Shown in pieces: positions 1 to 64,000 of a DNA stretch of 64,000 bases. The position numbers and the translations under genes are program-made. This DNA is from Luteimonas sp. GTDB taxonomy: Bacteria > Pseudomonadota > Gammaproteobacteria > Xanthomonadales > Xanthomonadaceae. The stretch spans positions 62,001 to 126,000 of the forward strand of contig JANPZU010000002.1 in NCBI GenBank assembly GCA_024707405.1, read 5' to 3'. Numbering within the stretch: position 1 is the first letter of the stretch; every line of letters begins with the position of its first letter. The notes under the pieces were generated by a model. That model did no database searches. It had not been told where the DNA came from and was given only the letters and a program-made list of their open reading frames with translations.

Positions 1-1109
1 CGCTGCTTGAACGGCTTTTGCGACTGCTTCGCGGCCTGTTCGCCACTGACGGTCAGTCCAGCGGAAGGTTTGCGGTTGCCGCGACGGCCTCGATCCTCGC
101 GCACGTGGTCGAAACGACGCAGTTCGCGGCCTTCATCGGCGGTGTTGTGGCCATTGACGTAGCCCTGCGGACGGCGATCGCCGCCCACGTGCACGGTCGC
201 CTTCGTTGCCTTGCGCTGGCCGATGACCGGTTGCAGCGTCAATGCCGGCGGCGGGCCTTCTTCCAGCTTGAGTTCCTTGCGCAGCGCCTCGACCTGGGTC
301 GCGGGCAGTTCCTGCGATTGGCCGCGCAACAGCGGCTGCGGCAGGGTCACGTTGCCGTAGCGCACGCGCTTGAGGCGGCTGACCTGGCAGCCCTGTGACT
401 CCCACAGGCGGCGCACTTCGCGGTTGCGGCCTTCCTTGAGCAGGACGCGGAACCACTCGTTGCTCACGTTGTCCTGGCCGGGGGTGCCGCCGATGCGCTC
501 GATGTCGTCGAACTTCGCCGGGCCGTCGTCCAGCGACACGCCGCGGCGGAGGCGATCGACGATCTTGTCGGAGACCGTCTCCTCGCCCTCGGGCGCACGC
601 ACGCGCACCACGTACTCGCGCTCGACCTCGTAGGAGGGATGCATCATCGCGTTGGCGAGTTCGCCATCGGTGGTCAGCAGCAGCAGGCCGGTGGTGTTGA
701 TGTCGAGGCGGCCAATGGCGATCCAGCGCGCGCCCTTCAACGCGGGTAGTGCCTCGAAGATCGTCGGACGGCCTTCGGGATCCTCGCGCGTGGTCACTTC
801 GCCTTCGGGCTTGTTGTAGATCAGTACGCGGGCGGGCTCGGTCAGTGCGCTGGCAACGAAGGTCTTGCCGTCGATGTCGATGCGGTCGCCGCCCTTGACC
901 GACATGCCGGTCTGCGCGGTCTCGCCGTTGACCTTGACCAGGCCGTCGGCGATGCGCTGCTCGAGCGCGCGGCGAGAGCCGAGCCCTGCCTGCGCCAGCA
1001 CCTTGTGCAGGCGTTCTTCCAGCTTCGGCGCTTCGGTGGCTTGCGCGTCGCCGCGCTTGAGCGAAAGTTTGCGATTGCCCTTGTCGGCATCGGGGTGTTG
1101 CTTGGTCAT
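1..1109 (-). CDS. rluB: 23S rRNA pseudouridine synthase RluB (3' end outside window)
   Basis: The reverse strand reads without a stop from an ATG at the right end to the left window edge, so the C-terminus is missing; the ORF track omitted this frame. An N-terminal S4-like RNA-binding region (EERLHKVLAQAGLGSRRALE) is followed by an RsuA/RluB-type catalytic domain with GRLDINTTGLLLLT, where the Asp is the family's catalytic residue. RluB makes the pseudouridine at position 2605 of E. coli 23S rRNA. The tail is basic and rich in R, G, Q and K, as in many proteobacterial RluB proteins. The start overlaps the scpB stop as ATGA. scpA-scpB-rluB is a common gene order in this group, and coupled translation is likely. 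RluE or RsuA are less likely given the neighbours and the basic tail. Confidence 0.9.
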   Translation of the reverse strand, partial: MTKQHPDADKGNRKLSLKRGDAQATEAPKLEERLHKVLAQAGLGSRRALEQRIADGLVKVNGETAQTGMSVKGGDRIDIDGKTFVASALTEPARVLIYNKPEGEVTTREDPEGRPTIFEALPALKGARWIAIGRLDINTTGLLLLTTDGELANAMMHPSYEVEREYVVRVRAPEGEETVSDKIVDRLRRGVSLDDGPAKFDDIERIGGTPGQDNVSNEWFRVLLKEGRNREVRRLWESQGCQVSRLKRVRYGNVTLPQPLLRGQSQELPATQVEALRKELKLEEGPPPALTLQPVIGQRKATKATVHVGGDRRPQGYVNGHNTADEGRELRRFDHVREDRGRRGNRKPSAGLTVSGEQAAKQSQKPFKQ

Positions 1110-1927
1110 GCGTTGCTCCGGGGGCCGTCGCCATCGTCGGCGAGGGCGGTGTCTTCAGTGTCCGTATCGCCGTCGTCCGGCGGGATGGTGGTGTCGTTGC
1201 CGTCGTCTTCGGCCTGCGAATCGGCGGCTTCGGGATCGGCGTCGTCGCTGCCGTCATCATTGGCGGCGAAGTCATTGCGGGCGGGGGCATTGCCAGCGCC
1301 CTCGTCTTCAACCGTGCCCGACTCGTTGTCGCCATCGGGTGAGGCAATGTCGCCGACTGCGCGCGGCGCATCCTCGAATTCGAGTTGCGGTTCGAGTTCG
1401 CCGAAATCCTTCAGCTCCGACAGCGGCGGCAGTTCGTCGAGCCGCTTGAGGCCGAAGTAATCGAGGAACGTCTTGGTGGTGCCCAGCAGTTCCGGACGGC
1501 CCGGGATGTCGCGATGGCCGACGACGCGGATCCACTCGCGTTCTTCCAGTGCCTTGATGATGTTGCTGTTCACCGCCACGCCGCGCACCTGTTCGATCTC
1601 GCCGCGGGTGATCGGCTGGCGGTAGGCGATCAGGGCCAGCGTTTCCAGCGTGGCGCGCGTGTACTTGACCTGGCGTTCCGTCCAGAGGCGTGCGACCCAG
1701 GCGTGCACGTCGGCCTTGACCTGGTAGCGCCAGCCCGAGGCGACCTCGATCAGTTCCACGCCACGGTCGGCGCAGGCGGCCTGCAGTTCACCCAATGCCT
1801 GTTGCACGCTGCCTTCCGGCGCGGGCTCGTCGATCGGGAACAGGCCGTTGAGTTGCACCAGCGTCAGCGGCTGGCTGGCGGCGAGCAGGGCGGCCTCGAC
1901 GATGCGGTTGATGAGTTGTTGATCCAT
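1106..1927 (-). CDS. scpB: Segregation and condensation protein ScpB
   Basis: This 273-aa protein begins MDQQLINRIVEAALLAASQPLTL and has the two winged-helix domains of ScpB, with the conserved stretch LETLALIAYRQPITRGEIEQVRG at about residues 95-117. It is the kleisin-associated subunit that, with ScpA, bridges Smc heads in the condensin complex and supports chromosome segregation. After about residue 175 comes a long acidic, low-complexity tail rich in D, E and A, longer than in compact Firmicute ScpB proteins and probably disordered. It lies 37 bp downstream of scpA and overlaps rluB by 4 bp. Its partner smc is in this window but about 28 kb away on the other strand. Confidence 0.95.
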   Translation of the reverse strand: MDQQLINRIVEAALLAASQPLTLVQLNGLFPIDEPAPEGSVQQALGELQAACADRGVELIEVASGWRYQVKADVHAWVARLWTERQVKYTRATLETLALIAYRQPITRGEIEQVRGVAVNSNIIKALEEREWIRVVGHRDIPGRPELLGTTKTFLDYFGLKRLDELPPLSELKDFGELEPQLEFEDAPRAVGDIASPDGDNESGTVEDEGAGNAPARNDFAANDDGSDDADPEAADSQAEDDGNDTTIPPDDGDTDTEDTALADDGDGPRSNA

Positions 1928-1964
1928 CGGTTCCGGTTCTGGTGTCTTGCGGGCGGCCTTGCGG

Positions 1965-2888
1965 TCAGGCCCGGGTGTCGTTGGCGGCGTCGATGTCGTC
2001 GAATTCGCTGGAGAACTCCAGCGCCTGGCCTTCGCCGCGTTCGGTGGCCAGCGACTTGATGTAGATCGGTGCGAGGGGGACTTCCTGCACCACGTCGAGC
2101 AGGCGCTCCTTGGCCAGTTCGAGGATCGACAGGAAGGTCACCACCACGCCCAGCTTGCCTTCGGTCGGGTCGAACAGGGTCTCGAAACGGTGGAAGGCGC
2201 CGTCGCCGAGCCGGGTCAGCACTTCGCCCATCCGCTGGCGCACGCTCAGCGCGTCGCGGCGGATGGCGTGGCTGGTCAGCAGTTCGGCGCGCTTGAGCAC
2301 GTCGTGCAGGGCCAGCAGCATCTCGCGCAACTCCACGGGCGGCGGCAGCTTGACCGAAGCGCGCTCGGGCACGTGCGCCTGCACCATCGAGGTGTCGCGA
2401 TCCATGCGCGGCAGGGTGTCGATGTCTTCGGCAGCCTGCTTGAAGCGTTCGTACTCCTGCAGGCGGCGCACCAGGTCGGCGCGGGGGTCGCCTTCCTCGC
2501 CATCCTCGCTGACCGGGCGCGGCAGCAACATCCGCGATTTGATCTCGGCCAGGATCGCGGCCATCACCAGGTACTCGGCGGCCAGCTCGAACCGGAGTTC
2601 CTGCATGACGTTGATGTAGTCGACGTACTGGCGGGTGATCTCCGCGACCGGGATGTCGAGGATCTCCAGGTTCTGCCGGCGGATCAGGTAGAGCAGCAGG
2701 TCGAGCGGGCCTTCGAATGCCTCGAGGATGACTTCCAGCGCGTCCGGCGGGATGTACAGATCCTGCGGGATCTGCAGCACCGGCTGACCGTGCAGCATCG
2801 CCAGCGGCATTTCATGCTGCTGGGGCGGGCCCGCTGCGGCGCTTCCGTGCACGGCGGTCTGGGCGGATTCGTGGCCGGGTTCGGTCAT
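1965..2888 (-). CDS. scpA: Segregation and condensation protein ScpA
   Basis: The kleisin subunit of the Smc-ScpAB condensin. The ORF track runs further upstream, but the family-like sequence fits a start at MTEPGHES, giving 307 aa. The ScpA core is clear: FEGPLDLLLYLIRRQNLEILDIPVAEIT near residues 50-80, followed by AEYLVMAAILAEIKSRMLLPRP. The C-terminal winged helix with VVVTFLSILELAKERLLDVVQ binds the Smc head. The first 35 or so residues are a variable, probably disordered leader. It is first in the scpA-scpB-rluB set, transcribed away from the yciI-like gene. Confidence 0.93.
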   Translation of the reverse strand: MTEPGHESAQTAVHGSAAAGPPQQHEMPLAMLHGQPVLQIPQDLYIPPDALEVILEAFEGPLDLLLYLIRRQNLEILDIPVAEITRQYVDYINVMQELRFELAAEYLVMAAILAEIKSRMLLPRPVSEDGEEGDPRADLVRRLQEYERFKQAAEDIDTLPRMDRDTSMVQAHVPERASVKLPPPVELREMLLALHDVLKRAELLTSHAIRRDALSVRQRMGEVLTRLGDGAFHRFETLFDPTEGKLGVVVTFLSILELAKERLLDVVQEVPLAPIYIKSLATERGEGQALEFSSEFDDIDAANDTRA

Positions 2889-3305
2889 GCGTGTTGCAGC
2901 CCCTCCGGGCCACTTCGGTTCACTGCGATGGATGTGGATAGCCGTGCTGTTGCCTGGCGACGGGTCGGAGTGGCGCGCTTGCCGGTGGCGGGCCGTGGCT
3001 CCGAGCGTACGTCCTGTCGATGCCTGGATCTTCCCGGGCGCCCCGAAGCCCCTTGGAATCGCCGGCGTGGCGACGGTCGACGGCCAAGCGCCATGCGGGA
3101 TCGACATCGGTCGATCGGGCGGGTCGCGGTAGGTGCGTCGAACCGGGGCGAATGAACAGCGGATCGGGCGTCTGTAGATGGCGCAGACGCTGCATTCGTA
3201 CCCGGAAACTAGCATTTAGGGTAAGTCCTGCGGCGCAAGGTGTCCAGCACGGGGATGAACGCGGCCTAGAATCCCTGCAACCCGATTGTTTGGAAGGACG
3301 AAGGC
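2889..3305. other. Intergenic region between scpA and the yciI-like gene
   Basis: About 415 bp between two divergent genes. ORFs crossing it are antisense or out-of-frame extensions with no family-like sequence. A TAGAAT hexamer at 3267-3272 could be the -10 of the yciI-like gene. A Shine-Dalgarno-like GGAAGG sits 8-9 nt before that gene's ATG. No RNA gene or repeat was recognised. Confidence 0.5.
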
Positions 3306-3605
3306 ATGTGGTACGTGATCGAAGGCCATGACGGTGATGATGTCCTGGCGGCGCGCATGCAGGCGCGTGCTCGCCACCTCGAACGGCTGGTCTCGTTGCG
3401 CGACCAGGGACGCCTGTTGCTGGCCGGGCCGTGCCCGCGCATCGACGCCGAGGATCCCGGGCCTGCGGGTTTCAGTGGCAGCGTGGTGGTGGCGGAGTTC
3501 GAGTCGCTAGAAGCTGCCAGGGAGTGGGCCGACGCCGATCCCTATGTCGAAGCCGGCGTGTATGTACGCGTCGACGTCAGGCCGTTCCGGCGGGTATTGC
3601 CCTGA
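3306..3605 (+). CDS. YciI family protein
   Basis: A 99-aa protein starting [28 protein letters not shown]. It has the YciI/ferredoxin-like fold pattern: an N-terminal beta strand (WYVIEG), a conserved R..HL motif, the middle LLLAGPCP, and the terminal segment [26 protein letters not shown], where DPY is the hallmark. The family's biochemical role is largely unknown; some members are fused to dehydrochlorinase-like or sigma-factor-associated domains, and a conserved His/Asp pair is thought to be functional. It stands alone here between divergent scpA and the GH3 gene, with a good Shine-Dalgarno. Confidence 0.85.
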
Positions 3606-3620
3606 GCGGAGCGTGATCGT

Positions 3621-3636
3621 TGCCCGGAATCGGGCA
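3621..3636 (+). terminator. Short hairpin after the yciI-like gene
   Basis: TGCCCG-GAAT-CGGGCA forms a 6-bp stem with a tetraloop 16 bp after the stop codon, followed only by GCTTGG with no U-tract. It could be a weak or Rho-assisted terminator separating this gene from the sugar locus. Confidence 0.3.
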
Positions 3637-3666
3637 GCTTGGCCAAGTCATCCGTGCACGGCGGAA

Positions 3667-3680
3667 TGAAAACGATTACA
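3667..3680. promoter_or_regulatory. Predicted LacI-family operator upstream of the GH3 gene
   Basis: TGAAAACGATTACA is one of five copies of a CG-centred 14-bp near-palindrome (consensus TGWAANCGRTTWCA) in this window. It overlaps a TACATT hexamer that could serve as the -10, as at the regulator's own promoter. The AANCGNTT core is typical of LacI-family operators. It is assigned to the LacI-family regulator at 6.4 kb by proximity and motif sharing. Confidence 0.65.
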
Positions 3681-3711
3681 TTTGCCGTCCACGCGATGCC
3701 GGGAGGGCGCC

Positions 3712-6000
3712 ATGTCGCGCGACGCCGAAGCCATGACCCCAAATGCCATGTTGACCGGCCTGCTGGCCGTTGCCTTGACCACCCCCGTTTCCACGACTGC
3801 GCGGGAAACCCCCAGGATCAACCACAGTTCCGCGGGTGACCGCGCTGCCGAGAAGGCTTTCGTGGACGCGCTGCTGGCCAAGATGACGCTGGAAGAAAAA
3901 CTGGGCCAGCTCAACCAGCCGCCGGGCGTGGGCAATCATACCGGGCCGGAAGCGATGGCCGGCAACGAAGACCAGATCCGCCGCGGCGAGATCGGTTCGT
4001 TCTTCGGCACCCATGGCGTCGAGCTGACCTGTCGCCTGCAGAAGATCGCGGTGGAGGAAACCCGGCTCGGCATCCCGCTGATCTTCGCGTACGACGTGAT
4101 CCACGGGCATCGCACGGTGTTCCCGGTGCCGCTGGCCGAGGCGGCGAGCTTCGATGCCGAGGAAGTGCGCATCGCCGCGCGCCATGCCGCGGTCGAGGCG
4201 TCCGCGCACGGCATCCACTGGGTGTTCGCGCCGATGGTGGACATTGCCCGCGACCCGCGATGGGGCCGCATCGTCGAAGGCGCGGGCGAAGACCCGTACC
4301 TGGGGTCGGTGATGGCCGCGGCGCGCGTGCGTGGTTTCCAGGGCGACGACCTGGCGGCGGTGGATACCGTGCTGGCGACCGCCAAGCATTTCGTGGCCTA
4401 CGGCGCCGCCGAGGGCGGGCGCGACTACAACACCGCCGAGATTTCCGAGCGCACCTTGCACGAGGTGTACCTGCCGCCGTTCAAGGCCTCGGTGGATGCG
4501 GGCGCCGAATCAATCATGGCCGCGTTCAACGACATCGCGGGCGTGCCGATGCACGCGCATCGCGACCTGATCGAAGGCCTGCTGCGAGAGCAGTGGGGCT
4601 GGGACGGCGTGCTGGTCAGCGACTACACCGGGATCATGGAGCTGATGCCGCACGGCGTGGCCGCCAACCGCGAAGACGCCGGCGTGCTGGGCATCAATGC
4701 CGGCGTGGACGTCGACCTCGTCAGCCGCATCTATTACGAAGACCTGCCGGCGGCGGTGCGTGCCGGGCGCGTGTCGATGGAGCAGATCGACGCATCGGTA
4801 CGCCGCATGCTCAACGCGAAGTACCGTTCCGGCCTGTTCGATGACCCGTACCGTTACTGCAAGGATCCGGCACGTGAAGTCGCGCTGACGCTCAATCCGG
4901 AGCAGCGTGCCGCCGCGCGGCGCATGGCACAGAAGTCTTTCGTGCTGCTGGAGAACGACAATGCAACGTTGCCGCTGTCGAAGTCGCTGCGCACGCTTGC
5001 GGTGATCGGGCCGCTGGCCGACCACCGCCAGTCGATGCTGGGCAACTGGGCCGTCGCCGGTCGCCAGGAAGACGTGGTGACGCCGATCGAAGGCTTGCAG
5101 GCGGCGCTGGGCGACGGCACGCGCTTGATCGTCGCACGCGGCTCCGGCGTCGAAGACATGGATGCGTCCGGCATCGCCGAAGCAGTGCGCGCGGCGGAGC
5201 AGGCCGATGCGGTGGTGATGTTCCTCGGCGAGCATCCGGACATGAGTGCCGAGGCGCACAACCGCACTTCGCTCGACCTGCCGGGCGTGCAGGAACAATT
5301 GGCGCTCGCGGTCGCGGCGACCGGCAAGCCCGTCGTCGTGGTGCTGCTCAACGGCAGGCCGCTGTCCATCGGTGCCTTGCAGGGCAAGGTGGGCGCGGTG
5401 CTCGAAGCCTGGTTCCCGGGCGTCGAAGGCGGCAACGCCATCGCCGACGTGCTGTTCGGCGACGTCAACCCGTCCGGCAAGTTGCCGGTGACGTTCCCGC
5501 GCAACGTTGGCCAGGTACCGACCTACTACGCGCACAAGGCGACCGGTCGCCCGCCGCGCGAGGAAGAGAAATACACCAGCAAGTACATCGACGTGCCGTG
5601 GACGCCGCTATATCCGTTCGGTCATGGCCTGAGCTACACCACGTTCGGTTACGACCAGTTGGCGGTTGCGCAGGCGAAGGTGCCGGTCGGCGAGCCGCGC
5701 CAGCAGGTAAGCGTGCGCGTGACCAATACCGGCAAGCGCGCGGGTGACGAAGTGGTGCAGCTGTACGTGCGAGACGACTTCGGCAGCGTGGCGCGCCCGG
5801 TCAGGCAACTGCGCGGGTTCCAGCGCGTGTCGCTGCAGCCGGGCGAATCGCGGACGGTGACCTTCGAACTCGGGTTCGATGATCTCGCGTTGCTCGACGC
5901 CAAACTCAAGTCGGTGGTGGAGCCGGGCACGTTCACGGTCTTCGTCGGCGGCGATTCCGACGCTTCGCTCGAAGCGAAGTTCGAGGTCGTCGCGCCCTGA
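3712..6000 (+). CDS. GH3 beta-glucosidase, periplasmic (BglX-like)
   Basis: About 762 aa from an ATG preceded at good spacing by GGGAGG; the track's start is an upstream TTG. An N-terminal export signal-like segment (MLTGLLAVALTTPVSTTA) precedes the GH3 domain with ARDPRWGRIVEGAGEDPYLGS, ATAKHFVAYGAAEGGRDYN and GVLVSDYTGIMEL, where the Asp of SDY is the expected nucleophile. The second alpha/beta domain includes VVVMFLGEHPDMSAEAHNRTSLDLPG, and the C-terminal fibronectin-like domain holds VTNTGKRAGDEVVQLYVRD. The architecture matches E. coli BglX. Family members hydrolyse terminal beta-glucosides, including sophoro-, laminari- and cello-oligosaccharides, so linkage cannot be read from sequence. 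Its operator ties it to the neighbouring GH144-like gene, so it probably releases glucose from the imported oligosaccharide. Confidence 0.9.
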   Translation: MSRDAEAMTPNAMLTGLLAVALTTPVSTTARETPRINHSSAGDRAAEKAFVDALLAKMTLEEKLGQLNQPPGVGNHTGPEAMAGNEDQIRRGEIGSFFGTHGVELTCRLQKIAVEETRLGIPLIFAYDVIHGHRTVFPVPLAEAASFDAEEVRIAARHAAVEASAHGIHWVFAPMVDIARDPRWGRIVEGAGEDPYLGSVMAAARVRGFQGDDLAAVDTVLATAKHFVAYGAAEGGRDYNTAEISERTLHEVYLPPFKASVDAGAESIMAAFNDIAGVPMHAHRDLIEGLLREQWGWDGVLVSDYTGIMELMPHGVAANREDAGVLGINAGVDVDLVSRIYYEDLPAAVRAGRVSMEQIDASVRRMLNAKYRSGLFDDPYRYCKDPAREVALTLNPEQRAAARRMAQKSFVLLENDNATLPLSKSLRTLAVIGPLADHRQSMLGNWAVAGRQEDVVTPIEGLQAALGDGTRLIVARGSGVEDMDASGIAEAVRAAEQADAVVMFLGEHPDMSAEAHNRTSLDLPGVQEQLALAVAATGKPVVVVLLNGRPLSIGALQGKVGAVLEAWFPGVEGGNAIADVLFGDVNPSGKLPVTFPRNVGQVPTYYAHKATGRPPREEEKYTSKYIDVPWTPLYPFGHGLSYTTFGYDQLAVAQAKVPVGEPRQQVSVRVTNTGKRAGDEVVQLYVRDDFGSVARPVRQLRGFQRVSLQPGESRTVTFELGFDDLALLDAKLKSVVEPGTFTVFVGGDSDASLEAKFEVVAP

Positions 6001-6010
6001 GCCGACGCAG

Positions 6011-6032
6011 CGCCCGGTGACCGCGCCGGGCG
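6011..6032 (+). terminator. Hairpin just after the GH3 gene
   Basis: CGCCCGG and CCGGGCG form a 7-bp stem around an 8-nt loop, starting 11 bp after the stop codon. There is no convincing U-tract, so this is only a candidate terminator. Confidence 0.35.
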
Positions 6033-6326
6033 TTGCCAGCCATCGTGGCTGGATCAGTTGACCCGCCATGTCCGTCGATGGCCCGTCCGGTGGGCAGGCA
6101 TGGCTTCGCCGGCGACGGCCATGGCTTTCGATCAAGCGGCATGAATCCCAGGCGAGCGGCCGGGCGAGTGGCGGTTCCGGTCTTCCTGCCTTGCAGGGGC
6201 GACGCCTCCAATACGCATGCAACCTGCCGACGCATCGGTTTGCTGCGTTGCAATATCACGCGATGCTTCGCCATCCATCCGCAATGCATTGATTGCAAAC
6301 AAGGTTCGTCTGCAATTCCGGCGGCC
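6033..6326. other. Non-coding stretch between GH3 gene and regulator
   Basis: Roughly 290 bp before the regulator's promoter. The overlapping ORFs have no family-like sequence and no good ribosome-binding site. No repeat or RNA gene was recognised. Confidence 0.5.
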
Positions 6327-6356
6327 TTTACACCTGCTTCTGAAAACGGTTACATT
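6327..6356 (+). promoter_or_regulatory. Promoter and autoregulatory operator of the LacI-family gene
   Basis: TTTACA (6327-6332) and TACATT (6351-6356) are separated by 18 bp and resemble a sigma-70 promoter. The operator TGAAAACGGTTACA (6341-6354) fills the spacer and overlaps most of the -10. A repressor bound here would block RNA polymerase, so negative autoregulation is predicted. Confidence 0.6.
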
Positions 6357-6385
6357 GAATTCATGTGGTCATCCGTGGAGGGCGG

Positions 6386-7411
6386 ATGAGCGTCACGATC
6401 AAAGACGTCGCACGTCAGGCCAATGTCTCGGTTGCGACCGTTTCGCGGGCGCTCAATGGCCACCAGAACGTCGCCGAGGACGTCCGCAAGCGCGTCCTCA
6501 GCGTCGCCAGCGAGCTTCGCTACAGCCCGCACCATGCCGCCCGCAGCCTCAGCAGCCGCCGCACCAACACCATCGGCGTGGTGTTGCCGGATCTTTACGG
6601 CGAATTCTTCTCCGAGCTGATGCGCGGGATCGACCAGGTCGCCCGTGAGCGCGGGCTGCACCTGCTGGTCTCGAGCTACCACGGCAACCCCCGGGAGCAG
6701 GGCGATGCGCTGCGGGCGATGCGTGGCCGCGTCGACGGCCTGCTGCTGATGTCCCCGTTCGTCGGGAATGCCGACTTCATCGCCGAAAACCTCGCGCAGC
6801 AGATGCCCGTCGTGCTCATGAACACCGCGACGCCCGCTTCCGGCCATGCCACCCTGTCGGTCGATGGCTACGGCGGTGCGGTAACGATGACGCGGCACCT
6901 GGCCGAGGCCGGCTATCGGCGGATCGCGTTCATCACCGGCCCGGAAGGCAACTTCGATGCCAGCGAGCGGCTGCGCGGCTATCGCGACGCCATGGCCGAA
7001 GTGCTGCCCGGCATCGAGCCATGGGTGTTGCAGGGTGATTTCGACGAGGCCTCGGGGCATCGCGCAGGCCAGGCATTGCTGGCGGCACCCGAGCGCCCGG
7101 ATGCCGTGTTCGCCGCAAACGACATGATGGCGCTGGGCTGCCTGTTCGCCTTCAACCAGGCCGGCGTCCGCGTGCCTGCCGACATTGCGCTGGCCGGGTT
7201 CGACGACATCCCGCTTGCACGCTACGTACACCCGGCGCTGACGACGATGCGCGTCGAGATCGCCGAACTTGGCGCGCGCGCGATCCGGATGCTGCTGGAT
7301 ACGGCGAACGGGCCGGCGCCCCAGGCGTCGCTCTCGCCGGTGCTGGTCGTTCGCGAATCGAGTGCCGGCCCGCGTGGTCGAGGAGAGGCGATGCCGACGC
7401 GATCGGGTTGA
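6386..7411 (+). CDS. LacI-family transcriptional regulator of the sugar locus
   Basis: 341 aa from the ATG of MSVTIKDVARQANVSVATVSRALNG, the classic LacI helix-turn-helix plus hinge (residues about 1-58). A periplasmic-binding-protein-like effector domain follows: NTIGVVLPDLYGEFFSELMRGID, VDGLLLMSPF, then PDAVFAANDMMALGCLFAFNQAGVRVPADIALAGFDDIPLARYVHPALTTMR. The start with GGAGGG upstream is preferred over the track's GTG seven codons earlier. It lies between the GH3 and receptor genes, and five copies of a LacI-type operator flank genes of the same pathway, one in its own promoter. The effector is probably an oligosaccharide or glucose derivative from the pathway; this is inferred from context. 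Confidence 0.92.
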   Translation: MSVTIKDVARQANVSVATVSRALNGHQNVAEDVRKRVLSVASELRYSPHHAARSLSSRRTNTIGVVLPDLYGEFFSELMRGIDQVARERGLHLLVSSYHGNPREQGDALRAMRGRVDGLLLMSPFVGNADFIAENLAQQMPVVLMNTATPASGHATLSVDGYGGAVTMTRHLAEAGYRRIAFITGPEGNFDASERLRGYRDAMAEVLPGIEPWVLQGDFDEASGHRAGQALLAAPERPDAVFAANDMMALGCLFAFNQAGVRVPADIALAGFDDIPLARYVHPALTTMRVEIAELGARAIRMLLDTANGPAPQASLSPVLVVRESSAGPRGRGEAMPTRSG

Positions 7412-7482
7412 ACGAGAGGAAAAGCACCGGGACTGGCGTCATGCAGCTCCGGCGCAAAGGCGAAAAATTTTTTGCTCCGCGA

Positions 7483-7496
7483 TGTAACCGATTTCA
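7483..7496. promoter_or_regulatory. Predicted LacI-family operator upstream of the TonB receptor
   Basis: TGTAACCGATTTCA is the inverse orientation of the form TGAAATCGGTTACA. It sits about 37 bp before the receptor's ATG, after an AT-rich run (GAAAAATTTTTTGC) that probably belongs to the promoter. It is one of the five sites of the proposed regulon. Confidence 0.6.
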
Positions 7497-7533
7497 CAAG
7501 ATCTTCATTTCATCCCCCGGGAGGGATTTCGTC

Positions 7534-10500
7534 ATGAAACGCAAGCTCCATACCGCTGTCAGACTCAATCGCAGCCTGCTGTGCTGCGCGTTGGCGGGTT
7601 GCATGCTGATGGCCGCGCCGCACGCGTTCGCGCAGTCCACCTCGGCGACGCTGCAGGGACGGGTATCGGCGGATTCGGCGCCGGCCACCGATGCGCGCGT
7701 CACTGCCACCAACCTTGCCACCGGCCTCACGCGCACCGTGCAGACCAGCGCGAGCGGCGGCTACAACGTCGGCGGCCTGCCGCCAGGTACGTACCGCATC
7801 GACGTGACCGCGGGCGGGCAGACCACGTCGCGCAACATCACCCTGGCCGTGGGCCAGACCGCGACGCTCAACCTTGGCGTCGGCGGCGAAGCCGAGACCG
7901 CCGCGGCGGAAGCGCGCGACCTTGACACCGTTGTGGTGACCGGCGCGGCGATGGTGGAGACTAAGACCTCGGAGATCGCAACGTATGTGTCGGCAAAGCA
8001 AATCGATGCACTACCGCAGGCATCCCGCAATTTCCTAGCCTTTGCAGATATTGTTCCAGGCGTAACGTTTCGAACTGGCGCGGATGGGTCTACGTCGCTG
8101 CGCAGCGTCCACAGCTCTCCAGCGGGATTAACGTCTTCATCGATGGCGTCGGCCAGAAGGATTATGTGCTCAAGGGCGGAGTGACTGGCCAAGATTCCAG
8201 TCGCGGCAATCCATTCCCCCAATTGGGCATCGCCGAGTACAAGGTCGTGACTTCGAATTACAAAGCGGAGTACGACCAGTTGAGTAGTGCGGGAATTACT
8301 GCGGTCACTCGGTCGGGCACCAATGAGTTTTCGGGTGAATTCTTTTGGGACAAGACCTCAGATGACTGGCGCAAGCCGACCCCTGCGGAGTCAGTGGCAG
8401 GAAACAAGATACCTTCGAGCGAGGAGCAGTACGGAGTCGCGTTTGGTGGCCCCATCGTCCGTGATCTCATGCATTTCTTTGTGACCTACGAGGCCAAGGA
8501 GTACAACTCGCCACGCACGATTACCCCGGGGCGCAACCTAGCGATCGAAGATCTCCCGCCGCAGTTCCAAGATGCAGCGAGGCAGCCGGCTGCTGTTCCT
8601 TTCAAGGAGGATCTCTACTTTGGCAAGTTAAGTTGGACACCCGGCGAAGCTCATCTTGTTGAATTGACTTTCAAGCGACGTGAAGAAGATGAGGTAACCA
8701 ATGTCGGCAATGGGCCGAATACACTTGAGCGGGCGACGCTCAAGACCGGAGAGGAAACGCGTGTTGATTTGCGATATCAGTTCAGTTCAATGAATTGGTT
8801 GAATGATGCTCACGTTACCTTTGAAGAAGCAAACTTCGCACCACGTCCAGCAACACTCACAAACGGTGTCCGGCTCTTTATTCCCAGGCAAGGCCAAGAG
8901 ACCGTCAATAACCCCGACATGGATCTGGTTCTGAGTCTGGGAGGCGGGGGTGACTTTCAGAGCAAGGGGCAGAAGGGCTATTCGTTCCAGAACGACCTGA
9001 CATTCTATGGATGGGAGGCGCACACCATCAAAATGGGTGTGAAGTATAAGAAGATAGATATCAGTGCCTTTGAGCAGTCACCGTTCAGCCCGCAATTCGA
9101 ATACGACATAACCCAGAGCACGACGATTCCTTACTTCGTCCAGTTCACGGCCTCCGGGAACAATTTGCCGACTACTGTGGAGTCAGATGCGACACAGTTC
9201 GGAATATATATCCAAGATGATTGGATCGTCACGGATCGTCTCACACTCAATCTCGGTATCCGATGGGATTACGAGAAGAACCCAAGTTATGAGAGGCATG
9301 TAACCCCCCGACACGCTATCCAGCAGGCTGCGCGAGTATGTAAGTACGCGGCCGAACATGGATTACGACATCGAGGATTACATCAGCAATGGCGGCAACC
9401 GTAGTTCCTTTAAAGGTGGACTTGCACCTAGGTTGGGGTTCTCTTACGACCTCACCGGGGGGCAAAGACACGTCGTTTTTGGTGGCGCAGGGCGTTCCTA
9501 CAACAGGAACCAATTCGATTACCTCGCATATGAGCAGTACAGACTCGCGTTTCAGCGGTACCAGTTTTATTTCAACGCACCTGGTCACGATTGCTCTGAC
9601 CCGGAACGGCCAAGGAATCCATGCATTGATTGGGATCCATCTCTGCTAAACCCTGATGCGCTCGCCGATCTGATCGTACCCGGAAGCAATTTCGGTGCTG
9701 AGGTCTTCCTGCTCAACAATGATTTGAAGACGCCATATTCCGATCAGTTCAGCTTAGGAATAAGGAATACATTCGCCGTGTTAGGGCATGACTGGAGCTC
9801 ATCAGTCACTCTTCAGCACATTAGGAGTCATGATGGAATTCTGTTCTCGATCGGAAATCGCAGGCAGGATGGCAGTTTCTATCCGCCTGGAGTCGAGTTT
9901 GGGGAATTCTCCAGGAGCCGATTTGCCCGGTTACAACCGATTTTTTCGGGGAGACAATGCGGTGGAAACAAGGCTGAATGCAGTCTTGGTTTCTCTAGAC
10001 AAGCCGTATACAGAATCATCGCGCTGGGGCAGTAGCTTCGCTTATACATACAACGAAGCGACGGAAAATCGAGGAAGCTCCGATATCTTCACCTTCGACT
10101 ATCCAAATCTGGACAATATTGGCTTCATCCGTTCGACCGGGATTCCGAAACACAAGATTGTCGCAACCGGCATAGGTGAATTCATGGGGCTCATGCTTTC
10201 AGGGAAAGTTACGTGGACTAGTCCTCCCGGCAATACGGGTCTGAATTGTTTCGAGGGCGTCGACCCTGGGGCTTGCAACGTTGTCGGACGCTTTGAAACC
10301 TACTATTTCAAAGATCAGGATTTCTTTCAGCTCGACCTTGCTGCACAAAAGGAATGGGATACAGGTGGCGGTATCAAGTTTCGCATCCGAGGTGATGTGC
10401 TCAATGTGACAAACGAAATGAACTACACTGATTTTGGCAACTTCATCGGCGTTGGTGGCGTGGTGAATCCCGATTTCGGTCGGCGTACGGGGCTCAACAT

Positions 10501-10549
10501 CACCGGCCCGACCCGCACCTTCAAACTATCGTTCGGTCTGGATTGGTAA
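7534..10549 (+). pseudogene. TonB-dependent oligosaccharide receptor, mosaic and frameshifted
   Basis: Conceptually about 1,000 aa. It starts MKRKLHTAVRLNRSLLC with a signal peptide ending near AFAQ. A carboxypeptidase-regulatory-like domain follows (TLQGRVSADSAPATDARVTATN...GLPPGTYRIDV, residues about 36-118), then a TonB box (DLDTVVVTG), a plug (FIDGVGQKDYVLKGG, GITAVTRSGTNEFSGEFFWD) and a beta-barrel ending ...TRTFKLSFGLDW with the terminal aromatic typical of outer-membrane proteins. This resembles the oar-like receptors of Xanthomonadaceae. The frame changes three times: near 8104-8115, in a run of six C at 9304-9309, and at TTTGGGG 9898-9904. Single-base corrections restore the frame each time (one base lost at the first, one gained at the other two). 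From about 7960 to 10436 the codon use is visibly more AT-rich than in all neighbours. It may be a decayed gene or an assembly error; see findings. Confidence 0.85.
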
Positions 10550-10560
10550 TCGCTCCCTCC

Positions 10561-10590
10561 ATGCCGGCCACTCCGGTGGCCGGCATTTTT
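10561..10590 (+). terminator. Strong intrinsic terminator after the TonB receptor
   Basis: ATGCCGGCCAC-TCCG-GTGGCCGGCAT makes a perfect 11-bp stem with a 4-nt loop, followed by TTTT. It ends the receptor transcript and separates it from the GH144-like operon, which has its own operator just downstream. Confidence 0.9.
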
Positions 10591-10601
10591 CAGATTGACG
10601 A

Positions 10602-10615
10602 TGTAATCGATTTCA
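10602..10615. promoter_or_regulatory. Predicted LacI-family operator upstream of the GH144-like operon
   Basis: TGTAATCGATTTCA lies immediately after a TTGACG hexamer (10595-10600) that could be a -35, so the site would occupy the promoter spacer. The ATG of the lipoprotein gene is 17 bp downstream. It has the same consensus as the other four sites. Confidence 0.65.
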
Positions 10616-10631
10616 ACTTCAAGATGGGCTG

Positions 10632-12266
10632 ATGCACAAAAAATTCCTGCAACCACTTCCTTATCTGTTCTTGTCGCTCCTGCTGGCCATCGCACTGGGC
10701 GGGTGTCGTCAGGCGCCTGCACCGGTGGATGCCGATGCGCCGAAGCCCGGCCCGATCCCGCAGGTGGTGGTCGAGCCCGAAGTAGAAGCCGCGCCGGCAC
10801 GGCCGGAACTGCCGCCACTGTTCCGGGACATCGAGCGGCGCACGTTCCAGTTCTTCTGGGACACCACCAACGACGTCAACGGACTCACGCCGGATCGCTA
10901 TCCATCGCGCCCGTTTTCCAGCATCGCCGCCGTCGGCTTCGCGCTGACCGCATATCCCATCGGTATCGAGAATGGCTGGGTCAGCCGTACGCAGGCGGTG
11001 GATCGCACGCTGACCACGCTGAAGTTCCTGCATGCGGCCCCGCAAGGCCCTGCGGCCACTGGCACGGCCGGGCACAAGGGCTTCTTCTACCACTTCATCG
11101 ACATGACCGACGGCCATCGCTACAACTCGTGGGTCGAGTTGTCGAGCGTCGACACCGGTCTGATGATGATGGGCGTGCTGTTCGCGCAGTCTTATTACGA
11201 TGGCGACGATCCGCGTGAAGTCGAGATCCGCGAGCTGGCGGACAAGCTGTACCGCAACGTGCAGTGGCCTTGGCTGCAGCAGCGCAAGCCGCTGATCTCG
11301 ATGGGCTGGTATCCAGACAGGGGCTTCATCCCGCACGACTGGAATGGATACGACGAGGCGATGCTGGTCTACATCCTGGCGCTTGGTTCGCCGACGCATC
11401 CGGTCGAGCCCGAAGCGTGGGAAGCATGGACGCGCAGCTACGGCAACGAATGGGGCGTGTTCCAGGGGCAGGAGTACCTGAGCTTCGCGCCGCACTTCGG
11501 CCACCAGTACTCGCATACCTGGATCGATTTTCGCGGTATCCGCGATACGTACATGCGCGATCGCGGCATGGACTATTTCGAGAACAGCCGGCGTGCAACC
11601 TACGCGCAGCGGGCCTATGCCATCGAGAACCCGATGCAATGGAAGGGCTACGGTGAGAATGTCTGGGGGCTGACCGCCAGCGATGGCCCGCAGCACACCA
11701 CGCAGACCTTCCGCGGCGAACAGCGCGAGTTCCGCCACTACAGTGCGCGCGGCGCGGGCCTGAGCAATGCGTTCGACGACGGCACCATCGCACCGACGGC
11801 GGCGGTGGCCTCCATCGCGTTCGCACCGGAAATCGTGATTCCCGCGACCGAGGAAATGCATCGTCGCTACGGCGAGTTCCTGTATTCCAGCTACGGATTC
11901 CTGGATTCCTTCAATCCGAGTTTCGATTTCGACATCCCGGTCAAGACCGGGCGCATCGTGCCGGGGCAGGGTTGGGTGGCGAGCGATTACATCGCCATCG
12001 ACCAGGGGCCGATCCTGGCGATGATCGCCAATTACCGGAATGACTTCGTCTGGAACGTGATGAAGAAGAATCCGTACATCCGCAAGGGACTGGAACGTGC
12101 CGGATTCACCGGCGGCTGGCTGGCGCCGCCGGATGGCCCGCAGACCTCCGGTGCGCCGGATCCCGAAGCTGCCGCGGCCGAGGACATCGGCAAGGCGCAG
12201 CAGCGCATGCCGCTGCCAGCAGACGCGCAGCCGGTCGAACCGAGGGCCTCCGAGCCGCCGCAGTAG
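10632..12266 (+). CDS. GH144-like (glycoamylase-like domain) lipoprotein
   Basis: 544 aa. The first residues end in a lipobox (LLLAIALGGC, Cys25), so it is probably an envelope lipoprotein; a Pro-rich linker follows. From about residue 55 to 490 it matches the glycoamylase-like domain (PF10091): RTFQFFWDTTNDVNGLTPDR, FSSIAAVGFALTAYPIGIENGWVSR, GWYPDRGFIPHDWNGYDEAMLVYILALGSPTHP, YGENVWGLTASDGP, and a C-terminal IDQGPILAMIANYR. The domain is an (alpha/alpha)6 toroid. Characterised members in family GH144 are endo-beta-1,2-glucanases, so cleavage of a beta-1,2-glucan is the leading hypothesis, but many PF10091 proteins are uncharacterised. It begins an operon with the binding protein, two permeases and a large secreted protein. 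Confidence 0.85.
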   Translation: MHKKFLQPLPYLFLSLLLAIALGGCRQAPAPVDADAPKPGPIPQVVVEPEVEAAPARPELPPLFRDIERRTFQFFWDTTNDVNGLTPDRYPSRPFSSIAAVGFALTAYPIGIENGWVSRTQAVDRTLTTLKFLHAAPQGPAATGTAGHKGFFYHFIDMTDGHRYNSWVELSSVDTGLMMMGVLFAQSYYDGDDPREVEIRELADKLYRNVQWPWLQQRKPLISMGWYPDRGFIPHDWNGYDEAMLVYILALGSPTHPVEPEAWEAWTRSYGNEWGVFQGQEYLSFAPHFGHQYSHTWIDFRGIRDTYMRDRGMDYFENSRRATYAQRAYAIENPMQWKGYGENVWGLTASDGPQHTTQTFRGEQREFRHYSARGAGLSNAFDDGTIAPTAAVASIAFAPEIVIPATEEMHRRYGEFLYSSYGFLDSFNPSFDFDIPVKTGRIVPGQGWVASDYIAIDQGPILAMIANYRNDFVWNVMKKNPYIRKGLERAGFTGGWLAPPDGPQTSGAPDPEAAAAEDIGKAQQRMPLPADAQPVEPRASEPPQ

Positions 12267-12276
12267 ACTCCCGCGC

Positions 12277-13545
12277 ATGCGCAAGCCCGTCGCCCTGCTG
12301 GCACTCCTGTTCGCGTTCGCCTTGGGCGCGTGCGCGAAGGGCGACGGCACCACGACCATCCGCTTCTGGGCAATGGGCAAGGAAGCGGAAGTCGTGGCGG
12401 AGTTGATCCGAGACTTCGAACGCGAACATCCGGGCATCCGGGTCGAAGTGCAGGCGATCCCGATGACCGCCGCGCACGAAAAGCTCCTGACGGCGTGGGC
12501 CGCGGATGGTTTGCCGGACATCTGCCAGCTCGGCAACACCTGGATCCCAGAGTTCGCCACGCTGGGCGCACTGGAACCCTTGCAGTCGCATGTCGATGCC
12601 TCCGCCGTCATTGATGAGGGCGATTATTTCCCCGGCATCTGGGACACCAGCGTCGTCGATGGCGAACTGCTGGGCGTGCCGTGGTACGTCGATACCCGGC
12701 TGCTGTTCTACCGCAAGGACATCCTGGCCGAAGCCGGGTTCGACACGCCGCCGACCACGTGGGCCGAGTGGGAGCGAGCGATGGCGGCGATCAAGCGCAA
12801 CGTCGGGCCGGATCGCTACGCCATCCTGCTGCCGGTCAACGAGTTCGAGCAGCAATTGTCGCTGGCCTTGCAGCAGGACGACCCGCTCCTCCGCGACGAC
12901 GACGGTTACGGCAATTTCCGCAGCCCCGGTTTCCGCAAGGCGCTGGCGTTCTACGCCAACATGTTCGACCAGGGCTGGGCGCCGAAGATGTCGGAGACCG
13001 AGATCTCCAACGTCTGGGATGAATTCTTCAACGGTTTCTACGCGTTCTACCTGTCGGGGCCATGGAACATCCGAGAGTTCAGGCGACGCCAACCAGCCAG
13101 CCTCGAAGGAAAGTGGTCGACGATGCCGTTGCCCGGCCCGGATGGCCCCGGTGCAGGCATCGCCGGCGGCGCGAGCTTGGTGCTGTTCCGCTCGTCCGAG
13201 CACAAAGCCGAGGCGTGGTTGCTGGTGGAATATCTGTCGCGTCCCGACGTGCAGGAGCGTTTCCATGCATTGATCGGCAACTTGCCGCCACGTCGCAGCA
13301 CGTGGGAGTCGCCGGCCCTGCAGCAGGATGAACTGGCGACGGCGTTCCGCGACCAACTGGAGCGGGTAAAACCGGTGCCGAAGGTGCTGGAGTGGGAGCG
13401 CATCGTGCAGGAAATGCGCTTGGCGACCGAGCGCGTGGTGCGCGGCGGTCAAGCGCAGGAGAGTGCCTTGTCCGATCTCGATGCGCGTGTCGACGGCATC
13501 CTCGAAAAGCGCCGCTGGGTGCTGGAACAAGGGGCCGAACGATGA
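12277..13545 (+). CDS. ABC transporter sugar-binding lipoprotein
   Basis: 422 aa with lipobox LLFAFALGAC (Cys19). This is a family 1 extracellular solute-binding protein: TTIRFWAMGKEAEVVAELIRDFEREHPGIRVEVQAIP at the N-terminus, then LPDICQLGNTWIPEF, LLGVPWYVDTRLLFYRKDILAEAGF and GAGIAGGASLVLFRSSEHKAEAWLLVEYLSRPDVQERF. It delivers an oligosaccharide to the permeases encoded next. The ATG is only 10 bp after the previous stop. A TAGACT hexamer seven bases before the ATG could allow an additional, leaderless transcript. A REP element separates it from the first permease gene. Confidence 0.93.
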   Translation: MRKPVALLALLFAFALGACAKGDGTTTIRFWAMGKEAEVVAELIRDFEREHPGIRVEVQAIPMTAAHEKLLTAWAADGLPDICQLGNTWIPEFATLGALEPLQSHVDASAVIDEGDYFPGIWDTSVVDGELLGVPWYVDTRLLFYRKDILAEAGFDTPPTTWAEWERAMAAIKRNVGPDRYAILLPVNEFEQQLSLALQQDDPLLRDDDGYGNFRSPGFRKALAFYANMFDQGWAPKMSETEISNVWDEFFNGFYAFYLSGPWNIREFRRRQPASLEGKWSTMPLPGPDGPGAGIAGGASLVLFRSSEHKAEAWLLVEYLSRPDVQERFHALIGNLPPRRSTWESPALQQDELATAFRDQLERVKPVPKVLEWERIVQEMRLATERVVRGGQAQESALSDLDARVDGILEKRRWVLEQGAER

Positions 13546-13562
13546 GGGATGCTCCGCTTCTC

Positions 13563-13638
13563 GTAGAGCCGAGTTTGCTCGGCTGCTTTCGTGGGGGGCA
13601 ATTTGACTGCCGAAACAGCCGAGCAAGCTCGGCTCTAC
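13563..13638. repeat. GTAG-type REP pair inside the sugar ABC operon
   Basis: GTAGAGCCGAGTTTGCTCGGCTGC and, inverted, GCCGAGCAAGCTCGGCTCTAC flank a 30-bp centre. Each arm can itself fold and the two can pair with each other. It resembles the SMAG REP family of Stenotrophomonas, which begins with GTAG. Its position between the binding-protein and permease genes suggests a role in mRNA processing or stability. Confidence 0.85.
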
Positions 13639-13659
13639 GCATGGCTTGCGGAGCGACGC

Positions 13660-14538
13660 ATGCGCGCTAGCCTGGCCGGCTGGGTCTTCGCCGCACCTGC
13701 ACTGGTCGTGCTGCTGGTGTTCTTCGGCCTGCCGGTGCTGGCGGCGTTGCTGCTCAGCCTGACCGATTTCGATCTCTACGCGCTGGCCGACAGCCGCAAC
13801 CTGCGGTTCGTTGCGTTGGGCAACTACATCGAGCTGCTGCAAACGCCGATGTTCTGGAAGGCACTCGGCAACACCACGTACTTCGTCGTGGTCGGCGTAC
13901 CGTTGTCAATCGCGATTTCGCTGGGCGCGGCATTGCTGCTCAACGCCAAGGTGGCGCGCTTCAAGCCGCTGTTCCGTACCGCGCTGTTCGCACCCGTAGT
14001 GACCACGCTGGTGGCAGTAGCGGTGATCTGGCGGTATCTGTTCCATGCCAGCTACGGGTTGGTGAACTGGGCGTTGGGCCATGTCGGCATCGGGCCGATC
14101 GACTGGCTCGGCGACCCGAACTGGGCGATGCCGACGATCATGCTGTTCGCAGCCTGGAAGAACTTCGGCTACAACATGGTGATCCTGCTGGCAGGGTTGC
14201 AGGCGATCCCGCAGGATCTGTACGAGGCCGCGCGCATCGACGGTGCATCGAAATGGCGCCAGTTCCTGCACATCACCTTGCCGATGCTGGGGCCAGTGCT
14301 GCTGGTGGTCGGCGTGATCACCGTTTCCGGCTACTTCCAGTTGTTCGCCGAGCCCTACGTGATGACACGCGGAGATCCGCTGCAGAGTACGGTCAGCGTG
14401 CTGTATTACATGTTCGAGGAAGGCTTCAAGTGGTGGAACCTCGGCCGCGCGTCGGCGGTGGCATTCCTGCTGTTCCTCATCATCCTGGCGGTGACGGTGG
14501 TTCTGGTGCGCGCCGGGCGCAGGCGGGCGCTGGTATGA
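13660..14538 (+). CDS. Sugar ABC transporter permease, MalF type
   Basis: 292 aa from the ATG of MRASLAGWVFAAPALVVLLVFFGLPVLAALLLSL; GGAG lies upstream, while the track's earlier start lies within the REP. There are six predicted transmembrane helices. The cytoplasmic EAA loop YEAARIDGASKWRQFLHITLPML, which docks the ATPase, is intact. It forms a heterodimer with the next gene, whose ATG overlaps this stop as ATGA. No ATPase gene is adjacent; the MalK/UgpC-type ATPase at 26.1 kb is the likely partner. Confidence 0.93.
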   Translation: MRASLAGWVFAAPALVVLLVFFGLPVLAALLLSLTDFDLYALADSRNLRFVALGNYIELLQTPMFWKALGNTTYFVVVGVPLSIAISLGAALLLNAKVARFKPLFRTALFAPVVTTLVAVAVIWRYLFHASYGLVNWALGHVGIGPIDWLGDPNWAMPTIMLFAAWKNFGYNMVILLAGLQAIPQDLYEAARIDGASKWRQFLHITLPMLGPVLLVVGVITVSGYFQLFAEPYVMTRGDPLQSTVSVLYYMFEEGFKWWNLGRASAVAFLLFLIILAVTVVLVRAGRRRALV

Positions 14539-15380
14539 GCGAAGCGATGCGCGATGTCGGTGAATCCCGGCTGCATGCGTGGCTGGTCAACGGTGCCTTG
14601 TTGTCGCTGGCCTTGGTGAGCCTGGCACCGCTGCTCTGGATGGTCTCGGTTTCGTTCATGCCGATGGGCGAGGCCAGCCGCTTCCCGCCACCGCTGCTGC
14701 CGGGCGAGGCGACGCTCGACAACTACCGCAACCTGTTCGCGCGTACCGATGCCGCGCGCAACTTCGTCAATAGCCTGTTCGTCGCCGGGACGATCACGGT
14801 GCTGTCGCTGGTGGTCAATGCGATGGCCGGTTATGCCTTCGCCAAGTTGCGCTTCGCAGGACGTGATCGCATCTTTCAGTTGTTGTTGGCGGCACTGGTC
14901 ATCCCTGCGCAGGTCGCGATGCTGCCGTTGTTCCTGCTGATGAAGGAACTCGGCCTGGTGAACACCTATGCCGGCGTGATCGTCCCGGCGCTGGCGACGG
15001 TATTCGGCATCTTCCTGGTGCGCCAGTATGCACGCAGCATCCCGGACGAATTGCTGGAAGCGGCGCGCATCGACGGTGCAGGGGAGTTGCGAATCTTCTT
15101 CAGCATCGTGCTGCCGATGCTCAAGCCGGTGCTGGTGACGCTGGCGATCTTCACCTTCATGGCGGCGTGGAACGACTTCATGTGGCCCTTGATCGTGCTG
15201 ACCGACCAGGAGCACTACACCTTGCCGGTGGCCCTCGCCGCGCTGTCGCGCGAGCACATCATGGAGGTCGAGATGATGATGGCCGGTGCGGTGGTCACGG
15301 TACTGCCGGTGCTGCTGCTGTTCCTGCTGCTGCAGCGGTACTACATCCAGGGTTTGTTGCTTGGGAGCGTGAAAGGCTGA
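14535..15380 (+). CDS. Sugar ABC transporter permease, MalG type
   Basis: 281 aa, starting at the ATGA overlap (MSEAMRDVGESRLHAWLVNGALLSLALVSLAPLLWMVSVSF). Six hydrophobic segments and the EAA loop LEAARIDGAGELRIFFSIVLPML identify the MalG-type inner-membrane component. AAWNDFMWPLIVLTDQEHYTLPVAL is typical of this family. Its stop overlaps the start of the next gene (TGATG), so the secreted protein after it is translationally coupled to the transporter. Confidence 0.93.
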   Translation: MSEAMRDVGESRLHAWLVNGALLSLALVSLAPLLWMVSVSFMPMGEASRFPPPLLPGEATLDNYRNLFARTDAARNFVNSLFVAGTITVLSLVVNAMAGYAFAKLRFAGRDRIFQLLLAALVIPAQVAMLPLFLLMKELGLVNTYAGVIVPALATVFGIFLVRQYARSIPDELLEAARIDGAGELRIFFSIVLPMLKPVLVTLAIFTFMAAWNDFMWPLIVLTDQEHYTLPVALAALSREHIMEVEMMMAGAVVTVLPVLLLFLLLQRYYIQGLLLGSVKG

Positions 15381-18300
15381 TGATCGTCGTGAATACCGTC
15401 CGTGGAATCGTGGTGTTGCTGGCAGTGGCCGCAACGCAGGTACAGGCACAGGAAGCGGCGAAGCTGCTTGATGGCTTCGAGGACGCCTCGAAGTGGCGCG
15501 TGGTCGCTTCCAACCAGGTCAGCGGCAGCATCCGCAGCATCGATGGCGCGGACGGCAAGGCACTCTGCCTGGATTACGATTTCAACGGGGTGTCCGGTTA
15601 CGTCGGCATCCAGCGCGACCTGGCGCTGCGCTATCCGGAGAACTACCGGTTCGGATTCAAGCTGCGCGGCGACTCGCCGGACAACGACCTGCAGTTCAAG
15701 CTGGTCGATGCCAGCGGGGACAACGTCTGGTGGGTGAACCGGCCGAAGTACGACTACCCGAAGGCGTGGACGGATGTCCGCTACCGCAAGCGCCACATCA
15801 GCAAGGCATGGGGGCCTGATCCGGATCCGGCGTTGCGCGCGACCGAGAAGGTCGAATTCACGCTCTATGCGAATGCCGGCGGCCGCGGCGCGGTCTGCTT
15901 CGACACGTTGACGCTGGAGGAACTCGCGGTCGATGACGGCTCGCCGCTGGTGCCGGTCACTGCGACGGCGAGCGCGTCCACGCAGCAAGCGATGTCCGTC
16001 GCCGATGGCAATGACTCGACGGCGTGGGCTGCACCTGCGGGGCCGCAACGGCTGGTGCTGGATCTGGGACACGCGCGCGAATTCGGCGGGCTGCGGTTGC
16101 AGTGGCTGCCGGGTCGCCACGCGACACGCTATGGCGTTTCCCTGTCCGAGGATGGCGACGACTGGCGCAGCGTCCGTCACGTGTCGGGCAGCAACGGCGG
16201 CGTGGATTGGATTGCATTGCCGGAATCCGAAGCCAGATTCGTGTCCATCGACCTGCAGGAAGGTGGCGATGCTGGATACGCCCTGTCTTCGGTGGGCATC
16301 CAGCCGATCGAATTTTCCGAGAGCCAGAACGATGTCGTCATGGCGATGGCGAAGGAAGCGCCGAGGGGTTGGTTCCCACGCGGTTTTTCCGGTGAGCAGC
16401 CGTACTGGACGATCCTCGGCCTGGACGGTGGCTACCAACAGGGGTTGATCGGTGAGGATGGCGCGGTCGAAGTTGCCAAGGGCGGTTTCAGCATCGAACC
16501 GTTCGTGCTGGTGGATGGCAAGCTGGCCACCTGGCATGACGTGGATGTTTCGCAGTCCTTGCAGGACAACTACCTGCCGATCCCGAGCGTGCGCTGGAAG
16601 CGCAACGACCTCGACCTGGAGGTCACGGCCTTCGCGCATGGCGAACCGCGCCAGTCGCGACTGGTGGCGCGTTATCGGCTTACCAACCCCGGTCGCCGTG
16701 CCCGCGACTACACGTTGGCGCTCGCGGTGCAGCCGTACCAGGTCAATCCGCCGCGACAGTTCCTCAACACGCCCGGTGGCGTGAGCCGGATCGAATCGTT
16801 GTCGTTCGAGGGGGCAACCGCATCGGTCGCGGGCGTTCCCAAGGTGTTTTCCAAGCAGATCCCCGATGCGATGTTCGCCACGCCCTTCGATGGCGGCATG
16901 GTGGTGACCCATCTCGCATCGGGCCGCTTCCCCGCGGTGACTCGGGTGCAGCACGACGAGACCGGACTCGCATCCGGCGCGATGCTGTACCGCATGCGCT
17001 TGGGGCCATGGGAAACGCGCGAGATCCAGGTGATGGTGCCGATGACCGGCAACGCCGGGCTGGAGCGCCGCTGGTGGGATGCGGAGGTATTGCAGGCCGG
17101 CGTGGCCGAAACATGGCGGACGAAGCTCGACCGCGTCAGGATCGAGGTGCCGCAAGCCGCGCAGCCGGTCGCCGATGCGTTGCGCACGGCGCTGGCGCAC
17201 ATGCTGATCTCGCGCATCGGGCCGCGCCTGCAGCCGGGGACGCGTGCCTATGCCCGTAGCTGGATCCGTGATGGCGCGATGATCTCCGAAGGCCTGTTGC
17301 GCATGGGACGCGAGGACGTGGTGAAGGACTACGTCGAGTGGTACGCGCCGTACCAGTTCGAGAACGGCAAGGTGCCGTGCTGCGTGGACGACCGCGGCAG
17401 CGACCCGGTGCCGGAGAACGACAGCCACGGCGAATTGATCTACAACATCGCCGAGTACTGGCGCTATACCAACGACACGGCCTTCCTCGAGAAGATGTGG
17501 CCGCACGTGCTGGGTGCGTTCGAGTACATGGAAGAACTGCGCGCCAGCGTACGCACCGAGGCCAATCGCGCGGTCAATCCTGCGTTCTACGGGATGATGC
17601 CGGCATCGATCAGCCACGAAGGGTATTCGGCCAAGCCGATGCATTCGTACTGGGACAACTTCTGGTCGCTCCGCGGTTACAAGGATGCGGTCGAAGTGGC
17701 GCAGGTGCTCGGCAAGACCGATGTGCTGCCCAGGCTGGTCGCGGCGCGCGACGAGTTCCGCCAAGACCTTCATGCCTCCTTACTCGCGGCGGCGCAGTTG
17801 CATGGCATCGACTTCCTGCCGGGTGCCGCGGAGCTTGGTGATTTCGACCCGACCTCGACCACCATCGCATTGGCTCCGGGCGGCGAGCAGGACTGGTTGC
17901 CACGCGACTTGCTGGACAACACCTTCGAACGCTACTGGCGCGAGTTCGTCGAGCGTCGCGATGGCCAGCGCGAATGGAAGGACTACACGCCCTACGAATG
18001 GCGAAACGTCGCGGCGATGGTGCGACTGGGCTGGCGCGGTCGTGCGAAGGAAGTGTTCGACTGGTTCTTCGACCACCGCGCCCCGCATGCATGGAACCAG
18101 TGGGGCGAAGTGGTGTCGTCCACGCCGCGCGAACCGTTCTTCCTCGGCGACCTGCCGCATGCGTGGGTGGCATCGGACTTCATGCGCTCGGCCATCGAGA
18201 TGTTCGTGTATCCGCGCGAATCGGACGACAGCATCGTGCTGGCGGCCGGTCTGCCTCCGGAATGGCTGGAAGGCAAGGGTGTGTCGATCGACGGCATGCG

Positions 18301-18523
18301 CACGCCGCGCGGCAACCTGCGGTTCTCGCTGCGGCGCGAAGGCGACCGGCTGCTGCTGGATGCCGGCGAGGGACTCGAATTGCCACCCGGCGGACTGGTC
18401 TTGCCGTGGCCGTACGAGGGCACGCCGGGGGCGACCACGCTCAATGGGCAGCCCGCGCAATGGGAGGGGCAGGCGTTGCGGATCACCACGCTGCCCGCCA
18501 GCGTGAGTATCGAAGTGCCGTAA
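15380..18523 (+). CDS. Large secreted multidomain protein: CBM modules plus six-hairpin glycosidase-like domain
   Basis: 1,047 aa from an ATG overlapping the permease stop; the track's N-terminal 71 residues are out-of-frame permease sequence. The signal peptide is MIVVNTVRGIVVLLAVAATQVQA. Residues about 25-185 form a beta-sandwich CBM-like module (LLDGFEDASKWRVV...VCFDTLTLEEL). Residues about 190-315 resemble an F5/8-type C (discoidin, CBM32-like) domain (STAWAAPAGPQRLVLDLGHAREFGGLRLQW). A supersandwich-like region follows, then an (alpha/alpha)6-like domain with GTRAYARSWIRDGAMISEGLLRMGR, KVPCCVDDRGSDPVPENDSHGELIYNIAEYWRY and a C-terminal PPEWLEGKGVSIDGMRTPRGNL. The last resembles the beta-sandwich end of GH63/GH78/GH15-like proteins. 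I cannot assign a CAZy family. Probably an exported glycosidase acting on the transported glycan. Confidence 0.75.
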   Translation: MIVVNTVRGIVVLLAVAATQVQAQEAAKLLDGFEDASKWRVVASNQVSGSIRSIDGADGKALCLDYDFNGVSGYVGIQRDLALRYPENYRFGFKLRGDSPDNDLQFKLVDASGDNVWWVNRPKYDYPKAWTDVRYRKRHISKAWGPDPDPALRATEKVEFTLYANAGGRGAVCFDTLTLEELAVDDGSPLVPVTATASASTQQAMSVADGNDSTAWAAPAGPQRLVLDLGHAREFGGLRLQWLPGRHATRYGVSLSEDGDDWRSVRHVSGSNGGVDWIALPESEARFVSIDLQEGGDAGYALSSVGIQPIEFSESQNDVVMAMAKEAPRGWFPRGFSGEQPYWTILGLDGGYQQGLIGEDGAVEVAKGGFSIEPFVLVDGKLATWHDVDVSQSLQDNYLPIPSVRWKRNDLDLEVTAFAHGEPRQSRLVARYRLTNPGRRARDYTLALAVQPYQVNPPRQFLNTPGGVSRIESLSFEGATASVAGVPKVFSKQIPDAMFATPFDGGMVVTHLASGRFPAVTRVQHDETGLASGAMLYRMRLGPWETREIQVMVPMTGNAGLERRWWDAEVLQAGVAETWRTKLDRVRIEVPQAAQPVADALRTALAHMLISRIGPRLQPGTRAYARSWIRDGAMISEGLLRMGREDVVKDYVEWYAPYQFENGKVPCCVDDRGSDPVPENDSHGELIYNIAEYWRYTNDTAFLEKMWPHVLGAFEYMEELRASVRTEANRAVNPAFYGMMPASISHEGYSAKPMHSYWDNFWSLRGYKDAVEVAQVLGKTDVLPRLVAARDEFRQDLHASLLAAAQLHGIDFLPGAAELGDFDPTSTTIALAPGGEQDWLPRDLLDNTFERYWREFVERRDGQREWKDYTPYEWRNVAAMVRLGWRGRAKEVFDWFFDHRAPHAWNQWGEVVSSTPREPFFLGDLPHAWVASDFMRSAIEMFVYPRESDDSIVLAAGLPPEWLEGKGVSIDGMRTPRGNLRFSLRREGDRLLLDAGEGLELPPGGLVLPWPYEGTPGATTLNGQPAQWEGQALRITTLPASVSIEVP

Positions 18524-18612
18524 ACGCAGGGTTTGCCACGAATTCCGTCGAGGTCAATGTTTGCGGACGGTTTTGCTGTCGCGGGAATGACGGTGCCGCG
18601 CGGGATCCCTTC

Positions 18613-18684
18613 CTGGAGCCGAGCTTGCTCCGCTGTGTGGTGTCCCCCGTTGCCGCAAGGCAGCGCAGTAAATTGCGCTCTACG
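18613..18684. repeat. Degenerate GTAG-type REP pair
   Basis: GGAGCCGAGCTTGCTCCGCTG and, inverted, CAGCGCAGTAAATTGCGCTCTACG. The left arm has lost the GTAG box while the right arm keeps its complement, CTAC. It lies in the gap after the secreted glycosidase-like gene; nothing else was recognised in that 270-bp gap. Confidence 0.7.
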
Positions 18685-18791
18685 TCGGCGACATGGCGCG
18701 CTGGGCCAGCGCAACGCGACATGGATGATTCCCGCGCGCATCGCTGATTCCCCTGCCTGCCAACCATCGCTACCCTGTGGTGGAGCCCGGA

Positions 18792-19490
18792 ATGCAGCCT
18801 CCGCCGATGCCACGCTCCACGATCCAGGTCTGGCCTTTGCCACTGGCGATTGCAATCACGCTGACCGTGGCGGCGCACCTTGCGTTGGTGTTGTCGATCC
18901 GCGACGGCTACGTACCTGCCTGTATTCCCTATCTCGAAGGCTGCACTTCGATCAGCCGCGCCGCACGGCATGGACTCGGCAACCACCTGTTCCGGCTGCT
19001 GGTGCTGCCGTGCGCGTTGCTGGTCGGGTTGCACTGGTGGTTGTCGTCGCGATGGCTGCGGTTGCACGGCGTGCGTTCGCGATCGCTCTTGCCTGTGGGT
19101 GTGGTCGCCGCGATTGCGCTCGCCGTCTATGCGACCTTCCTGGGCAGTGATGGCGAGGCGTATCGTTTCCTGCGCCGCTACGGGGTGATCATGTTCTTCG
19201 GCGCGAGCTATCTCGCGCAACTCGTGTTCCTGCGATTGTCGGCGCATGCAAACGTGCCCGTTCGCGCGACGCGCAGGGCGATGCAGGCGACGTGCCGGGC
19301 GATGCTCGTCATCGGCATGGTGCATGTCGCGGCGATGGCGGTGATCGGCGGCAGCGAGTTGCAGGACAGGTTGGAGAACGCACTCGAATGGCAGCTCGGC
19401 CTGCTGCTGGTGGTATGGTTCGGGTTGCAGGCTTGGCTGTGGCGTATCACCGACTACGCCATGGAAGCGAACGAAACAGGCAACTCGTAG
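18792..19490 (+). CDS. Uncharacterised inner-membrane protein
   Basis: 232 aa from an ATG preceded by GGAG; the track starts at an upstream GTG. About six hydrophobic stretches can be drawn, including LPLAIAITLTVAAHLALVLSI, LFRLLVLPCALLVGLHWWL, LLPVGVVAAIALAVYATFLG and LGLLLVVWFGLQAWLW. A conserved-looking extracytoplasmic loop GYVPACIPYLEGCTSISRAAR contains two Cys. The loop and topology faintly recall Frag1/DRAM-like proteins, but I do not assign a family. Its stop codon TAG is part of the GTAG box of the REP that follows. Confidence 0.7.
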   Translation: MQPPPMPRSTIQVWPLPLAIAITLTVAAHLALVLSIRDGYVPACIPYLEGCTSISRAARHGLGNHLFRLLVLPCALLVGLHWWLSSRWLRLHGVRSRSLLPVGVVAAIALAVYATFLGSDGEAYRFLRRYGVIMFFGASYLAQLVFLRLSAHANVPVRATRRAMQATCRAMLVIGMVHVAAMAVIGGSELQDRLENALEWQLGLLLVVWFGLQAWLWRITDYAMEANETGNS

Positions 19491-19566
19491 AGCCGAGCTT
19501 GCTCGGCTGCGGAGAGTGAGCGAATCAAATTCTGCCGGACATCAAGCGGAGCAATCTCCGCTCTAC
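19487..19566. repeat. GTAG-type REP pair, copy 1 of a tandem pair
   Basis: GTAGAGCCGAGCTTGCTCGGCTGC with an inverted partner ending GCTCTAC... read as CAAGCGGAGCAATCTCCGCTCTAC. The first bases overlap the stop codon of the membrane-protein gene. Confidence 0.85.
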
Positions 19567-19585
19567 GGTGCTTCTGGTGCATCTC

Positions 19586-19665
19586 GTAGAGCCGAGCTTG
19601 CTCGGCTGCGGAGGGTGGGCGAATCAAATTCTGCCGGGCATCAAGCGGAGCAAGCTCCGCTCTAC
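19586..19665. repeat. GTAG-type REP pair, copy 2 of a tandem pair
   Basis: Nearly identical to the preceding copy, beginning 99 bp after it begins. The central segments AATCAAATTCTGCCGG[A/G]CATCAAGCGGAG are shared, so the pair arose by recent tandem duplication. It lies between the convergent membrane-protein and eda genes and may serve as a bidirectional terminator. Confidence 0.85.
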
Positions 19666-19716
19666 GCTACTTTCGAAGCCATCGGCACGGACATGCGCAA
19701 TGTCCGGCGGCGACGA

Positions 19717-20375
19717 TCAGGCCTTGCGCGCGGCGGCAGCGATGGCCGCGGCCTTCGCGGCGCTGTCGCGCACCTTGTCCCAATCGCCGGCGGCCAGCCA
19801 GGCCTTGGGCAGCATCCACGAGCCACCGACGGCGACTACGTTCGGCTCGGCCAGGTAATCGGCGGCGCTGGATTCGTTGATGCCGCCGTTGGCGCAGATG
19901 CGCAGTTCTGCAAGCGGGCCGGCGAGTCCCTTGACCATCGCCAGCCCACCGACGGCATTGCTGGGGAAGAGCTTGCAGACGCGAAAACCCAGCGCCATCA
20001 GTGCGAGGAATTCCGTCGGCGTGGCAGCGCCCGGCACTGCCGGTACGGGCGCGCGTGCCAATGCTTCGGCAATCGGTGCCGGTGTGCCAGGCGTGACCAG
20101 GAAGTCGGCGCCGAGATCGATCGATGCCGTGATCTGTTCGGTCGACAGGATCGTTCCCGCGCCGATGAGGATGTCGGGCCGCGCCTTCTTCATAGCCGCC
20201 AGCGCCGGCAATGCGGCCGGTGTGCGTAGTGTCAGTTCAAGCACCTTCAGTCCGCCCTCGGCGAGGGCATCGGCCATGCGCAGGCCCTGGTCGACGCTGT
20301 CGACGGTGAGTACCGGCATGATGCCGGCATCGAGCAGCACCTGTTCGGCGCGATCTTGCAGGGTGTCGATCGACA

Positions 20376-20376
<1 letters not shown>
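19717..20376 (-). CDS. eda: KDPG aldolase (2-dehydro-3-deoxy-phosphogluconate aldolase)
   Basis: 219 aa from MSIDTLQDRAEQVLLDAGIMPVLTV. It cleaves 2-keto-3-deoxy-6-phosphogluconate to pyruvate and glyceraldehyde 3-phosphate. Family signatures are GGLKVLELTLRTPAAL with the active-site Glu, FLVTPGTP, VCKLFPSNAVGG with the Schiff-base Lys, and ICANGGINESSAADYLAEPNVVAVGGSWM. The C-terminus is a run of Ala and Lys. Its start overlaps the edd stop by one base (TGATG), making it the last gene of the Entner-Doudoroff operon. Confidence 0.96.
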
Positions 20377-22295
<1,919 letters not shown>

Positions 22296-22347
22296 TGGCG
22301 TGGGGGCTGGGGAGCGGGGGTGCCACGGTGCGGGTGTGCGCAGTCGC

Positions 22348-23094
22348 TCACGGGCACCAGTGGATGTGTAGCGGTGGGCCGGACGTGGTGAAGGCGACGC
22401 GGACGGGGTACTCGCGTGGATCGTTGCCCTCAAGCACGCGGTCGAGCAGCTTGCGCTTGCGTTCGCCGCGAATCAGCAGCAGTCGTGTATGCGCCGGCGC
22501 GAGTCCGGCGGGCGTGAGGCTGATGCGTCGCAGCAGCTTGCCGGCGACGGGGCAGCCGGTGGCATCGACGGATACGTAGGCAGACTTCGATTCCAGTGCC
22601 TTGTCCAGTCCCTGCATGCCGGGGAAGAGCGATGCGGTGTGGCCGTCCTCGCCCATGCCCAGCACGACAACGCCGGGTGGGTTCTGCGCATGCAGATTGG
22701 CCGCGTTCACCGATTCCTCGATGTTGCGGCCGGCGCGGGTCAGGGTTTCGAAGCGGGCCTTTGCAGCCTTGTTCTGCAGCAACGTCTCGCGCACGAGCCG
22801 GGCATTGCTGTCGGGATCGTCGGGCAGCAACCAGCGCTCGTCGACCAAGGCAACGTCAATGCGATCCCAGTCCAGTGGCGCCTTCGACAGGGCCTCGTAG
22901 ACCGGTGCGGGCGTGCTGCCACCGGACAACAGCAGGCGAGTACGAGGTTTCTGTTGCAGGTCGCGGGCCAGCACGGACGAGATCGCCACCGCCGAGCCCC
23001 ACGTCCACTGGGTCTGGGATTCGTAGGTGAACAGGCGCACGCGCGAACCGCCGATCACTTCGGTGGCGGTTTCCGCGTCGCGCCCGGCATTCAT
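22348..23094 (-). CDS. pgl: 6-phosphogluconolactonase
   Basis: 248 aa from MNAGRDAETATEVIGG. It hydrolyses 6-phosphogluconolactone between Zwf and Edd. DevB/NagB-like fold motifs are LLLSGGSTPAPVYEAL, VALVDERWLLPDDPDSNARL and VVLGMGEDGHTASLFPG. The track's longer ORF reads back into glk out of frame. Its ATG overlaps the glk stop as ATGA, so the two are coupled. Confidence 0.95.
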   Translation of the reverse strand: MNAGRDAETATEVIGGSRVRLFTYESQTQWTWGSAVAISSVLARDLQQKPRTRLLLSGGSTPAPVYEALSKAPLDWDRIDVALVDERWLLPDDPDSNARLVRETLLQNKAAKARFETLTRAGRNIEESVNAANLHAQNPPGVVVLGMGEDGHTASLFPGMQGLDKALESKSAYVSVDATGCPVAGKLLRRISLTPAGLAPAHTRLLLIRGERKRKLLDRVLEGNDPREYPVRVAFTTSGPPLHIHWCP

Positions 23095-24101
23095 CGTTGC
23101 TCGCCTGTCGCCGCTTGGCGTGCAATGGCGGCCGTGCCGAGCAGTCCTGCATGACGGTGCACGACCGCCATCGACGGCACCCGGGCCATGTTGGGCGAGA
23201 AGCGACCCTTGTGCTCGAAGCGTTGGCGGAAGCCCGAATGCTGGAGTGCATCGAGCATCTTCGGCACCAGCCCGCCGGTGAGGAACACGCCGTCCCACGC
23301 GCCCAGCGTGAGCACCAGGTCGCCGGCGATGGAACCGAACACCGCGCAGAACACGTCGACTGCACGCATGCAGCGCGGATCGCCGGCCTTGGCACCTTCG
23401 GTGATGTCGGCCGGTTGCATCGGGCCGGGATCCACGCCCGCGATTTCGCTCAACGCGCGATGGATGTTGACCAGCCCGGGGCCGCAGATCAGGCGCTCGT
23501 TGGACACGCGGCCGAACTGCGCCGAGAGGCGATCGAGGATCGCGATTTCCTCCGGTGTGCCGGGCGGGAAGCTGACGTGTCCACCTTCGGTTTCCAGCGG
23601 GTACTGGTGGCCGTCGCGCACGATCAGCGCGCCAACGCCCAGTCCTGTGCCGGGGCCGATGACCGCATAGGTGCGGTGTTGGCAATCGGGTTGCTTGCGC
23701 CAGCCACTGCCACCGATCTGCTGCATGTCCTCGGGTTGCAGCAGCGGGATCGCCATGGCTTGCGCGGCAAAATCGTTGATCAGTTCGACGCCGTCGAAGC
23801 CGAGGCGTTCGGCGGTGCGCTTGCGCGAAATCACCCACGGGTGGTTGGTGATGCGGGCTTCGTCGCCATCGACCCGGCCCGCCACCGCGAACACGCCCTG
23901 CCGGATGGCGTCCGCCGCGATGCCGGACGTTTCGAGGTAATGGCGCGCGGCATCGGCAAGCGACGGGAAATCGGCGACCGCGAATCCCTGCACGCTGTCG
24001 ACCAGCAGCGGATGCTCGGCGCCGGTGTCGGCCAGCGCGAAGCGCGCGTTGGTGCCGCCGATGTCGGCGAGCAGGACGCGGTTGCCCGGCACCTGCGTCA
24101 C
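23091..24101 (-). CDS. glk: Glucokinase
   Basis: 336 aa with a GTG start at a GTGA overlap with the zwf stop (VTQVPGNRVLLADIGGTNARFAL). This is the bacterial Glk family (not ROK): phosphate-binding LLADIGGTNARFAL, HPWVISRKRTAERLGFDGVELINDFAAQAMA with the catalytic Asp, YAVIGPGTGLGVGALI, and ETEGGHVSFPPGTPEE. It phosphorylates cytoplasmic glucose, here plausibly released by the GH3 enzyme or imported directly. Placement between zwf and pgl commits its product to the Entner-Doudoroff route. Confidence 0.95.
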   Translation of the reverse strand: MTQVPGNRVLLADIGGTNARFALADTGAEHPLLVDSVQGFAVADFPSLADAARHYLETSGIAADAIRQGVFAVAGRVDGDEARITNHPWVISRKRTAERLGFDGVELINDFAAQAMAIPLLQPEDMQQIGGSGWRKQPDCQHRTYAVIGPGTGLGVGALIVRDGHQYPLETEGGHVSFPPGTPEEIAILDRLSAQFGRVSNERLICGPGLVNIHRALSEIAGVDPGPMQPADITEGAKAGDPRCMRAVDVFCAVFGSIAGDLVLTLGAWDGVFLTGGLVPKMLDALQHSGFRQRFEHKGRFSPNMARVPSMAVVHRHAGLLGTAAIARQAATGEQR

Positions 24102-25516
24102 TTGCGTCCTCCGTTGACCGGCAGGGTGTTGGGCAGGAAGGCGGCTGCGTCCGGCGGCCCCCACGATCCGGCCGGGTATTCGCCGATCGGCGTGGCGGCG
24201 CTGCGCCAGGCGTCGCTGATGCTGTCGATCCAGCGCCATGCGGCCTCGACTTCGTCGTCTCGCACGAACAGCGTCTGGTCGCCCTTGAGCGCATCGATCA
24301 TCAGTCGTTCGTAGGCGATGCGGCGCTTGGGCGGCAGCATCGACAGGTCGAGCGGCATCGGTTCGAGTTCGGTCGCGCCCCATTCCGGTGCGGCCAGGCT
24401 GCCCATCAGGGTGAGCTCGATGGTTTCCTCCGGCTGCAGCCGCATGCGCAAGCGGTTGGGCGTGGTGTGCGCCTTGTCCGGGCGGTCGAACACCCAGTGC
24501 GTGACCGGCTTGAAGTTCACGATCACTTCGGTGGCGCGCGAGGGCATGCGTTTGCCGGTGACCAGGCGGAAGGGCACGCCGGCCCAGCGCCAGTTGTCGA
24601 TCCAGGCGCGCAGGGCGACGAAGGTTTCCACTTCGTAGTCCTTGCCGAAGCCCTTGGCCGCCTTGCCGTCGACCACGCCGTCGACGTAACGACCGCGCAC
24701 GCTGTCATTGGCAGCGTCGGCCACGGTCATCGGGCGCAACGCGCGCAACACCTTGCGCTTCTCGTCACGGATGCTGTCGGCGTCCAGCGCGGCCGGCGGC
24801 TCCATCGCGATCAGTGCCAGCAACTGCAGCACGTGGTTCTGCACCATGTCGCGCAGCGCGCCGTAGTCGGCGTAATAGCCTTCGCGGCCATCCACGCCTG
24901 CGGTTTCGGCGACCACGATGTCCACCGATTCGATCCAGCGGTGCTGCCACACGGCTTCGAGCAGGGTGTTGCCGAAGCGCAGCGCCAGCAGGTTCTGTAC
25001 CGGTGCCTTGCCGAGGTAGTGGTCGATACGGAAGATCCGCGACTCGTCGAGCGCCGACTTGAGCGTGGCGTCGATCGCGCGCGCGGATGCCAGGTCGTGG
25101 CCAATGGGCTTTTCCAGCACCAGGCGCGAGGGCGCTTCGAGCAGGCCGGCGGCTTTCAGGCCGCGGCAGGCCGGCTCGAACAGGTTGGGTGGCGTGGACA
25201 GGTAGCTGACCGCCGGGCGGTCGGCGTATTGCGACAGCGCCGCGGCGACGCCATCGATGTCCTGCAGGTCGAGCGCGTGGTAGTGGATGCGACCGAGCAG
25301 GTCGTCGATCGCAGCGCTGTTGCGGTCTTCGCCGGACTGGATGCGTCCGCGAAGCCAGTCGCGGAACCCCTGGTCGTCGTGTTCGGTGCGCCCGATCGCG
25401 ACCACGCGGAAATCCGCGGGCAGCAAACGGTCGCGCAGGAGATGCAGCAGCGATGGGAACAGATAGCGCTGAGCGAGGTCGCCAGTCGCGCCGAACAACA
25501 ACAGGGTGTCATGCAT
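24098..25516 (-). CDS. zwf: Glucose-6-phosphate 1-dehydrogenase
   Basis: 472 aa from MHDTLLLFGATGDLAQRYLFPSLLHLL, with the nucleotide-binding GATGDLA. The substrate motif RIDHYLGKAPVQNLLALRFGN and the earlier LVLEKPIGHDL are intact. It oxidises glucose 6-phosphate to 6-phosphogluconolactone with NAD(P). It heads the zwf-glk-pgl-edd-eda operon, in which three junctions overlap. The upstream 585-bp gap separates it from the divergent ABC ATPase gene, and the LacI-type operator there lies about 460 bp from this start. Confidence 0.96.
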   Translation of the reverse strand: MHDTLLLFGATGDLAQRYLFPSLLHLLRDRLLPADFRVVAIGRTEHDDQGFRDWLRGRIQSGEDRNSAAIDDLLGRIHYHALDLQDIDGVAAALSQYADRPAVSYLSTPPNLFEPACRGLKAAGLLEAPSRLVLEKPIGHDLASARAIDATLKSALDESRIFRIDHYLGKAPVQNLLALRFGNTLLEAVWQHRWIESVDIVVAETAGVDGREGYYADYGALRDMVQNHVLQLLALIAMEPPAALDADSIRDEKRKVLRALRPMTVADAANDSVRGRYVDGVVDGKAAKGFGKDYEVETFVALRAWIDNWRWAGVPFRLVTGKRMPSRATEVIVNFKPVTHWVFDRPDKAHTTPNRLRMRLQPEETIELTLMGSLAAPEWGATELEPMPLDLSMLPPKRRIAYERLMIDALKGDQTLFVRDDEVEAAWRWIDSISDAWRSAATPIGEYPAGSWGPPDAAAFLPNTLPVNGGRK

Positions 25517-25976
25517 ACGTGCGCGTCGCGGGCTCTCGTCGGCGGGAAGGGAATGGATCAGGGTAAGGCTGGACTACGGATGATGCCAGAGTTGCTGCAC
25601 CTGCCGCTCCCGGGCCATTGCGCGTGGCAGCTGTCCAGGAATAGCTGGCATCCGGTTTCGGCATGGTTGCAGCGGCAACGGCCGGTATCGCTGCGGTGTT
25701 GGCGGCGCAAGGGTCGGTTGCGATGGAATTGCCATGCAGAAGTACGCGGCATGCTCGGTGTGAGATGCGATGCGTGCGCTGACGGACGCGCATGCGGGTC
25801 AGCTGTCGTGGCGACGCCATGTCAGGTGTGGTCGCAATGGGGGATGGCCGGTGCATGGCAGGGATTGCAGGCGGGATCGTGTTCGCGTCGTGGCAAGGCG
25901 AGGCCAGCCGCCGGGTCATTCGGGCAGGTTGCGTGTCATGCGCCATACGCAGGCGCACGGGCCGGCGGAGGTGGTG
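25517..25976. other. Divergent intergenic region zwf / ABC ATPase
   Basis: About 460 bp with no supported gene; ORFs here are unlike any family and lack good ribosome-binding sites. It must contain the zwf promoter, but no clear sigma-70 hexamers or HexR-type palindrome were recognised. The LacI-type operator is at its right edge. Confidence 0.5.
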
Positions 25977-25990
25977 TGTAAACGATTACA
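25977..25990. promoter_or_regulatory. Predicted LacI-family operator upstream of the ABC ATPase
   Basis: TGTAAACGATTACA is the best palindrome of the five sites (one mismatch between halves). It is 110 bp before the ATPase ATG, and links this gene to the sugar locus 10-22 kb away. Confidence 0.7.
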
Positions 25991-26099
25991 TGCCAGAATA
26001 GCGCAATCGTCCCGATCGTGTCGTGGATACGCTGGGGCTGGCCGGGATGCCATCGCGTCCCGGCCGAATTCTTGCCGCGGCGCAGCATCGGGAATCGAC

Positions 26100-27188
26100 A
26101 TGGCCAACGTCCAGCTCAGCAACCTGCGCAAGGTCTATCCCAACGGCCATGTCGCCGTCGCCGATGCATCCATCGACATCGCCGATGGCGAATTGCTGGT
26201 GCTGGTGGGGCCGTCGGGTTGTGGCAAATCGACGCTGCTGCGGATGATCGCTGGCCTCGAGTCGATCTCGTCCGGAACGCTTCGCATCGGCGACCGCGTG
26301 GTCAACGACGTCGCGCCCAAGGATCGCGACATCGCGATGGTGTTCCAGAGTTATGCCCTGTATCCGCACATGAGCGTCGCCGAGAACCTCGCCTTCGGGC
26401 TGAAGCTGCGCGGCCACGACAAGGCAGCGGTTGCCGCGCGCGTGCAGGATGCGGCGAAGGTGCTCGAACTCGATGCCTTGCTCGACCGCAAGCCCGGCCA
26501 GTTGTCCGGTGGGCAGCGCCAGCGTGTCGCGCTCGGCCGGGCGCTGGTGCGCCAGCCGCAGGTGTTCCTGCTGGACGAGCCGCTGTCCAACCTCGATGCC
26601 AAGCTGCGTGCGGGGATGCGGGTGGAGATCGCGCGCCTGCACCAGCGGTTGGGCACGACGATGGTGTACGTCACCCACGACCAGATCGAGGCGATGACGC
26701 TCGGCCAGCGGATCGTGGTACTCAAGGACGGCGAGATCCAGCAGGTGGACACGCCGATGGCGCTGTACGAGCGGCCGGCCAACCTGTTCGTGGCGACCTT
26801 CCTCGGCAGCCCTGCGATGAATGTTCTTACCGGCACGTTACTGCAGGAAGACGGCCTGCGCCTGCGTCTGGACGACGGCACGTCATTCGCGTTGCCCGAT
26901 GGTGCCGACTTGCCTGCGGATGCCGTCGGCAAGCGATGGCATCTCGGCGTGCGGCCCGAAGACCTGCATCGCACCGACGCAGGCGATGCGCATTTCACGC
27001 CGGTGGTGGACGTGGTCGAACCGGTCGGCAGCGAGGCGTTCGCCAACCTGCGCCACGGCGCGCAAGACCTGGTGGTGCGTTTGTCTCCCAGGGATTTGCC
27101 ATCGCCGGGGAGCACGCTGCCGTTGCGCATCGATCCAGTGCGCATGCATTTCTTCGACGTCGACACCGGGTTGGCAACGCGCGTTTGA
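26100..27188 (+). CDS. Sugar ABC transporter ATP-binding protein, MalK/UgpC/MsmK type
   Basis: 362 aa from MANVQLSNLRKVYPNGHVAVADASIDI; the track's 110-residue N-terminal extension is spurious. Walker A GPSGCGKST, Q-loop VFQSYALYPHMSV, signature LSGGQRQRVALGRAL, Walker B VFLLDEPLSNLDAKLR and H-loop VTHDQ are all intact. A C-terminal TOBE-type regulatory domain (HLGVRPEDLHRTDAG...VVEPVGSEAFANLRHG) follows. Such ATPases often serve several sugar transporters. No permease gene is adjacent, and its operator suggests it energises the binding protein/permease system at 12.3-15.4 kb. Confidence 0.94.
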   Translation: MANVQLSNLRKVYPNGHVAVADASIDIADGELLVLVGPSGCGKSTLLRMIAGLESISSGTLRIGDRVVNDVAPKDRDIAMVFQSYALYPHMSVAENLAFGLKLRGHDKAAVAARVQDAAKVLELDALLDRKPGQLSGGQRQRVALGRALVRQPQVFLLDEPLSNLDAKLRAGMRVEIARLHQRLGTTMVYVTHDQIEAMTLGQRIVVLKDGEIQQVDTPMALYERPANLFVATFLGSPAMNVLTGTLLQEDGLRLRLDDGTSFALPDGADLPADAVGKRWHLGVRPEDLHRTDAGDAHFTPVVDVVEPVGSEAFANLRHGAQDLVVRLSPRDLPSPGSTLPLRIDPVRMHFFDVDTGLATRV

Positions 27189-27317
27189 CCCCAGCGCGTA
27201 TCACACGGCATCCTGCAGGCATTGACGCAGGCTTGCCGCGTCGGACTGCATCATCGTGGCTTGCATGCGTCGCAGCACCCAGCGGGGTGCCGTGTGCACG
27301 CTTCCTCCCCCAGAACG

Positions 27318-28073
27318 ATGATGCCCATGCCTGCCAATGCCGAATTGCGTCCACCGCCGCCAGCGGTCGCCCGCGACTGGGCGCTGTTCCTCGACGTGGA
27401 CGGTTGCTTGGTCGAGTTCACCGACGATCCCGCGCAGGCGACCGTGCCTGCCTCGCTGGTCGAACGCTTGTTGCAACTCTCGCCACTGCTGGAGGGCGCA
27501 CTCGCGCTGGTCAGCGGCCGCAGGATCGACACGCTCGACAGGATGTTCGCGCCTGCCTTGTTCCCCGCCGCAGGATTGCACGGGCTCGAACGCAGGCTCG
27601 ATGCCGAGACCGTGGTGCTGCCCGGCGTGCCGGAGGTGGCGCTGGATGCCGAATTGCTGGAAGCGCGGGCATTGCTGGCCGAACACCCGGGTGCGTTGGT
27701 CGAGGACAAGGGCCTGGCGTTAGCGCTGCATTGGCGTGCGGCTCCCGGCGCCGAGCCCGTGGCGCGCGCCTTTGCCGATGACGCCTTGAAGCGGCTGCCC
27801 GGCTATCGCCTGCAGCCGGGCGACCATGTGGTCGAACTCAAGCCCGATGCCGCCGACAAGGGCACGGCGATCGCCGCGTTCCTCGAACACGCACCGTTCC
27901 GTGGCCGGTTGCCGGTATTCGCCGGCGACGACCTGACCGATGAGCACGGTTTCGAGGTGGTCAATGCACGTGGCGGGATCAGCATCCTCGTCGGTGATCG
28001 TGCCGACAGTGCGGCGCGTCACCACTTGACCAATCCGTCGGCGGTGCGCGACTGGCTGGGGGTGGCGCGATGA
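27318..28073 (+). CDS. otsB: Trehalose-6-phosphate phosphatase
   Basis: 251 aa from the ATGATGCCCATG cluster; either of three Met could be the start, and the track's longer start is unsupported. HAD-superfamily motif I is WALFLDVDGCLVEF with both catalytic Asp; ALVSGRRIDTLDRMF, LELKPDAADKGTAIAAFL-like (VVELKPDAADKGTA) and FAGDDLTDEHGFEVVNARGG complete the active site. It dephosphorylates trehalose 6-phosphate. It overlaps the GH15 gene by ATGA, in an otsB-GH15-otsA cluster. Confidence 0.95.
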   Translation: MMPMPANAELRPPPPAVARDWALFLDVDGCLVEFTDDPAQATVPASLVERLLQLSPLLEGALALVSGRRIDTLDRMFAPALFPAAGLHGLERRLDAETVVLPGVPEVALDAELLEARALLAEHPGALVEDKGLALALHWRAAPGAEPVARAFADDALKRLPGYRLQPGDHVVELKPDAADKGTAIAAFLEHAPFRGRLPVFAGDDLTDEHGFEVVNARGGISILVGDRADSAARHHLTNPSAVRDWLGVAR

Positions 28074-29875
28074 CGGCCACGGATGTGCCACGCAAGGCTC
28101 CGCAGACGCTCGACCTGGGCGTGATCGGCAATGGCAGCTTCGGGGCGCTGGTCGACCGCGAGGCGCGCATCGCATGGAGCTGCATGCCGGCCTTCGACGG
28201 CGATCCGGCGTTCTGCTCGCTGCTGTCGCCGACCGACCATGACGGCGGGGATTGCGTCGTCGAGCTGGAGGATTTCGAGCGCAGCGAACAGGAATACCTC
28301 ACCAATACAGCGGTACTGCGCACGGTGCTGCACGATCGTCACGGCGGATCGGTCGAGGTGCTGGATTTCGCGCCGCGCTGGAAGAACAACGGCCGCATCT
28401 ACCGGCCGGTGTCGATCATCCGCAGGCTCGTGCCGTTGACGGGCACCCCCCGCATCCGCGTGCGCGTGCGACCGTTGGCCGACTGGGGCGCGCGCAAGCC
28501 CGAGACCACGTGGGGCAGCAACCACATCCGCTGGTTGTTGCCAGACTTCACGCTACGCCTGACCACCGACGTGCCCGTGCGTTTCGTGCGCGAGGAAACA
28601 CCGTTCGTGCTCGCGCAGCCGGCCCACCTGGTGCTCGGGCCGGATGAATCGTTGCTGCGCTCGATCGAGGGCTACGCCGAGGAGGCGCTCGATCGCACCG
28701 CCGAATACTGGCGTGAGTGGGTGCGCTACCTGTCGGTGCCGTTGGACTGGCAGTCCGCGGTGATCCGCAGTGCGATCACGCTCAAGCTGTGCCAGTACGA
28801 GGACAGTGGCGCGATCATCGCCGCGATGACCACCTCGATCCCGGAGGCGCCCGGATCGGTGCGCAACTGGGACTACCGCTATTGCTGGCTGCGCGATGCG
28901 GCCTTCGTGGTGCGCGCACTCAACCGGCTGGGTGCGACCAGGAGCATGGAGGAGTTCCTGCGCTACATCTTCAACATCGCCACCCATGACGGCAGTCTGC
29001 AGCCGCTGTACGGCATCGACTTCGCCGAAGAGCTCGAAGAGGTCGAGGTCGAAAGCCTGGCAGGCTACCGAGGCATGGGGCCGGTGCGGCGCGGCAACCT
29101 GGCGTGGGTGCAGAAACAGCACGACGTGTACGGCAGCGTCGTGCTGGCATCGACGCAACTGTTCTTCGACCAGCGCCTCGCGCATCCGGGCGATGCCTCG
29201 GCGTTCGCACGCCTCGAACCATCCGGAGAGCGCGCGTTCGCGCTGCACGACCAACCCGATGCCGGCTTGTGGGAATTCCGCGGGCGTGCCGAAGTGCATA
29301 CCTACACAGCTGCGATGTGCTGGGCGGCCTGCGACCGGCTGGCCAAGATCGCGGCCCACCTTGGTCTCGAGGAACGCGCCGTGCACTGGCGCTCGCGTGC
29401 CGACACCATCCACGCGCACACCATCGAGCGCGCATGGCGCGAGGAAGCCGGGCATTTCAGCGCATCGTTCCAGAGCGACTACCTCGATGCCTCGCTGCTG
29501 CTGCTGGCAGACATCGGCTTCGTGGCGGCGGACGATCCGCGCTACGTGGCGACGGTGGAGGCCATCGGTCGCGACCTGCGCCGCGGCGACGCGCTGTTCC
29601 GCTACATCGCGCCGGACGATTTCGGCGAGCCCGAGACCAGCTTCACCATCTGCACGTTCTGGTACATCGACGCGCTGGCGGCCATCGGCCGCAAGGACGA
29701 GGCGCGCGAGATGTTCGAGCGCGTGCTGGAACGCCGCAACCATCTCGGACTGCTGTCCGAGGACACCGCGTTCGAGGATGGCGAAGCCTGGGGCAACTTC
29801 CCGCAGACCTATTCGCACGTGGGCCTGATCATCGCCGCGATGCGGCTGTCGCGTTCGTGGCAGGAAGCCTCGTGA
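28070..29875 (+). CDS. GH15-family glycosidase of the trehalose cluster
   Basis: 601 aa, cytoplasmic (no signal peptide). The N-terminal supersandwich domain begins LDLGVIGNGSFGALVDREARIAWSCMPAFDGDPAF. The (alpha/alpha)6 domain has SVRNWDYRYCWLRDAAFVVRALNRLG, GHFSASFQSDYLDASLLLLADIGF and EDTAFEDGEAWGNFPQTYSHVGLI, typical of bacterial GH15 glucoamylase-like proteins. Some actinobacterial members of this group are trehalases; others act on alpha-glucans. Its location between otsB and otsA, coupled to both by overlaps, suggests control of the trehalose pool, but the substrate is not determined by sequence. Confidence 0.9.
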   Translation: MTATDVPRKAPQTLDLGVIGNGSFGALVDREARIAWSCMPAFDGDPAFCSLLSPTDHDGGDCVVELEDFERSEQEYLTNTAVLRTVLHDRHGGSVEVLDFAPRWKNNGRIYRPVSIIRRLVPLTGTPRIRVRVRPLADWGARKPETTWGSNHIRWLLPDFTLRLTTDVPVRFVREETPFVLAQPAHLVLGPDESLLRSIEGYAEEALDRTAEYWREWVRYLSVPLDWQSAVIRSAITLKLCQYEDSGAIIAAMTTSIPEAPGSVRNWDYRYCWLRDAAFVVRALNRLGATRSMEEFLRYIFNIATHDGSLQPLYGIDFAEELEEVEVESLAGYRGMGPVRRGNLAWVQKQHDVYGSVVLASTQLFFDQRLAHPGDASAFARLEPSGERAFALHDQPDAGLWEFRGRAEVHTYTAAMCWAACDRLAKIAAHLGLEERAVHWRSRADTIHAHTIERAWREEAGHFSASFQSDYLDASLLLLADIGFVAADDPRYVATVEAIGRDLRRGDALFRYIAPDDFGEPETSFTICTFWYIDALAAIGRKDEAREMFERVLERRNHLGLLSEDTAFEDGEAWGNFPQTYSHVGLIIAAMRLSRSWQEAS

Positions 29876-31269
29876 GTCGGCTTGTCATCGTGTCCAACCG
29901 CGTGGCAGTGCCGGGCGAAAATCGCGCCGGGGGACTGGCCGTCGCGTTGCGCGCGGCGCTGGAAGAACAGGGCGGTTTGTGGTTCGGCTGGAGCGGCAAG
30001 ACCGTGCGCGAGGCCAGTGGCGCGTTGCACGAGCAGGTCGAGGGTGGCATCCGCTACGTCACCATGGACCTCAACAAGCGCGACCACGACGCCTACTACA
30101 ACGGTTTCGCCAATCGCACGTTGTGGCCGCTTCTGCACTTCCGGCTGGATCTGGTGGATTACACCCGCGAAACGCGGGAAGGCTACCGGCGCGTGAACGC
30201 AATGTTCGCCGAAAAGCTGGCGCCATTGCTACGCGAGGACGACACCCTCTGGATCCACGATTACCACATGATCCCGCTGGCGGCCTTGCTGCGCGAGCGG
30301 GGCATCGGTTGCCGCATGGGCTTCTTCCTGCACGTGCCGATGCCGTCACCGGATCTGGTGGCGGCGATGCCGGATCATGCCCGGCTCTTCTCCACGCTGT
30401 ATGCCTATGACCTGGTCGGCTTCCAGACCCAGCGCGATGTGGAGCGTTTCCAGGGCTACGTGCGGCTGTTCGGTGGAGGGCGCGTGCTCGGCGAGGGCGT
30501 GCTGGAGGCGCCGGGCGGACGCCTGCTGCGTGCCGCGGCATTCCCGATCGGCATCGATACCCCGCAGATCGCACGACAGGCCGCGGCCGCGATGTCCAAG
30601 CCGGCGGTACGCGACCTGCGTCGGAGCCTGTTCCCCCGGCAACTCGCCATCGGCGTGGACAGGCTGGATTATTCGAAGGGACTGCCCGAACGTTTCCGCG
30701 GCTTCGAGCGATACCTCGAGCGCCATGCCGGCGAGCGTGGCAGCCTGACCTACCTGCAGATCGCGCCGGTCTCGCGTGGCGAGGTCGGCGAATACCAGCA
30801 GTTGCGCAACGAACTGGAACAGATTGCCGGACACATCAACGGCAACCACGCCGAACCGGACTGGACGCCGTTGCGCTACGTCAACCGCAACTTCGCCCAT
30901 GCCACCTTGACCGGGTTCTATCGCCTTGCCCGCATCGGGTTGGTCACGCCCTTGCGCGACGGCATGAACCTCGTGGCGAAGGAGTACGTGGCCGCGCAGG
31001 ATCCGGAGGATCCGGGCGTGCTGGTGCTGTCGTTGCTGGCCGGTGCCGCGCGGGAGATGCAGCAGGCGCTGATGGTGAACCCGCATGACCTCGATGGCGT
31101 CGCCGACGCGATCGCCACGGCGTCGAACATGCCCAAGACGCAGCGCATCGAACGCTGGCGGGAGATGATGGGTCACCTCGAGCGCCACGACATCCACGCC
31201 TGGCGCCGGAATTTCCTCGAAGCGCTGGTGTTCGCCCCCGATCTTCCGGAAACCCGTGGCAAGACGTGA
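29872..31269 (+). CDS. otsA: Trehalose-6-phosphate synthase
   Basis: 465 aa from a GTG at a GTGA overlap (VSRLVIVSNRVAVPGENRAGGLAVAL); the long track extension is an overlap artefact. GT20 family motifs are LWIHDYHMIPLAALLRERG, MGFFLHVPMPSPDL, FPIGIDT, GVDRLDYSKGLPERFRGFE and VTPLRDGMNLVAKEYVAAQ. It joins UDP-glucose and glucose 6-phosphate to trehalose 6-phosphate, which OtsB dephosphorylates, giving osmoprotection. It is the last gene of the cluster. Confidence 0.96.
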   Translation: MSRLVIVSNRVAVPGENRAGGLAVALRAALEEQGGLWFGWSGKTVREASGALHEQVEGGIRYVTMDLNKRDHDAYYNGFANRTLWPLLHFRLDLVDYTRETREGYRRVNAMFAEKLAPLLREDDTLWIHDYHMIPLAALLRERGIGCRMGFFLHVPMPSPDLVAAMPDHARLFSTLYAYDLVGFQTQRDVERFQGYVRLFGGGRVLGEGVLEAPGGRLLRAAAFPIGIDTPQIARQAAAAMSKPAVRDLRRSLFPRQLAIGVDRLDYSKGLPERFRGFERYLERHAGERGSLTYLQIAPVSRGEVGEYQQLRNELEQIAGHINGNHAEPDWTPLRYVNRNFAHATLTGFYRLARIGLVTPLRDGMNLVAKEYVAAQDPEDPGVLVLSLLAGAAREMQQALMVNPHDLDGVADAIATASNMPKTQRIERWREMMGHLERHDIHAWRRNFLEALVFAPDLPETRGKT

Positions 31270-31325
31270 GCCGCCCCCCGGGTCGCAGCCGCCGGAGGGT
31301 GGCGGACGCTGCCCGCCACGCCAGC

Positions 31326-31331
31326 TATACT
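31326..31331 (+). promoter_or_regulatory. Putative -10 element upstream of smc
   Basis: TATACT about 140 bp before the smc ATG, in a region without other AT-rich sequence. No convincing -35 is visible 16-18 bp upstream. Confidence 0.4.
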
Positions 31332-31377
31332 CGCCAGACCCTGTCACTCAAACAGTGCCAAGGGGGCAATCCAATCA

Positions 31378-31461
31378 ATGGGTTGGCCAGACAACCTCAA
31401 CCAGATTCATATAGCCGGCGGCGCGTCCCGAAAGGAGTCGGTGCGGCCGGTGGAACCCTAA
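31378..31461 (+). CDS. Possible 27-aa leader peptide upstream of smc
   Basis: ATG GGT TGG CCA ... CCC TAA encodes MGWPDNLNQIHIAGGASRKE followed by seven residues. An AAGGGGG stretch lies about 11 nt before the ATG. It ends 6 bp before the smc ATG, which itself has only a weak Shine-Dalgarno, so translational coupling is possible. There is no family match, and it could be a chance ORF. Confidence 0.25.
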   Translation: MGWPDNLNQIHIAGGASRKESVRPVEP

Positions 31462-31467
31462 CGCCGC

Positions 31468-34400
31468 ATGCGCCTGTCCACGATCAAGCTCGCCGGTTTC
31501 AAATCCTTCGTCGATCCCACCACGCTGCACCTGCCGACCAACATGACTGGCGTGGTGGGGCCGAATGGTTGCGGCAAGTCGAACATCATCGACGCCGTGC
31601 GCTGGGTGATGGGCGAAAGCTCTGCCAGCCGCCTGCGCGGCGACTCGCTGACCGACGTGATCTTCGCCGGCTCCACCGCGCGCAAACCGGTGTCGCAAGC
31701 GATGGTGGAGCTGATCTTCGACAACTCCGACCACACCATCGCCGGCGAGTACGCCGCGTTCAACGAGATCTCGGTCAAGCGCATCGTCAGCCGCGACGGC
31801 CAGAGCAGCTACTACCTCAACGGCGCCAAGTGTCGCCGCCGCGACATCACCGACCTGTTCCTGGGCACCGGCCTGGGGCCCCGCAGCTACTCGATCATCG
31901 AGCAGGGCATGATCTCGCAGGTCATCGACGCCAAGCCCGAAGAGCTGCGCGTCTACCTCGAGGAAGCCGCCGGCATCTCCAAGTACAAGGAGCGCCGCAA
32001 GGAGACCGAGACCCGCATCCGCCACACCCGTGAGAACCTCGACCGACTGGGCGACCTGCGCGAGGAAATCGGCAAGCAACTGCAGCACCTTGCCCGGCAG
32101 GCAAAGCAGGCCGAGCAATACACCGCCATCCAGGCAGAGCGCAGGATCCGCGACGCAGAATGGAAGGCGCTCGAGTTCCGTGGCCTCGACGCGCAACTGC
32201 AGGGCCTTCGCGAAGGCCTGTCGCAGGAAGAAACCCGCCTGCAGCAACTCATTGCCGAGCAGCGCGAAGCCGAACGCGAGCTGGAAACCGGGCGCGTGCG
32301 CCGCGAGGAGGCTGCGGAAGCCCTGAACAAGGCGCAGGCCGAGAGCTACGAGGTCAGCGGCACGCTGGCGCGAGTGGAACAGCAGATCGCGCACCAGCGC
32401 GAACTCAGCGAGCGTCTGCACAAGGCGCGCGAGGAAACCCGCCACGCGCTGGAGGAAATCGGCGAGCACATCAGCGGCGACGAAGCCAGGCTGGAAGTGC
32501 TGCAGGTCGCCATCGCCGATGCCGAGCCGCAACTGGAGGCGCTGCGCGAGGACGACGGCATCCGCCAGGAAGCACTGCGCAACGCCGAGGAGGCGTTGGC
32601 CGATTGGCAGCAGCGTTGGGAAACGCACAGTCGTGAGCAGAACGAGGCCTCGCGTGCGGGCGACGTGGAACGCACCCGCGTCGATTACCTCGACCGCCAG
32701 TCGCTCGATGCCGACCGCCGTCGCGAACAACTGGCCGCCGAGCGCGCCGCGTTCGACCTGTCCGCGCTGGCCGAGGCCTTCTCCGGTCTCCAGTCGCGGC
32801 ACGACGAACAGAAGGCGGCGCTGGACGGGCTGACGCTCGAACTCGAGCAGCGGAAGGAAGCCGCGGTCGAGCTGCAGGATCAGCAGCGCACTGCGCAGAA
32901 TGAATTGTCGGAAGTCCGCAAGCAGGCCCAGGAATCGCGTGGCCGGCTGTCGTCGCTGGAAACACTGCAGCACGCCGCACTGGGCCAGGAACAGGGCGTC
33001 GCGGTGGAGTGGCTGCGCCAGCGCGGGCTGGATTCGGCCACGCGCGTCGGCGAGAGGCTGACCGTCGAGCCGGGTTGGGAAAACGCCGTCGAAAGCGCGC
33101 TGGGGCAATTGATCGAGGGCGTGCTGGTCGAAGCGCCGGAATCCCTGGTCGACGCACTTGGCGAACTCGGCGAAGGCCGGTTGGCGCTGGTGTCTGCCGA
33201 ATCCGGAAATGGCGACTTCGCGTCGACCTCGCTTGCCGCGAAGGTGCAGGGGCCGCTGGCGATCCGCCGCCTGCTGTCGCGCCTGCATGCCGCCGAGACC
33301 CTGTCCGACGCGCGTGCATTGCAGGCGCGGCTGGGCGAAGGCGATTCCGTGATCACCCGCAACGGCGAGCGCCTTGGTGCCGGATGGGTGCGCGTGGTGC
33401 GCTCAGGCGCAGCCAAGCAAGGCGCGTTGCTGCGCGAGCGCGAGATCAAGGAATTGCGTACCGCGATCGAGGAACTGCAGGCGCGCGAGCATGAACTGGA
33501 AGCGGCCATCGCCTCTGGCCGCGACCGCCTGCTGGTGGCCGAGCAGCAGCGCGAGGACGCACAGCGCCAGCTCTACACCGCACATCGCAATGTGTCCGAA
33601 CTTGCCGGGCAGCTGCAGAGCCAGCAGGGTCGACTGGATTCGGCGAAGGCGCGGATCGAGAAGATCGACGCCGATCTGTCGCAACTCATCGAGACCATCG
33701 ATGCCAGCGGCCAGCAGGCGCGTGAAGCGCGCGGCAAGCTGGAAGACGCGGTTGGCCGCATGGCCGAGCTTGAAGCCGTGCGCACTGCATTGGAAGGCGA
33801 ACGCCGGGCATTGGTCGAGGCGCGTGACGCCGCACGGGCCGCCGCCCGCGAATCGCGCGATACCGCGCACGCGCTGGCGCTGACGCTGGAATCGCAACGG
33901 GCGCAGGTGGTGGCGTTGGCGCAGGCATTGCAGCGCATGGGTGGGCAGCGTGGCCAGCTCGATGCGCGCCTGGGCGAACTGGCTGCGCAACTGTCCGATG
34001 GCGACTCGCCCGTCGTGGCGCTGGAACAGCAGCGCCAGGCAGCGCTGGAACAGCGTGTCGATGCCGAGAAGAAGCTCGCCGCGGCCCGTTCGGCCGTGGA
34101 AGGGATCGACAACGACCTGCGCGGCTTCGAGCGCACCCGCCACGAACGCGAGGAACAGGCCCTCGGCCAGCGCGAGGCGATCTCGCAACGTCGCCTCGAC
34201 CAGCAGGCGCTGGCGATCAAGGCCGAACAGCTCACCGCCGCGGTGGTCGAGGCCGGCTTCGTGCTCGATGACGTGGTCGCCAACCTCACCGACGAGGCCG
34301 AGGTGTCGGCGTGGGAGAAGATGGTCACCGACTTCGACGCCAAGCTGCGCCGGCTGGAGCCGGTCAACCTGGCCGCGATCCAGGAGCACGCCGAGGCCGC

Positions 34401-34971
34401 GCAGCGCAAGGATTACCTCGACGCGCAGGACGCCGACCTCAACACCGCGCTGGAAACGCTGGAAGACGCCATCCGCAAGATCGATCGCGAGACCCGCGGC
34501 CGCTTCAAGGACACCTTCGACCGCGTCAACTCGGGCGTGCAGGAACTGTATCCGCGGCTGTTCGGCGGCGGCCATGCCTACCTCGAACTCACCGGCGAGG
34601 ATCTGCTCGACACCGGCGTCGCGATCATGGCGCGCCCACCGGGCAAGCGCGTGTCCAACATCTCGCTGCTGTCGGGTGGCGAGAAGGCGATGACAGCGGT
34701 GGCGCTGGTGTTCGCGATCTTCCGGCTCAACCCGGCGCCGTTCTGCCTGCTGGACGAAGTGGATGCGCCGCTGGACGAAGCCAACGTCGGCCGCTTCACC
34801 AACATGGTCAGCGAGATGAGCGAGCAGGTGCAGTTCCTGTTCGTCACCCACAACAAGGCCACGATGGAGGCGGCGCAGCAGCTCAGCGGCGTTACCATGC
34901 GTGAGCCGGGCGTCAGCCGCCTGGTGTCCGTCGACCTGGCCGAGGCAGCGCGCCTCGCCGGCGCAGCCTGA
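31468..34971 (+). CDS. smc: Chromosome segregation ATPase Smc
   Basis: 1,167 aa, full length for the family. The N-terminal head begins MRLSTIKLAGFKSFVDPTTLHLPTNMTGVVGPNGCGKSNIIDAVRWVMGE with Walker A. Long coiled coils run from about residue 165 to 500 and 660 to 1000, rich in E, Q, A and R, around the hinge (GVAVEWLRQRG to RLGAGWVRVVRSG). The C-terminal head holds the signature ISLLSGGEKAMTAVALVFAIF and Walker B PFCLLDEVDAPLDEANVGRF. It forms condensin with ScpA and ScpB encoded at the left end. zipA follows by 31 bp. Confidence 0.97.
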   Translation: MRLSTIKLAGFKSFVDPTTLHLPTNMTGVVGPNGCGKSNIIDAVRWVMGESSASRLRGDSLTDVIFAGSTARKPVSQAMVELIFDNSDHTIAGEYAAFNEISVKRIVSRDGQSSYYLNGAKCRRRDITDLFLGTGLGPRSYSIIEQGMISQVIDAKPEELRVYLEEAAGISKYKERRKETETRIRHTRENLDRLGDLREEIGKQLQHLARQAKQAEQYTAIQAERRIRDAEWKALEFRGLDAQLQGLREGLSQEETRLQQLIAEQREAERELETGRVRREEAAEALNKAQAESYEVSGTLARVEQQIAHQRELSERLHKAREETRHALEEIGEHISGDEARLEVLQVAIADAEPQLEALREDDGIRQEALRNAEEALADWQQRWETHSREQNEASRAGDVERTRVDYLDRQSLDADRRREQLAAERAAFDLSALAEAFSGLQSRHDEQKAALDGLTLELEQRKEAAVELQDQQRTAQNELSEVRKQAQESRGRLSSLETLQHAALGQEQGVAVEWLRQRGLDSATRVGERLTVEPGWENAVESALGQLIEGVLVEAPESLVDALGELGEGRLALVSAESGNGDFASTSLAAKVQGPLAIRRLLSRLHAAETLSDARALQARLGEGDSVITRNGERLGAGWVRVVRSGAAKQGALLREREIKELRTAIEELQAREHELEAAIASGRDRLLVAEQQREDAQRQLYTAHRNVSELAGQLQSQQGRLDSAKARIEKIDADLSQLIETIDASGQQAREARGKLEDAVGRMAELEAVRTALEGERRALVEARDAARAAARESRDTAHALALTLESQRAQVVALAQALQRMGGQRGQLDARLGELAAQLSDGDSPVVALEQQRQAALEQRVDAEKKLAAARSAVEGIDNDLRGFERTRHEREEQALGQREAISQRRLDQQALAIKAEQLTAAVVEAGFVLDDVVANLTDEAEVSAWEKMVTDFDAKLRRLEPVNLAAIQEHAEAAQRKDYLDAQDADLNTALETLEDAIRKIDRETRGRFKDTFDRVNSGVQELYPRLFGGGHAYLELTGEDLLDTGVAIMARPPGKRVSNISLLSGGEKAMTAVALVFAIFRLNPAPFCLLDEVDAPLDEANVGRFTNMVSEMSEQVQFLFVTHNKATMEAAQQLSGVTMREPGVSRLVSVDLAEAARLAGAA

Positions 34972-35002
34972 CCTTTCCTCCAACGCATCATCGGAGAGCC
35001 GC

Positions 35003-35755
35003 ATGACCGAACTGCGCATTGGCATCCTCATCGCCGGCCTGATCCTGATCGCCGCGATCTGGTATTTCGGCACCCGTCCGCGCGCCGGCCAGGGCCGCCG
35101 GCTGGACGCCGAAAAGCGGGCGAAGGGCGCCACGGACATCGGTGGCGGTCGCCTGGAGCCGACGCTCGGCGCCCAGATCGAACAGGAAGTCTCGGCCGTC
35201 GAGGACGGCGACGAAGCGGTGCAGGCGGAGATGGATCTGATCGATGCCGCGGTCGCACCTGCAGCCTCGCCCAACAGCGACCTGGGCAAAAGGGTCAGCG
35301 AGGACTTCGACAAGATCGTCACGCTCTACATCGCCGCCAAGGCGGGGCAGGTACTGCGTGGCCCGGACATCGTGGTCGCCGCAGAGAAGGCCGGCCTGAC
35401 CTATGGCCACATGAACGTGTTCCACCGTCTGGTGGAGAGCCATCCCGAGCGCGGGCCGATCTTCAGCGTCGCCAACATCCGCAAGCCGGGGAGTTTCGAG
35501 ATGAGCGAGATCCAGTCGCTGGAAACGCCGGCCATCGCGTTCTTCCTCACGTTGCCCGCGCCGGTTGGCGCGCTCGACGCCTGGGACGCGATGCTGCCCA
35601 CCGCGCAGCGCATGGCCGAGTTGCTCGACGGCGTGGTGCTGGACGAACAGCGCAACGCCTTGGGTCGCCAGCGCATCGCCGGCCTGCGCGATGAACTGCG
35701 CGCCTGGGATCGCGAACATGAAGCACCGCCGGTGACCCGCAGCCCGCGCTGGTGA
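35003..35755 (+). CDS. zipA: Cell division protein ZipA
   Basis: 250 aa from MTELRIGILIAGLILIAAIWYFGTRPRAG, with an N-terminal transmembrane helix followed by a short linker. The C-terminal FtsZ-binding domain spans about residues 105-240 (DKIVTLYIAAKAGQVLRGPDIVVAAEKAGLTYGHMNVFHRL, GSFEMSEIQSLETPAIAFFLTLP). GGAGAG precedes the ATG. ZipA tethers FtsZ to the membrane early in division. The linker is shorter than in E. coli ZipA (328 aa). smc-zipA-ligA is a common order in Xanthomonadaceae. Confidence 0.93.
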   Translation: MTELRIGILIAGLILIAAIWYFGTRPRAGQGRRLDAEKRAKGATDIGGGRLEPTLGAQIEQEVSAVEDGDEAVQAEMDLIDAAVAPAASPNSDLGKRVSEDFDKIVTLYIAAKAGQVLRGPDIVVAAEKAGLTYGHMNVFHRLVESHPERGPIFSVANIRKPGSFEMSEIQSLETPAIAFFLTLPAPVGALDAWDAMLPTAQRMAELLDGVVLDEQRNALGRQRIAGLRDELRAWDREHEAPPVTRSPRW

Positions 35756-35772
35756 AGCCAGCAGGCGCTGCC

Positions 35773-38247
<2,475 letters not shown>

Positions 38248-38280
38248 TGTGCATGCGTCGATCCTGGTTGGCGGCAGACA

Positions 38281-38387
38281 TCGTCATTCCCGCGCAAGCG
38301 GAAGCGACTTTCAACAGCCCGAAAGGCTGGTCAATCCATGTGGCCGCTTGCTTGAAGGCTGGATTCCCGCTTGCGCAGGAATGACGG
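38281..38387. repeat. REP-like inverted repeat pair between ligA and epmA
   Basis: TCGTCATTCCCGCGCAAGCGG and, inverted about 60 bp later, GGATTCCCGCTTGCGCAGGAATGACGG. The CGTCATTCCCGCG...CGGGAATGACG class is widespread in proteobacterial intergenic regions. It differs in sequence from the GTAG-type REP in this window. Confidence 0.85.
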
Positions 38388-38411
38388 TCGCATGGTTGCA
38401 GCCTGCTCCGG

Positions 38412-39392
38412 ATGCCCGGCATGAACTGGCAGCCTTCGGCCTCCATTGAAGCGCTGCGCCTGCGCGCGCAAGCCAATGCCGCGATCCGTGCGTTCTTCGG
38501 CGCCCGAGGCGTGCTGGAAGTCGAAACGCCGATCCTCTCGCAGGCCGGCAACACCGATCCCAACATCGCCTCGTTCTCGCTGGAATTCTCCGGCCGTACT
38601 GACGGCGCGTCGCGCACGCGCTGGCTGCGCACGTCGCCGGAATTCGCGTTGAAACGGCTCCTGGCCGCCGGCATCGGCGATTGCTACGAACTGGGCCGCG
38701 TGTTCCGCGATGGCGAAGCGGGAGGACGCCACAATCCCGAATTCACGATGCTGGAGTGGTATCGCATCGATCGGGATCACCTGCGGCTGGCCGACGAAAC
38801 CGTCGAGCTGGTGCAGGCCTTGCTGGCATTGGTCGGGCGCCAGGCTTCGGTGGCGCGGATTGCATATCGCGAGTTGTATCGCGAGACGCTTGGTATCGAT
38901 CCCATGGCGGCCGGGATCGACGCATTGCGCGCCGCCTTCGGCGACATCGCCATCGATCCGCAAGGGCTGACCCACGACGATTGGCTCGACCTGTTGATGA
39001 CACACCGCATCCAGCCGCGTTTTCCGCCGAACCAGTTGCTGGTGGTGCACGACTATCCGGCCAGCCAATGCGCGCTGGCGCGGGTCGTCGAACGCGATGG
39101 GGTGCAGGTCGCCGAGCGTTTCGAGCTGTACCTGGGGGCGCTGGAATTGGCCAACGGCTACCACGAACTGCTGGATGCCGTGGAGCAGCGTTCCCGGTTC
39201 GAGCGCGACCTCGCCGTGCGTGGTTCGCGCGGCGCGGAATCGCCGCGCATCGACGAAGGGCTGCTCTCTGCGCTTGAGCATGGCATGCCTGCCTGTGCCG
39301 GCGTGGCGATGGGCGTCGATCGCTTGCTGATGGCGATGCTCGGGACGCAGAAGATCGCCGACGTGCTGGCGTTCGACTTTCCCAGAGGTTGA
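38412..39392 (+). CDS. epmA: EF-P beta-lysylation ligase EpmA (GenX/PoxA)
   Basis: 326 aa (or 323 from the second Met, MNWQPSAS). This is a class II lysyl-tRNA synthetase paralogue without the anticodon-binding domain: VLEVETPILSQAGNTDPNI, TRWLRTSPEFALKRLLAAGIGDCYELGRVFRDGEAGGRHNPEFTMLEWYR, ELYLGALELANGYHEL and GVAMGVDRLLMAML. EpmA attaches beta-lysine to elongation factor P. The partner epmB and efp are not in this window. The stop overlaps the region of the next gene's Shine-Dalgarno. Confidence 0.94.
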   Translation: MPGMNWQPSASIEALRLRAQANAAIRAFFGARGVLEVETPILSQAGNTDPNIASFSLEFSGRTDGASRTRWLRTSPEFALKRLLAAGIGDCYELGRVFRDGEAGGRHNPEFTMLEWYRIDRDHLRLADETVELVQALLALVGRQASVARIAYRELYRETLGIDPMAAGIDALRAAFGDIAIDPQGLTHDDWLDLLMTHRIQPRFPPNQLLVVHDYPASQCALARVVERDGVQVAERFELYLGALELANGYHELLDAVEQRSRFERDLAVRGSRGAESPRIDEGLLSALEHGMPACAGVAMGVDRLLMAMLGTQKIADVLAFDFPRG

Positions 39393-39403
39393 GGAGTCGC
39401 GGC

Positions 39404-40384
39404 GTGGGAACCGGATCTGGACTTGGACGCGATGCATCGCCGACGCGTTTCGAAGTGCCTGCCAACTACGTGGATCTGGTTGGGCGTGGTGTCTTGCCGC
39501 CGGCTGGCGGTGTCTCGTTGCCCGATGGCGTGCGCACGGGGACGTTCCACGGCCTTTCGGCCTGGCTGGTGGAGACGCCATGGTCGACTGCTGCGGTGTC
39601 GATGTTCGGCGGGCAGGTGCTCTCGTTCGTTCCGCGCGGGCAGCACGATGTGTTCTGGCTTTCGCCGCGCCTTGCCGGGCTGCCCACGCCGATCCGCGGC
39701 GGCGTGCCGGTGGTCTGGCCGTACTTCGGGCGGCAGGACCAGGCCGACGACATGCCGGCGCATGGATTCGCGCGCACTCTCGGCTGGTCGCTAGACATGG
39801 CATCGCACGAACCGGATGGAACCGTGGCGTTGCGCCTGTCGTTCCCGATCCTCGATGGCCTGCCGCTCCGGCTGCACACCGAACTTCGCATCGGTAGCGG
39901 CTTCGAGCAGCGGCTGGTGACGGAGAACAACGGTGATGCCACCGTCGTCTACAGCGAAGCCCTGCATGCCTATTTCCGCGTCGGTGATGTGTCGCGGGCC
40001 AGGGTGGAAGGACTCGATGGCGTGGATTACCTCGACAAGCACCATGACTTTGCGAGGTTCCGGCAGCAGGGTGATTGGCAACTGGACGATGTACGCGATC
40101 CCGGTCGCAGCGACCGCATCTATCGCCGTGCAGACGGGCATTACCTGCTGGTGGACGTTGCGGGCGGGCGCCGGATCGAACTGGCGCTGGAGGGGAGTGG
40201 TGCGCTGGTGGTGTGGAATCCCGGCACGGAGGCCGCAGCCGTGATGACGGATGTGGGCGCCGATGCATGGCGCGGCTTCGTCTGCCTCGAAGCGGCGAAT
40301 GCCGGGGACTGGCGCGTCGCGCTCAGGCCCGGCGAGTGCCACGCCCTGGTGCAGCGGATCAGCGTCTTGCCGGGTGGCGGCTAG
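39404..40384 (+). CDS. Glucose-6-phosphate 1-epimerase-like protein (YeaD family)
   Basis: 326 aa from a GTG with GAGGAG 7 nt upstream; the track's TTG start overlaps epmA. Aldose-1-epimerase/YeaD fold signatures are [70 protein letters not shown] and [11 protein letters not shown]. The family interconverts anomers of hexose 6-phosphates. The gene is 11 bp after epmA and probably cotranscribed. A connection to the Entner-Doudoroff genes is functional rather than positional. Confidence 0.88.
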
Positions 40385-40412
40385 CATCGTCCGCGGCCTG
40401 CATGCGGCTCGT

Positions 40413-40418
40413 TACAAT
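40413..40418 (+). promoter_or_regulatory. -10 element of mtnA, predicting a leaderless transcript
   Basis: TACAAT is followed by GCGGGC and then ATG, so a start site about 7 nt after the -10 would coincide with the start codon. There is no Shine-Dalgarno in the intervening bases. No good -35 is visible. Confidence 0.5.
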
Positions 40419-40424
40419 GCGGGC

Positions 40425-41492
40425 ATGCAGAACGACATCGACTACGCACGCTACGACCGCATCCGACCGATCCGCTGGACGGGCGATGCACTGGAACTGC
40501 TCGACCAGCGCAAGCTGCCGTTCGTGGTCGAGTACCTGTCGTGCAGGACGAGCGATGAAGTGGCCGCCGCGATCCATTCGCTGGCCGTGCGCGGTGCCCC
40601 GGCCATCGGTATTTCCGCGGCGTGGGGCGTGGTGCTGGCTGCGCGCGTAGTCGATGCGTCGGATACCGCCGATGCCGCCGCGGCGCTGGAGCCGGCGATG
40701 CAGCGTCTCAACGCGGCGCGTCCGACCGCGGTCAACCTGGCTTGGGCGTTGGCGCGGATGCGCGCAGCACTGTTGCGTGCAGGGGCAGGCGAGGGCATGG
40801 ATTGGCGCGGGGCGCTTGAGGCCGAGGCGCGCGCCATCGAGACCGAAGACCTGGCCGCCAACCATGCGATGGGCGTGCTGGGCGCGTCGCTGATCGCGCC
40901 GGGCAGCGGCGTGCTCACGCACTGCAATACCGGGTCGCTGGCAACGGCCGGTTTCGGCACTGCGCTCGGCGTGATCCGCGCCGGCGTGGCGCAGGGCAAG
41001 ATCGGAAAAGTGTTCGCGGGTGAAACGCGGCCTTGGCAGCAAGGCGCGCGGCTGACCGCCTGGGAGCTGTTGCAGGATGGCATTCCGGCCACGCTGATTG
41101 CCGATTCCGCCGCCGCGCACCTGATGAAGACCGGTGCGGTGCAGTGGGTCGTCGTGGGGGCGGATCGCATCTGCGCCAACGGCGACACCGCCAACAAGAT
41201 CGGTACCTACCAGCTCGCGATTTCAGCGCGCCACCACGGCGCGAAGTTCATGGTGGTGGCGCCGTCGTCGACGGTCGACATGGATACCGCCTCGGGCGAC
41301 CTGATCGAGATCGAGGAGCGCGACCCGGCCGAGTTGTACGGCATCGGCGGTATCCGCACCGTGGCCGAGGGCGTGCCGGCATGGAACCCGGTGTTCGATG
41401 TCACGCCGCACGGACTGATCGATGCCATCGTCACCGAAAAGGGCATCGTCGACCGGCCCGATGCCGCGTCGATGCGTGCGATGTTCGCTTGA
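40425..41492 (+). CDS. mtnA: Methylthioribose-1-phosphate isomerase
   Basis: 355 aa from [32 protein letters not shown]; the track's earlier start is inside the mutarotase gene. eIF2B-like fold with [39 protein letters not shown] (catalytic Cys), [20 protein letters not shown] and [24 protein letters not shown] (catalytic Asp). It isomerises 5-methylthioribose 1-phosphate in methionine salvage. No other mtn genes are adjacent. Confidence 0.96.
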
Positions 41493-41499
41493 GGCACCC

Positions 41500-41576
41500 G
41501 TAGAGCCGAGCTTGCTCGGCCAAGACTTCTGCAACCGCGGCGCAGACGCCATCGTGCGGAGCAAGTTCCGCTCTAC
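41500..41576. repeat. GTAG-type REP pair between mtnA and a CPBP protease gene
   Basis: GTAGAGCCGAGCTTGCTCGGC and, inverted, GTGCGGAGCAAGTTCCGCTCTAC. The right arm's GTAG (read on the minus strand) provides the TAG stop of the CPBP-family gene. It separates two convergent genes. Confidence 0.85.
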
Positions 41577-42454
41577 GCCCCGGTCTTCCGCGCGGGACGG
41601 GTGTCGTTGCTTGGGGCTGCATCGGCGCACGCACGTCCGGCCTTGCCGGCGGCACGGATCGACAGCACCACGCCATACACCGCACTGGGCAAAGCGACGA
41701 AGGCGATCGCCTGGATCACCATGGCATTGCCGACTGAAAAATGGCCGTGTGCCAGCAACCACTGCGTGGCGATCATCAGCGCGGCATGGAAGCCGATGGG
41801 CCAGCCGAGGTTGCCGCCGAGCAATCGTAATCCCCCCAGGATCAGCGCGAATCCCGGAAGGAACGACCATTGCCCGGGTGCCGCCGTGGCGCCGATGGCC
41901 CACGCGAACGACACGAACAACACGGCCTGTGCGATCACCGAGAGCCACGGCGACAGTCGCCGCGCGAGCGTGCCCTGGAGATAGCCGCGGAACAGCAGTT
42001 CCTCCGGGATCGCTTCGATCAACAAGACCGCCGGGATCAGGATGGCCAGCGTCGCCAACGCCGACGGCCAGTCGCTGGCCAACTGCACGCTGGCCAGGCC
42101 CAGCCACAGCAACAGCACGGTCGCAGGCAGCGCGGTGAGCAGCCACAGTCCGGCGCCGGCGAATGCGCCGATCAGCACGTCGCGGATGCGGCCCAAGCCA
42201 AGCAGCGAGGCATCGAGGCGATCCATGCGCAATGCCATGGCGAGGGTGCCGCAGGCCAGCGCGGTGATGATCGTGCCTGCCAGCAATCGCTGCGCGGGCG
42301 TGGACATGCCGGGCAGCAGCGCCATGCCGATCTTCCAGATCGCGATGCAGGCCAGCAGGACTGCAGCGACGCGCAGCAGCAGTCCGGCAGTGGACGGTCG
42401 CGATGGTGGGTGCTGCAAGGCCATGCGGTGCTGGTTGTGTCGGTGTTCCTGCAT
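41573..42454 (-). CDS. CPBP family intramembrane metalloprotease
   Basis: 293 aa from MQEHRHNQHRMALQHP, which has GGAGG about 8 nt upstream; the track's start is 15 codons earlier. About eight hydrophobic helices are seen. The CAAX-protease/bacteriocin-processing signature is LLIEAIPEELLFRGYLQGTL (EExxxR) with a later GWPIGFHAALM His motif. Family members are membrane-embedded Glu-dependent proteases in prenyl-protein processing, bacteriocin immunity or regulation; the substrate here is unknown. The stop codon is in a REP. Confidence 0.85.
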   Translation of the reverse strand: MQEHRHNQHRMALQHPPSRPSTAGLLLRVAAVLLACIAIWKIGMALLPGMSTPAQRLLAGTIITALACGTLAMALRMDRLDASLLGLGRIRDVLIGAFAGAGLWLLTALPATVLLLWLGLASVQLASDWPSALATLAILIPAVLLIEAIPEELLFRGYLQGTLARRLSPWLSVIAQAVLFVSFAWAIGATAAPGQWSFLPGFALILGGLRLLGGNLGWPIGFHAALMIATQWLLAHGHFSVGNAMVIQAIAFVALPSAVYGVVLSIRAAGKAGRACADAAPSNDTRPARKTGA

Positions 42455-42613
42455 TGTCGCCACCTCCGCGCGGGAGAGGAATTGACAGCTGTCAGGCACT
42501 CCCGTGATGCGTTCGTCGCGATCCTGCGGCGTGATGCTTGGCAGGTATGGATTATGGCCTGCAAGTGGTTGTTTTTAGGCCGGAAAATGCTGGCGAAAAA
42601 TGCGCCTCCGTGG

Positions 42614-42619
42614 TATGAT
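42614..42619 (+). promoter_or_regulatory. gyrA promoter -10 element
   Basis: TATGAT lies 119 bp before the gyrA ATG in an otherwise GC-rich region. A weak TGGCGA is 17 bp upstream as candidate -35. The predicted transcript starts near 42626 and carries a 110-nt leader with a strong hairpin. Confidence 0.55.
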
Positions 42620-42633
42620 TTGGGCACTGTTTA

Positions 42634-42657
42634 CGGCGGGGTCGAAAGGCCCCGCCG
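42634..42657 (+). promoter_or_regulatory. Hairpin in the gyrA 5' leader
   Basis: CGGCGGGG-TCGAAAGG-CCCCGCCG is a perfect 8-bp GC stem with an 8-nt loop, just after the predicted transcription start. With no U-tract it is unlikely to terminate; it could stabilise the mRNA or respond to supercoiling-linked transcription. Confidence 0.6.
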
Positions 42658-42737
42658 CCATGTTTCCGGGCACCGCCTGAAACGGCGACTGCATGCCCAG
42701 GCACCCAGTGCCGAACAACGAGGATGCAAGCAACTCG

Positions 42738-45365
<2,628 letters not shown>

Positions 45366-45436
45366 CCCTTCGCATCGTGTCGGCACGGGGTCATCGTTCG
45401 ATGGCGCCGTGCCGGCGATGAACGACGGGGGAGGGT

Positions 45437-46237
45437 GTGTTCCAGAGCGCCATCACGCCTGCGCAAGGCATTGAGCTCGGCCCGGTCGCCCTGGCGCTGA
45501 CCGTGGCGCTGGTGGCGTGGCTGGTCGTTGGCGAAGCGGTGTCCGGCCGCATCTCGTTCCGCCGCTTCCTGGCCGACCTTGCCGCCGGCGTGCCCGATGC
45601 CCGTCGCAAGCTCTATCTCGGCTGGAGTCGCTGGTCGTGGATGATGGCCGCGGGCGTGCTGCTGCTGGCGATGTCCTCGCCGGGATTCGGATTGGAACGT
45701 TTGGGCATCGCCTGGCCGCGCTGGTCGAGCCTTGCCGAGGCGTCGGCAGGATCGTCCTTCGTCAAGGGACTGCTGATCGGCATGGTGCTGATGATCGTCG
45801 TGTCGATCGTCGCGGGCGCGATCGCGGTCAACAGGATGCGCAAGGCGGACGGCACCGGGGCGCCTGCGGCGGCCAACGATGCGGTGGCGGCGCTGCTGCC
45901 GACAACCACCGGCGAACGACGGGGTTATGCGTTCCTCTCGCTGACCGCGGGCGTCACCGAGGAGATCACGCAGCGCGGCTTCCTGCTGGCGGCGATGGTG
46001 GCGTTGTTGCCGCCGATGCCGGCGCTGGCCTACATCCTCATCGGTGGGGCCGTGTTCGGACTCGGGCATGCCTACCAGGGGCGCTCGGGGGTGGTCGCCA
46101 CCGGCCTCATCGGTGCCTTGTTCATGGGGATCTACCTTGCGACGGGCAGCTTGCTGATCCCGATCGTGCTGCACGTGCTGATGGATTTGAACGGCCTGCG
46201 CGTGCCACTGGCAAGGGACACACCCGCGGGCGATTGA
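45437..46237 (+). CDS. CPBP family intramembrane metalloprotease
   Basis: 266 aa from a GTG with GGGGGAG upstream. Hydrophobic segments include VALALTVALVAWLVVG and GLLIGMVLMIVVSIVAGAIAV. The protease signature is AGVTEEITQRGFLLAAM (EExxxR) followed by VFGLGHAYQG and VLHVLMDL with the two conserved His. It differs clearly from the CPBP protein on the other side of gyrA, so the two are not a recent duplication. The substrate is unknown. Confidence 0.85.
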   Translation: MFQSAITPAQGIELGPVALALTVALVAWLVVGEAVSGRISFRRFLADLAAGVPDARRKLYLGWSRWSWMMAAGVLLLAMSSPGFGLERLGIAWPRWSSLAEASAGSSFVKGLLIGMVLMIVVSIVAGAIAVNRMRKADGTGAPAAANDAVAALLPTTTGERRGYAFLSLTAGVTEEITQRGFLLAAMVALLPPMPALAYILIGGAVFGLGHAYQGRSGVVATGLIGALFMGIYLATGSLLIPIVLHVLMDLNGLRVPLARDTPAGD

Positions 46238-46401
46238 ATCGCGTCCGCCATTTGCCGGAACCGTCTGCGTCCCGCGTTGTCTGAGGCACGGATCGCGGTG
46301 ATCCCGGCAGGCAATGTTTCCTTCCGGCCCGCGCAGGCAGGGGCGAGGGCGGGCCGTCGCGATGGCGCGATGTCTATACTGCCTTCGACAAAGGAGGACG
46401 T

Positions 46402-49400
46402 ATGCAGCAGGCGGCGCAGGCGGCGGGTCGGGGCAATGTGCGATGGATGCTGCTGCTGTTTGCAGCCATCGCGATACTCGCGCTTCCGGGCTGCAAGCGT
46501 AACGAGACCGGGCAACTGCCGGGCATCAGCGGCGAGGCCATCCAGGCACAGCGTGACGCCATCGAGGGCTTTGGCCTGGTGCGCGCCTGGCCCGACCAGA
46601 CCGATGGCTCGCTGGCGATCGCGCTCGAGTTCTCGCTGCCGCTGGTCGGCACGCAGGATTTCGACAAGCTGATCCGTTTCGCCGAGCCCGTCGCCGAGAC
46701 CAGCAGTTGGTCGCTGTCCAGGGACGGCAAGACCTTGCGCTTCCCGTTCGTGCAGCCGGCGCGCGACTACACGCTGCGCATTTCCGGCGAGCTGACGGCG
46801 GCCGACGGCACGAAGCTGGGCGAGGAGATCGAGCGCAAGGTGTTCACCGGCGAACTCGATCCGGTGGTGGGCTTTGCCTCGCAGGGCAGCGTGCTGCCGG
46901 TTCGGGAGTCGCGCGGGCTGCCGGTGGTGTCGATCAACGTGCCCGAGGTCGACGTCGAGTTCCTGCGCGTGCAGGAGAAGTCGCTGTCCAGGTTCTTTGC
47001 CGAATACCAGCGCGGCGGGCGCCGCGGTACCTGGGAGCTGGAGAACGACTGGGGCGGCAAGACGCCGTTGTCGCGACTGGCCGACCCGGTGTACGTGAAC
47101 CGCTTCGTCCTGGGCGGCGAGCGCAACGAGCGCGTGCTGACCTACCTGCCGGTGCAGGACGTGCCGGATCTCCAGCAGCCGGGCCTTTACTTCGCGGTGA
47201 TGAAGCGCGCCGGTTCGTTCGGAGACCAGTACGAGACCGCGTTCTTCACCGTGAGCGACATCGGCCTGCATGTGCGCGCCTACAAGGACAAGCTGTTCGT
47301 GCACAGCGCTTCGCTGCATGGCGGCGGGGCGCTTGGCAAGGTGTCGCTGCGCATCCTGGATGCACGCGGAGAGGCGATCTACCGCGCCGAAACCGACAAC
47401 AACGGCAATGCCCTGGTCGACTACGCGCTCGACGCAGCGCACGTGCTGGTCGCCACGCGCGGCAACGACGTGACCATGCTGCCGTTCAACCAGCCCGCGC
47501 TCGACCTGTCCGAGTTCTCGGTCGGCGGTCGCCAGCAGGCGTGGTTCGACGTGTTCGCCTGGTCGGGCCGCGACCTCTACCGCCCCGGCGAGACGGTGCG
47601 CGTGTCGGCCTTGTTGCGCGACCACGACGGCAAGCCGGTCGTGGCGAAGGATGGCAAGACGCAGGCCCTGTTCGTGCGGCTGAAGCAGCCTGACGGCAAG
47701 ACCTTCTTCGAAAGCCGGGTCGAGCCCGGTGCGCAGGGCTACTTCCGCTTCGAGAAGGAAGTGCCGGTCGACGCGCCGACCGGGCGTTGGCAGGTCGAGT
47801 TCCGCACCGATCCTGCCAGCCGCGAGGCGGTGCAGGGCATGACCCTGAGGATCGAGGAGTTCCTGCCCGAACGCATGAAGCTCGACCTTGCCTCCGTCGA
47901 TGCCGTGCTCAAGCCCGGCCAGCCGCTGCGGCTGCAGGCCGACGGCGCGTATCTGTATGGCGCACCCGCGGCGGGCAATCGCTTTACCGCGAAACTCGCC
48001 GTGGCGGTGGAGCAGCATCCGGTGGAATCGCTCCCCGGTTACTTCTTCGGCGACCCGACCGTGCAACTGCCGCGAGAGGCCAAGGATGTCATCGATGGCA
48101 CGCTCGATGCGCAGGGCAAGTTGCAGCAGGACATCGCCTTGCCCGAGGAAGTGAAGGCGACGACGCCGGTCGCTGCGATCGTCACCGGCAGCGTCTACGA
48201 AACCGGCGGTCGCAGCGTCAATCGCACGCTCAAGCGCGTGCTCTGGCCCGCCGACGCACTGGTCGGCGTGCGCCCCTTGTTCGATGACAAGGAAGGCGCC
48301 GATGCCAACAGCAACCCGCGCTTCGAACTCCTGCGTGTCGGCAGCGATGGCAAGCCGCGCCCGGCGCGTGGCCTCAAGGTCACCCTGGTGCGCGAACACC
48401 GCGACTACCACTGGACGCATGACACCGAGGGCGGTTGGCGCTTCGACTTCAACAGCCGTTTCGAGAATGTGCAGGAACGCAGCATCGATGCCGGCGAGAC
48501 TGCGGCACGGTTCGATTTCCCGGTGGAGTGGGGCGAGTACCGCGTCGACGTGTTCGATCCGCAGACGCAGCTGACCACGCGCTATCCGTTCCGGGCCGGC
48601 TGGAGCTGGGGCGACGACAACCGTGGGCTGGATGCGCGTCCGGACAAGGTCAAGCTGGCGCTCGACAAGACTGCCTACCGTGCCGGCGACAAACTCAAGG
48701 TCACGGTCACGCCGCCGCATCCGGGCAAGGGCCTGCTGATCGTCGAGAGCGACCGCATGCTGTACGTGCAGGCCATCGACGCGCGTCCCGGCAGCACGTT
48801 CGAGATCCCGGTGACCGAAGACTGGGAGCGTCACGACGTGTACGTCACCGCGCTGGTGTTCCGTGGCGGCAGCGCGACCAGCAAGGTCACGCCGGCGCGC
48901 GCCGTGGGCGTGGCGCACGTGCCGATGGATCGCCGCGACCGCCGGGTCTCGGTCGGGCTCAACGTGCCGGATCAGATCCGACCCGAAGGCCCGATGCAGG
49001 TCGTGGTCAGTGCGCCGCAACTCGCCGGACAGGAAGCTTTCGCCACCGTATCCGCGGTGGATGTCGGCATCCTCAACATCACCCGCTTCCCTGTGCCGGA
49101 TGCGACGAAGCACTTCTTCGCGCAGCGCCGGTTGGGCGTGGATGCCTACGACATCTACGGCCGGGTGATCGAGAGTTTCGAGGGTGGCACCGCGCGCATC
49201 CGCTTCGGCGGCGACATCGGCCTGGCGGCATTGCCGCAGGCGCGTCGCCCCACGGCGCGGGTACAGACGGTCGACCTCTTTGCCGGGCCGGTGAAACTCG
49301 ATGCACAAGGCAATGCACGCATCCGGCTCGACCTGCCTGATTTCAACGGCACCTTGCGGGTGTCGGCGCTGGTGTATTCGGCCGATCGTTACGGCAGTCG

Positions 49401-51333
49401 AGACCGCGAGACCGTGGTGCGCGCGCCGATCGTCGCCGAGGCCAGCATGCCGCGGGTGATGGCGCCGGGTGACCGCAGCACGGTCACCCTCGACCTGACC
49501 AACTTCACCGGCAAGGCCGGCGAATTCGACGTGCGCGTCGACGGCATCGGGCCGGTGTCCATCGGCGAGAACGTGCGCAAGTCCCAACTGGCCGTCGATG
49601 GTAAATCCACGCTCAACTTCCCGCTGTCGGCGCGCGAAGGGTACGAAGTGGCCAAGGTGCGGGTGCGCGTCGAAGGCAACGGCTTCAAGGTCGACCGCAG
49701 CTACGACCTGCCGGTGCGCCCGGCGTGGCCGTCGGTATTGCGCTCGCGCACGCAGACCATCGATCCCTTGGCACCGGTGACGCTGGATGCCGGCCTCGCC
49801 AATGGCTTCATGCCGGGCTCGGTCACCGCGCAGATGACGGTGAGCGCCTTGCCGCCGATTCCGTTCGCCAGTGCGATCCGTGGCGCGCTCGATTATCCCT
49901 ACGGCTGCGCGGAACAGACGACCAGCAAGGGCTTCGCGGCGCTGGTGCTGGACGAGGCGACGGCCACCATGCTCGGCTTGAAGGATGTCGATGCCGCCAG
50001 GCGCAGGCAGTACGTCGAAGGCGCGTTCGGCCGGCTGGCCTCGATGCAGGTGCAGCGCGGTCACTTCTCGATGTGGGGCAGCGACGGCTACACCAACCCG
50101 GCGTTGACGCCGTACATCGTCGAGTTCCTGCTCGATGCGCGTGACCAGGGTTTCGCGGTGCCGGAAGCGGTGCTGCAACGTGCGCTGGAGCGGCTCAATG
50201 AAGACCTGCTGGCAGGCGGCAACGAGTTCTACGGGCAGAACCACCGCTCGCATCTCAAGTTCGCCTACCAGGCGCATGCCGGCTATGTGCTGGCACGCGT
50301 GAACCGCGCGCCGCTCGGCACGTTGCGCGCACTGCACGACAACGACCGCAAGAACGTGCTGACCGGTTTGCCGCTGGTGCACCTCGGCCTTGCGCTGGCG
50401 ATGCAGGGCGACCGGCAGCGCGGCGAGAAGGCGATCGAGGAAGGCTTCGCGTTCCGTGGCGACCGCCCGGGTTACCTCGGCGATTACGGCAGCCCGTTGC
50501 GCGACCGTGCGTTGATGATCGCGATGACCCACGAGCGCGGCTTTGCCAAGCCGGCCTACGACGCACAGGCCATCACGCTCGGCCGCGACCTGGATGCCCG
50601 TCGCAGCCGTGGCTGGATGTACCTGAGCACGCAGGAGCAGATCGCGCTGGCACGCCTGGGCAAGGCGCTTGCGGCATCCCAGGACAAGCGCGTGTCGGGC
50701 ACGCTGCAGGTTGGCGGCAGCGAAGAAGCCGTCGGCGAAACGCGCGTGTTCGGCCGTCGTTTCGACCATGCGGCCCTCGCCTCGGGTGTGCGCTTCGACC
50801 CCCGTGGCACGCCGCCGCTGTTCGCCAGCATCGAGGTGGCCGGGGTTCCGCGCGAGGCCCCGGCTCCCGATGCCAACACCATCCGGGTCGAGCGCAGGCT
50901 CTACGCCACCGATGGACAGCCATGGACGCCGGGGCCGTTGAAGGAAGGCGAGGCATTGATCGTCGGCGTGGAGATCGTCTCCGACGTGGACATGCCCGAT
51001 GCGCTGCTGGTCGACCTGTTGCCGGCGGGCCTGGAGATCGAGAACTTCAACCTCGGCGATGCCAAGCAGTGGGCCGACGTGGTGGTGGCCGGGATCGAAA
51101 TCTCCGACCGCGCGCGTGCCGCCGACGTGCGCCACGAAGAGTTCCGCGACGACCGCTACGTGGCGGCGTTGAAGCTCTCGCGTGGCAGTCGTGCACGATT
51201 GTTCTACCTGGTGCGTGCGGTCACGCCGGGCAGCTACACCGCGCCGCCACCGTTGGTCGAAGACATGTATCGCCCCGACCTGCGCGGCGTGGGGCGCTCG
51301 TTGCCGGCGACGATCACGGTGGTGCAGCCATAA
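46402..51333 (+). CDS. Bacterial alpha-2-macroglobulin (YfhM-like) lipoprotein
   Basis: 1,643 aa. GGAGGAC precedes the ATG; TATACT at 46375-46380 could be its -10. A lipobox (AILALPGC, Cys31) anchors it in the periplasm. A series of MG domains follows (WFDVFAWSGRDLYRPGETVRVSALLRDHDGKPV is the typical MG region; ALDKTAYRAGDKLKVTVTPP the next), then the thioester YGCAEQT (Cys1169, Gln1172) and a C-terminal RBD-like domain. The thioester is intact, so it can trap proteases covalently. pbpC follows, the conserved pairing seen in E. coli (yfhM-pbpC). The pair is thought to guard and repair the wall after outer-membrane breach. Confidence 0.95.
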   Translation: MQQAAQAAGRGNVRWMLLLFAAIAILALPGCKRNETGQLPGISGEAIQAQRDAIEGFGLVRAWPDQTDGSLAIALEFSLPLVGTQDFDKLIRFAEPVAETSSWSLSRDGKTLRFPFVQPARDYTLRISGELTAADGTKLGEEIERKVFTGELDPVVGFASQGSVLPVRESRGLPVVSINVPEVDVEFLRVQEKSLSRFFAEYQRGGRRGTWELENDWGGKTPLSRLADPVYVNRFVLGGERNERVLTYLPVQDVPDLQQPGLYFAVMKRAGSFGDQYETAFFTVSDIGLHVRAYKDKLFVHSASLHGGGALGKVSLRILDARGEAIYRAETDNNGNALVDYALDAAHVLVATRGNDVTMLPFNQPALDLSEFSVGGRQQAWFDVFAWSGRDLYRPGETVRVSALLRDHDGKPVVAKDGKTQALFVRLKQPDGKTFFESRVEPGAQGYFRFEKEVPVDAPTGRWQVEFRTDPASREAVQGMTLRIEEFLPERMKLDLASVDAVLKPGQPLRLQADGAYLYGAPAAGNRFTAKLAVAVEQHPVESLPGYFFGDPTVQLPREAKDVIDGTLDAQGKLQQDIALPEEVKATTPVAAIVTGSVYETGGRSVNRTLKRVLWPADALVGVRPLFDDKEGADANSNPRFELLRVGSDGKPRPARGLKVTLVREHRDYHWTHDTEGGWRFDFNSRFENVQERSIDAGETAARFDFPVEWGEYRVDVFDPQTQLTTRYPFRAGWSWGDDNRGLDARPDKVKLALDKTAYRAGDKLKVTVTPPHPGKGLLIVESDRMLYVQAIDARPGSTFEIPVTEDWERHDVYVTALVFRGGSATSKVTPARAVGVAHVPMDRRDRRVSVGLNVPDQIRPEGPMQVVVSAPQLAGQEAFATVSAVDVGILNITRFPVPDATKHFFAQRRLGVDAYDIYGRVIESFEGGTARIRFGGDIGLAALPQARRPTARVQTVDLFAGPVKLDAQGNARIRLDLPDFNGTLRVSALVYSADRYGSRDRETVVRAPIVAEASMPRVMAPGDRSTVTLDLTNFTGKAGEFDVRVDGIGPVSIGENVRKSQLAVDGKSTLNFPLSAREGYEVAKVRVRVEGNGFKVDRSYDLPVRPAWPSVLRSRTQTIDPLAPVTLDAGLANGFMPGSVTAQMTVSALPPIPFASAIRGALDYPYGCAEQTTSKGFAALVLDEATATMLGLKDVDAARRRQYVEGAFGRLASMQVQRGHFSMWGSDGYTNPALTPYIVEFLLDARDQGFAVPEAVLQRALERLNEDLLAGGNEFYGQNHRSHLKFAYQAHAGYVLARVNRAPLGTLRALHDNDRKNVLTGLPLVHLGLALAMQGDRQRGEKAIEEGFAFRGDRPGYLGDYGSPLRDRALMIAMTHERGFAKPAYDAQAITLGRDLDARRSRGWMYLSTQEQIALARLGKALAASQDKRVSGTLQVGGSEEAVGETRVFGRRFDHAALASGVRFDPRGTPPLFASIEVAGVPREAPAPDANTIRVERRLYATDGQPWTPGPLKEGEALIVGVEIVSDVDMPDALLVDLLPAGLEIENFNLGDAKQWADVVVAGIEISDRARAADVRHEEFRDDRYVAALKLSRGSRARLFYLVRAVTPGSYTAPPPLVEDMYRPDLRGVGRSLPATITVVQP

Positions 51334-51341
51334 GGATGGAA

Positions 51342-51486
51342 ATTCCTTCTCCTGCTTGCGGGAGAAGGTGCCCGGAGGGCGGATGAGGGCCGGAGTGATG
51401 TGTCCCGGCTTGCATCTGCCGACGATGACGTCATGAAAAGGACAACGCTGCCCTCGCCGCAACCCTCTCCCGTCAACGGGAGAGGG
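51342..51486. repeat. Inverted intergenic repeat ahead of pbpC
   Basis: TTCCTTCTCCTGCTTGCGGGAGAAGGTGCCCGGAGGGCGGATGAGGG at the left and GCCCTCGCCGCAACCCTCTCCCGTCAACGGGAGAGGG at the right form related hairpins. The first resembles a repeat common between proteobacterial genes. The right hairpin abuts the preferred pbpC start. Confidence 0.8.
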
Positions 51487-51489
51487 GGC

Positions 51490-53838
51490 ATGCCTCGTCG
51501 TTTGCTTCCGTGGCTGCGTTGGGGCGCCGTTGCCTTCCTCGTTTCGCTGCTCGCGCTCGACCTCGCGTTCCCGCCGAAACTGCCGAAAGCCCGCGACACC
51601 AGCACGCTCGTGGTCGCGCGCGACGGCACGCCGTTGCGTGCATTCGCCGATGCCGACGGCGTCTGGCGGCATCCCGCGGATCCGGCCAGTGTCTCGCCGT
51701 TGTACCTGCAGGCCTTGCTCGGCTACGAAGATCGCTGGTTCCGGCACCATCCCGGCATCAATCCGTGGGCCTTGGCGCGTGCGGGCTGGCAATGGCTCAG
51801 GCACGGACGCATCGTGTCCGGCGGCTCGACGATCACCATGCAGGTCGCGCGCATCCTCGATGCCGAACCTGGCAGTACGCGCACGCCCTCGGGCAAGCTG
51901 GTGCAACTGTTGCGTGCATTGCAGCTCGAAGCGCATCTGTCGAAGGACGAGATCCTGTCGCTTTACCTGGAACGCGCACCATTCGGAGGCACCATCGAAG
52001 GTGTCGAAGCGGCGAGCTGGGCCTATCTCGGCAAGCCGGCTTCGCGACTGTCGCAGGCCGAGGGCGCGCTGCTGGCGGTATTGCCGCAGGCACCGACACG
52101 TCTGAGGCCCGATCGCAATCCCGATGCGGCCCGCATTGCGCGCGACAAGGTGCTCGAACGCATGGTCGAACTGGGTGCATGGAAGCGTGCCGACGTCGAC
52201 GACGCGAAGATCGAGCCGGTGGTCTCGCGCAGCCTGCGCGTGCCGGTGTCGGCGGCGTTGCTGGCGCAGCGCCTGCGCAGCGCCGCGCCGCGTGCCGAAC
52301 GCATCGAGTCGACCATCGATGCCGGCCTGCAACGCACGCTGGAAGAGCGTGTCTCCGCTTATTTTTCGTCGCTGCCAGAGCGCACGTCGGCAGCGTTGCT
52401 GGTGGTCGACAACGCGACGCTGGAAGCGAGGGCGTACGTGGGCTCGGTAGCGTTCGGCGATGCCGGCAGGCTTGGCCATGTCGACATGGTGCGCGCCTGG
52501 CGCTCGCCCGGATCGACGCTCAAGCCGTTCCTGTACGGCATTGCGCTGGACGATGGCTTGATCCATTCCGAAAGCCTGCTGGTCGATGCGCCGCAATCCT
52601 TCGGTGGCTACCGGCCTGGCAACTTCGATGCCGCTTTCAATGGCCCGGTCAGCGCAGCAACGGCACTGCGGCTCTCGCTCAACGTGCCGGCGGTGGATCT
52701 GCTCGACCGTATCGGCCCCGCACGTTTCACCGCGCGGCTGGATCACGCCGGGATCTCGCTGCGCTTTCCGCGTGGCGCAACACCGAACCTCTCGTTGATC
52801 CTTGGCGGTACCGGCGCACGCCTTGAAGATCTGGTCGGCGCGCACGCGGCGCTGCACCGCAACGGCATTGCCGGGCAGGTGCGTTACACGCCGGAGGCGG
52901 CATTGGTCGAGCGGCGGCTGTTGTCGCCGGGCGCGGCGTGGATCGTGCGCGAGATCCTCGAATCCAATCCGCGGCCCGGCGAACGGATGGAGACGTTCGA
53001 TACCGGCCGCCGCCTTCGAGTGGCGTGGAAGACCGGCACCAGCTACGGTTTCCGCGATGCCTGGGCGCTGGGTGCGACGCGACGCTACACCGTCGGCGTC
53101 TGGGTGGGGCGTCCGGACGGCACGCCGTTGCCCGGGCAATACGGCGCGGTCACTGCACTGCCGCTCCTGTTCGAGACCATCGACAGCCTGCCGAGGGAAC
53201 CCGGCGACGATGCGCGCGTGCCGGTACCTGCCAATGTCTCCGAGCGCGAAGTGTGCTGGCCACTGGGAACGGCTGCCGACGGGCAACCCGATGCGTCGTG
53301 CCAGCGGCGGATGAAGGCGTGGACGCTGGATGGTGCGGTGCCGCCGACTTTCGCCGAGCGCGATGCGCGTCTGTGGAGCACGGGCCGCGAACGCTTCGAC
53401 ATCGATCCGGCGAGTGGATTGCGATTGTCGGCCGAATGCAGCCGCCCGCATGCCCGCGAGTCGCGGGAAATCGCACGCTGGCCCGCGTTGGCATCGCCCT
53501 GGTTGTCCGCGGCCACGCGCAGTGCGTCGCGCTTGCCGTCATTGTCGCCCGATTGCATGGCCGATGGCCGCGATGCGCTGGAGGAGTTGCGCATCGAGGG
53601 CGTCAATGAAGGCGTGGCGCTCGCACGTGCGCCGGACAGCCTGGATGGCGTGAAGCTGTCCTTGCGCGCCATCGGCACATCCACGCGTATCCAGTGGCTG
53701 CTGGATGGGCGCTGGATCGCCGAAACCCACGGTGCGCAATCGTTCCGGCACGAGTTCAAGCAGCCCGGCCGACACACCTTGACCGCGCTTGCCGACAGCG
53801 GCGCCTGGAGCAGCGTGTCGTTCCGGGTAGTGCGTTGA
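51490..53838 (+). CDS. pbpC: Penicillin-binding protein 1C
   Basis: 782 aa from MPRRLLPWLRWGAVAFLVSLLALDLAF, close to E. coli PbpC (770 aa). Longer starts in the track are encoded by the preceding repeat (SPQPSPVNGRGG) and are unlikely. One transmembrane helix, a GT51 transglycosylase domain with catalytic Glu80 in LGYEDRWFRHHPGINP and GGSTITMQVAR, a transpeptidase domain with Ser342 in SPGSTLKPF, SLN at LRLSLNVPAVD, and KTGTSYGFRDAW, then the C-terminal BiPBP domain. It polymerises and cross-links peptidoglycan; its partner is the alpha-2-macroglobulin upstream. It ends 3 bp from a convergent gene. Confidence 0.95.
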   Translation: MPRRLLPWLRWGAVAFLVSLLALDLAFPPKLPKARDTSTLVVARDGTPLRAFADADGVWRHPADPASVSPLYLQALLGYEDRWFRHHPGINPWALARAGWQWLRHGRIVSGGSTITMQVARILDAEPGSTRTPSGKLVQLLRALQLEAHLSKDEILSLYLERAPFGGTIEGVEAASWAYLGKPASRLSQAEGALLAVLPQAPTRLRPDRNPDAARIARDKVLERMVELGAWKRADVDDAKIEPVVSRSLRVPVSAALLAQRLRSAAPRAERIESTIDAGLQRTLEERVSAYFSSLPERTSAALLVVDNATLEARAYVGSVAFGDAGRLGHVDMVRAWRSPGSTLKPFLYGIALDDGLIHSESLLVDAPQSFGGYRPGNFDAAFNGPVSAATALRLSLNVPAVDLLDRIGPARFTARLDHAGISLRFPRGATPNLSLILGGTGARLEDLVGAHAALHRNGIAGQVRYTPEAALVERRLLSPGAAWIVREILESNPRPGERMETFDTGRRLRVAWKTGTSYGFRDAWALGATRRYTVGVWVGRPDGTPLPGQYGAVTALPLLFETIDSLPREPGDDARVPVPANVSEREVCWPLGTAADGQPDASCQRRMKAWTLDGAVPPTFAERDARLWSTGRERFDIDPASGLRLSAECSRPHARESREIARWPALASPWLSAATRSASRLPSLSPDCMADGRDALEELRIEGVNEGVALARAPDSLDGVKLSLRAIGTSTRIQWLLDGRWIAETHGAQSFRHEFKQPGRHTLTALADSGAWSSVSFRVVR

Positions 53839-53841
53839 CGA

Positions 53842-54318
53842 TCAGATGTTCGCCAGCACGTTCTCGGCGCTGGACACCTTGAATTCGCCGGGCGCTTCCA
53901 CGAACAACTGCCTGACCACGCCGTCCTCGGCATACAGTGCGAAGCGCTTGGCACGTACGCCCATGCCATAGGCGCTGGCGTCCATCTCCAGCCCCAGCGC
54001 ACGGGCGAGGTCGCCGTTGCCGTCGGAGAGCATCATCAGTCCATCGGGCACGTGCTGGGTCGCACCCCAGGCCTGCATCACGAACGGGTCGTTCACCGCC
54101 ATGCAGGCGACCTCGATGCCGCGCTCGCGGAAGGCATCGAAATGTTCGACGAAGCCGGGCAGGTGTTTCTCCGAGCAGGTGGGCGTGAATGCGCCCGGCA
54201 CCGCGAACAGCACGACCTTGCGATCACCGAACAGGGTGGGCGTATCGATGGCCTCGATGCCGCCGTCGATGTGCTTGAGCACGACTTCCGGGATGCGTTC
54301 GCCGATCTGGATGGTCAT
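53842..54318 (-). CDS. Peroxiredoxin, Prx5 type
   Basis: 158 aa. The peroxidatic Cys48 is in VPGAFTPTCSEKHLPGF, the Prx5 PxxxTxxC motif; the conserved Arg is supplied by MGVRAKRFALY. A second Cys in GIEVACMAVNDPFVMQAWG matches the plant/bacterial Prx5 pattern and may be the resolving or a structural residue. It reduces peroxides in the cytoplasm with a thiol donor. TACACT at 54346-54351 on this strand is a candidate -10. Confidence 0.92.
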   Translation of the reverse strand: MTIQIGERIPEVVLKHIDGGIEAIDTPTLFGDRKVVLFAVPGAFTPTCSEKHLPGFVEHFDAFRERGIEVACMAVNDPFVMQAWGATQHVPDGLMMLSDGNGDLARALGLEMDASAYGMGVRAKRFALYAEDGVVRQLFVEAPGEFKVSSAENVLANI

Positions 54319-54464
54319 GGTGGTGCCTTGGTGGAGGATGGCGCGAGTGTAGCGGCCGCCCTGTCACGACGCACTCACCTCGGTTGGATCACCGGCGGTT
54401 TCGCCCGGTTAGACTGTCGCCTGTGGGCGGCGTGGCGTCGCCTGTCCGATGGTGCAAGGCCGAC

Positions 54465-55364
54465 ATGCAGTTCAAGGACTACTACGAAACCCTGGGCATA
54501 GAGCCGAATGCGGGCGAAGCGGAAATCAAGTCCGCCTATCGCCGGCTGGCGCGAAAATACCATCCCGACGTCAGCAAGGAAGCCGGGGCCGAGGACAAGT
54601 TCAAGGCCGTCAACGAGGCCTACGAAGCGCTACGCGATCCGCAGAAGCGCGCCGCCTACGACCAGTTGCGCGCGCGCGGCTACCGGCCCGGCGACGATGT
54701 GCAGGCTCCCCCGGGAGGTTTCGGCGGAGGCGCGGGCGGATTCGACTACGAAGAAGTGTTCGCGGGCGGTGGTGCCGGTGGCGGATTCAGCGACTTCTTC
54801 GAGGGTTTGTTCCGGCGTGGTGGTGGCAACGGGCGGGCGCAGCCGCGAGGGCCGCAACCAGTCGGGGACACGCGCGCCAAGCTCGCGGTCTCGCTGGAGA
54901 GCGTGCATCGCGGCGACAGCGTGCGGGTCGGCGTGGGTGGCAAGACGTTCGAGGTGCGCGTGCCCAAGGGCATCCGTCCGGGACAGGTGATCCGGTTGGC
55001 CAGGCAGGGACAGCGCGGCGGCGACCTGCTGCTCGAGATCGAATACGCGGCGCATCCACGCTTCGAGGTGGACGGACGCAACATCCTCTATTCGTTGCCG
55101 GTGGCACCGTGGGAAGCCGCGCTGGGCGCGACGGTCGCAGTGCCGACGCTCGGCGGCGATGTCGAGCTCAAGGTGCCGAAGGATTCGGAAGCCGGTCGCA
55201 AGCTGCGGCTGCGGGGACGTGGCTTGCCCGCGGCAGGGTCTGGCGTTCCGGGCGACCAGATCGTCGAGCTGGAAATCCAGGCGCCGACGGCGAAGGATGA
55301 ACGCCAGCGCGAGGCTTACGAAACTTTGCGCGATGCATTCGCGGGCGAGTGGCGCAACGCCTGA
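54465..55364 (+). CDS. cbpA: DnaJ-class co-chaperone CbpA
   Basis: 299 aa from MQFKDYYETLGIEPNAGEAEIKSAYRRLARKYHPDVS, with the HPD motif of the J domain intact. A Gly/Phe-rich linker (GGFGGGAGGFDYEEVFAGGGAGGGF) and two C-terminal substrate-binding beta domains follow (RVPKGIRPGQVIRLARQGQRGGDLLLEIEY). No zinc finger is present, so this is a type II DnaJ like CbpA. It stimulates DnaK; E. coli CbpA also binds curved DNA. TAGACT at 54411-54416 may be its -10. The partner cbpM is not next to it. Confidence 0.92.
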   Translation: MQFKDYYETLGIEPNAGEAEIKSAYRRLARKYHPDVSKEAGAEDKFKAVNEAYEALRDPQKRAAYDQLRARGYRPGDDVQAPPGGFGGGAGGFDYEEVFAGGGAGGGFSDFFEGLFRRGGGNGRAQPRGPQPVGDTRAKLAVSLESVHRGDSVRVGVGGKTFEVRVPKGIRPGQVIRLARQGQRGGDLLLEIEYAAHPRFEVDGRNILYSLPVAPWEAALGATVAVPTLGGDVELKVPKDSEAGRKLRLRGRGLPAAGSGVPGDQIVELEIQAPTAKDERQREAYETLRDAFAGEWRNA

Positions 55365-55374
55365 AGAACCGGCG

Positions 55375-55761
55375 TCAGCCCTCGTCTGGGATGGCGCTGC
55401 TGCCGATCATCCCGATGATGATCTCCGACAGTTCGGCTTCGCTGAAAGGCTTGGTGAGATAGGCTTTCGCGCCCTGGCGCATGCCCCAGACGCGGTCGGT
55501 TTCCTGATCCTTGGTGGTCACCAGCACGACGGGGATGTGGCGGGTCGCCGGATCGCGCGTCAGCGAGCGCGTGGCCTGGAAGCCGTTGAGGTTGGGCATC
55601 ACCACATCCATCAGCACCAGGTCGGGCAGGTGCAGCTTGGCGGCCTCGACGCCCGCGGCGCCGTCTTCGGCGGTGATCGCGTCGTGGCCGAGCTTCTCCA
55701 CGATGCGGCGGATGCCCATCAACTGCGACGGCGAGTCGTCGACGATCAGGATGCGCGCCAT
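55375..55761 (-). CDS. Single-domain response regulator, PilH-like
   Basis: 128 aa from MARILIVDDSPSQLMGIRRIVEKLGHDAITAEDG; the track's earlier start is unsupported. It is a CheY-type receiver only: acidic pair D8/D9, phospho-acceptor Asp52 in LVLMDVVMPNLNG, Thr in VVLVTTKDQ and Lys104 in YLTKPF. The sequence is close to PilH of type IV pilus twitching-motility systems (Chp/Pil), but other pil genes are absent here, so it may belong to another phosphorelay. It converges with cbpA with 10 bp between. Confidence 0.85.
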   Translation of the reverse strand: MARILIVDDSPSQLMGIRRIVEKLGHDAITAEDGAAGVEAAKLHLPDLVLMDVVMPNLNGFQATRSLTRDPATRHIPVVLVTTKDQETDRVWGMRQGAKAYLTKPFSEAELSEIIIGMIGSSAIPDEG

Positions 55762-55823
55762 GAGGTTCCCCGTTGGATGCTTCCGGATTGTAACGATGCA
55801 ACGCCTCCCCGCAAGGTGGGGTG

Positions 55824-56816
55824 TCAAAGCGTGACGAGCGTCCTGCCGAACGAGCCGCCGGCCAGCATGGTGTCGAAGACCTCGGGCAGTTGCGCGAGCC
55901 TGGCCTCGCGGGTGCAGATGGTGTCGAGGTGGCGCGGCTTCCAGTCGCTGGCGAGGCGTCGCCAGACTTCGTCGCGGATGTCGCGTGCGGTGCCTGCCGA
56001 CGCCACGCCCAGCAGCGAGACACCACGGATGATGAAGGGCATCACCGTGGTCGGCAGATCGTGCGAGGCGGCGAGCCCGGCGCTGGCGACGTTGCCGTAG
56101 GGCACCGTCTGCGCCAGCAGGCTGGCGAGCATCGCGCCGCCGACGTTGTCGAGGCCGCCGCCGAAGATCGCCGATTCCATCGGACGTGTCGTTGCCAGCG
56201 TCTCGCGGCCGAGCACTTCGCTGGCACCAATGGATTTCAGGTAGTCGGTGTTTTCAGGCTTGCCGCTGATCGCGTGCACTTCGTAGCCGGCGCTGCTGAA
56301 GATGTCCACGGCGAGCGAACCGACGCCGCCGGTGGCACCGGTCACGGCGAGTGGCCCCAGCGACGGTGTTTGCCGGTTCTCGGTCATGCGCAGCAGCGCG
56401 AGTGCGGCGGTGAAGCCAGCCGTGCCCAGGATCATGCTTTCGCGCAGCGTCAGTCCCGCGGGGAGGGGGATCGCCCATCGTGATTCGACGCGTGCGTACC
56501 GGGAATAACCGCCATCGCGGGTTTCACTGAGTCCGCAACCGGTGACCAGCACCGCATCGCCTTCCTTGAAGGCAGGATCGTCGGATGCGGCGACATGGCC
56601 CGCGAGGTCGATGCCACCGACCAGCGGAAAACGGCGCAGGATCTTGCCTTTGCCGGTACCAGCCAACGCGTCCTTGTAGTTGACCGAAGAGTGCGCAACT
56701 TCGACCACGATTTCGCCGGGAGACAGGGCGTCGATGGCGACCTGCTCGATGCCGCTGCGGTAGCCTGCATCGTCGTTGTGGATGCGGAAGGCATTGAAGG
56801 TTTGCATGGGGATCAT
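55824..56816 (-). CDS. Acrylyl-CoA reductase-like oxidoreductase (YhdH/AcuI family)
   Basis: 330 aa from the ATGA overlap with the upstream lipoprotein gene (MIPMQTFNAFRIH); the second Met aligns with E. coli YhdH. MDR-superfamily quinone oxidoreductase without zinc: VEVAHSSVNYKDALAGTGKGKILRRFPLVGGIDLAGHV, LGTAGFTAALALL, the NADPH-binding VTGATGGVGSLAVDIFSSAGYEV and GLAASHDLPTTVMPFIIRGVSLLGV. Characterised members reduce acryloyl-CoA with NADPH and protect against its toxicity. The other enzymes of that pathway are not nearby. Confidence 0.9.
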   Translation of the reverse strand: MIPMQTFNAFRIHNDDAGYRSGIEQVAIDALSPGEIVVEVAHSSVNYKDALAGTGKGKILRRFPLVGGIDLAGHVAASDDPAFKEGDAVLVTGCGLSETRDGGYSRYARVESRWAIPLPAGLTLRESMILGTAGFTAALALLRMTENRQTPSLGPLAVTGATGGVGSLAVDIFSSAGYEVHAISGKPENTDYLKSIGASEVLGRETLATTRPMESAIFGGGLDNVGGAMLASLLAQTVPYGNVASAGLAASHDLPTTVMPFIIRGVSLLGVASAGTARDIRDEVWRRLASDWKPRHLDTICTREARLAQLPEVFDTMLAGGSFGRTLVTL

Positions 56817-57265
56817 GGCGTGGTCTTGGTCGACGGCGCGGGGCATGCGCCGAAGGTGGGAATGGGGATCACCCGCTCGGTCAGCTCCATGCCCGGGATG
56901 GGAAGGGTTTCCTCGACGCAGTGGTACATGTCCATGGCGACGGTGACTGGATCTTCGCCACGGCACTGCACCGTATAGCCATCCAGCATTTTTCCGTAGG
57001 GGCCGATGCCGATGGATCCGATACGTTGAAAGGAGGGCGCGAGACCATCGGCGCAACGCAGGCGCGCCAGGTAATCCCTTTGTCCCTGCGGACCGTTCGC
57101 GCGCACTGGATTGCGTTGGCCGCCGAGAGGCCCCTCGAGCCTCACGTCCGGTACGGTGGCATGCGTTGACATCATGCGATCGATGTCCCGGCCCGTCATG
57201 GAAGTGCTGGAGCAGGCGCCCAGGCAGAGCAGCGCGGCGGCAAGGATGGGAAGCGAAATCTTCAT
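56813..57265 (-). CDS. Hypothetical small lipoprotein
   Basis: 150 aa from MKISLPILAAALLCLGACSSTSMTG, a clear lipoprotein signal with lipobox LGAC. The track's 81-residue N-terminal extension has no support. The mature protein contains three further Cys (RLRCADG, VQCRGEDP, YHCVEE, one more in FGACPAP), suggesting disulfides in the periplasm. I recognise no domain. It overlaps the acuI-like start. Confidence 0.7.
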   Translation of the reverse strand: MKISLPILAAALLCLGACSSTSMTGRDIDRMMSTHATVPDVRLEGPLGGQRNPVRANGPQGQRDYLARLRCADGLAPSFQRIGSIGIGPYGKMLDGYTVQCRGEDPVTVAMDMYHCVEETLPIPGMELTERVIPIPTFGACPAPSTKTTP

Positions 57266-57318
57266 GTCGTCCGGCTCCAGGCGATGTGCCGGGACTATAC
57301 CGCGGTGCGACAGGTTTG

Positions 57319-57442
57319 CCGCATCGCGTTGCGGCGCTTCTCGTTGATCCGCGCCAGACGAAGACATGGGCGCCGCTATGCACAACGCATCGCCATGCGC
57401 GAGTTGCTTACCGCATCGCGTTTCGGCGCTTCTCGTCAATCC
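57319..57442. repeat. Direct repeat: duplicated 3' end of the LOG gene
   Basis: CCGCATCGCGTTGCGGCGCT... (57319-57350) and CCGCATCGCGTTTCGGCGCT... (57411-57442) are 32-bp copies with 29 identities. The second is the end of the LOG coding sequence; the first would encode INEKRRNAMR downstream of its stop. Confidence 0.6.
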
Positions 57443-58001
57443 ACTTTTCCGCCCGGGCCGGCGTGTAGTTGCGCATCCACTGCAACATCGCATCGATGTC
57501 GTCGCCATGCCACAGGTCGGTGCGCTGGTCGGCGTGCAGGAAACGTTCGGCGACCATGCGGTCGATCATGCCGATCAACGGTTCGTAGAAACCATCGATG
57601 TCGAGGAAGGCGCAAGGCTTGTTGCCGATGCCGAGCTGGCGCCAGGTGAGCATCTCGAAGATCTCTTCCATGGTTCCGAAGCCGCCGGGCAGGGCAACGA
57701 AGGCGTCGGACAGGTCAAACATGCGTGACTTGCGTTCGTGCATCGAACCGACGATCTCCAGCTCGGTCACGCCGCGATGCGCGACTTCCCAATCTGCAAG
57801 CTGCTTCGGGATGACGCCAGTGACTTCGCCGCCCGCCGACAGCACCGCATCGGCGACGATGCCCATCAGGCCGACGTTGCCGCCGCCGTAGACCAGGCGC
57901 AGCCCTTCCTTCGCGATGCGATCGCCGAGTGCGGCCGCACGGTCGGCGTAGATCGGCTTGCTACCGGCGTTGGAACCGCAATAGACACAAATGGATTGCA
58001 T
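57408..58001 (-). CDS. LOG family protein (nucleoside 5'-monophosphate phosphoribohydrolase)
   Basis: 197 aa from MQSICVYCGSNAGSKPIYADRAAALGDRIA. The family motif PGGFGTMEEIFEMLTW (PGGxGTxxE) and SMHERKSRMFDLSDAFVALPGG are complete. LOG proteins cleave AMP-type cytokinin ribotides, or nucleotide monophosphates generally, releasing the base; the plant-hormone role need not apply in this bacterium. It lies 3 bp after the small exported-protein gene and is probably cotranscribed. Confidence 0.93.
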   Translation of the reverse strand: MQSICVYCGSNAGSKPIYADRAAALGDRIAKEGLRLVYGGGNVGLMGIVADAVLSAGGEVTGVIPKQLADWEVAHRGVTELEIVGSMHERKSRMFDLSDAFVALPGGFGTMEEIFEMLTWRQLGIGNKPCAFLDIDGFYEPLIGMIDRMVAERFLHADQRTDLWHGDDIDAMLQWMRNYTPARAEKWIDEKRRNAMR

Positions 58002-58004
58002 GGA

Positions 58005-58385
58005 TCAGGTTTCCGAAGAATTGGAGTGCATGGCGCTGTCGTGGTTGGCCGGACGGGCGCAATCCACTGACTCCACCGTTCCGCCGCTGTAGCGGACGCT
58101 GGAGATAACCGAAACACCCTGCGAATCGGTGCCGTACCAGAAGTCGATTGCGTAGCTGCCGGGAGGCGGATTTCCGCCAGGGCCTGCGGCTGAATGACCG
58201 GAGAGCGTGCTGTCGGGTTCCCTGCCCATGACGGCGAGGGCATCACGGTAGTTCATGCCGACGCGAAGTTGCGAGCAACGGTCGTGAACGCCAGCGTTTT
58301 CAGACTTTGGGTCGGTCATGGATTCGGCAGCAGTCGCAGTGGACGCAAAGGCGGCGATGGAGAGCAGGATGGCAGGGAATGACAT
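58005..58385 (-). CDS. Hypothetical exported protein
   Basis: 126 aa with a signal peptide (MSFPAILLSIAAFASTATAA). The middle LRVGMNYRDALAVMGREPDSTLSGHSAAGPGG and SYAIDFWYG recall the BamE/SmpA-type beta fold in miniature, but the match is too short to assign. Two Cys (DRCSQL, VDCARP) may form a disulfide. It sits between lpdA and the LOG gene. Confidence 0.65.
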   Translation of the reverse strand: MSFPAILLSIAAFASTATAAESMTDPKSENAGVHDRCSQLRVGMNYRDALAVMGREPDSTLSGHSAAGPGGNPPPGSYAIDFWYGTDSQGVSVISSVRYSGGTVESVDCARPANHDSAMHSNSSET

Positions 58386-58451
58386 GTTGGCGATTCCGGA
58401 AACAACACGGCCCGGAACGATGTCCGGGCCGTCGTGCGTGGTGCGCTGCGA

Positions 58452-60014
<1,563 letters not shown>

Positions 60015-61250
60015 TCAGAGCCCCAGCACCATGCGGCCGGGATTTTCGAGCTGGTTCTTGATGTCGACCAGGAACAGCACCGCGTCCTTGCCGTCGATGA
60101 TGCGGTGGTCGTAGCTCAGCGCGATGTACATCATCGGTGCGGCGATGACCTGGCCGTTCTCGACGATGGCGCGGTCCTTGATGGCATGCATGCCGAGGAT
60201 CGCCGACTGCGGCGGGTTGACGATCGGTGTGGACATCAGCGAGCCGAAGGTGCCGCCGTTGGTGATGGTGAAGGTGCCGCCCTGCAGGTCTTCCAGCTTC
60301 AGGCCGCCCTGGCGCGAGGCCACGGCGAAGTCGGCGATGCCCTTCTCGATCTCGGCGAACGACATGCGCTCGACGTTGCGCAGCACCGGCGTCACCAGAC
60401 CCTTGTCGGTGGAGATGGCCACCGAGATGTCGGCATAGCCGTGGTAGATGATGTCGTCGCCATCGACCGAGGCATTGACCACCGGGTGGCGCTGCAACGC
60501 GTTCGCCGCGGCCTTGGCGAAGAAGCTCATGAAGCCGAGCTTGACGCCAGTGTCCTTCTGGAACTGCTCGCCCAGCTGCTTGCGCAGCGCCATCACGTTC
60601 GACAGGTTGACCTCGTTGAACGACGTCAGCATGGCGATGGAATTCTTCGACTGCATCAGGCGCTCGGCGATGCGCTTGCGGATGCGCGTCATCGGCACGC
60701 GTTCTTCCGGACGCGCGCCACCGGAGACGCCCGCGGTCTTGCCGCTGGCGTAGTTGACCAGGTCTTCCTTGGTCACCGCGCCGCGGCGGCCGGTGCCTTC
60801 GACCTGCGACGGGTCGATGCCCTGGGTGACGGCGGTGAAGCGCGCGCCGGGCGGCAGCGAGTCCGCGCCGGAAACCGATGCAGGTTTGGTGGAGGCAGGT
60901 GCCTTGTCGTCGGCTTTCTTCGCCTCGGCCTTGGGTTGCACTTCCTCGGCGCCGGCGGCTGGTGCTTCCTTGCCCTTGCTGCCGGATTCGGCGGCGGGTG
61001 CGGATGCGGCAGCGCCTTCCTCGATCACGGCGATGACCTGCGAGCTGGTCACGGTGGCGCCTTCCTCGAAGCGGATTTCCTTCAGCACACCATCGACGGT
61101 GGAGGGCACTTCCAGCACGACCTTGTCGGTCTCGAGGTCGACGATGTTCTCGTCGCGCTTGACCGCGTCGCCCGGCTTCTTGTGCCAGCTGGCGATGGTG
61201 GCGTCGGAGACGGATTCGGGCAGGACGGGAACTTTGATTTCAGTGGCCAT
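60015..61250 (-). CDS. sucB: 2-oxoglutarate dehydrogenase E2, dihydrolipoyl succinyltransferase
   Basis: 411 aa. The lipoyl domain (residues 1-80) has the lipoylated Lys in [13 protein letters not shown]. An Ala/Pro/Lys/Glu linker (about 85-125) precedes the E3-binding domain ([33 protein letters not shown]), then the catalytic domain with [53 protein letters not shown] and the active-site [15 protein letters not shown]. It forms the core of the TCA-cycle complex. It lies 36 bp after sucA. Confidence 0.97.
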
Positions 61251-61286
61251 GCGAGGCTTCCTGGCGGTGCGGCGTGTGAAGGAGGG

Positions 61287-64000
61287 TTATTCCGCGACGA
61301 CCTTGCCGGTCGGCGGATTGACCAGTGCGTCGGCGATCAGCGACTGCTGTTCGGCGACGTGGTCGTTGAAGTGGCCGGCGGCCGGGGACGGCGAACGCCC
61401 GCGGCCGGCGTAATAGAGCTTCTGGCCATCGGCCAGGCAGGGCTCGAAATGATGCTTGATCTGGTACCACGCGCCCTGGTTCTGCGGCTCTTCCTGGCAC
61501 CAGATGACTTCCTTGGCCTTGGACAGGCGCTTGAGCTCGGCGGTCAGCAGGTCGCGCGGGAACGGGTACAACTGTTCGATGCGCACCAGCGCGACGTCCT
61601 TGAGGCCCTGTTTCTGCGCTTCGTCCAGCAGGTCGTAATAGACCTTGCCCGAACAGATCACCACGCGCTTGACCTTCTTCGCGTCCGCGGTCGTATCCGG
61701 GATGAGGTGCTGGAACTCGCCCTTCGCCAGTTCGTCCAGCGTGGATACGGCCAGCTTGTGGCGCAGCAGCGACTTGGGCGTCATCACCACCAACGGCTTG
61801 CGCGTCTTCATGCGCGCCTGGCGGCGGATCATGTGGAAGGCCTGCGCCGGGGTGGTGGGCACGCAGACGAACATGTTCTCCAGTGCGCACAACTGCAGGA
61901 AGCGCTCCAGGCGCGCCGAGCTGTGCTCCGGGCCCTGGCCTTCGTAGCCGTGCGGCAGGAACAGCGCCAAACCGCACAGGCGTTCCCACTTGGCTTCACC
62001 CGAGGAGATGAACTGGTCGATCACCACCTGCGCGCCATTGGCGAAATCGCCGAACTGCGCTTCCCAGATGCACAGTGTGTGCGGCTCGGACGTGGAGTAA
62101 CCGTATTCGAACGCCATCACCGCTTCCTCGCTGAGCAGCGAGTCGATGATGGTGGCGTCCTCGGGGTTCTTCACCAGTTGCTGCAGCGGCAGATAGTCCA
62201 CGTCGGACTTCTGGTCGTGCAGCACCGCATGGCGGTGGAAGAAGGTGCCGCGGCCGGCATCCTGGCCGACGAGGCGCAGTCGGCTGCCCTGGTCGAGCAG
62301 GGTGGCGTAGGCGAGGTTCTCGGCGAAGCCCCAGTCGCCCGGGAGTTCGCCGGCCGCCATCTTGCGGCGATCATCGTAGATCTTGGCCACGCGCGGATGC
62401 AGGGTGACGTCCGCCGGGATGTCGTTGATCTGCTTCGCCAACGCCTTGAGCTTGGCCGGCTTGACCGTGGTGTCGACGGCATCGTTGATGGTGCCCGACA
62501 GGTAGGGCTCCCAGTCGATGGTCAGGTCGTAGTCCTGCGGCTTGGCATCGGCGAGTTCGGTCGTCACCTTGCCGTTGTCCAGCTTGTCGCGGTAGGTGTC
62601 GACGATGGACTTGGCGGCGTCGGCATCGACCAGGCCTTCGGTCGCAAGGCGTTCGGCGTACAGCTCGCGTGGCGTCTTGTGTTTGCGGATCACCTGGTAC
62701 ATCAGCGGCTGGGTGGCTGCCGGCTCGTCGGCTTCGTTGTGGCCGTGGCGGCGGTAGCAGACGAGGTCGATCACCACGTCCTTGCCGAACTGCTGGCGGA
62801 AGTCGAGCGCCAGTTCGGCGCAGAACACCACGGCTTCCGGGTCGTCGGCGTTCACGTGCAGCACGGGCGCGCCGACCATCTTGGCGACATCGGTGCAGTA
62901 CAGCGTGGAACGCGCATCCTGACGCTCGCTGGTGGTGAAGCCGACCTGGTTGTTGATGACGATGTGCACGGTGCCGCCGACGGCGAAGCCGCGGGCCTGC
63001 GACATCTGGAACAGTTCCATCACCACGCCCTGGCCTGCGAACGCGGCGTCGCCATGCAGCAGCACCGGCAGTACCTGCCTGCGCGCGGTATCGCCACGGC
63101 GGTGCTGGCGCGAACGCACGCTGCCCACCACCACCGGATCCACGATCTCGAGGTGCGAAGGATTGAATGCCAGCGCCAGGTGCACCGGGCCGCCCGGCGT
63201 GGCGAGGTCGGCGCTGAAACCCATGTGGTACTTCACGTCGCCGGTGTGCGCGCGTCCGTCGTCGTGATGGTCGAAGCGGCCTTCGAATTCGTCGAACAGC
63301 TTGCGCGGGTTCTTGCCGAGCGTGTTGACCAGCACGTTGAGGCGGCCGCGGTGGGCCATGCCGACCACGATGTCCTTCATGCCCTGCGTGCCGGCGCGAC
63401 GGATCAGGTTGTCGAGCAGCGGGATCAGTGCGTCGCCGCCTTCCAGCGAGAAGCGCTTCTGGCCGACGTACTTGGTGTGCAGGTAGCGTTCCAGGCCCTC
63501 GGCGGCACTCAGGCGCTCGAGGATGCGGCGCTTGTCGTCGCCGGAACGGCCGTAGCGACCGGCGGCGGCCTCGAGGCGTTCGTACATCCAGCGACGCTGT
63601 TCGGCATCGGAGATGTGCATGAACTCGGCGCCGATCGGCCCGCAGTAGGTCGCGCGCAGCAGCGCCAGCAGGTCGCGCAGGCGCATCTGCGAGGCGCCGC
63701 CGAACGTGGTGCTGCTGCCGCCGGGCGGCGTGGTGTTGAACTGGTGGTCGAACTGCGATTCGGACAGGCCGTGGAAGGCCAGTTCGAGGTCGGGCGCCTC
63801 GGGCTTCTCCAGCATGCCGAGCGGATCGATGTCGGCGTGCAGGTGGCCGCGCGAACGATAGGCGGTGATCAGCTTGAGCACCGCGCCCTGCTGGCGCGAT
63901 TCGGCGCTTTCGGTGGTGCCGCCGGACAGCGCGCCGTTGCGCGCGGCCTTGCCGGCTTCGGTGATGGCATCGATCACGACCGAGTGGGGCACGTCGCCCG
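61287..64000 (-). CDS. sucA: 2-oxoglutarate dehydrogenase E1 (N-terminus outside window)
   Basis: The frame stays open to the right edge; the GTG called as start (MPHSVVIDA) is an internal Val, preceded by GD. About 900 residues are visible of the usual 930-950. Motifs are AEFMHISDAEQRRWMYERLE, RAGTQGMKDIVVGMAHRGRLNVLVN, QARGFAVGGTVHIVINNQVGFTTS, VLHVNADDPEAVVFC, DLVCYRRHGHNEADEPAATQPLMY and the C-terminal EEPQNQGAWYQIKHHF. With ThDP it decarboxylates 2-oxoglutarate and transfers succinyl to SucB. Confidence 0.97.
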   Translation of the reverse strand, partial: GDVPHSVVIDAITEAGKAARNGALSGGTTESAESRQQGAVLKLITAYRSRGHLHADIDPLGMLEKPEAPDLELAFHGLSESQFDHQFNTTPPGGSSTTFGGASQMRLRDLLALLRATYCGPIGAEFMHISDAEQRRWMYERLEAAAGRYGRSGDDKRRILERLSAAEGLERYLHTKYVGQKRFSLEGGDALIPLLDNLIRRAGTQGMKDIVVGMAHRGRLNVLVNTLGKNPRKLFDEFEGRFDHHDDGRAHTGDVKYHMGFSADLATPGGPVHLALAFNPSHLEIVDPVVVGSVRSRQHRRGDTARRQVLPVLLHGDAAFAGQGVVMELFQMSQARGFAVGGTVHIVINNQVGFTTSERQDARSTLYCTDVAKMVGAPVLHVNADDPEAVVFCAELALDFRQQFGKDVVIDLVCYRRHGHNEADEPAATQPLMYQVIRKHKTPRELYAERLATEGLVDADAAKSIVDTYRDKLDNGKVTTELADAKPQDYDLTIDWEPYLSGTINDAVDTTVKPAKLKALAKQINDIPADVTLHPRVAKIYDDRRKMAAGELPGDWGFAENLAYATLLDQGSRLRLVGQDAGRGTFFHRHAVLHDQKSDVDYLPLQQLVKNPEDATIIDSLLSEEAVMAFEYGYSTSEPHTLCIWEAQFGDFANGAQVVIDQFISSGEAKWERLCGLALFLPHGYEGQGPEHSSARLERFLQLCALENMFVCVPTTPAQAFHMIRRQARMKTRKPLVVMTPKSLLRHKLAVSTLDELAKGEFQHLIPDTTADAKKVKRVVICSGKVYYDLLDEAQKQGLKDVALVRIEQLYPFPRDLLTAELKRLSKAKEVIWCQEEPQNQGAWYQIKHHFEPCLADGQKLYYAGRGRSPSPAAGHFNDHVAEQQSLIADALVNPPTGKVVAE

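What the first reader, a model, noticed from the sequence alone, without database searches (positions are those of the whole stretch)
10632..18523. Candidate beta-1,2-glucan (or related glycan) utilisation system with an unassigned secreted enzyme
The operon couples a PF10091/GH144-like lipoprotein, an ABC importer and, by TGATG overlap, a 1,047-aa secreted protein; GH3 and TonB genes share its regulation. GH144 enzymes described so far are endo-beta-1,2-glucanases and some GH3 enzymes act on sophoro-oligosaccharides. The route would end in the adjacent Glk/Entner-Doudoroff operon. No canonical beta-1,2-glucan locus with this gene combination is known to me in this bacterial group. Substrate identity is an inference.
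Basis: partly seen in the sequence, partly recalled or inferred. Interest (0 to 1): 0.65.

Follow-up and report, generated by a model that had tools for sequence, protein, structure and literature searches.

The report
Beta-1,2-glucan scavenging locus with unclassified glycosidase
This is a sugar-scavenging gene set, conserved across the Xanthomonas/Luteimonas family and also found in another bacterial class, that cuts beta-1,2-glucan (a rare bacterial sugar polymer), imports the pieces and burns them, and it usually carries one secreted enzyme that matches no known enzyme family well enough to be named.

Summary
The GH144 is 73% identical to XcSGL (XCC2207, PDB 8XUL), a characterised beta-1,2-glucanase inactive on starch, laminarin and CM-cellulose; signature residues are kept. 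After Xac-'MalE' (3UOR), the binding protein's nearest solved relative is Lin1841, which binds beta-1,2-gluco-oligosaccharides. A LacI-type operator occurs five times in the whole genome, all here: before GH3, LacI, the TonB receptor, this operon and an ABC ATPase gene. Not right: that the gene combination is unusual. It is conserved through Xanthomonadaceae and recurs in another class. P1047 occurs in 73 of 150 family genomes, all with GH144, 72 of them side by side; at least four cassettes lack it, so it is accessory. Its model is a beta-sandwich plus (alpha/alpha)6 barrel like GH94/GH15; no family model passes cut-off, and two glutamates fit to be catalytic never vary in 91 sequences. My guess, untested: it cuts the alpha-1,6 link in Xanthomonas-type cyclic beta-1,2-glucan. 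The TonB gene is frameshifted here.

The parts
3667..3680 (.). LacI-type operator TGAAAACGATTACA before GH3
   Evidence: one of five genome-wide matches
3682..6000 (+). GH3 beta-glucosidase, BglX type (exact start uncertain)
   Evidence: NF011678 806 bits, cut-off 666; PDB relatives include 5XXL and Lin1840 4ZOA
6341..6354 (.). operator before lacI
   Evidence: same site before LacI in 47 of 80 relatives
6386..7411 (+). LacI-family regulator
   Evidence: PF00356, PF13377
7483..7496 (.). operator before the TonB gene
7534..10549 (+). TonB-dependent receptor (CarboxypepD_reg + OMP barrel), broken by three frame changes near 8112-8133, 9320-9352 and 9903-9953
   Evidence: tblastn of an intact relative (L044) gives four pieces in three frames; GC 0.49-0.55 against about 0.65 around it; no intact paralogue in the genome
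10602..10615 (.). operator before the GH144 operon
   Evidence: exact pattern before GH144 in 53 of 80 relatives
10632..12266 (+). GH144 endo-beta-1,2-glucanase, lipoprotein
   Evidence: 73% identical to XcSGL/8XUL; E242/F289/Y370 = XcSGL E239/F286/Y367
12277..13545 (+). ABC solute-binding lipoprotein, probable beta-1,2-gluco-oligosaccharide binder
   Evidence: 72% to 3UOR, 34% to Lin1841 5YSB at 227 bits; all other solved relatives score about 120 bits or less
13603..14538 (+). ABC permease, UgpA/MalF type (start uncertain)
   Evidence: PF00528
14535..15380 (+). ABC permease, UgpE/MalG type
   Evidence: PF00528
15380..18523 (+). P1047: secreted protein; N-terminal beta-sandwich, F5/8C (CBM32-like) domain, beta-supersandwich, (alpha/alpha)6 barrel; candidate catalytic E747 and E910
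   Evidence: AlphaFold pLDDT 86; Foldseek GH94/GH15; invariant carboxylates in 91 sequences
19717..25516 (-). Adjacent eda-edd-pgl-glk-zwf genes, probable sink for glucose; not shown to be co-regulated
   Evidence: translations; eda and edd found next to the cassette in 38 of 80 loci, many of which end too soon to show them
25977..25990 (.). operator before the ABC ATPase gene
   Evidence: site before ATPase in 23 of 38 relatives showing the gene
26100..27188 (+). MalK/MsmK-type ABC ATPase, probable energy subunit of the importer
   Evidence: start located; a MalK-type ATPase is directly downstream of P1047 in L196

Best explanation
The locus is a LacI-controlled beta-1,2-glucan scavenging system. 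Supported by homology: a surface or periplasmic GH144 lipoprotein cuts beta-1,2-glucan into short oligosaccharides; a lipoprotein SBP and two permeases import them; GH3 trims them to glucose. Inferred: the ATPase at 26100 powers the importer, the TonB receptor carries fragments across the outer membrane (in relatives; it is broken in this assembly), the LacI protein is relieved by a beta-1,2-gluco-oligosaccharide or glucose, and glucose enters Glk/Entner-Doudoroff. Inferred with low confidence: P1047 is an inverting exo-glycosidase, with E747 as acid and E910 as base, that removes what GH144 and GH3 cannot, most likely the alpha-1,6 junction of alpha-1,6-cyclised beta-1,2-glucan made by Xanthomonas-type OpgD. 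The stated confidence is for the system; for the alpha-1,6 role of P1047 it is about 0.35.
For: GH144 73% identical to XcSGL, with signature residues kept; XcSGL is specific for beta-1,2-glucan with no activity on starch, laminarin, lichenan or CM-cellulose (PMC12102758). SBP nearest to Lin1841 apart from 3UOR; Lin1841 binds Sop3-5 (PMC12369401). Five operators genome-wide, all in this locus, conserved in relatives. GH144, SBP, permeases and P1047 in one order in 78 of 80 loci (the other two are contig-limited), with LacI and TonB also shown in 66. The cassette is in another class, in two loci (L194, L196) near a GH1 beta-glucosidase and in L196 next to a MalK-type ATPase. P1047 co-occurs with GH144 in 73 of 73 genomes, 72 within 9 kb. 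P1047 carboxylates invariant; hhalign to GH15 96% probability. XccOpgD makes a glucan with one alpha-1,6 bond (PMC11228985).
Against: No enzyme or binding data exist for this strain. Lin1841 identity is only 34%, and its ligand contacts were not compared. For P1047, Foldseek ranks GH94 (beta-linkages) as high as GH15 (alpha-linkages), so the anomer is open. The exclusion of GH94 by hhalign rests on six sequences, four of them cyclic glucan synthases. At least four related cassettes lack P1047. The TonB receptor is broken here. The genome shows no OpgG/OpgD or OpgH, so the glucan would have to come from outside.
Confidence: 0.82

Rival explanations
1. The locus uses alpha-glucans, as the labels 'putative glucoamylase' (PF10091) and 'MalE' (3UOR) suggest, and P1047 is a glucoamylase-like enzyme for maltodextrin.
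For: Pfam name of PF10091; [quoted passage not shown] P1047 has a weak match to oligosac_amyl TIGR01577, E 2e-7.
Against: XcSGL has no detectable activity on soluble starch. 3UOR's specificity is listed as 'Unknown' in a later comparison, and the SBP is much nearer to Lin1841 than to any maltose binder.
Confidence: 0.05
2. P1047 is an exo-acting beta-1,2-glucosidase or sophorohydrolase that shortens GH144 products from the non-reducing end, not an alpha-linkage enzyme.
For: The top Foldseek group is GH94, which acts on beta-linkages. An exo-acting sophorose-releasing enzyme is known among GH144 homologues, so the step exists elsewhere.
Against: Profile comparison finds GH15 and not GH94. The cassette often has a GH3 or GH1 beta-glucosidase nearby, so such a step would be partly redundant.
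Confidence: 0.35
3. P1047 is a non-catalytic glycan-binding partner that retains beta-1,2-glucan at the cell surface.
For: F5/8C domain related to CBM32; a second N-terminal beta-sandwich; the gene is dispensable.
Against: Sixteen acidic positions in the sandwich/barrel half are invariant or nearly so, including E747 and E910, across 91 sequences with paralogues down to 30% identity.
Confidence: 0.1
4. The system recycles the cell's own periplasmic glucan rather than scavenging from others.
For: In the family, P1047 and MdoG co-occur: 52 of 73 genomes with P1047 have it against 5 of 77 without, though shared ancestry confounds this.
Against: The window's own genome shows no MdoG, no OpgH-type family match over cut-off and no cyclic glucan synthase. 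The genome is 92.9% complete, so absence is not proven.
Confidence: 0.15

Closest known systems
XcSGL / XCC2207, GH144 beta-1,2-glucanase (PDB 8XUL)
   Same: 73% identity, same signature residues, same bacterial family
   Different: Studied as an isolated enzyme; I found no account of its gene cluster, importer or P1047 partner in the held papers
Listeria innocua lin1839-1841 cluster (SOGP GH94, GH3 beta-glucosidase, Sop-binding SBP)
   Same: Related SBP and GH3, same presumed sugar
   Different: Uses a GH94 phosphorylase; the window locus has none and has GH144 and P1047 instead
Ignavibacterium album SGL gene cluster (PMC8861115)
   Same: GH144 enzymes, Sop-binding SBP homologue, TonB-dependent import proposed
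   Different: Has a GH35 transglycosylase and a GH94; P1047 not reported there
Streptomyces griseus SGR_2423-2427 (PMC12369401)
   Same: SBP homologous to Lin1841, SGL-clan endo-enzyme, dedicated beta-glucosidase; the two GH1-bearing cassettes found here resemble it
   Different: GH193 and GH1 in a Gram-positive; no TonB receptor reported
GH94 phosphorylases and GH15 glucodextranase/dextran dextrinase
   Same: Fold of the catalytic half of P1047 (Foldseek E 1e-13 to 1e-10)
   Different: About 8-13% identity; no Pfam or NCBIfam GH94 or GH15 model passes its cut-off for P1047; P1047 is secreted and carries a CBM32-like domain

Membership tests
GH144 (SGL clan) | PF10091 domain over curated cut-off | tested here: met
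   295 bits, cut-off 27
GH144 (SGL clan) | Clan residues XcSGL E239, F286, Y367 | tested here: met
   E242, F289, Y370 in the window protein, alignment
GH144 (SGL clan) | Acidic residue at the CpSGL E142 position (candidate base) | tested here: inconclusive
   D174 aligns with the acidic residue of BDI_3064; CpSGL itself was not aligned residue by residue
GH144 (SGL clan) | Endo-beta-1,2-glucanase activity | not testable with these tools
   Known for the 73% identical XcSGL
Lin1841-type beta-1,2-gluco-oligosaccharide SBP | Closest relationship to Lin1841 among characterised SBPs | tested here: met
   227 bits against about 120 or less for all other solved SBPs except 3UOR, whose ligand is unknown
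Lin1841-type beta-1,2-gluco-oligosaccharide SBP | Conserved ligand-contact residues | not tested
   The 2018 structure paper is not held
GH3 BglX | NF011678 over cut-off | tested here: met
   806 bits, cut-off 666
GH15 (for P1047) | GH15 family model over cut-off | tested here: not met
   No GH15 model in Pfam up to E 0.01; TIGR01577 30 bits, cut-off 820.7
GH15 (for P1047) | Fold and two catalytic glutamates | tested here: inconclusive
   Foldseek hits 9JU0 and 1UG9; hhalign 96%; E747 and E910 invariant, but their equivalence to GH15 residues is a motif reading, not a superposition
GH94 (for P1047) | GH94 family model | tested here: not met
   No GH94 family in Pfam; hhalign found no match to a small GH94 set
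GH94 (for P1047) | beta-sandwich plus (alpha/alpha)6 fold | tested here: met
   8BOU E 1.4e-13, TM 0.56 on the target

The most novel reading that the evidence does not exclude
P1047 founds a new glycoside hydrolase family that cleaves the alpha-1,6 junction of alpha-1,6-cyclised beta-1,2-glucans, the step needed to consume completely the immune-evading cyclic glucan of Xanthomonas; the surrounding cassette is then a complete cyclic-glucan scavenging system.
Probability: 0.3. Interest if true: 0.72.

Novelty: new variant of a known kind. Interest (0 to 1): 0.5.

Why it matters
Beta-1,2-glucans are signals in plant infection and symbiosis, yet how bacteria consume them is poorly known. Here a complete, regulated and widely conserved consumption cassette is defined in a family that includes major crop pathogens, around an enzyme already characterised in isolation. 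It suggests that the crystallised Xanthomonas citri 'MalE' (3UOR), or at least its close relative here, is misnamed, and it points to one enzyme with no assigned family or substrate, tightly linked to the pathway and testable with reagents that already exist.

Tried and rejected
GH192 instead of GH144: considered from memory for XCC2207, rejected after reading PMC12102758, which places XcSGL in GH144. AlphaFold of P1047 without an alignment was useless (pLDDT 40); repeated with 69 sequences. PDB sequence search with the P1047 profile matched only the F5/8C domain. Context of the 30-33% identical paralogues (L058-L061) gave no substrate hint beyond LacI/TonB neighbours and one GH43. The published LacI regulon survey (PMC4052901) has no Xanthomonas hit in its main text. 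Searches for papers on this cluster found none describing it. The check for intact TonB relatives used fixed words and caught only one, enough to place the frame changes.

Full report
Observation. The operon begins with a GH144 lipoprotein gene (10632-12266), follows after 10 nt with a solute-binding lipoprotein gene (12277-13545), two permease genes, and P1047 (15380-18523), whose ATG overlaps the stop of the second permease. Related loci recovered by search are mostly Luteimonas, Pseudoxanthomonas, Xanthomonas, Stenotrophomonas and Lysobacter, with Luteimonas nearest.

Substrate. The GH144 protein is 73% identical to XcSGL of Xanthomonas campestris. XcSGL hydrolyses beta-1,2-glucan and none of the other polysaccharides examined, soluble starch included (PMC12102758). 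The clan signature residues are E242, F289 and Y370. The SBP's best solved relative is 3UOR (72%), listed with unknown specificity in a later paper (PMC7676653); the second is Lin1841 (34%, 227 bits), a binder of Sop3-5 (PMC12369401); all others score about 120 bits or less. GH3 is a BglX-type beta-glucosidase over its curated cut-off, which alone does not fix the linkage. Together these make beta-1,2-glucan the likely substrate; this is homology, not an assay.

Regulation. TGWAANCGNTTWCA occurs five times in the genome, all here. The sites lie before GH3, lacI, the TonB gene, the GH144 operon and an ABC ATPase gene about 110 nt downstream of the fifth site. In 80 relatives the exact pattern is before GH144 in 53, before LacI in 47 and before the ATPase in 23 of the 38 showing that gene. 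This names the missing importer ATPase. That the adjacent LacI protein binds the site is inferred from conservation and position. Zwf starts 461 nt from the fifth site, so control of the Entner-Doudoroff genes is possible but not indicated.

Conservation. GH144, SBP, both permeases and P1047 are found in one order in 78 of 80 named loci; the other two are cut by contig ends. LacI and TonB are also shown in 66. Across 150 family genomes, 73 have a P1047 orthologue; all 73 have GH144 and 72 have the two within 9 kb, the last being split over contigs. The cassette also occurs in genomes of another class of the phylum: complete in G500, G222 and G316, and without a receptor directly attached in G574. 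A GH1 beta-glucosidase gene lies nearby in the G316 and G574 loci, and a MalK-type ATPase gene directly follows P1047 in G574. Four family genomes (G017, G092, G013, G142) keep TonB, GH144, SBP and permeases without P1047 beside them, so P1047 is an accessory step. In G142 the GH3 gene sits inside the cluster.

P1047. Pfam finds only F5/8C-type domains over cut-off. A model from 69 sequences has pLDDT 86 and pTM 0.86: an N-terminal beta-sandwich, the F5/8C domain, a beta-supersandwich and a helical barrel. Foldseek matches are GH94 phosphorylases, GH15 dextran dextrinase and glucodextranase, GH116, GH65 and GH78 at about 8-13% identity. Profile comparison favours GH15 (96%) and not GH94, though both comparison sets were small. 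E747 and E910 are invariant in 91 sequences, including paralogues at 30-33% identity and the other class. By motif reading from my own knowledge of these families, E747 sits where GH15 and GH94 keep the general acid, and E910 where GH15 keeps the base; this was not confirmed by superposition. A secreted location argues against phosphorolysis. The anomer and linkage cut are unknown.

Why alpha-1,6. [quoted passage not shown] GH144 and beta-glucosidases are not expected to cut that bond, so a consumer of such rings needs another enzyme; an accessory GH15-like glycosidase, tied to GH144, fits. This is an inference with a probability of about 0.35. An exo-acting beta-1,2 enzyme is as likely.

This strain. 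The genome shows no MdoG family protein, no glycosyltransferase of the OpgH type over cut-off and no cyclic glucan synthase, so the strain is probably a scavenger; the genome is 92.9% complete. The TonB gene is split by three frame changes relative to an intact relative, has a GC of 0.49-0.55 where relatives' copies have 0.60-0.68, and has no intact paralogue. Either the receptor has decayed or the assembly has errors there; the low GC favours decay. If real, the outer-membrane step of the pathway is impaired in this strain.

Verdict. A real, well-conserved beta-1,2-glucan utilisation cassette: a new variant of a known kind, with one enzyme that has no family or substrate assigned with the tools available. 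CAZy itself could not be searched, so P1047 may already be listed there.

Noticed in passing
window 7534-10549: TonB receptor gene broken by three frame changes with GC near 0.50; intact in a related genome (L044).
   Followed up: partly
window 12277-13545: The 72% identical Xanthomonas citri protein 3UOR is called MalE; its relationship to Lin1841 suggests it binds beta-1,2-gluco-oligosaccharides rather than maltose.
   Followed up: partly
L058, L059, L060, L061: A second P1047-like protein (30-33% identity) exists in several Xanthomonadaceae; in L058 and L061 it is next to its own LacI and TonB genes. Substrate unknown.
   Followed up: partly
L197, L198, L199, L201: GH144-ABC-TonB cassettes without P1047 beside them; natural comparisons for its role.
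   Followed up: partly
window 26100-31269: The ABC ATPase gene carrying the fifth operator is followed by OtsB, a GH15 trehalase-like gene and OtsA on the same strand, so trehalose genes may share its transcript.
   Followed up: no
G000:C6:101306-102496 (L168): The genome's single GH94 (808-aa open frame) lies elsewhere; not identified further.
   Followed up: no
[quoted passage not shown] the window genome lacks it.
   Followed up: no
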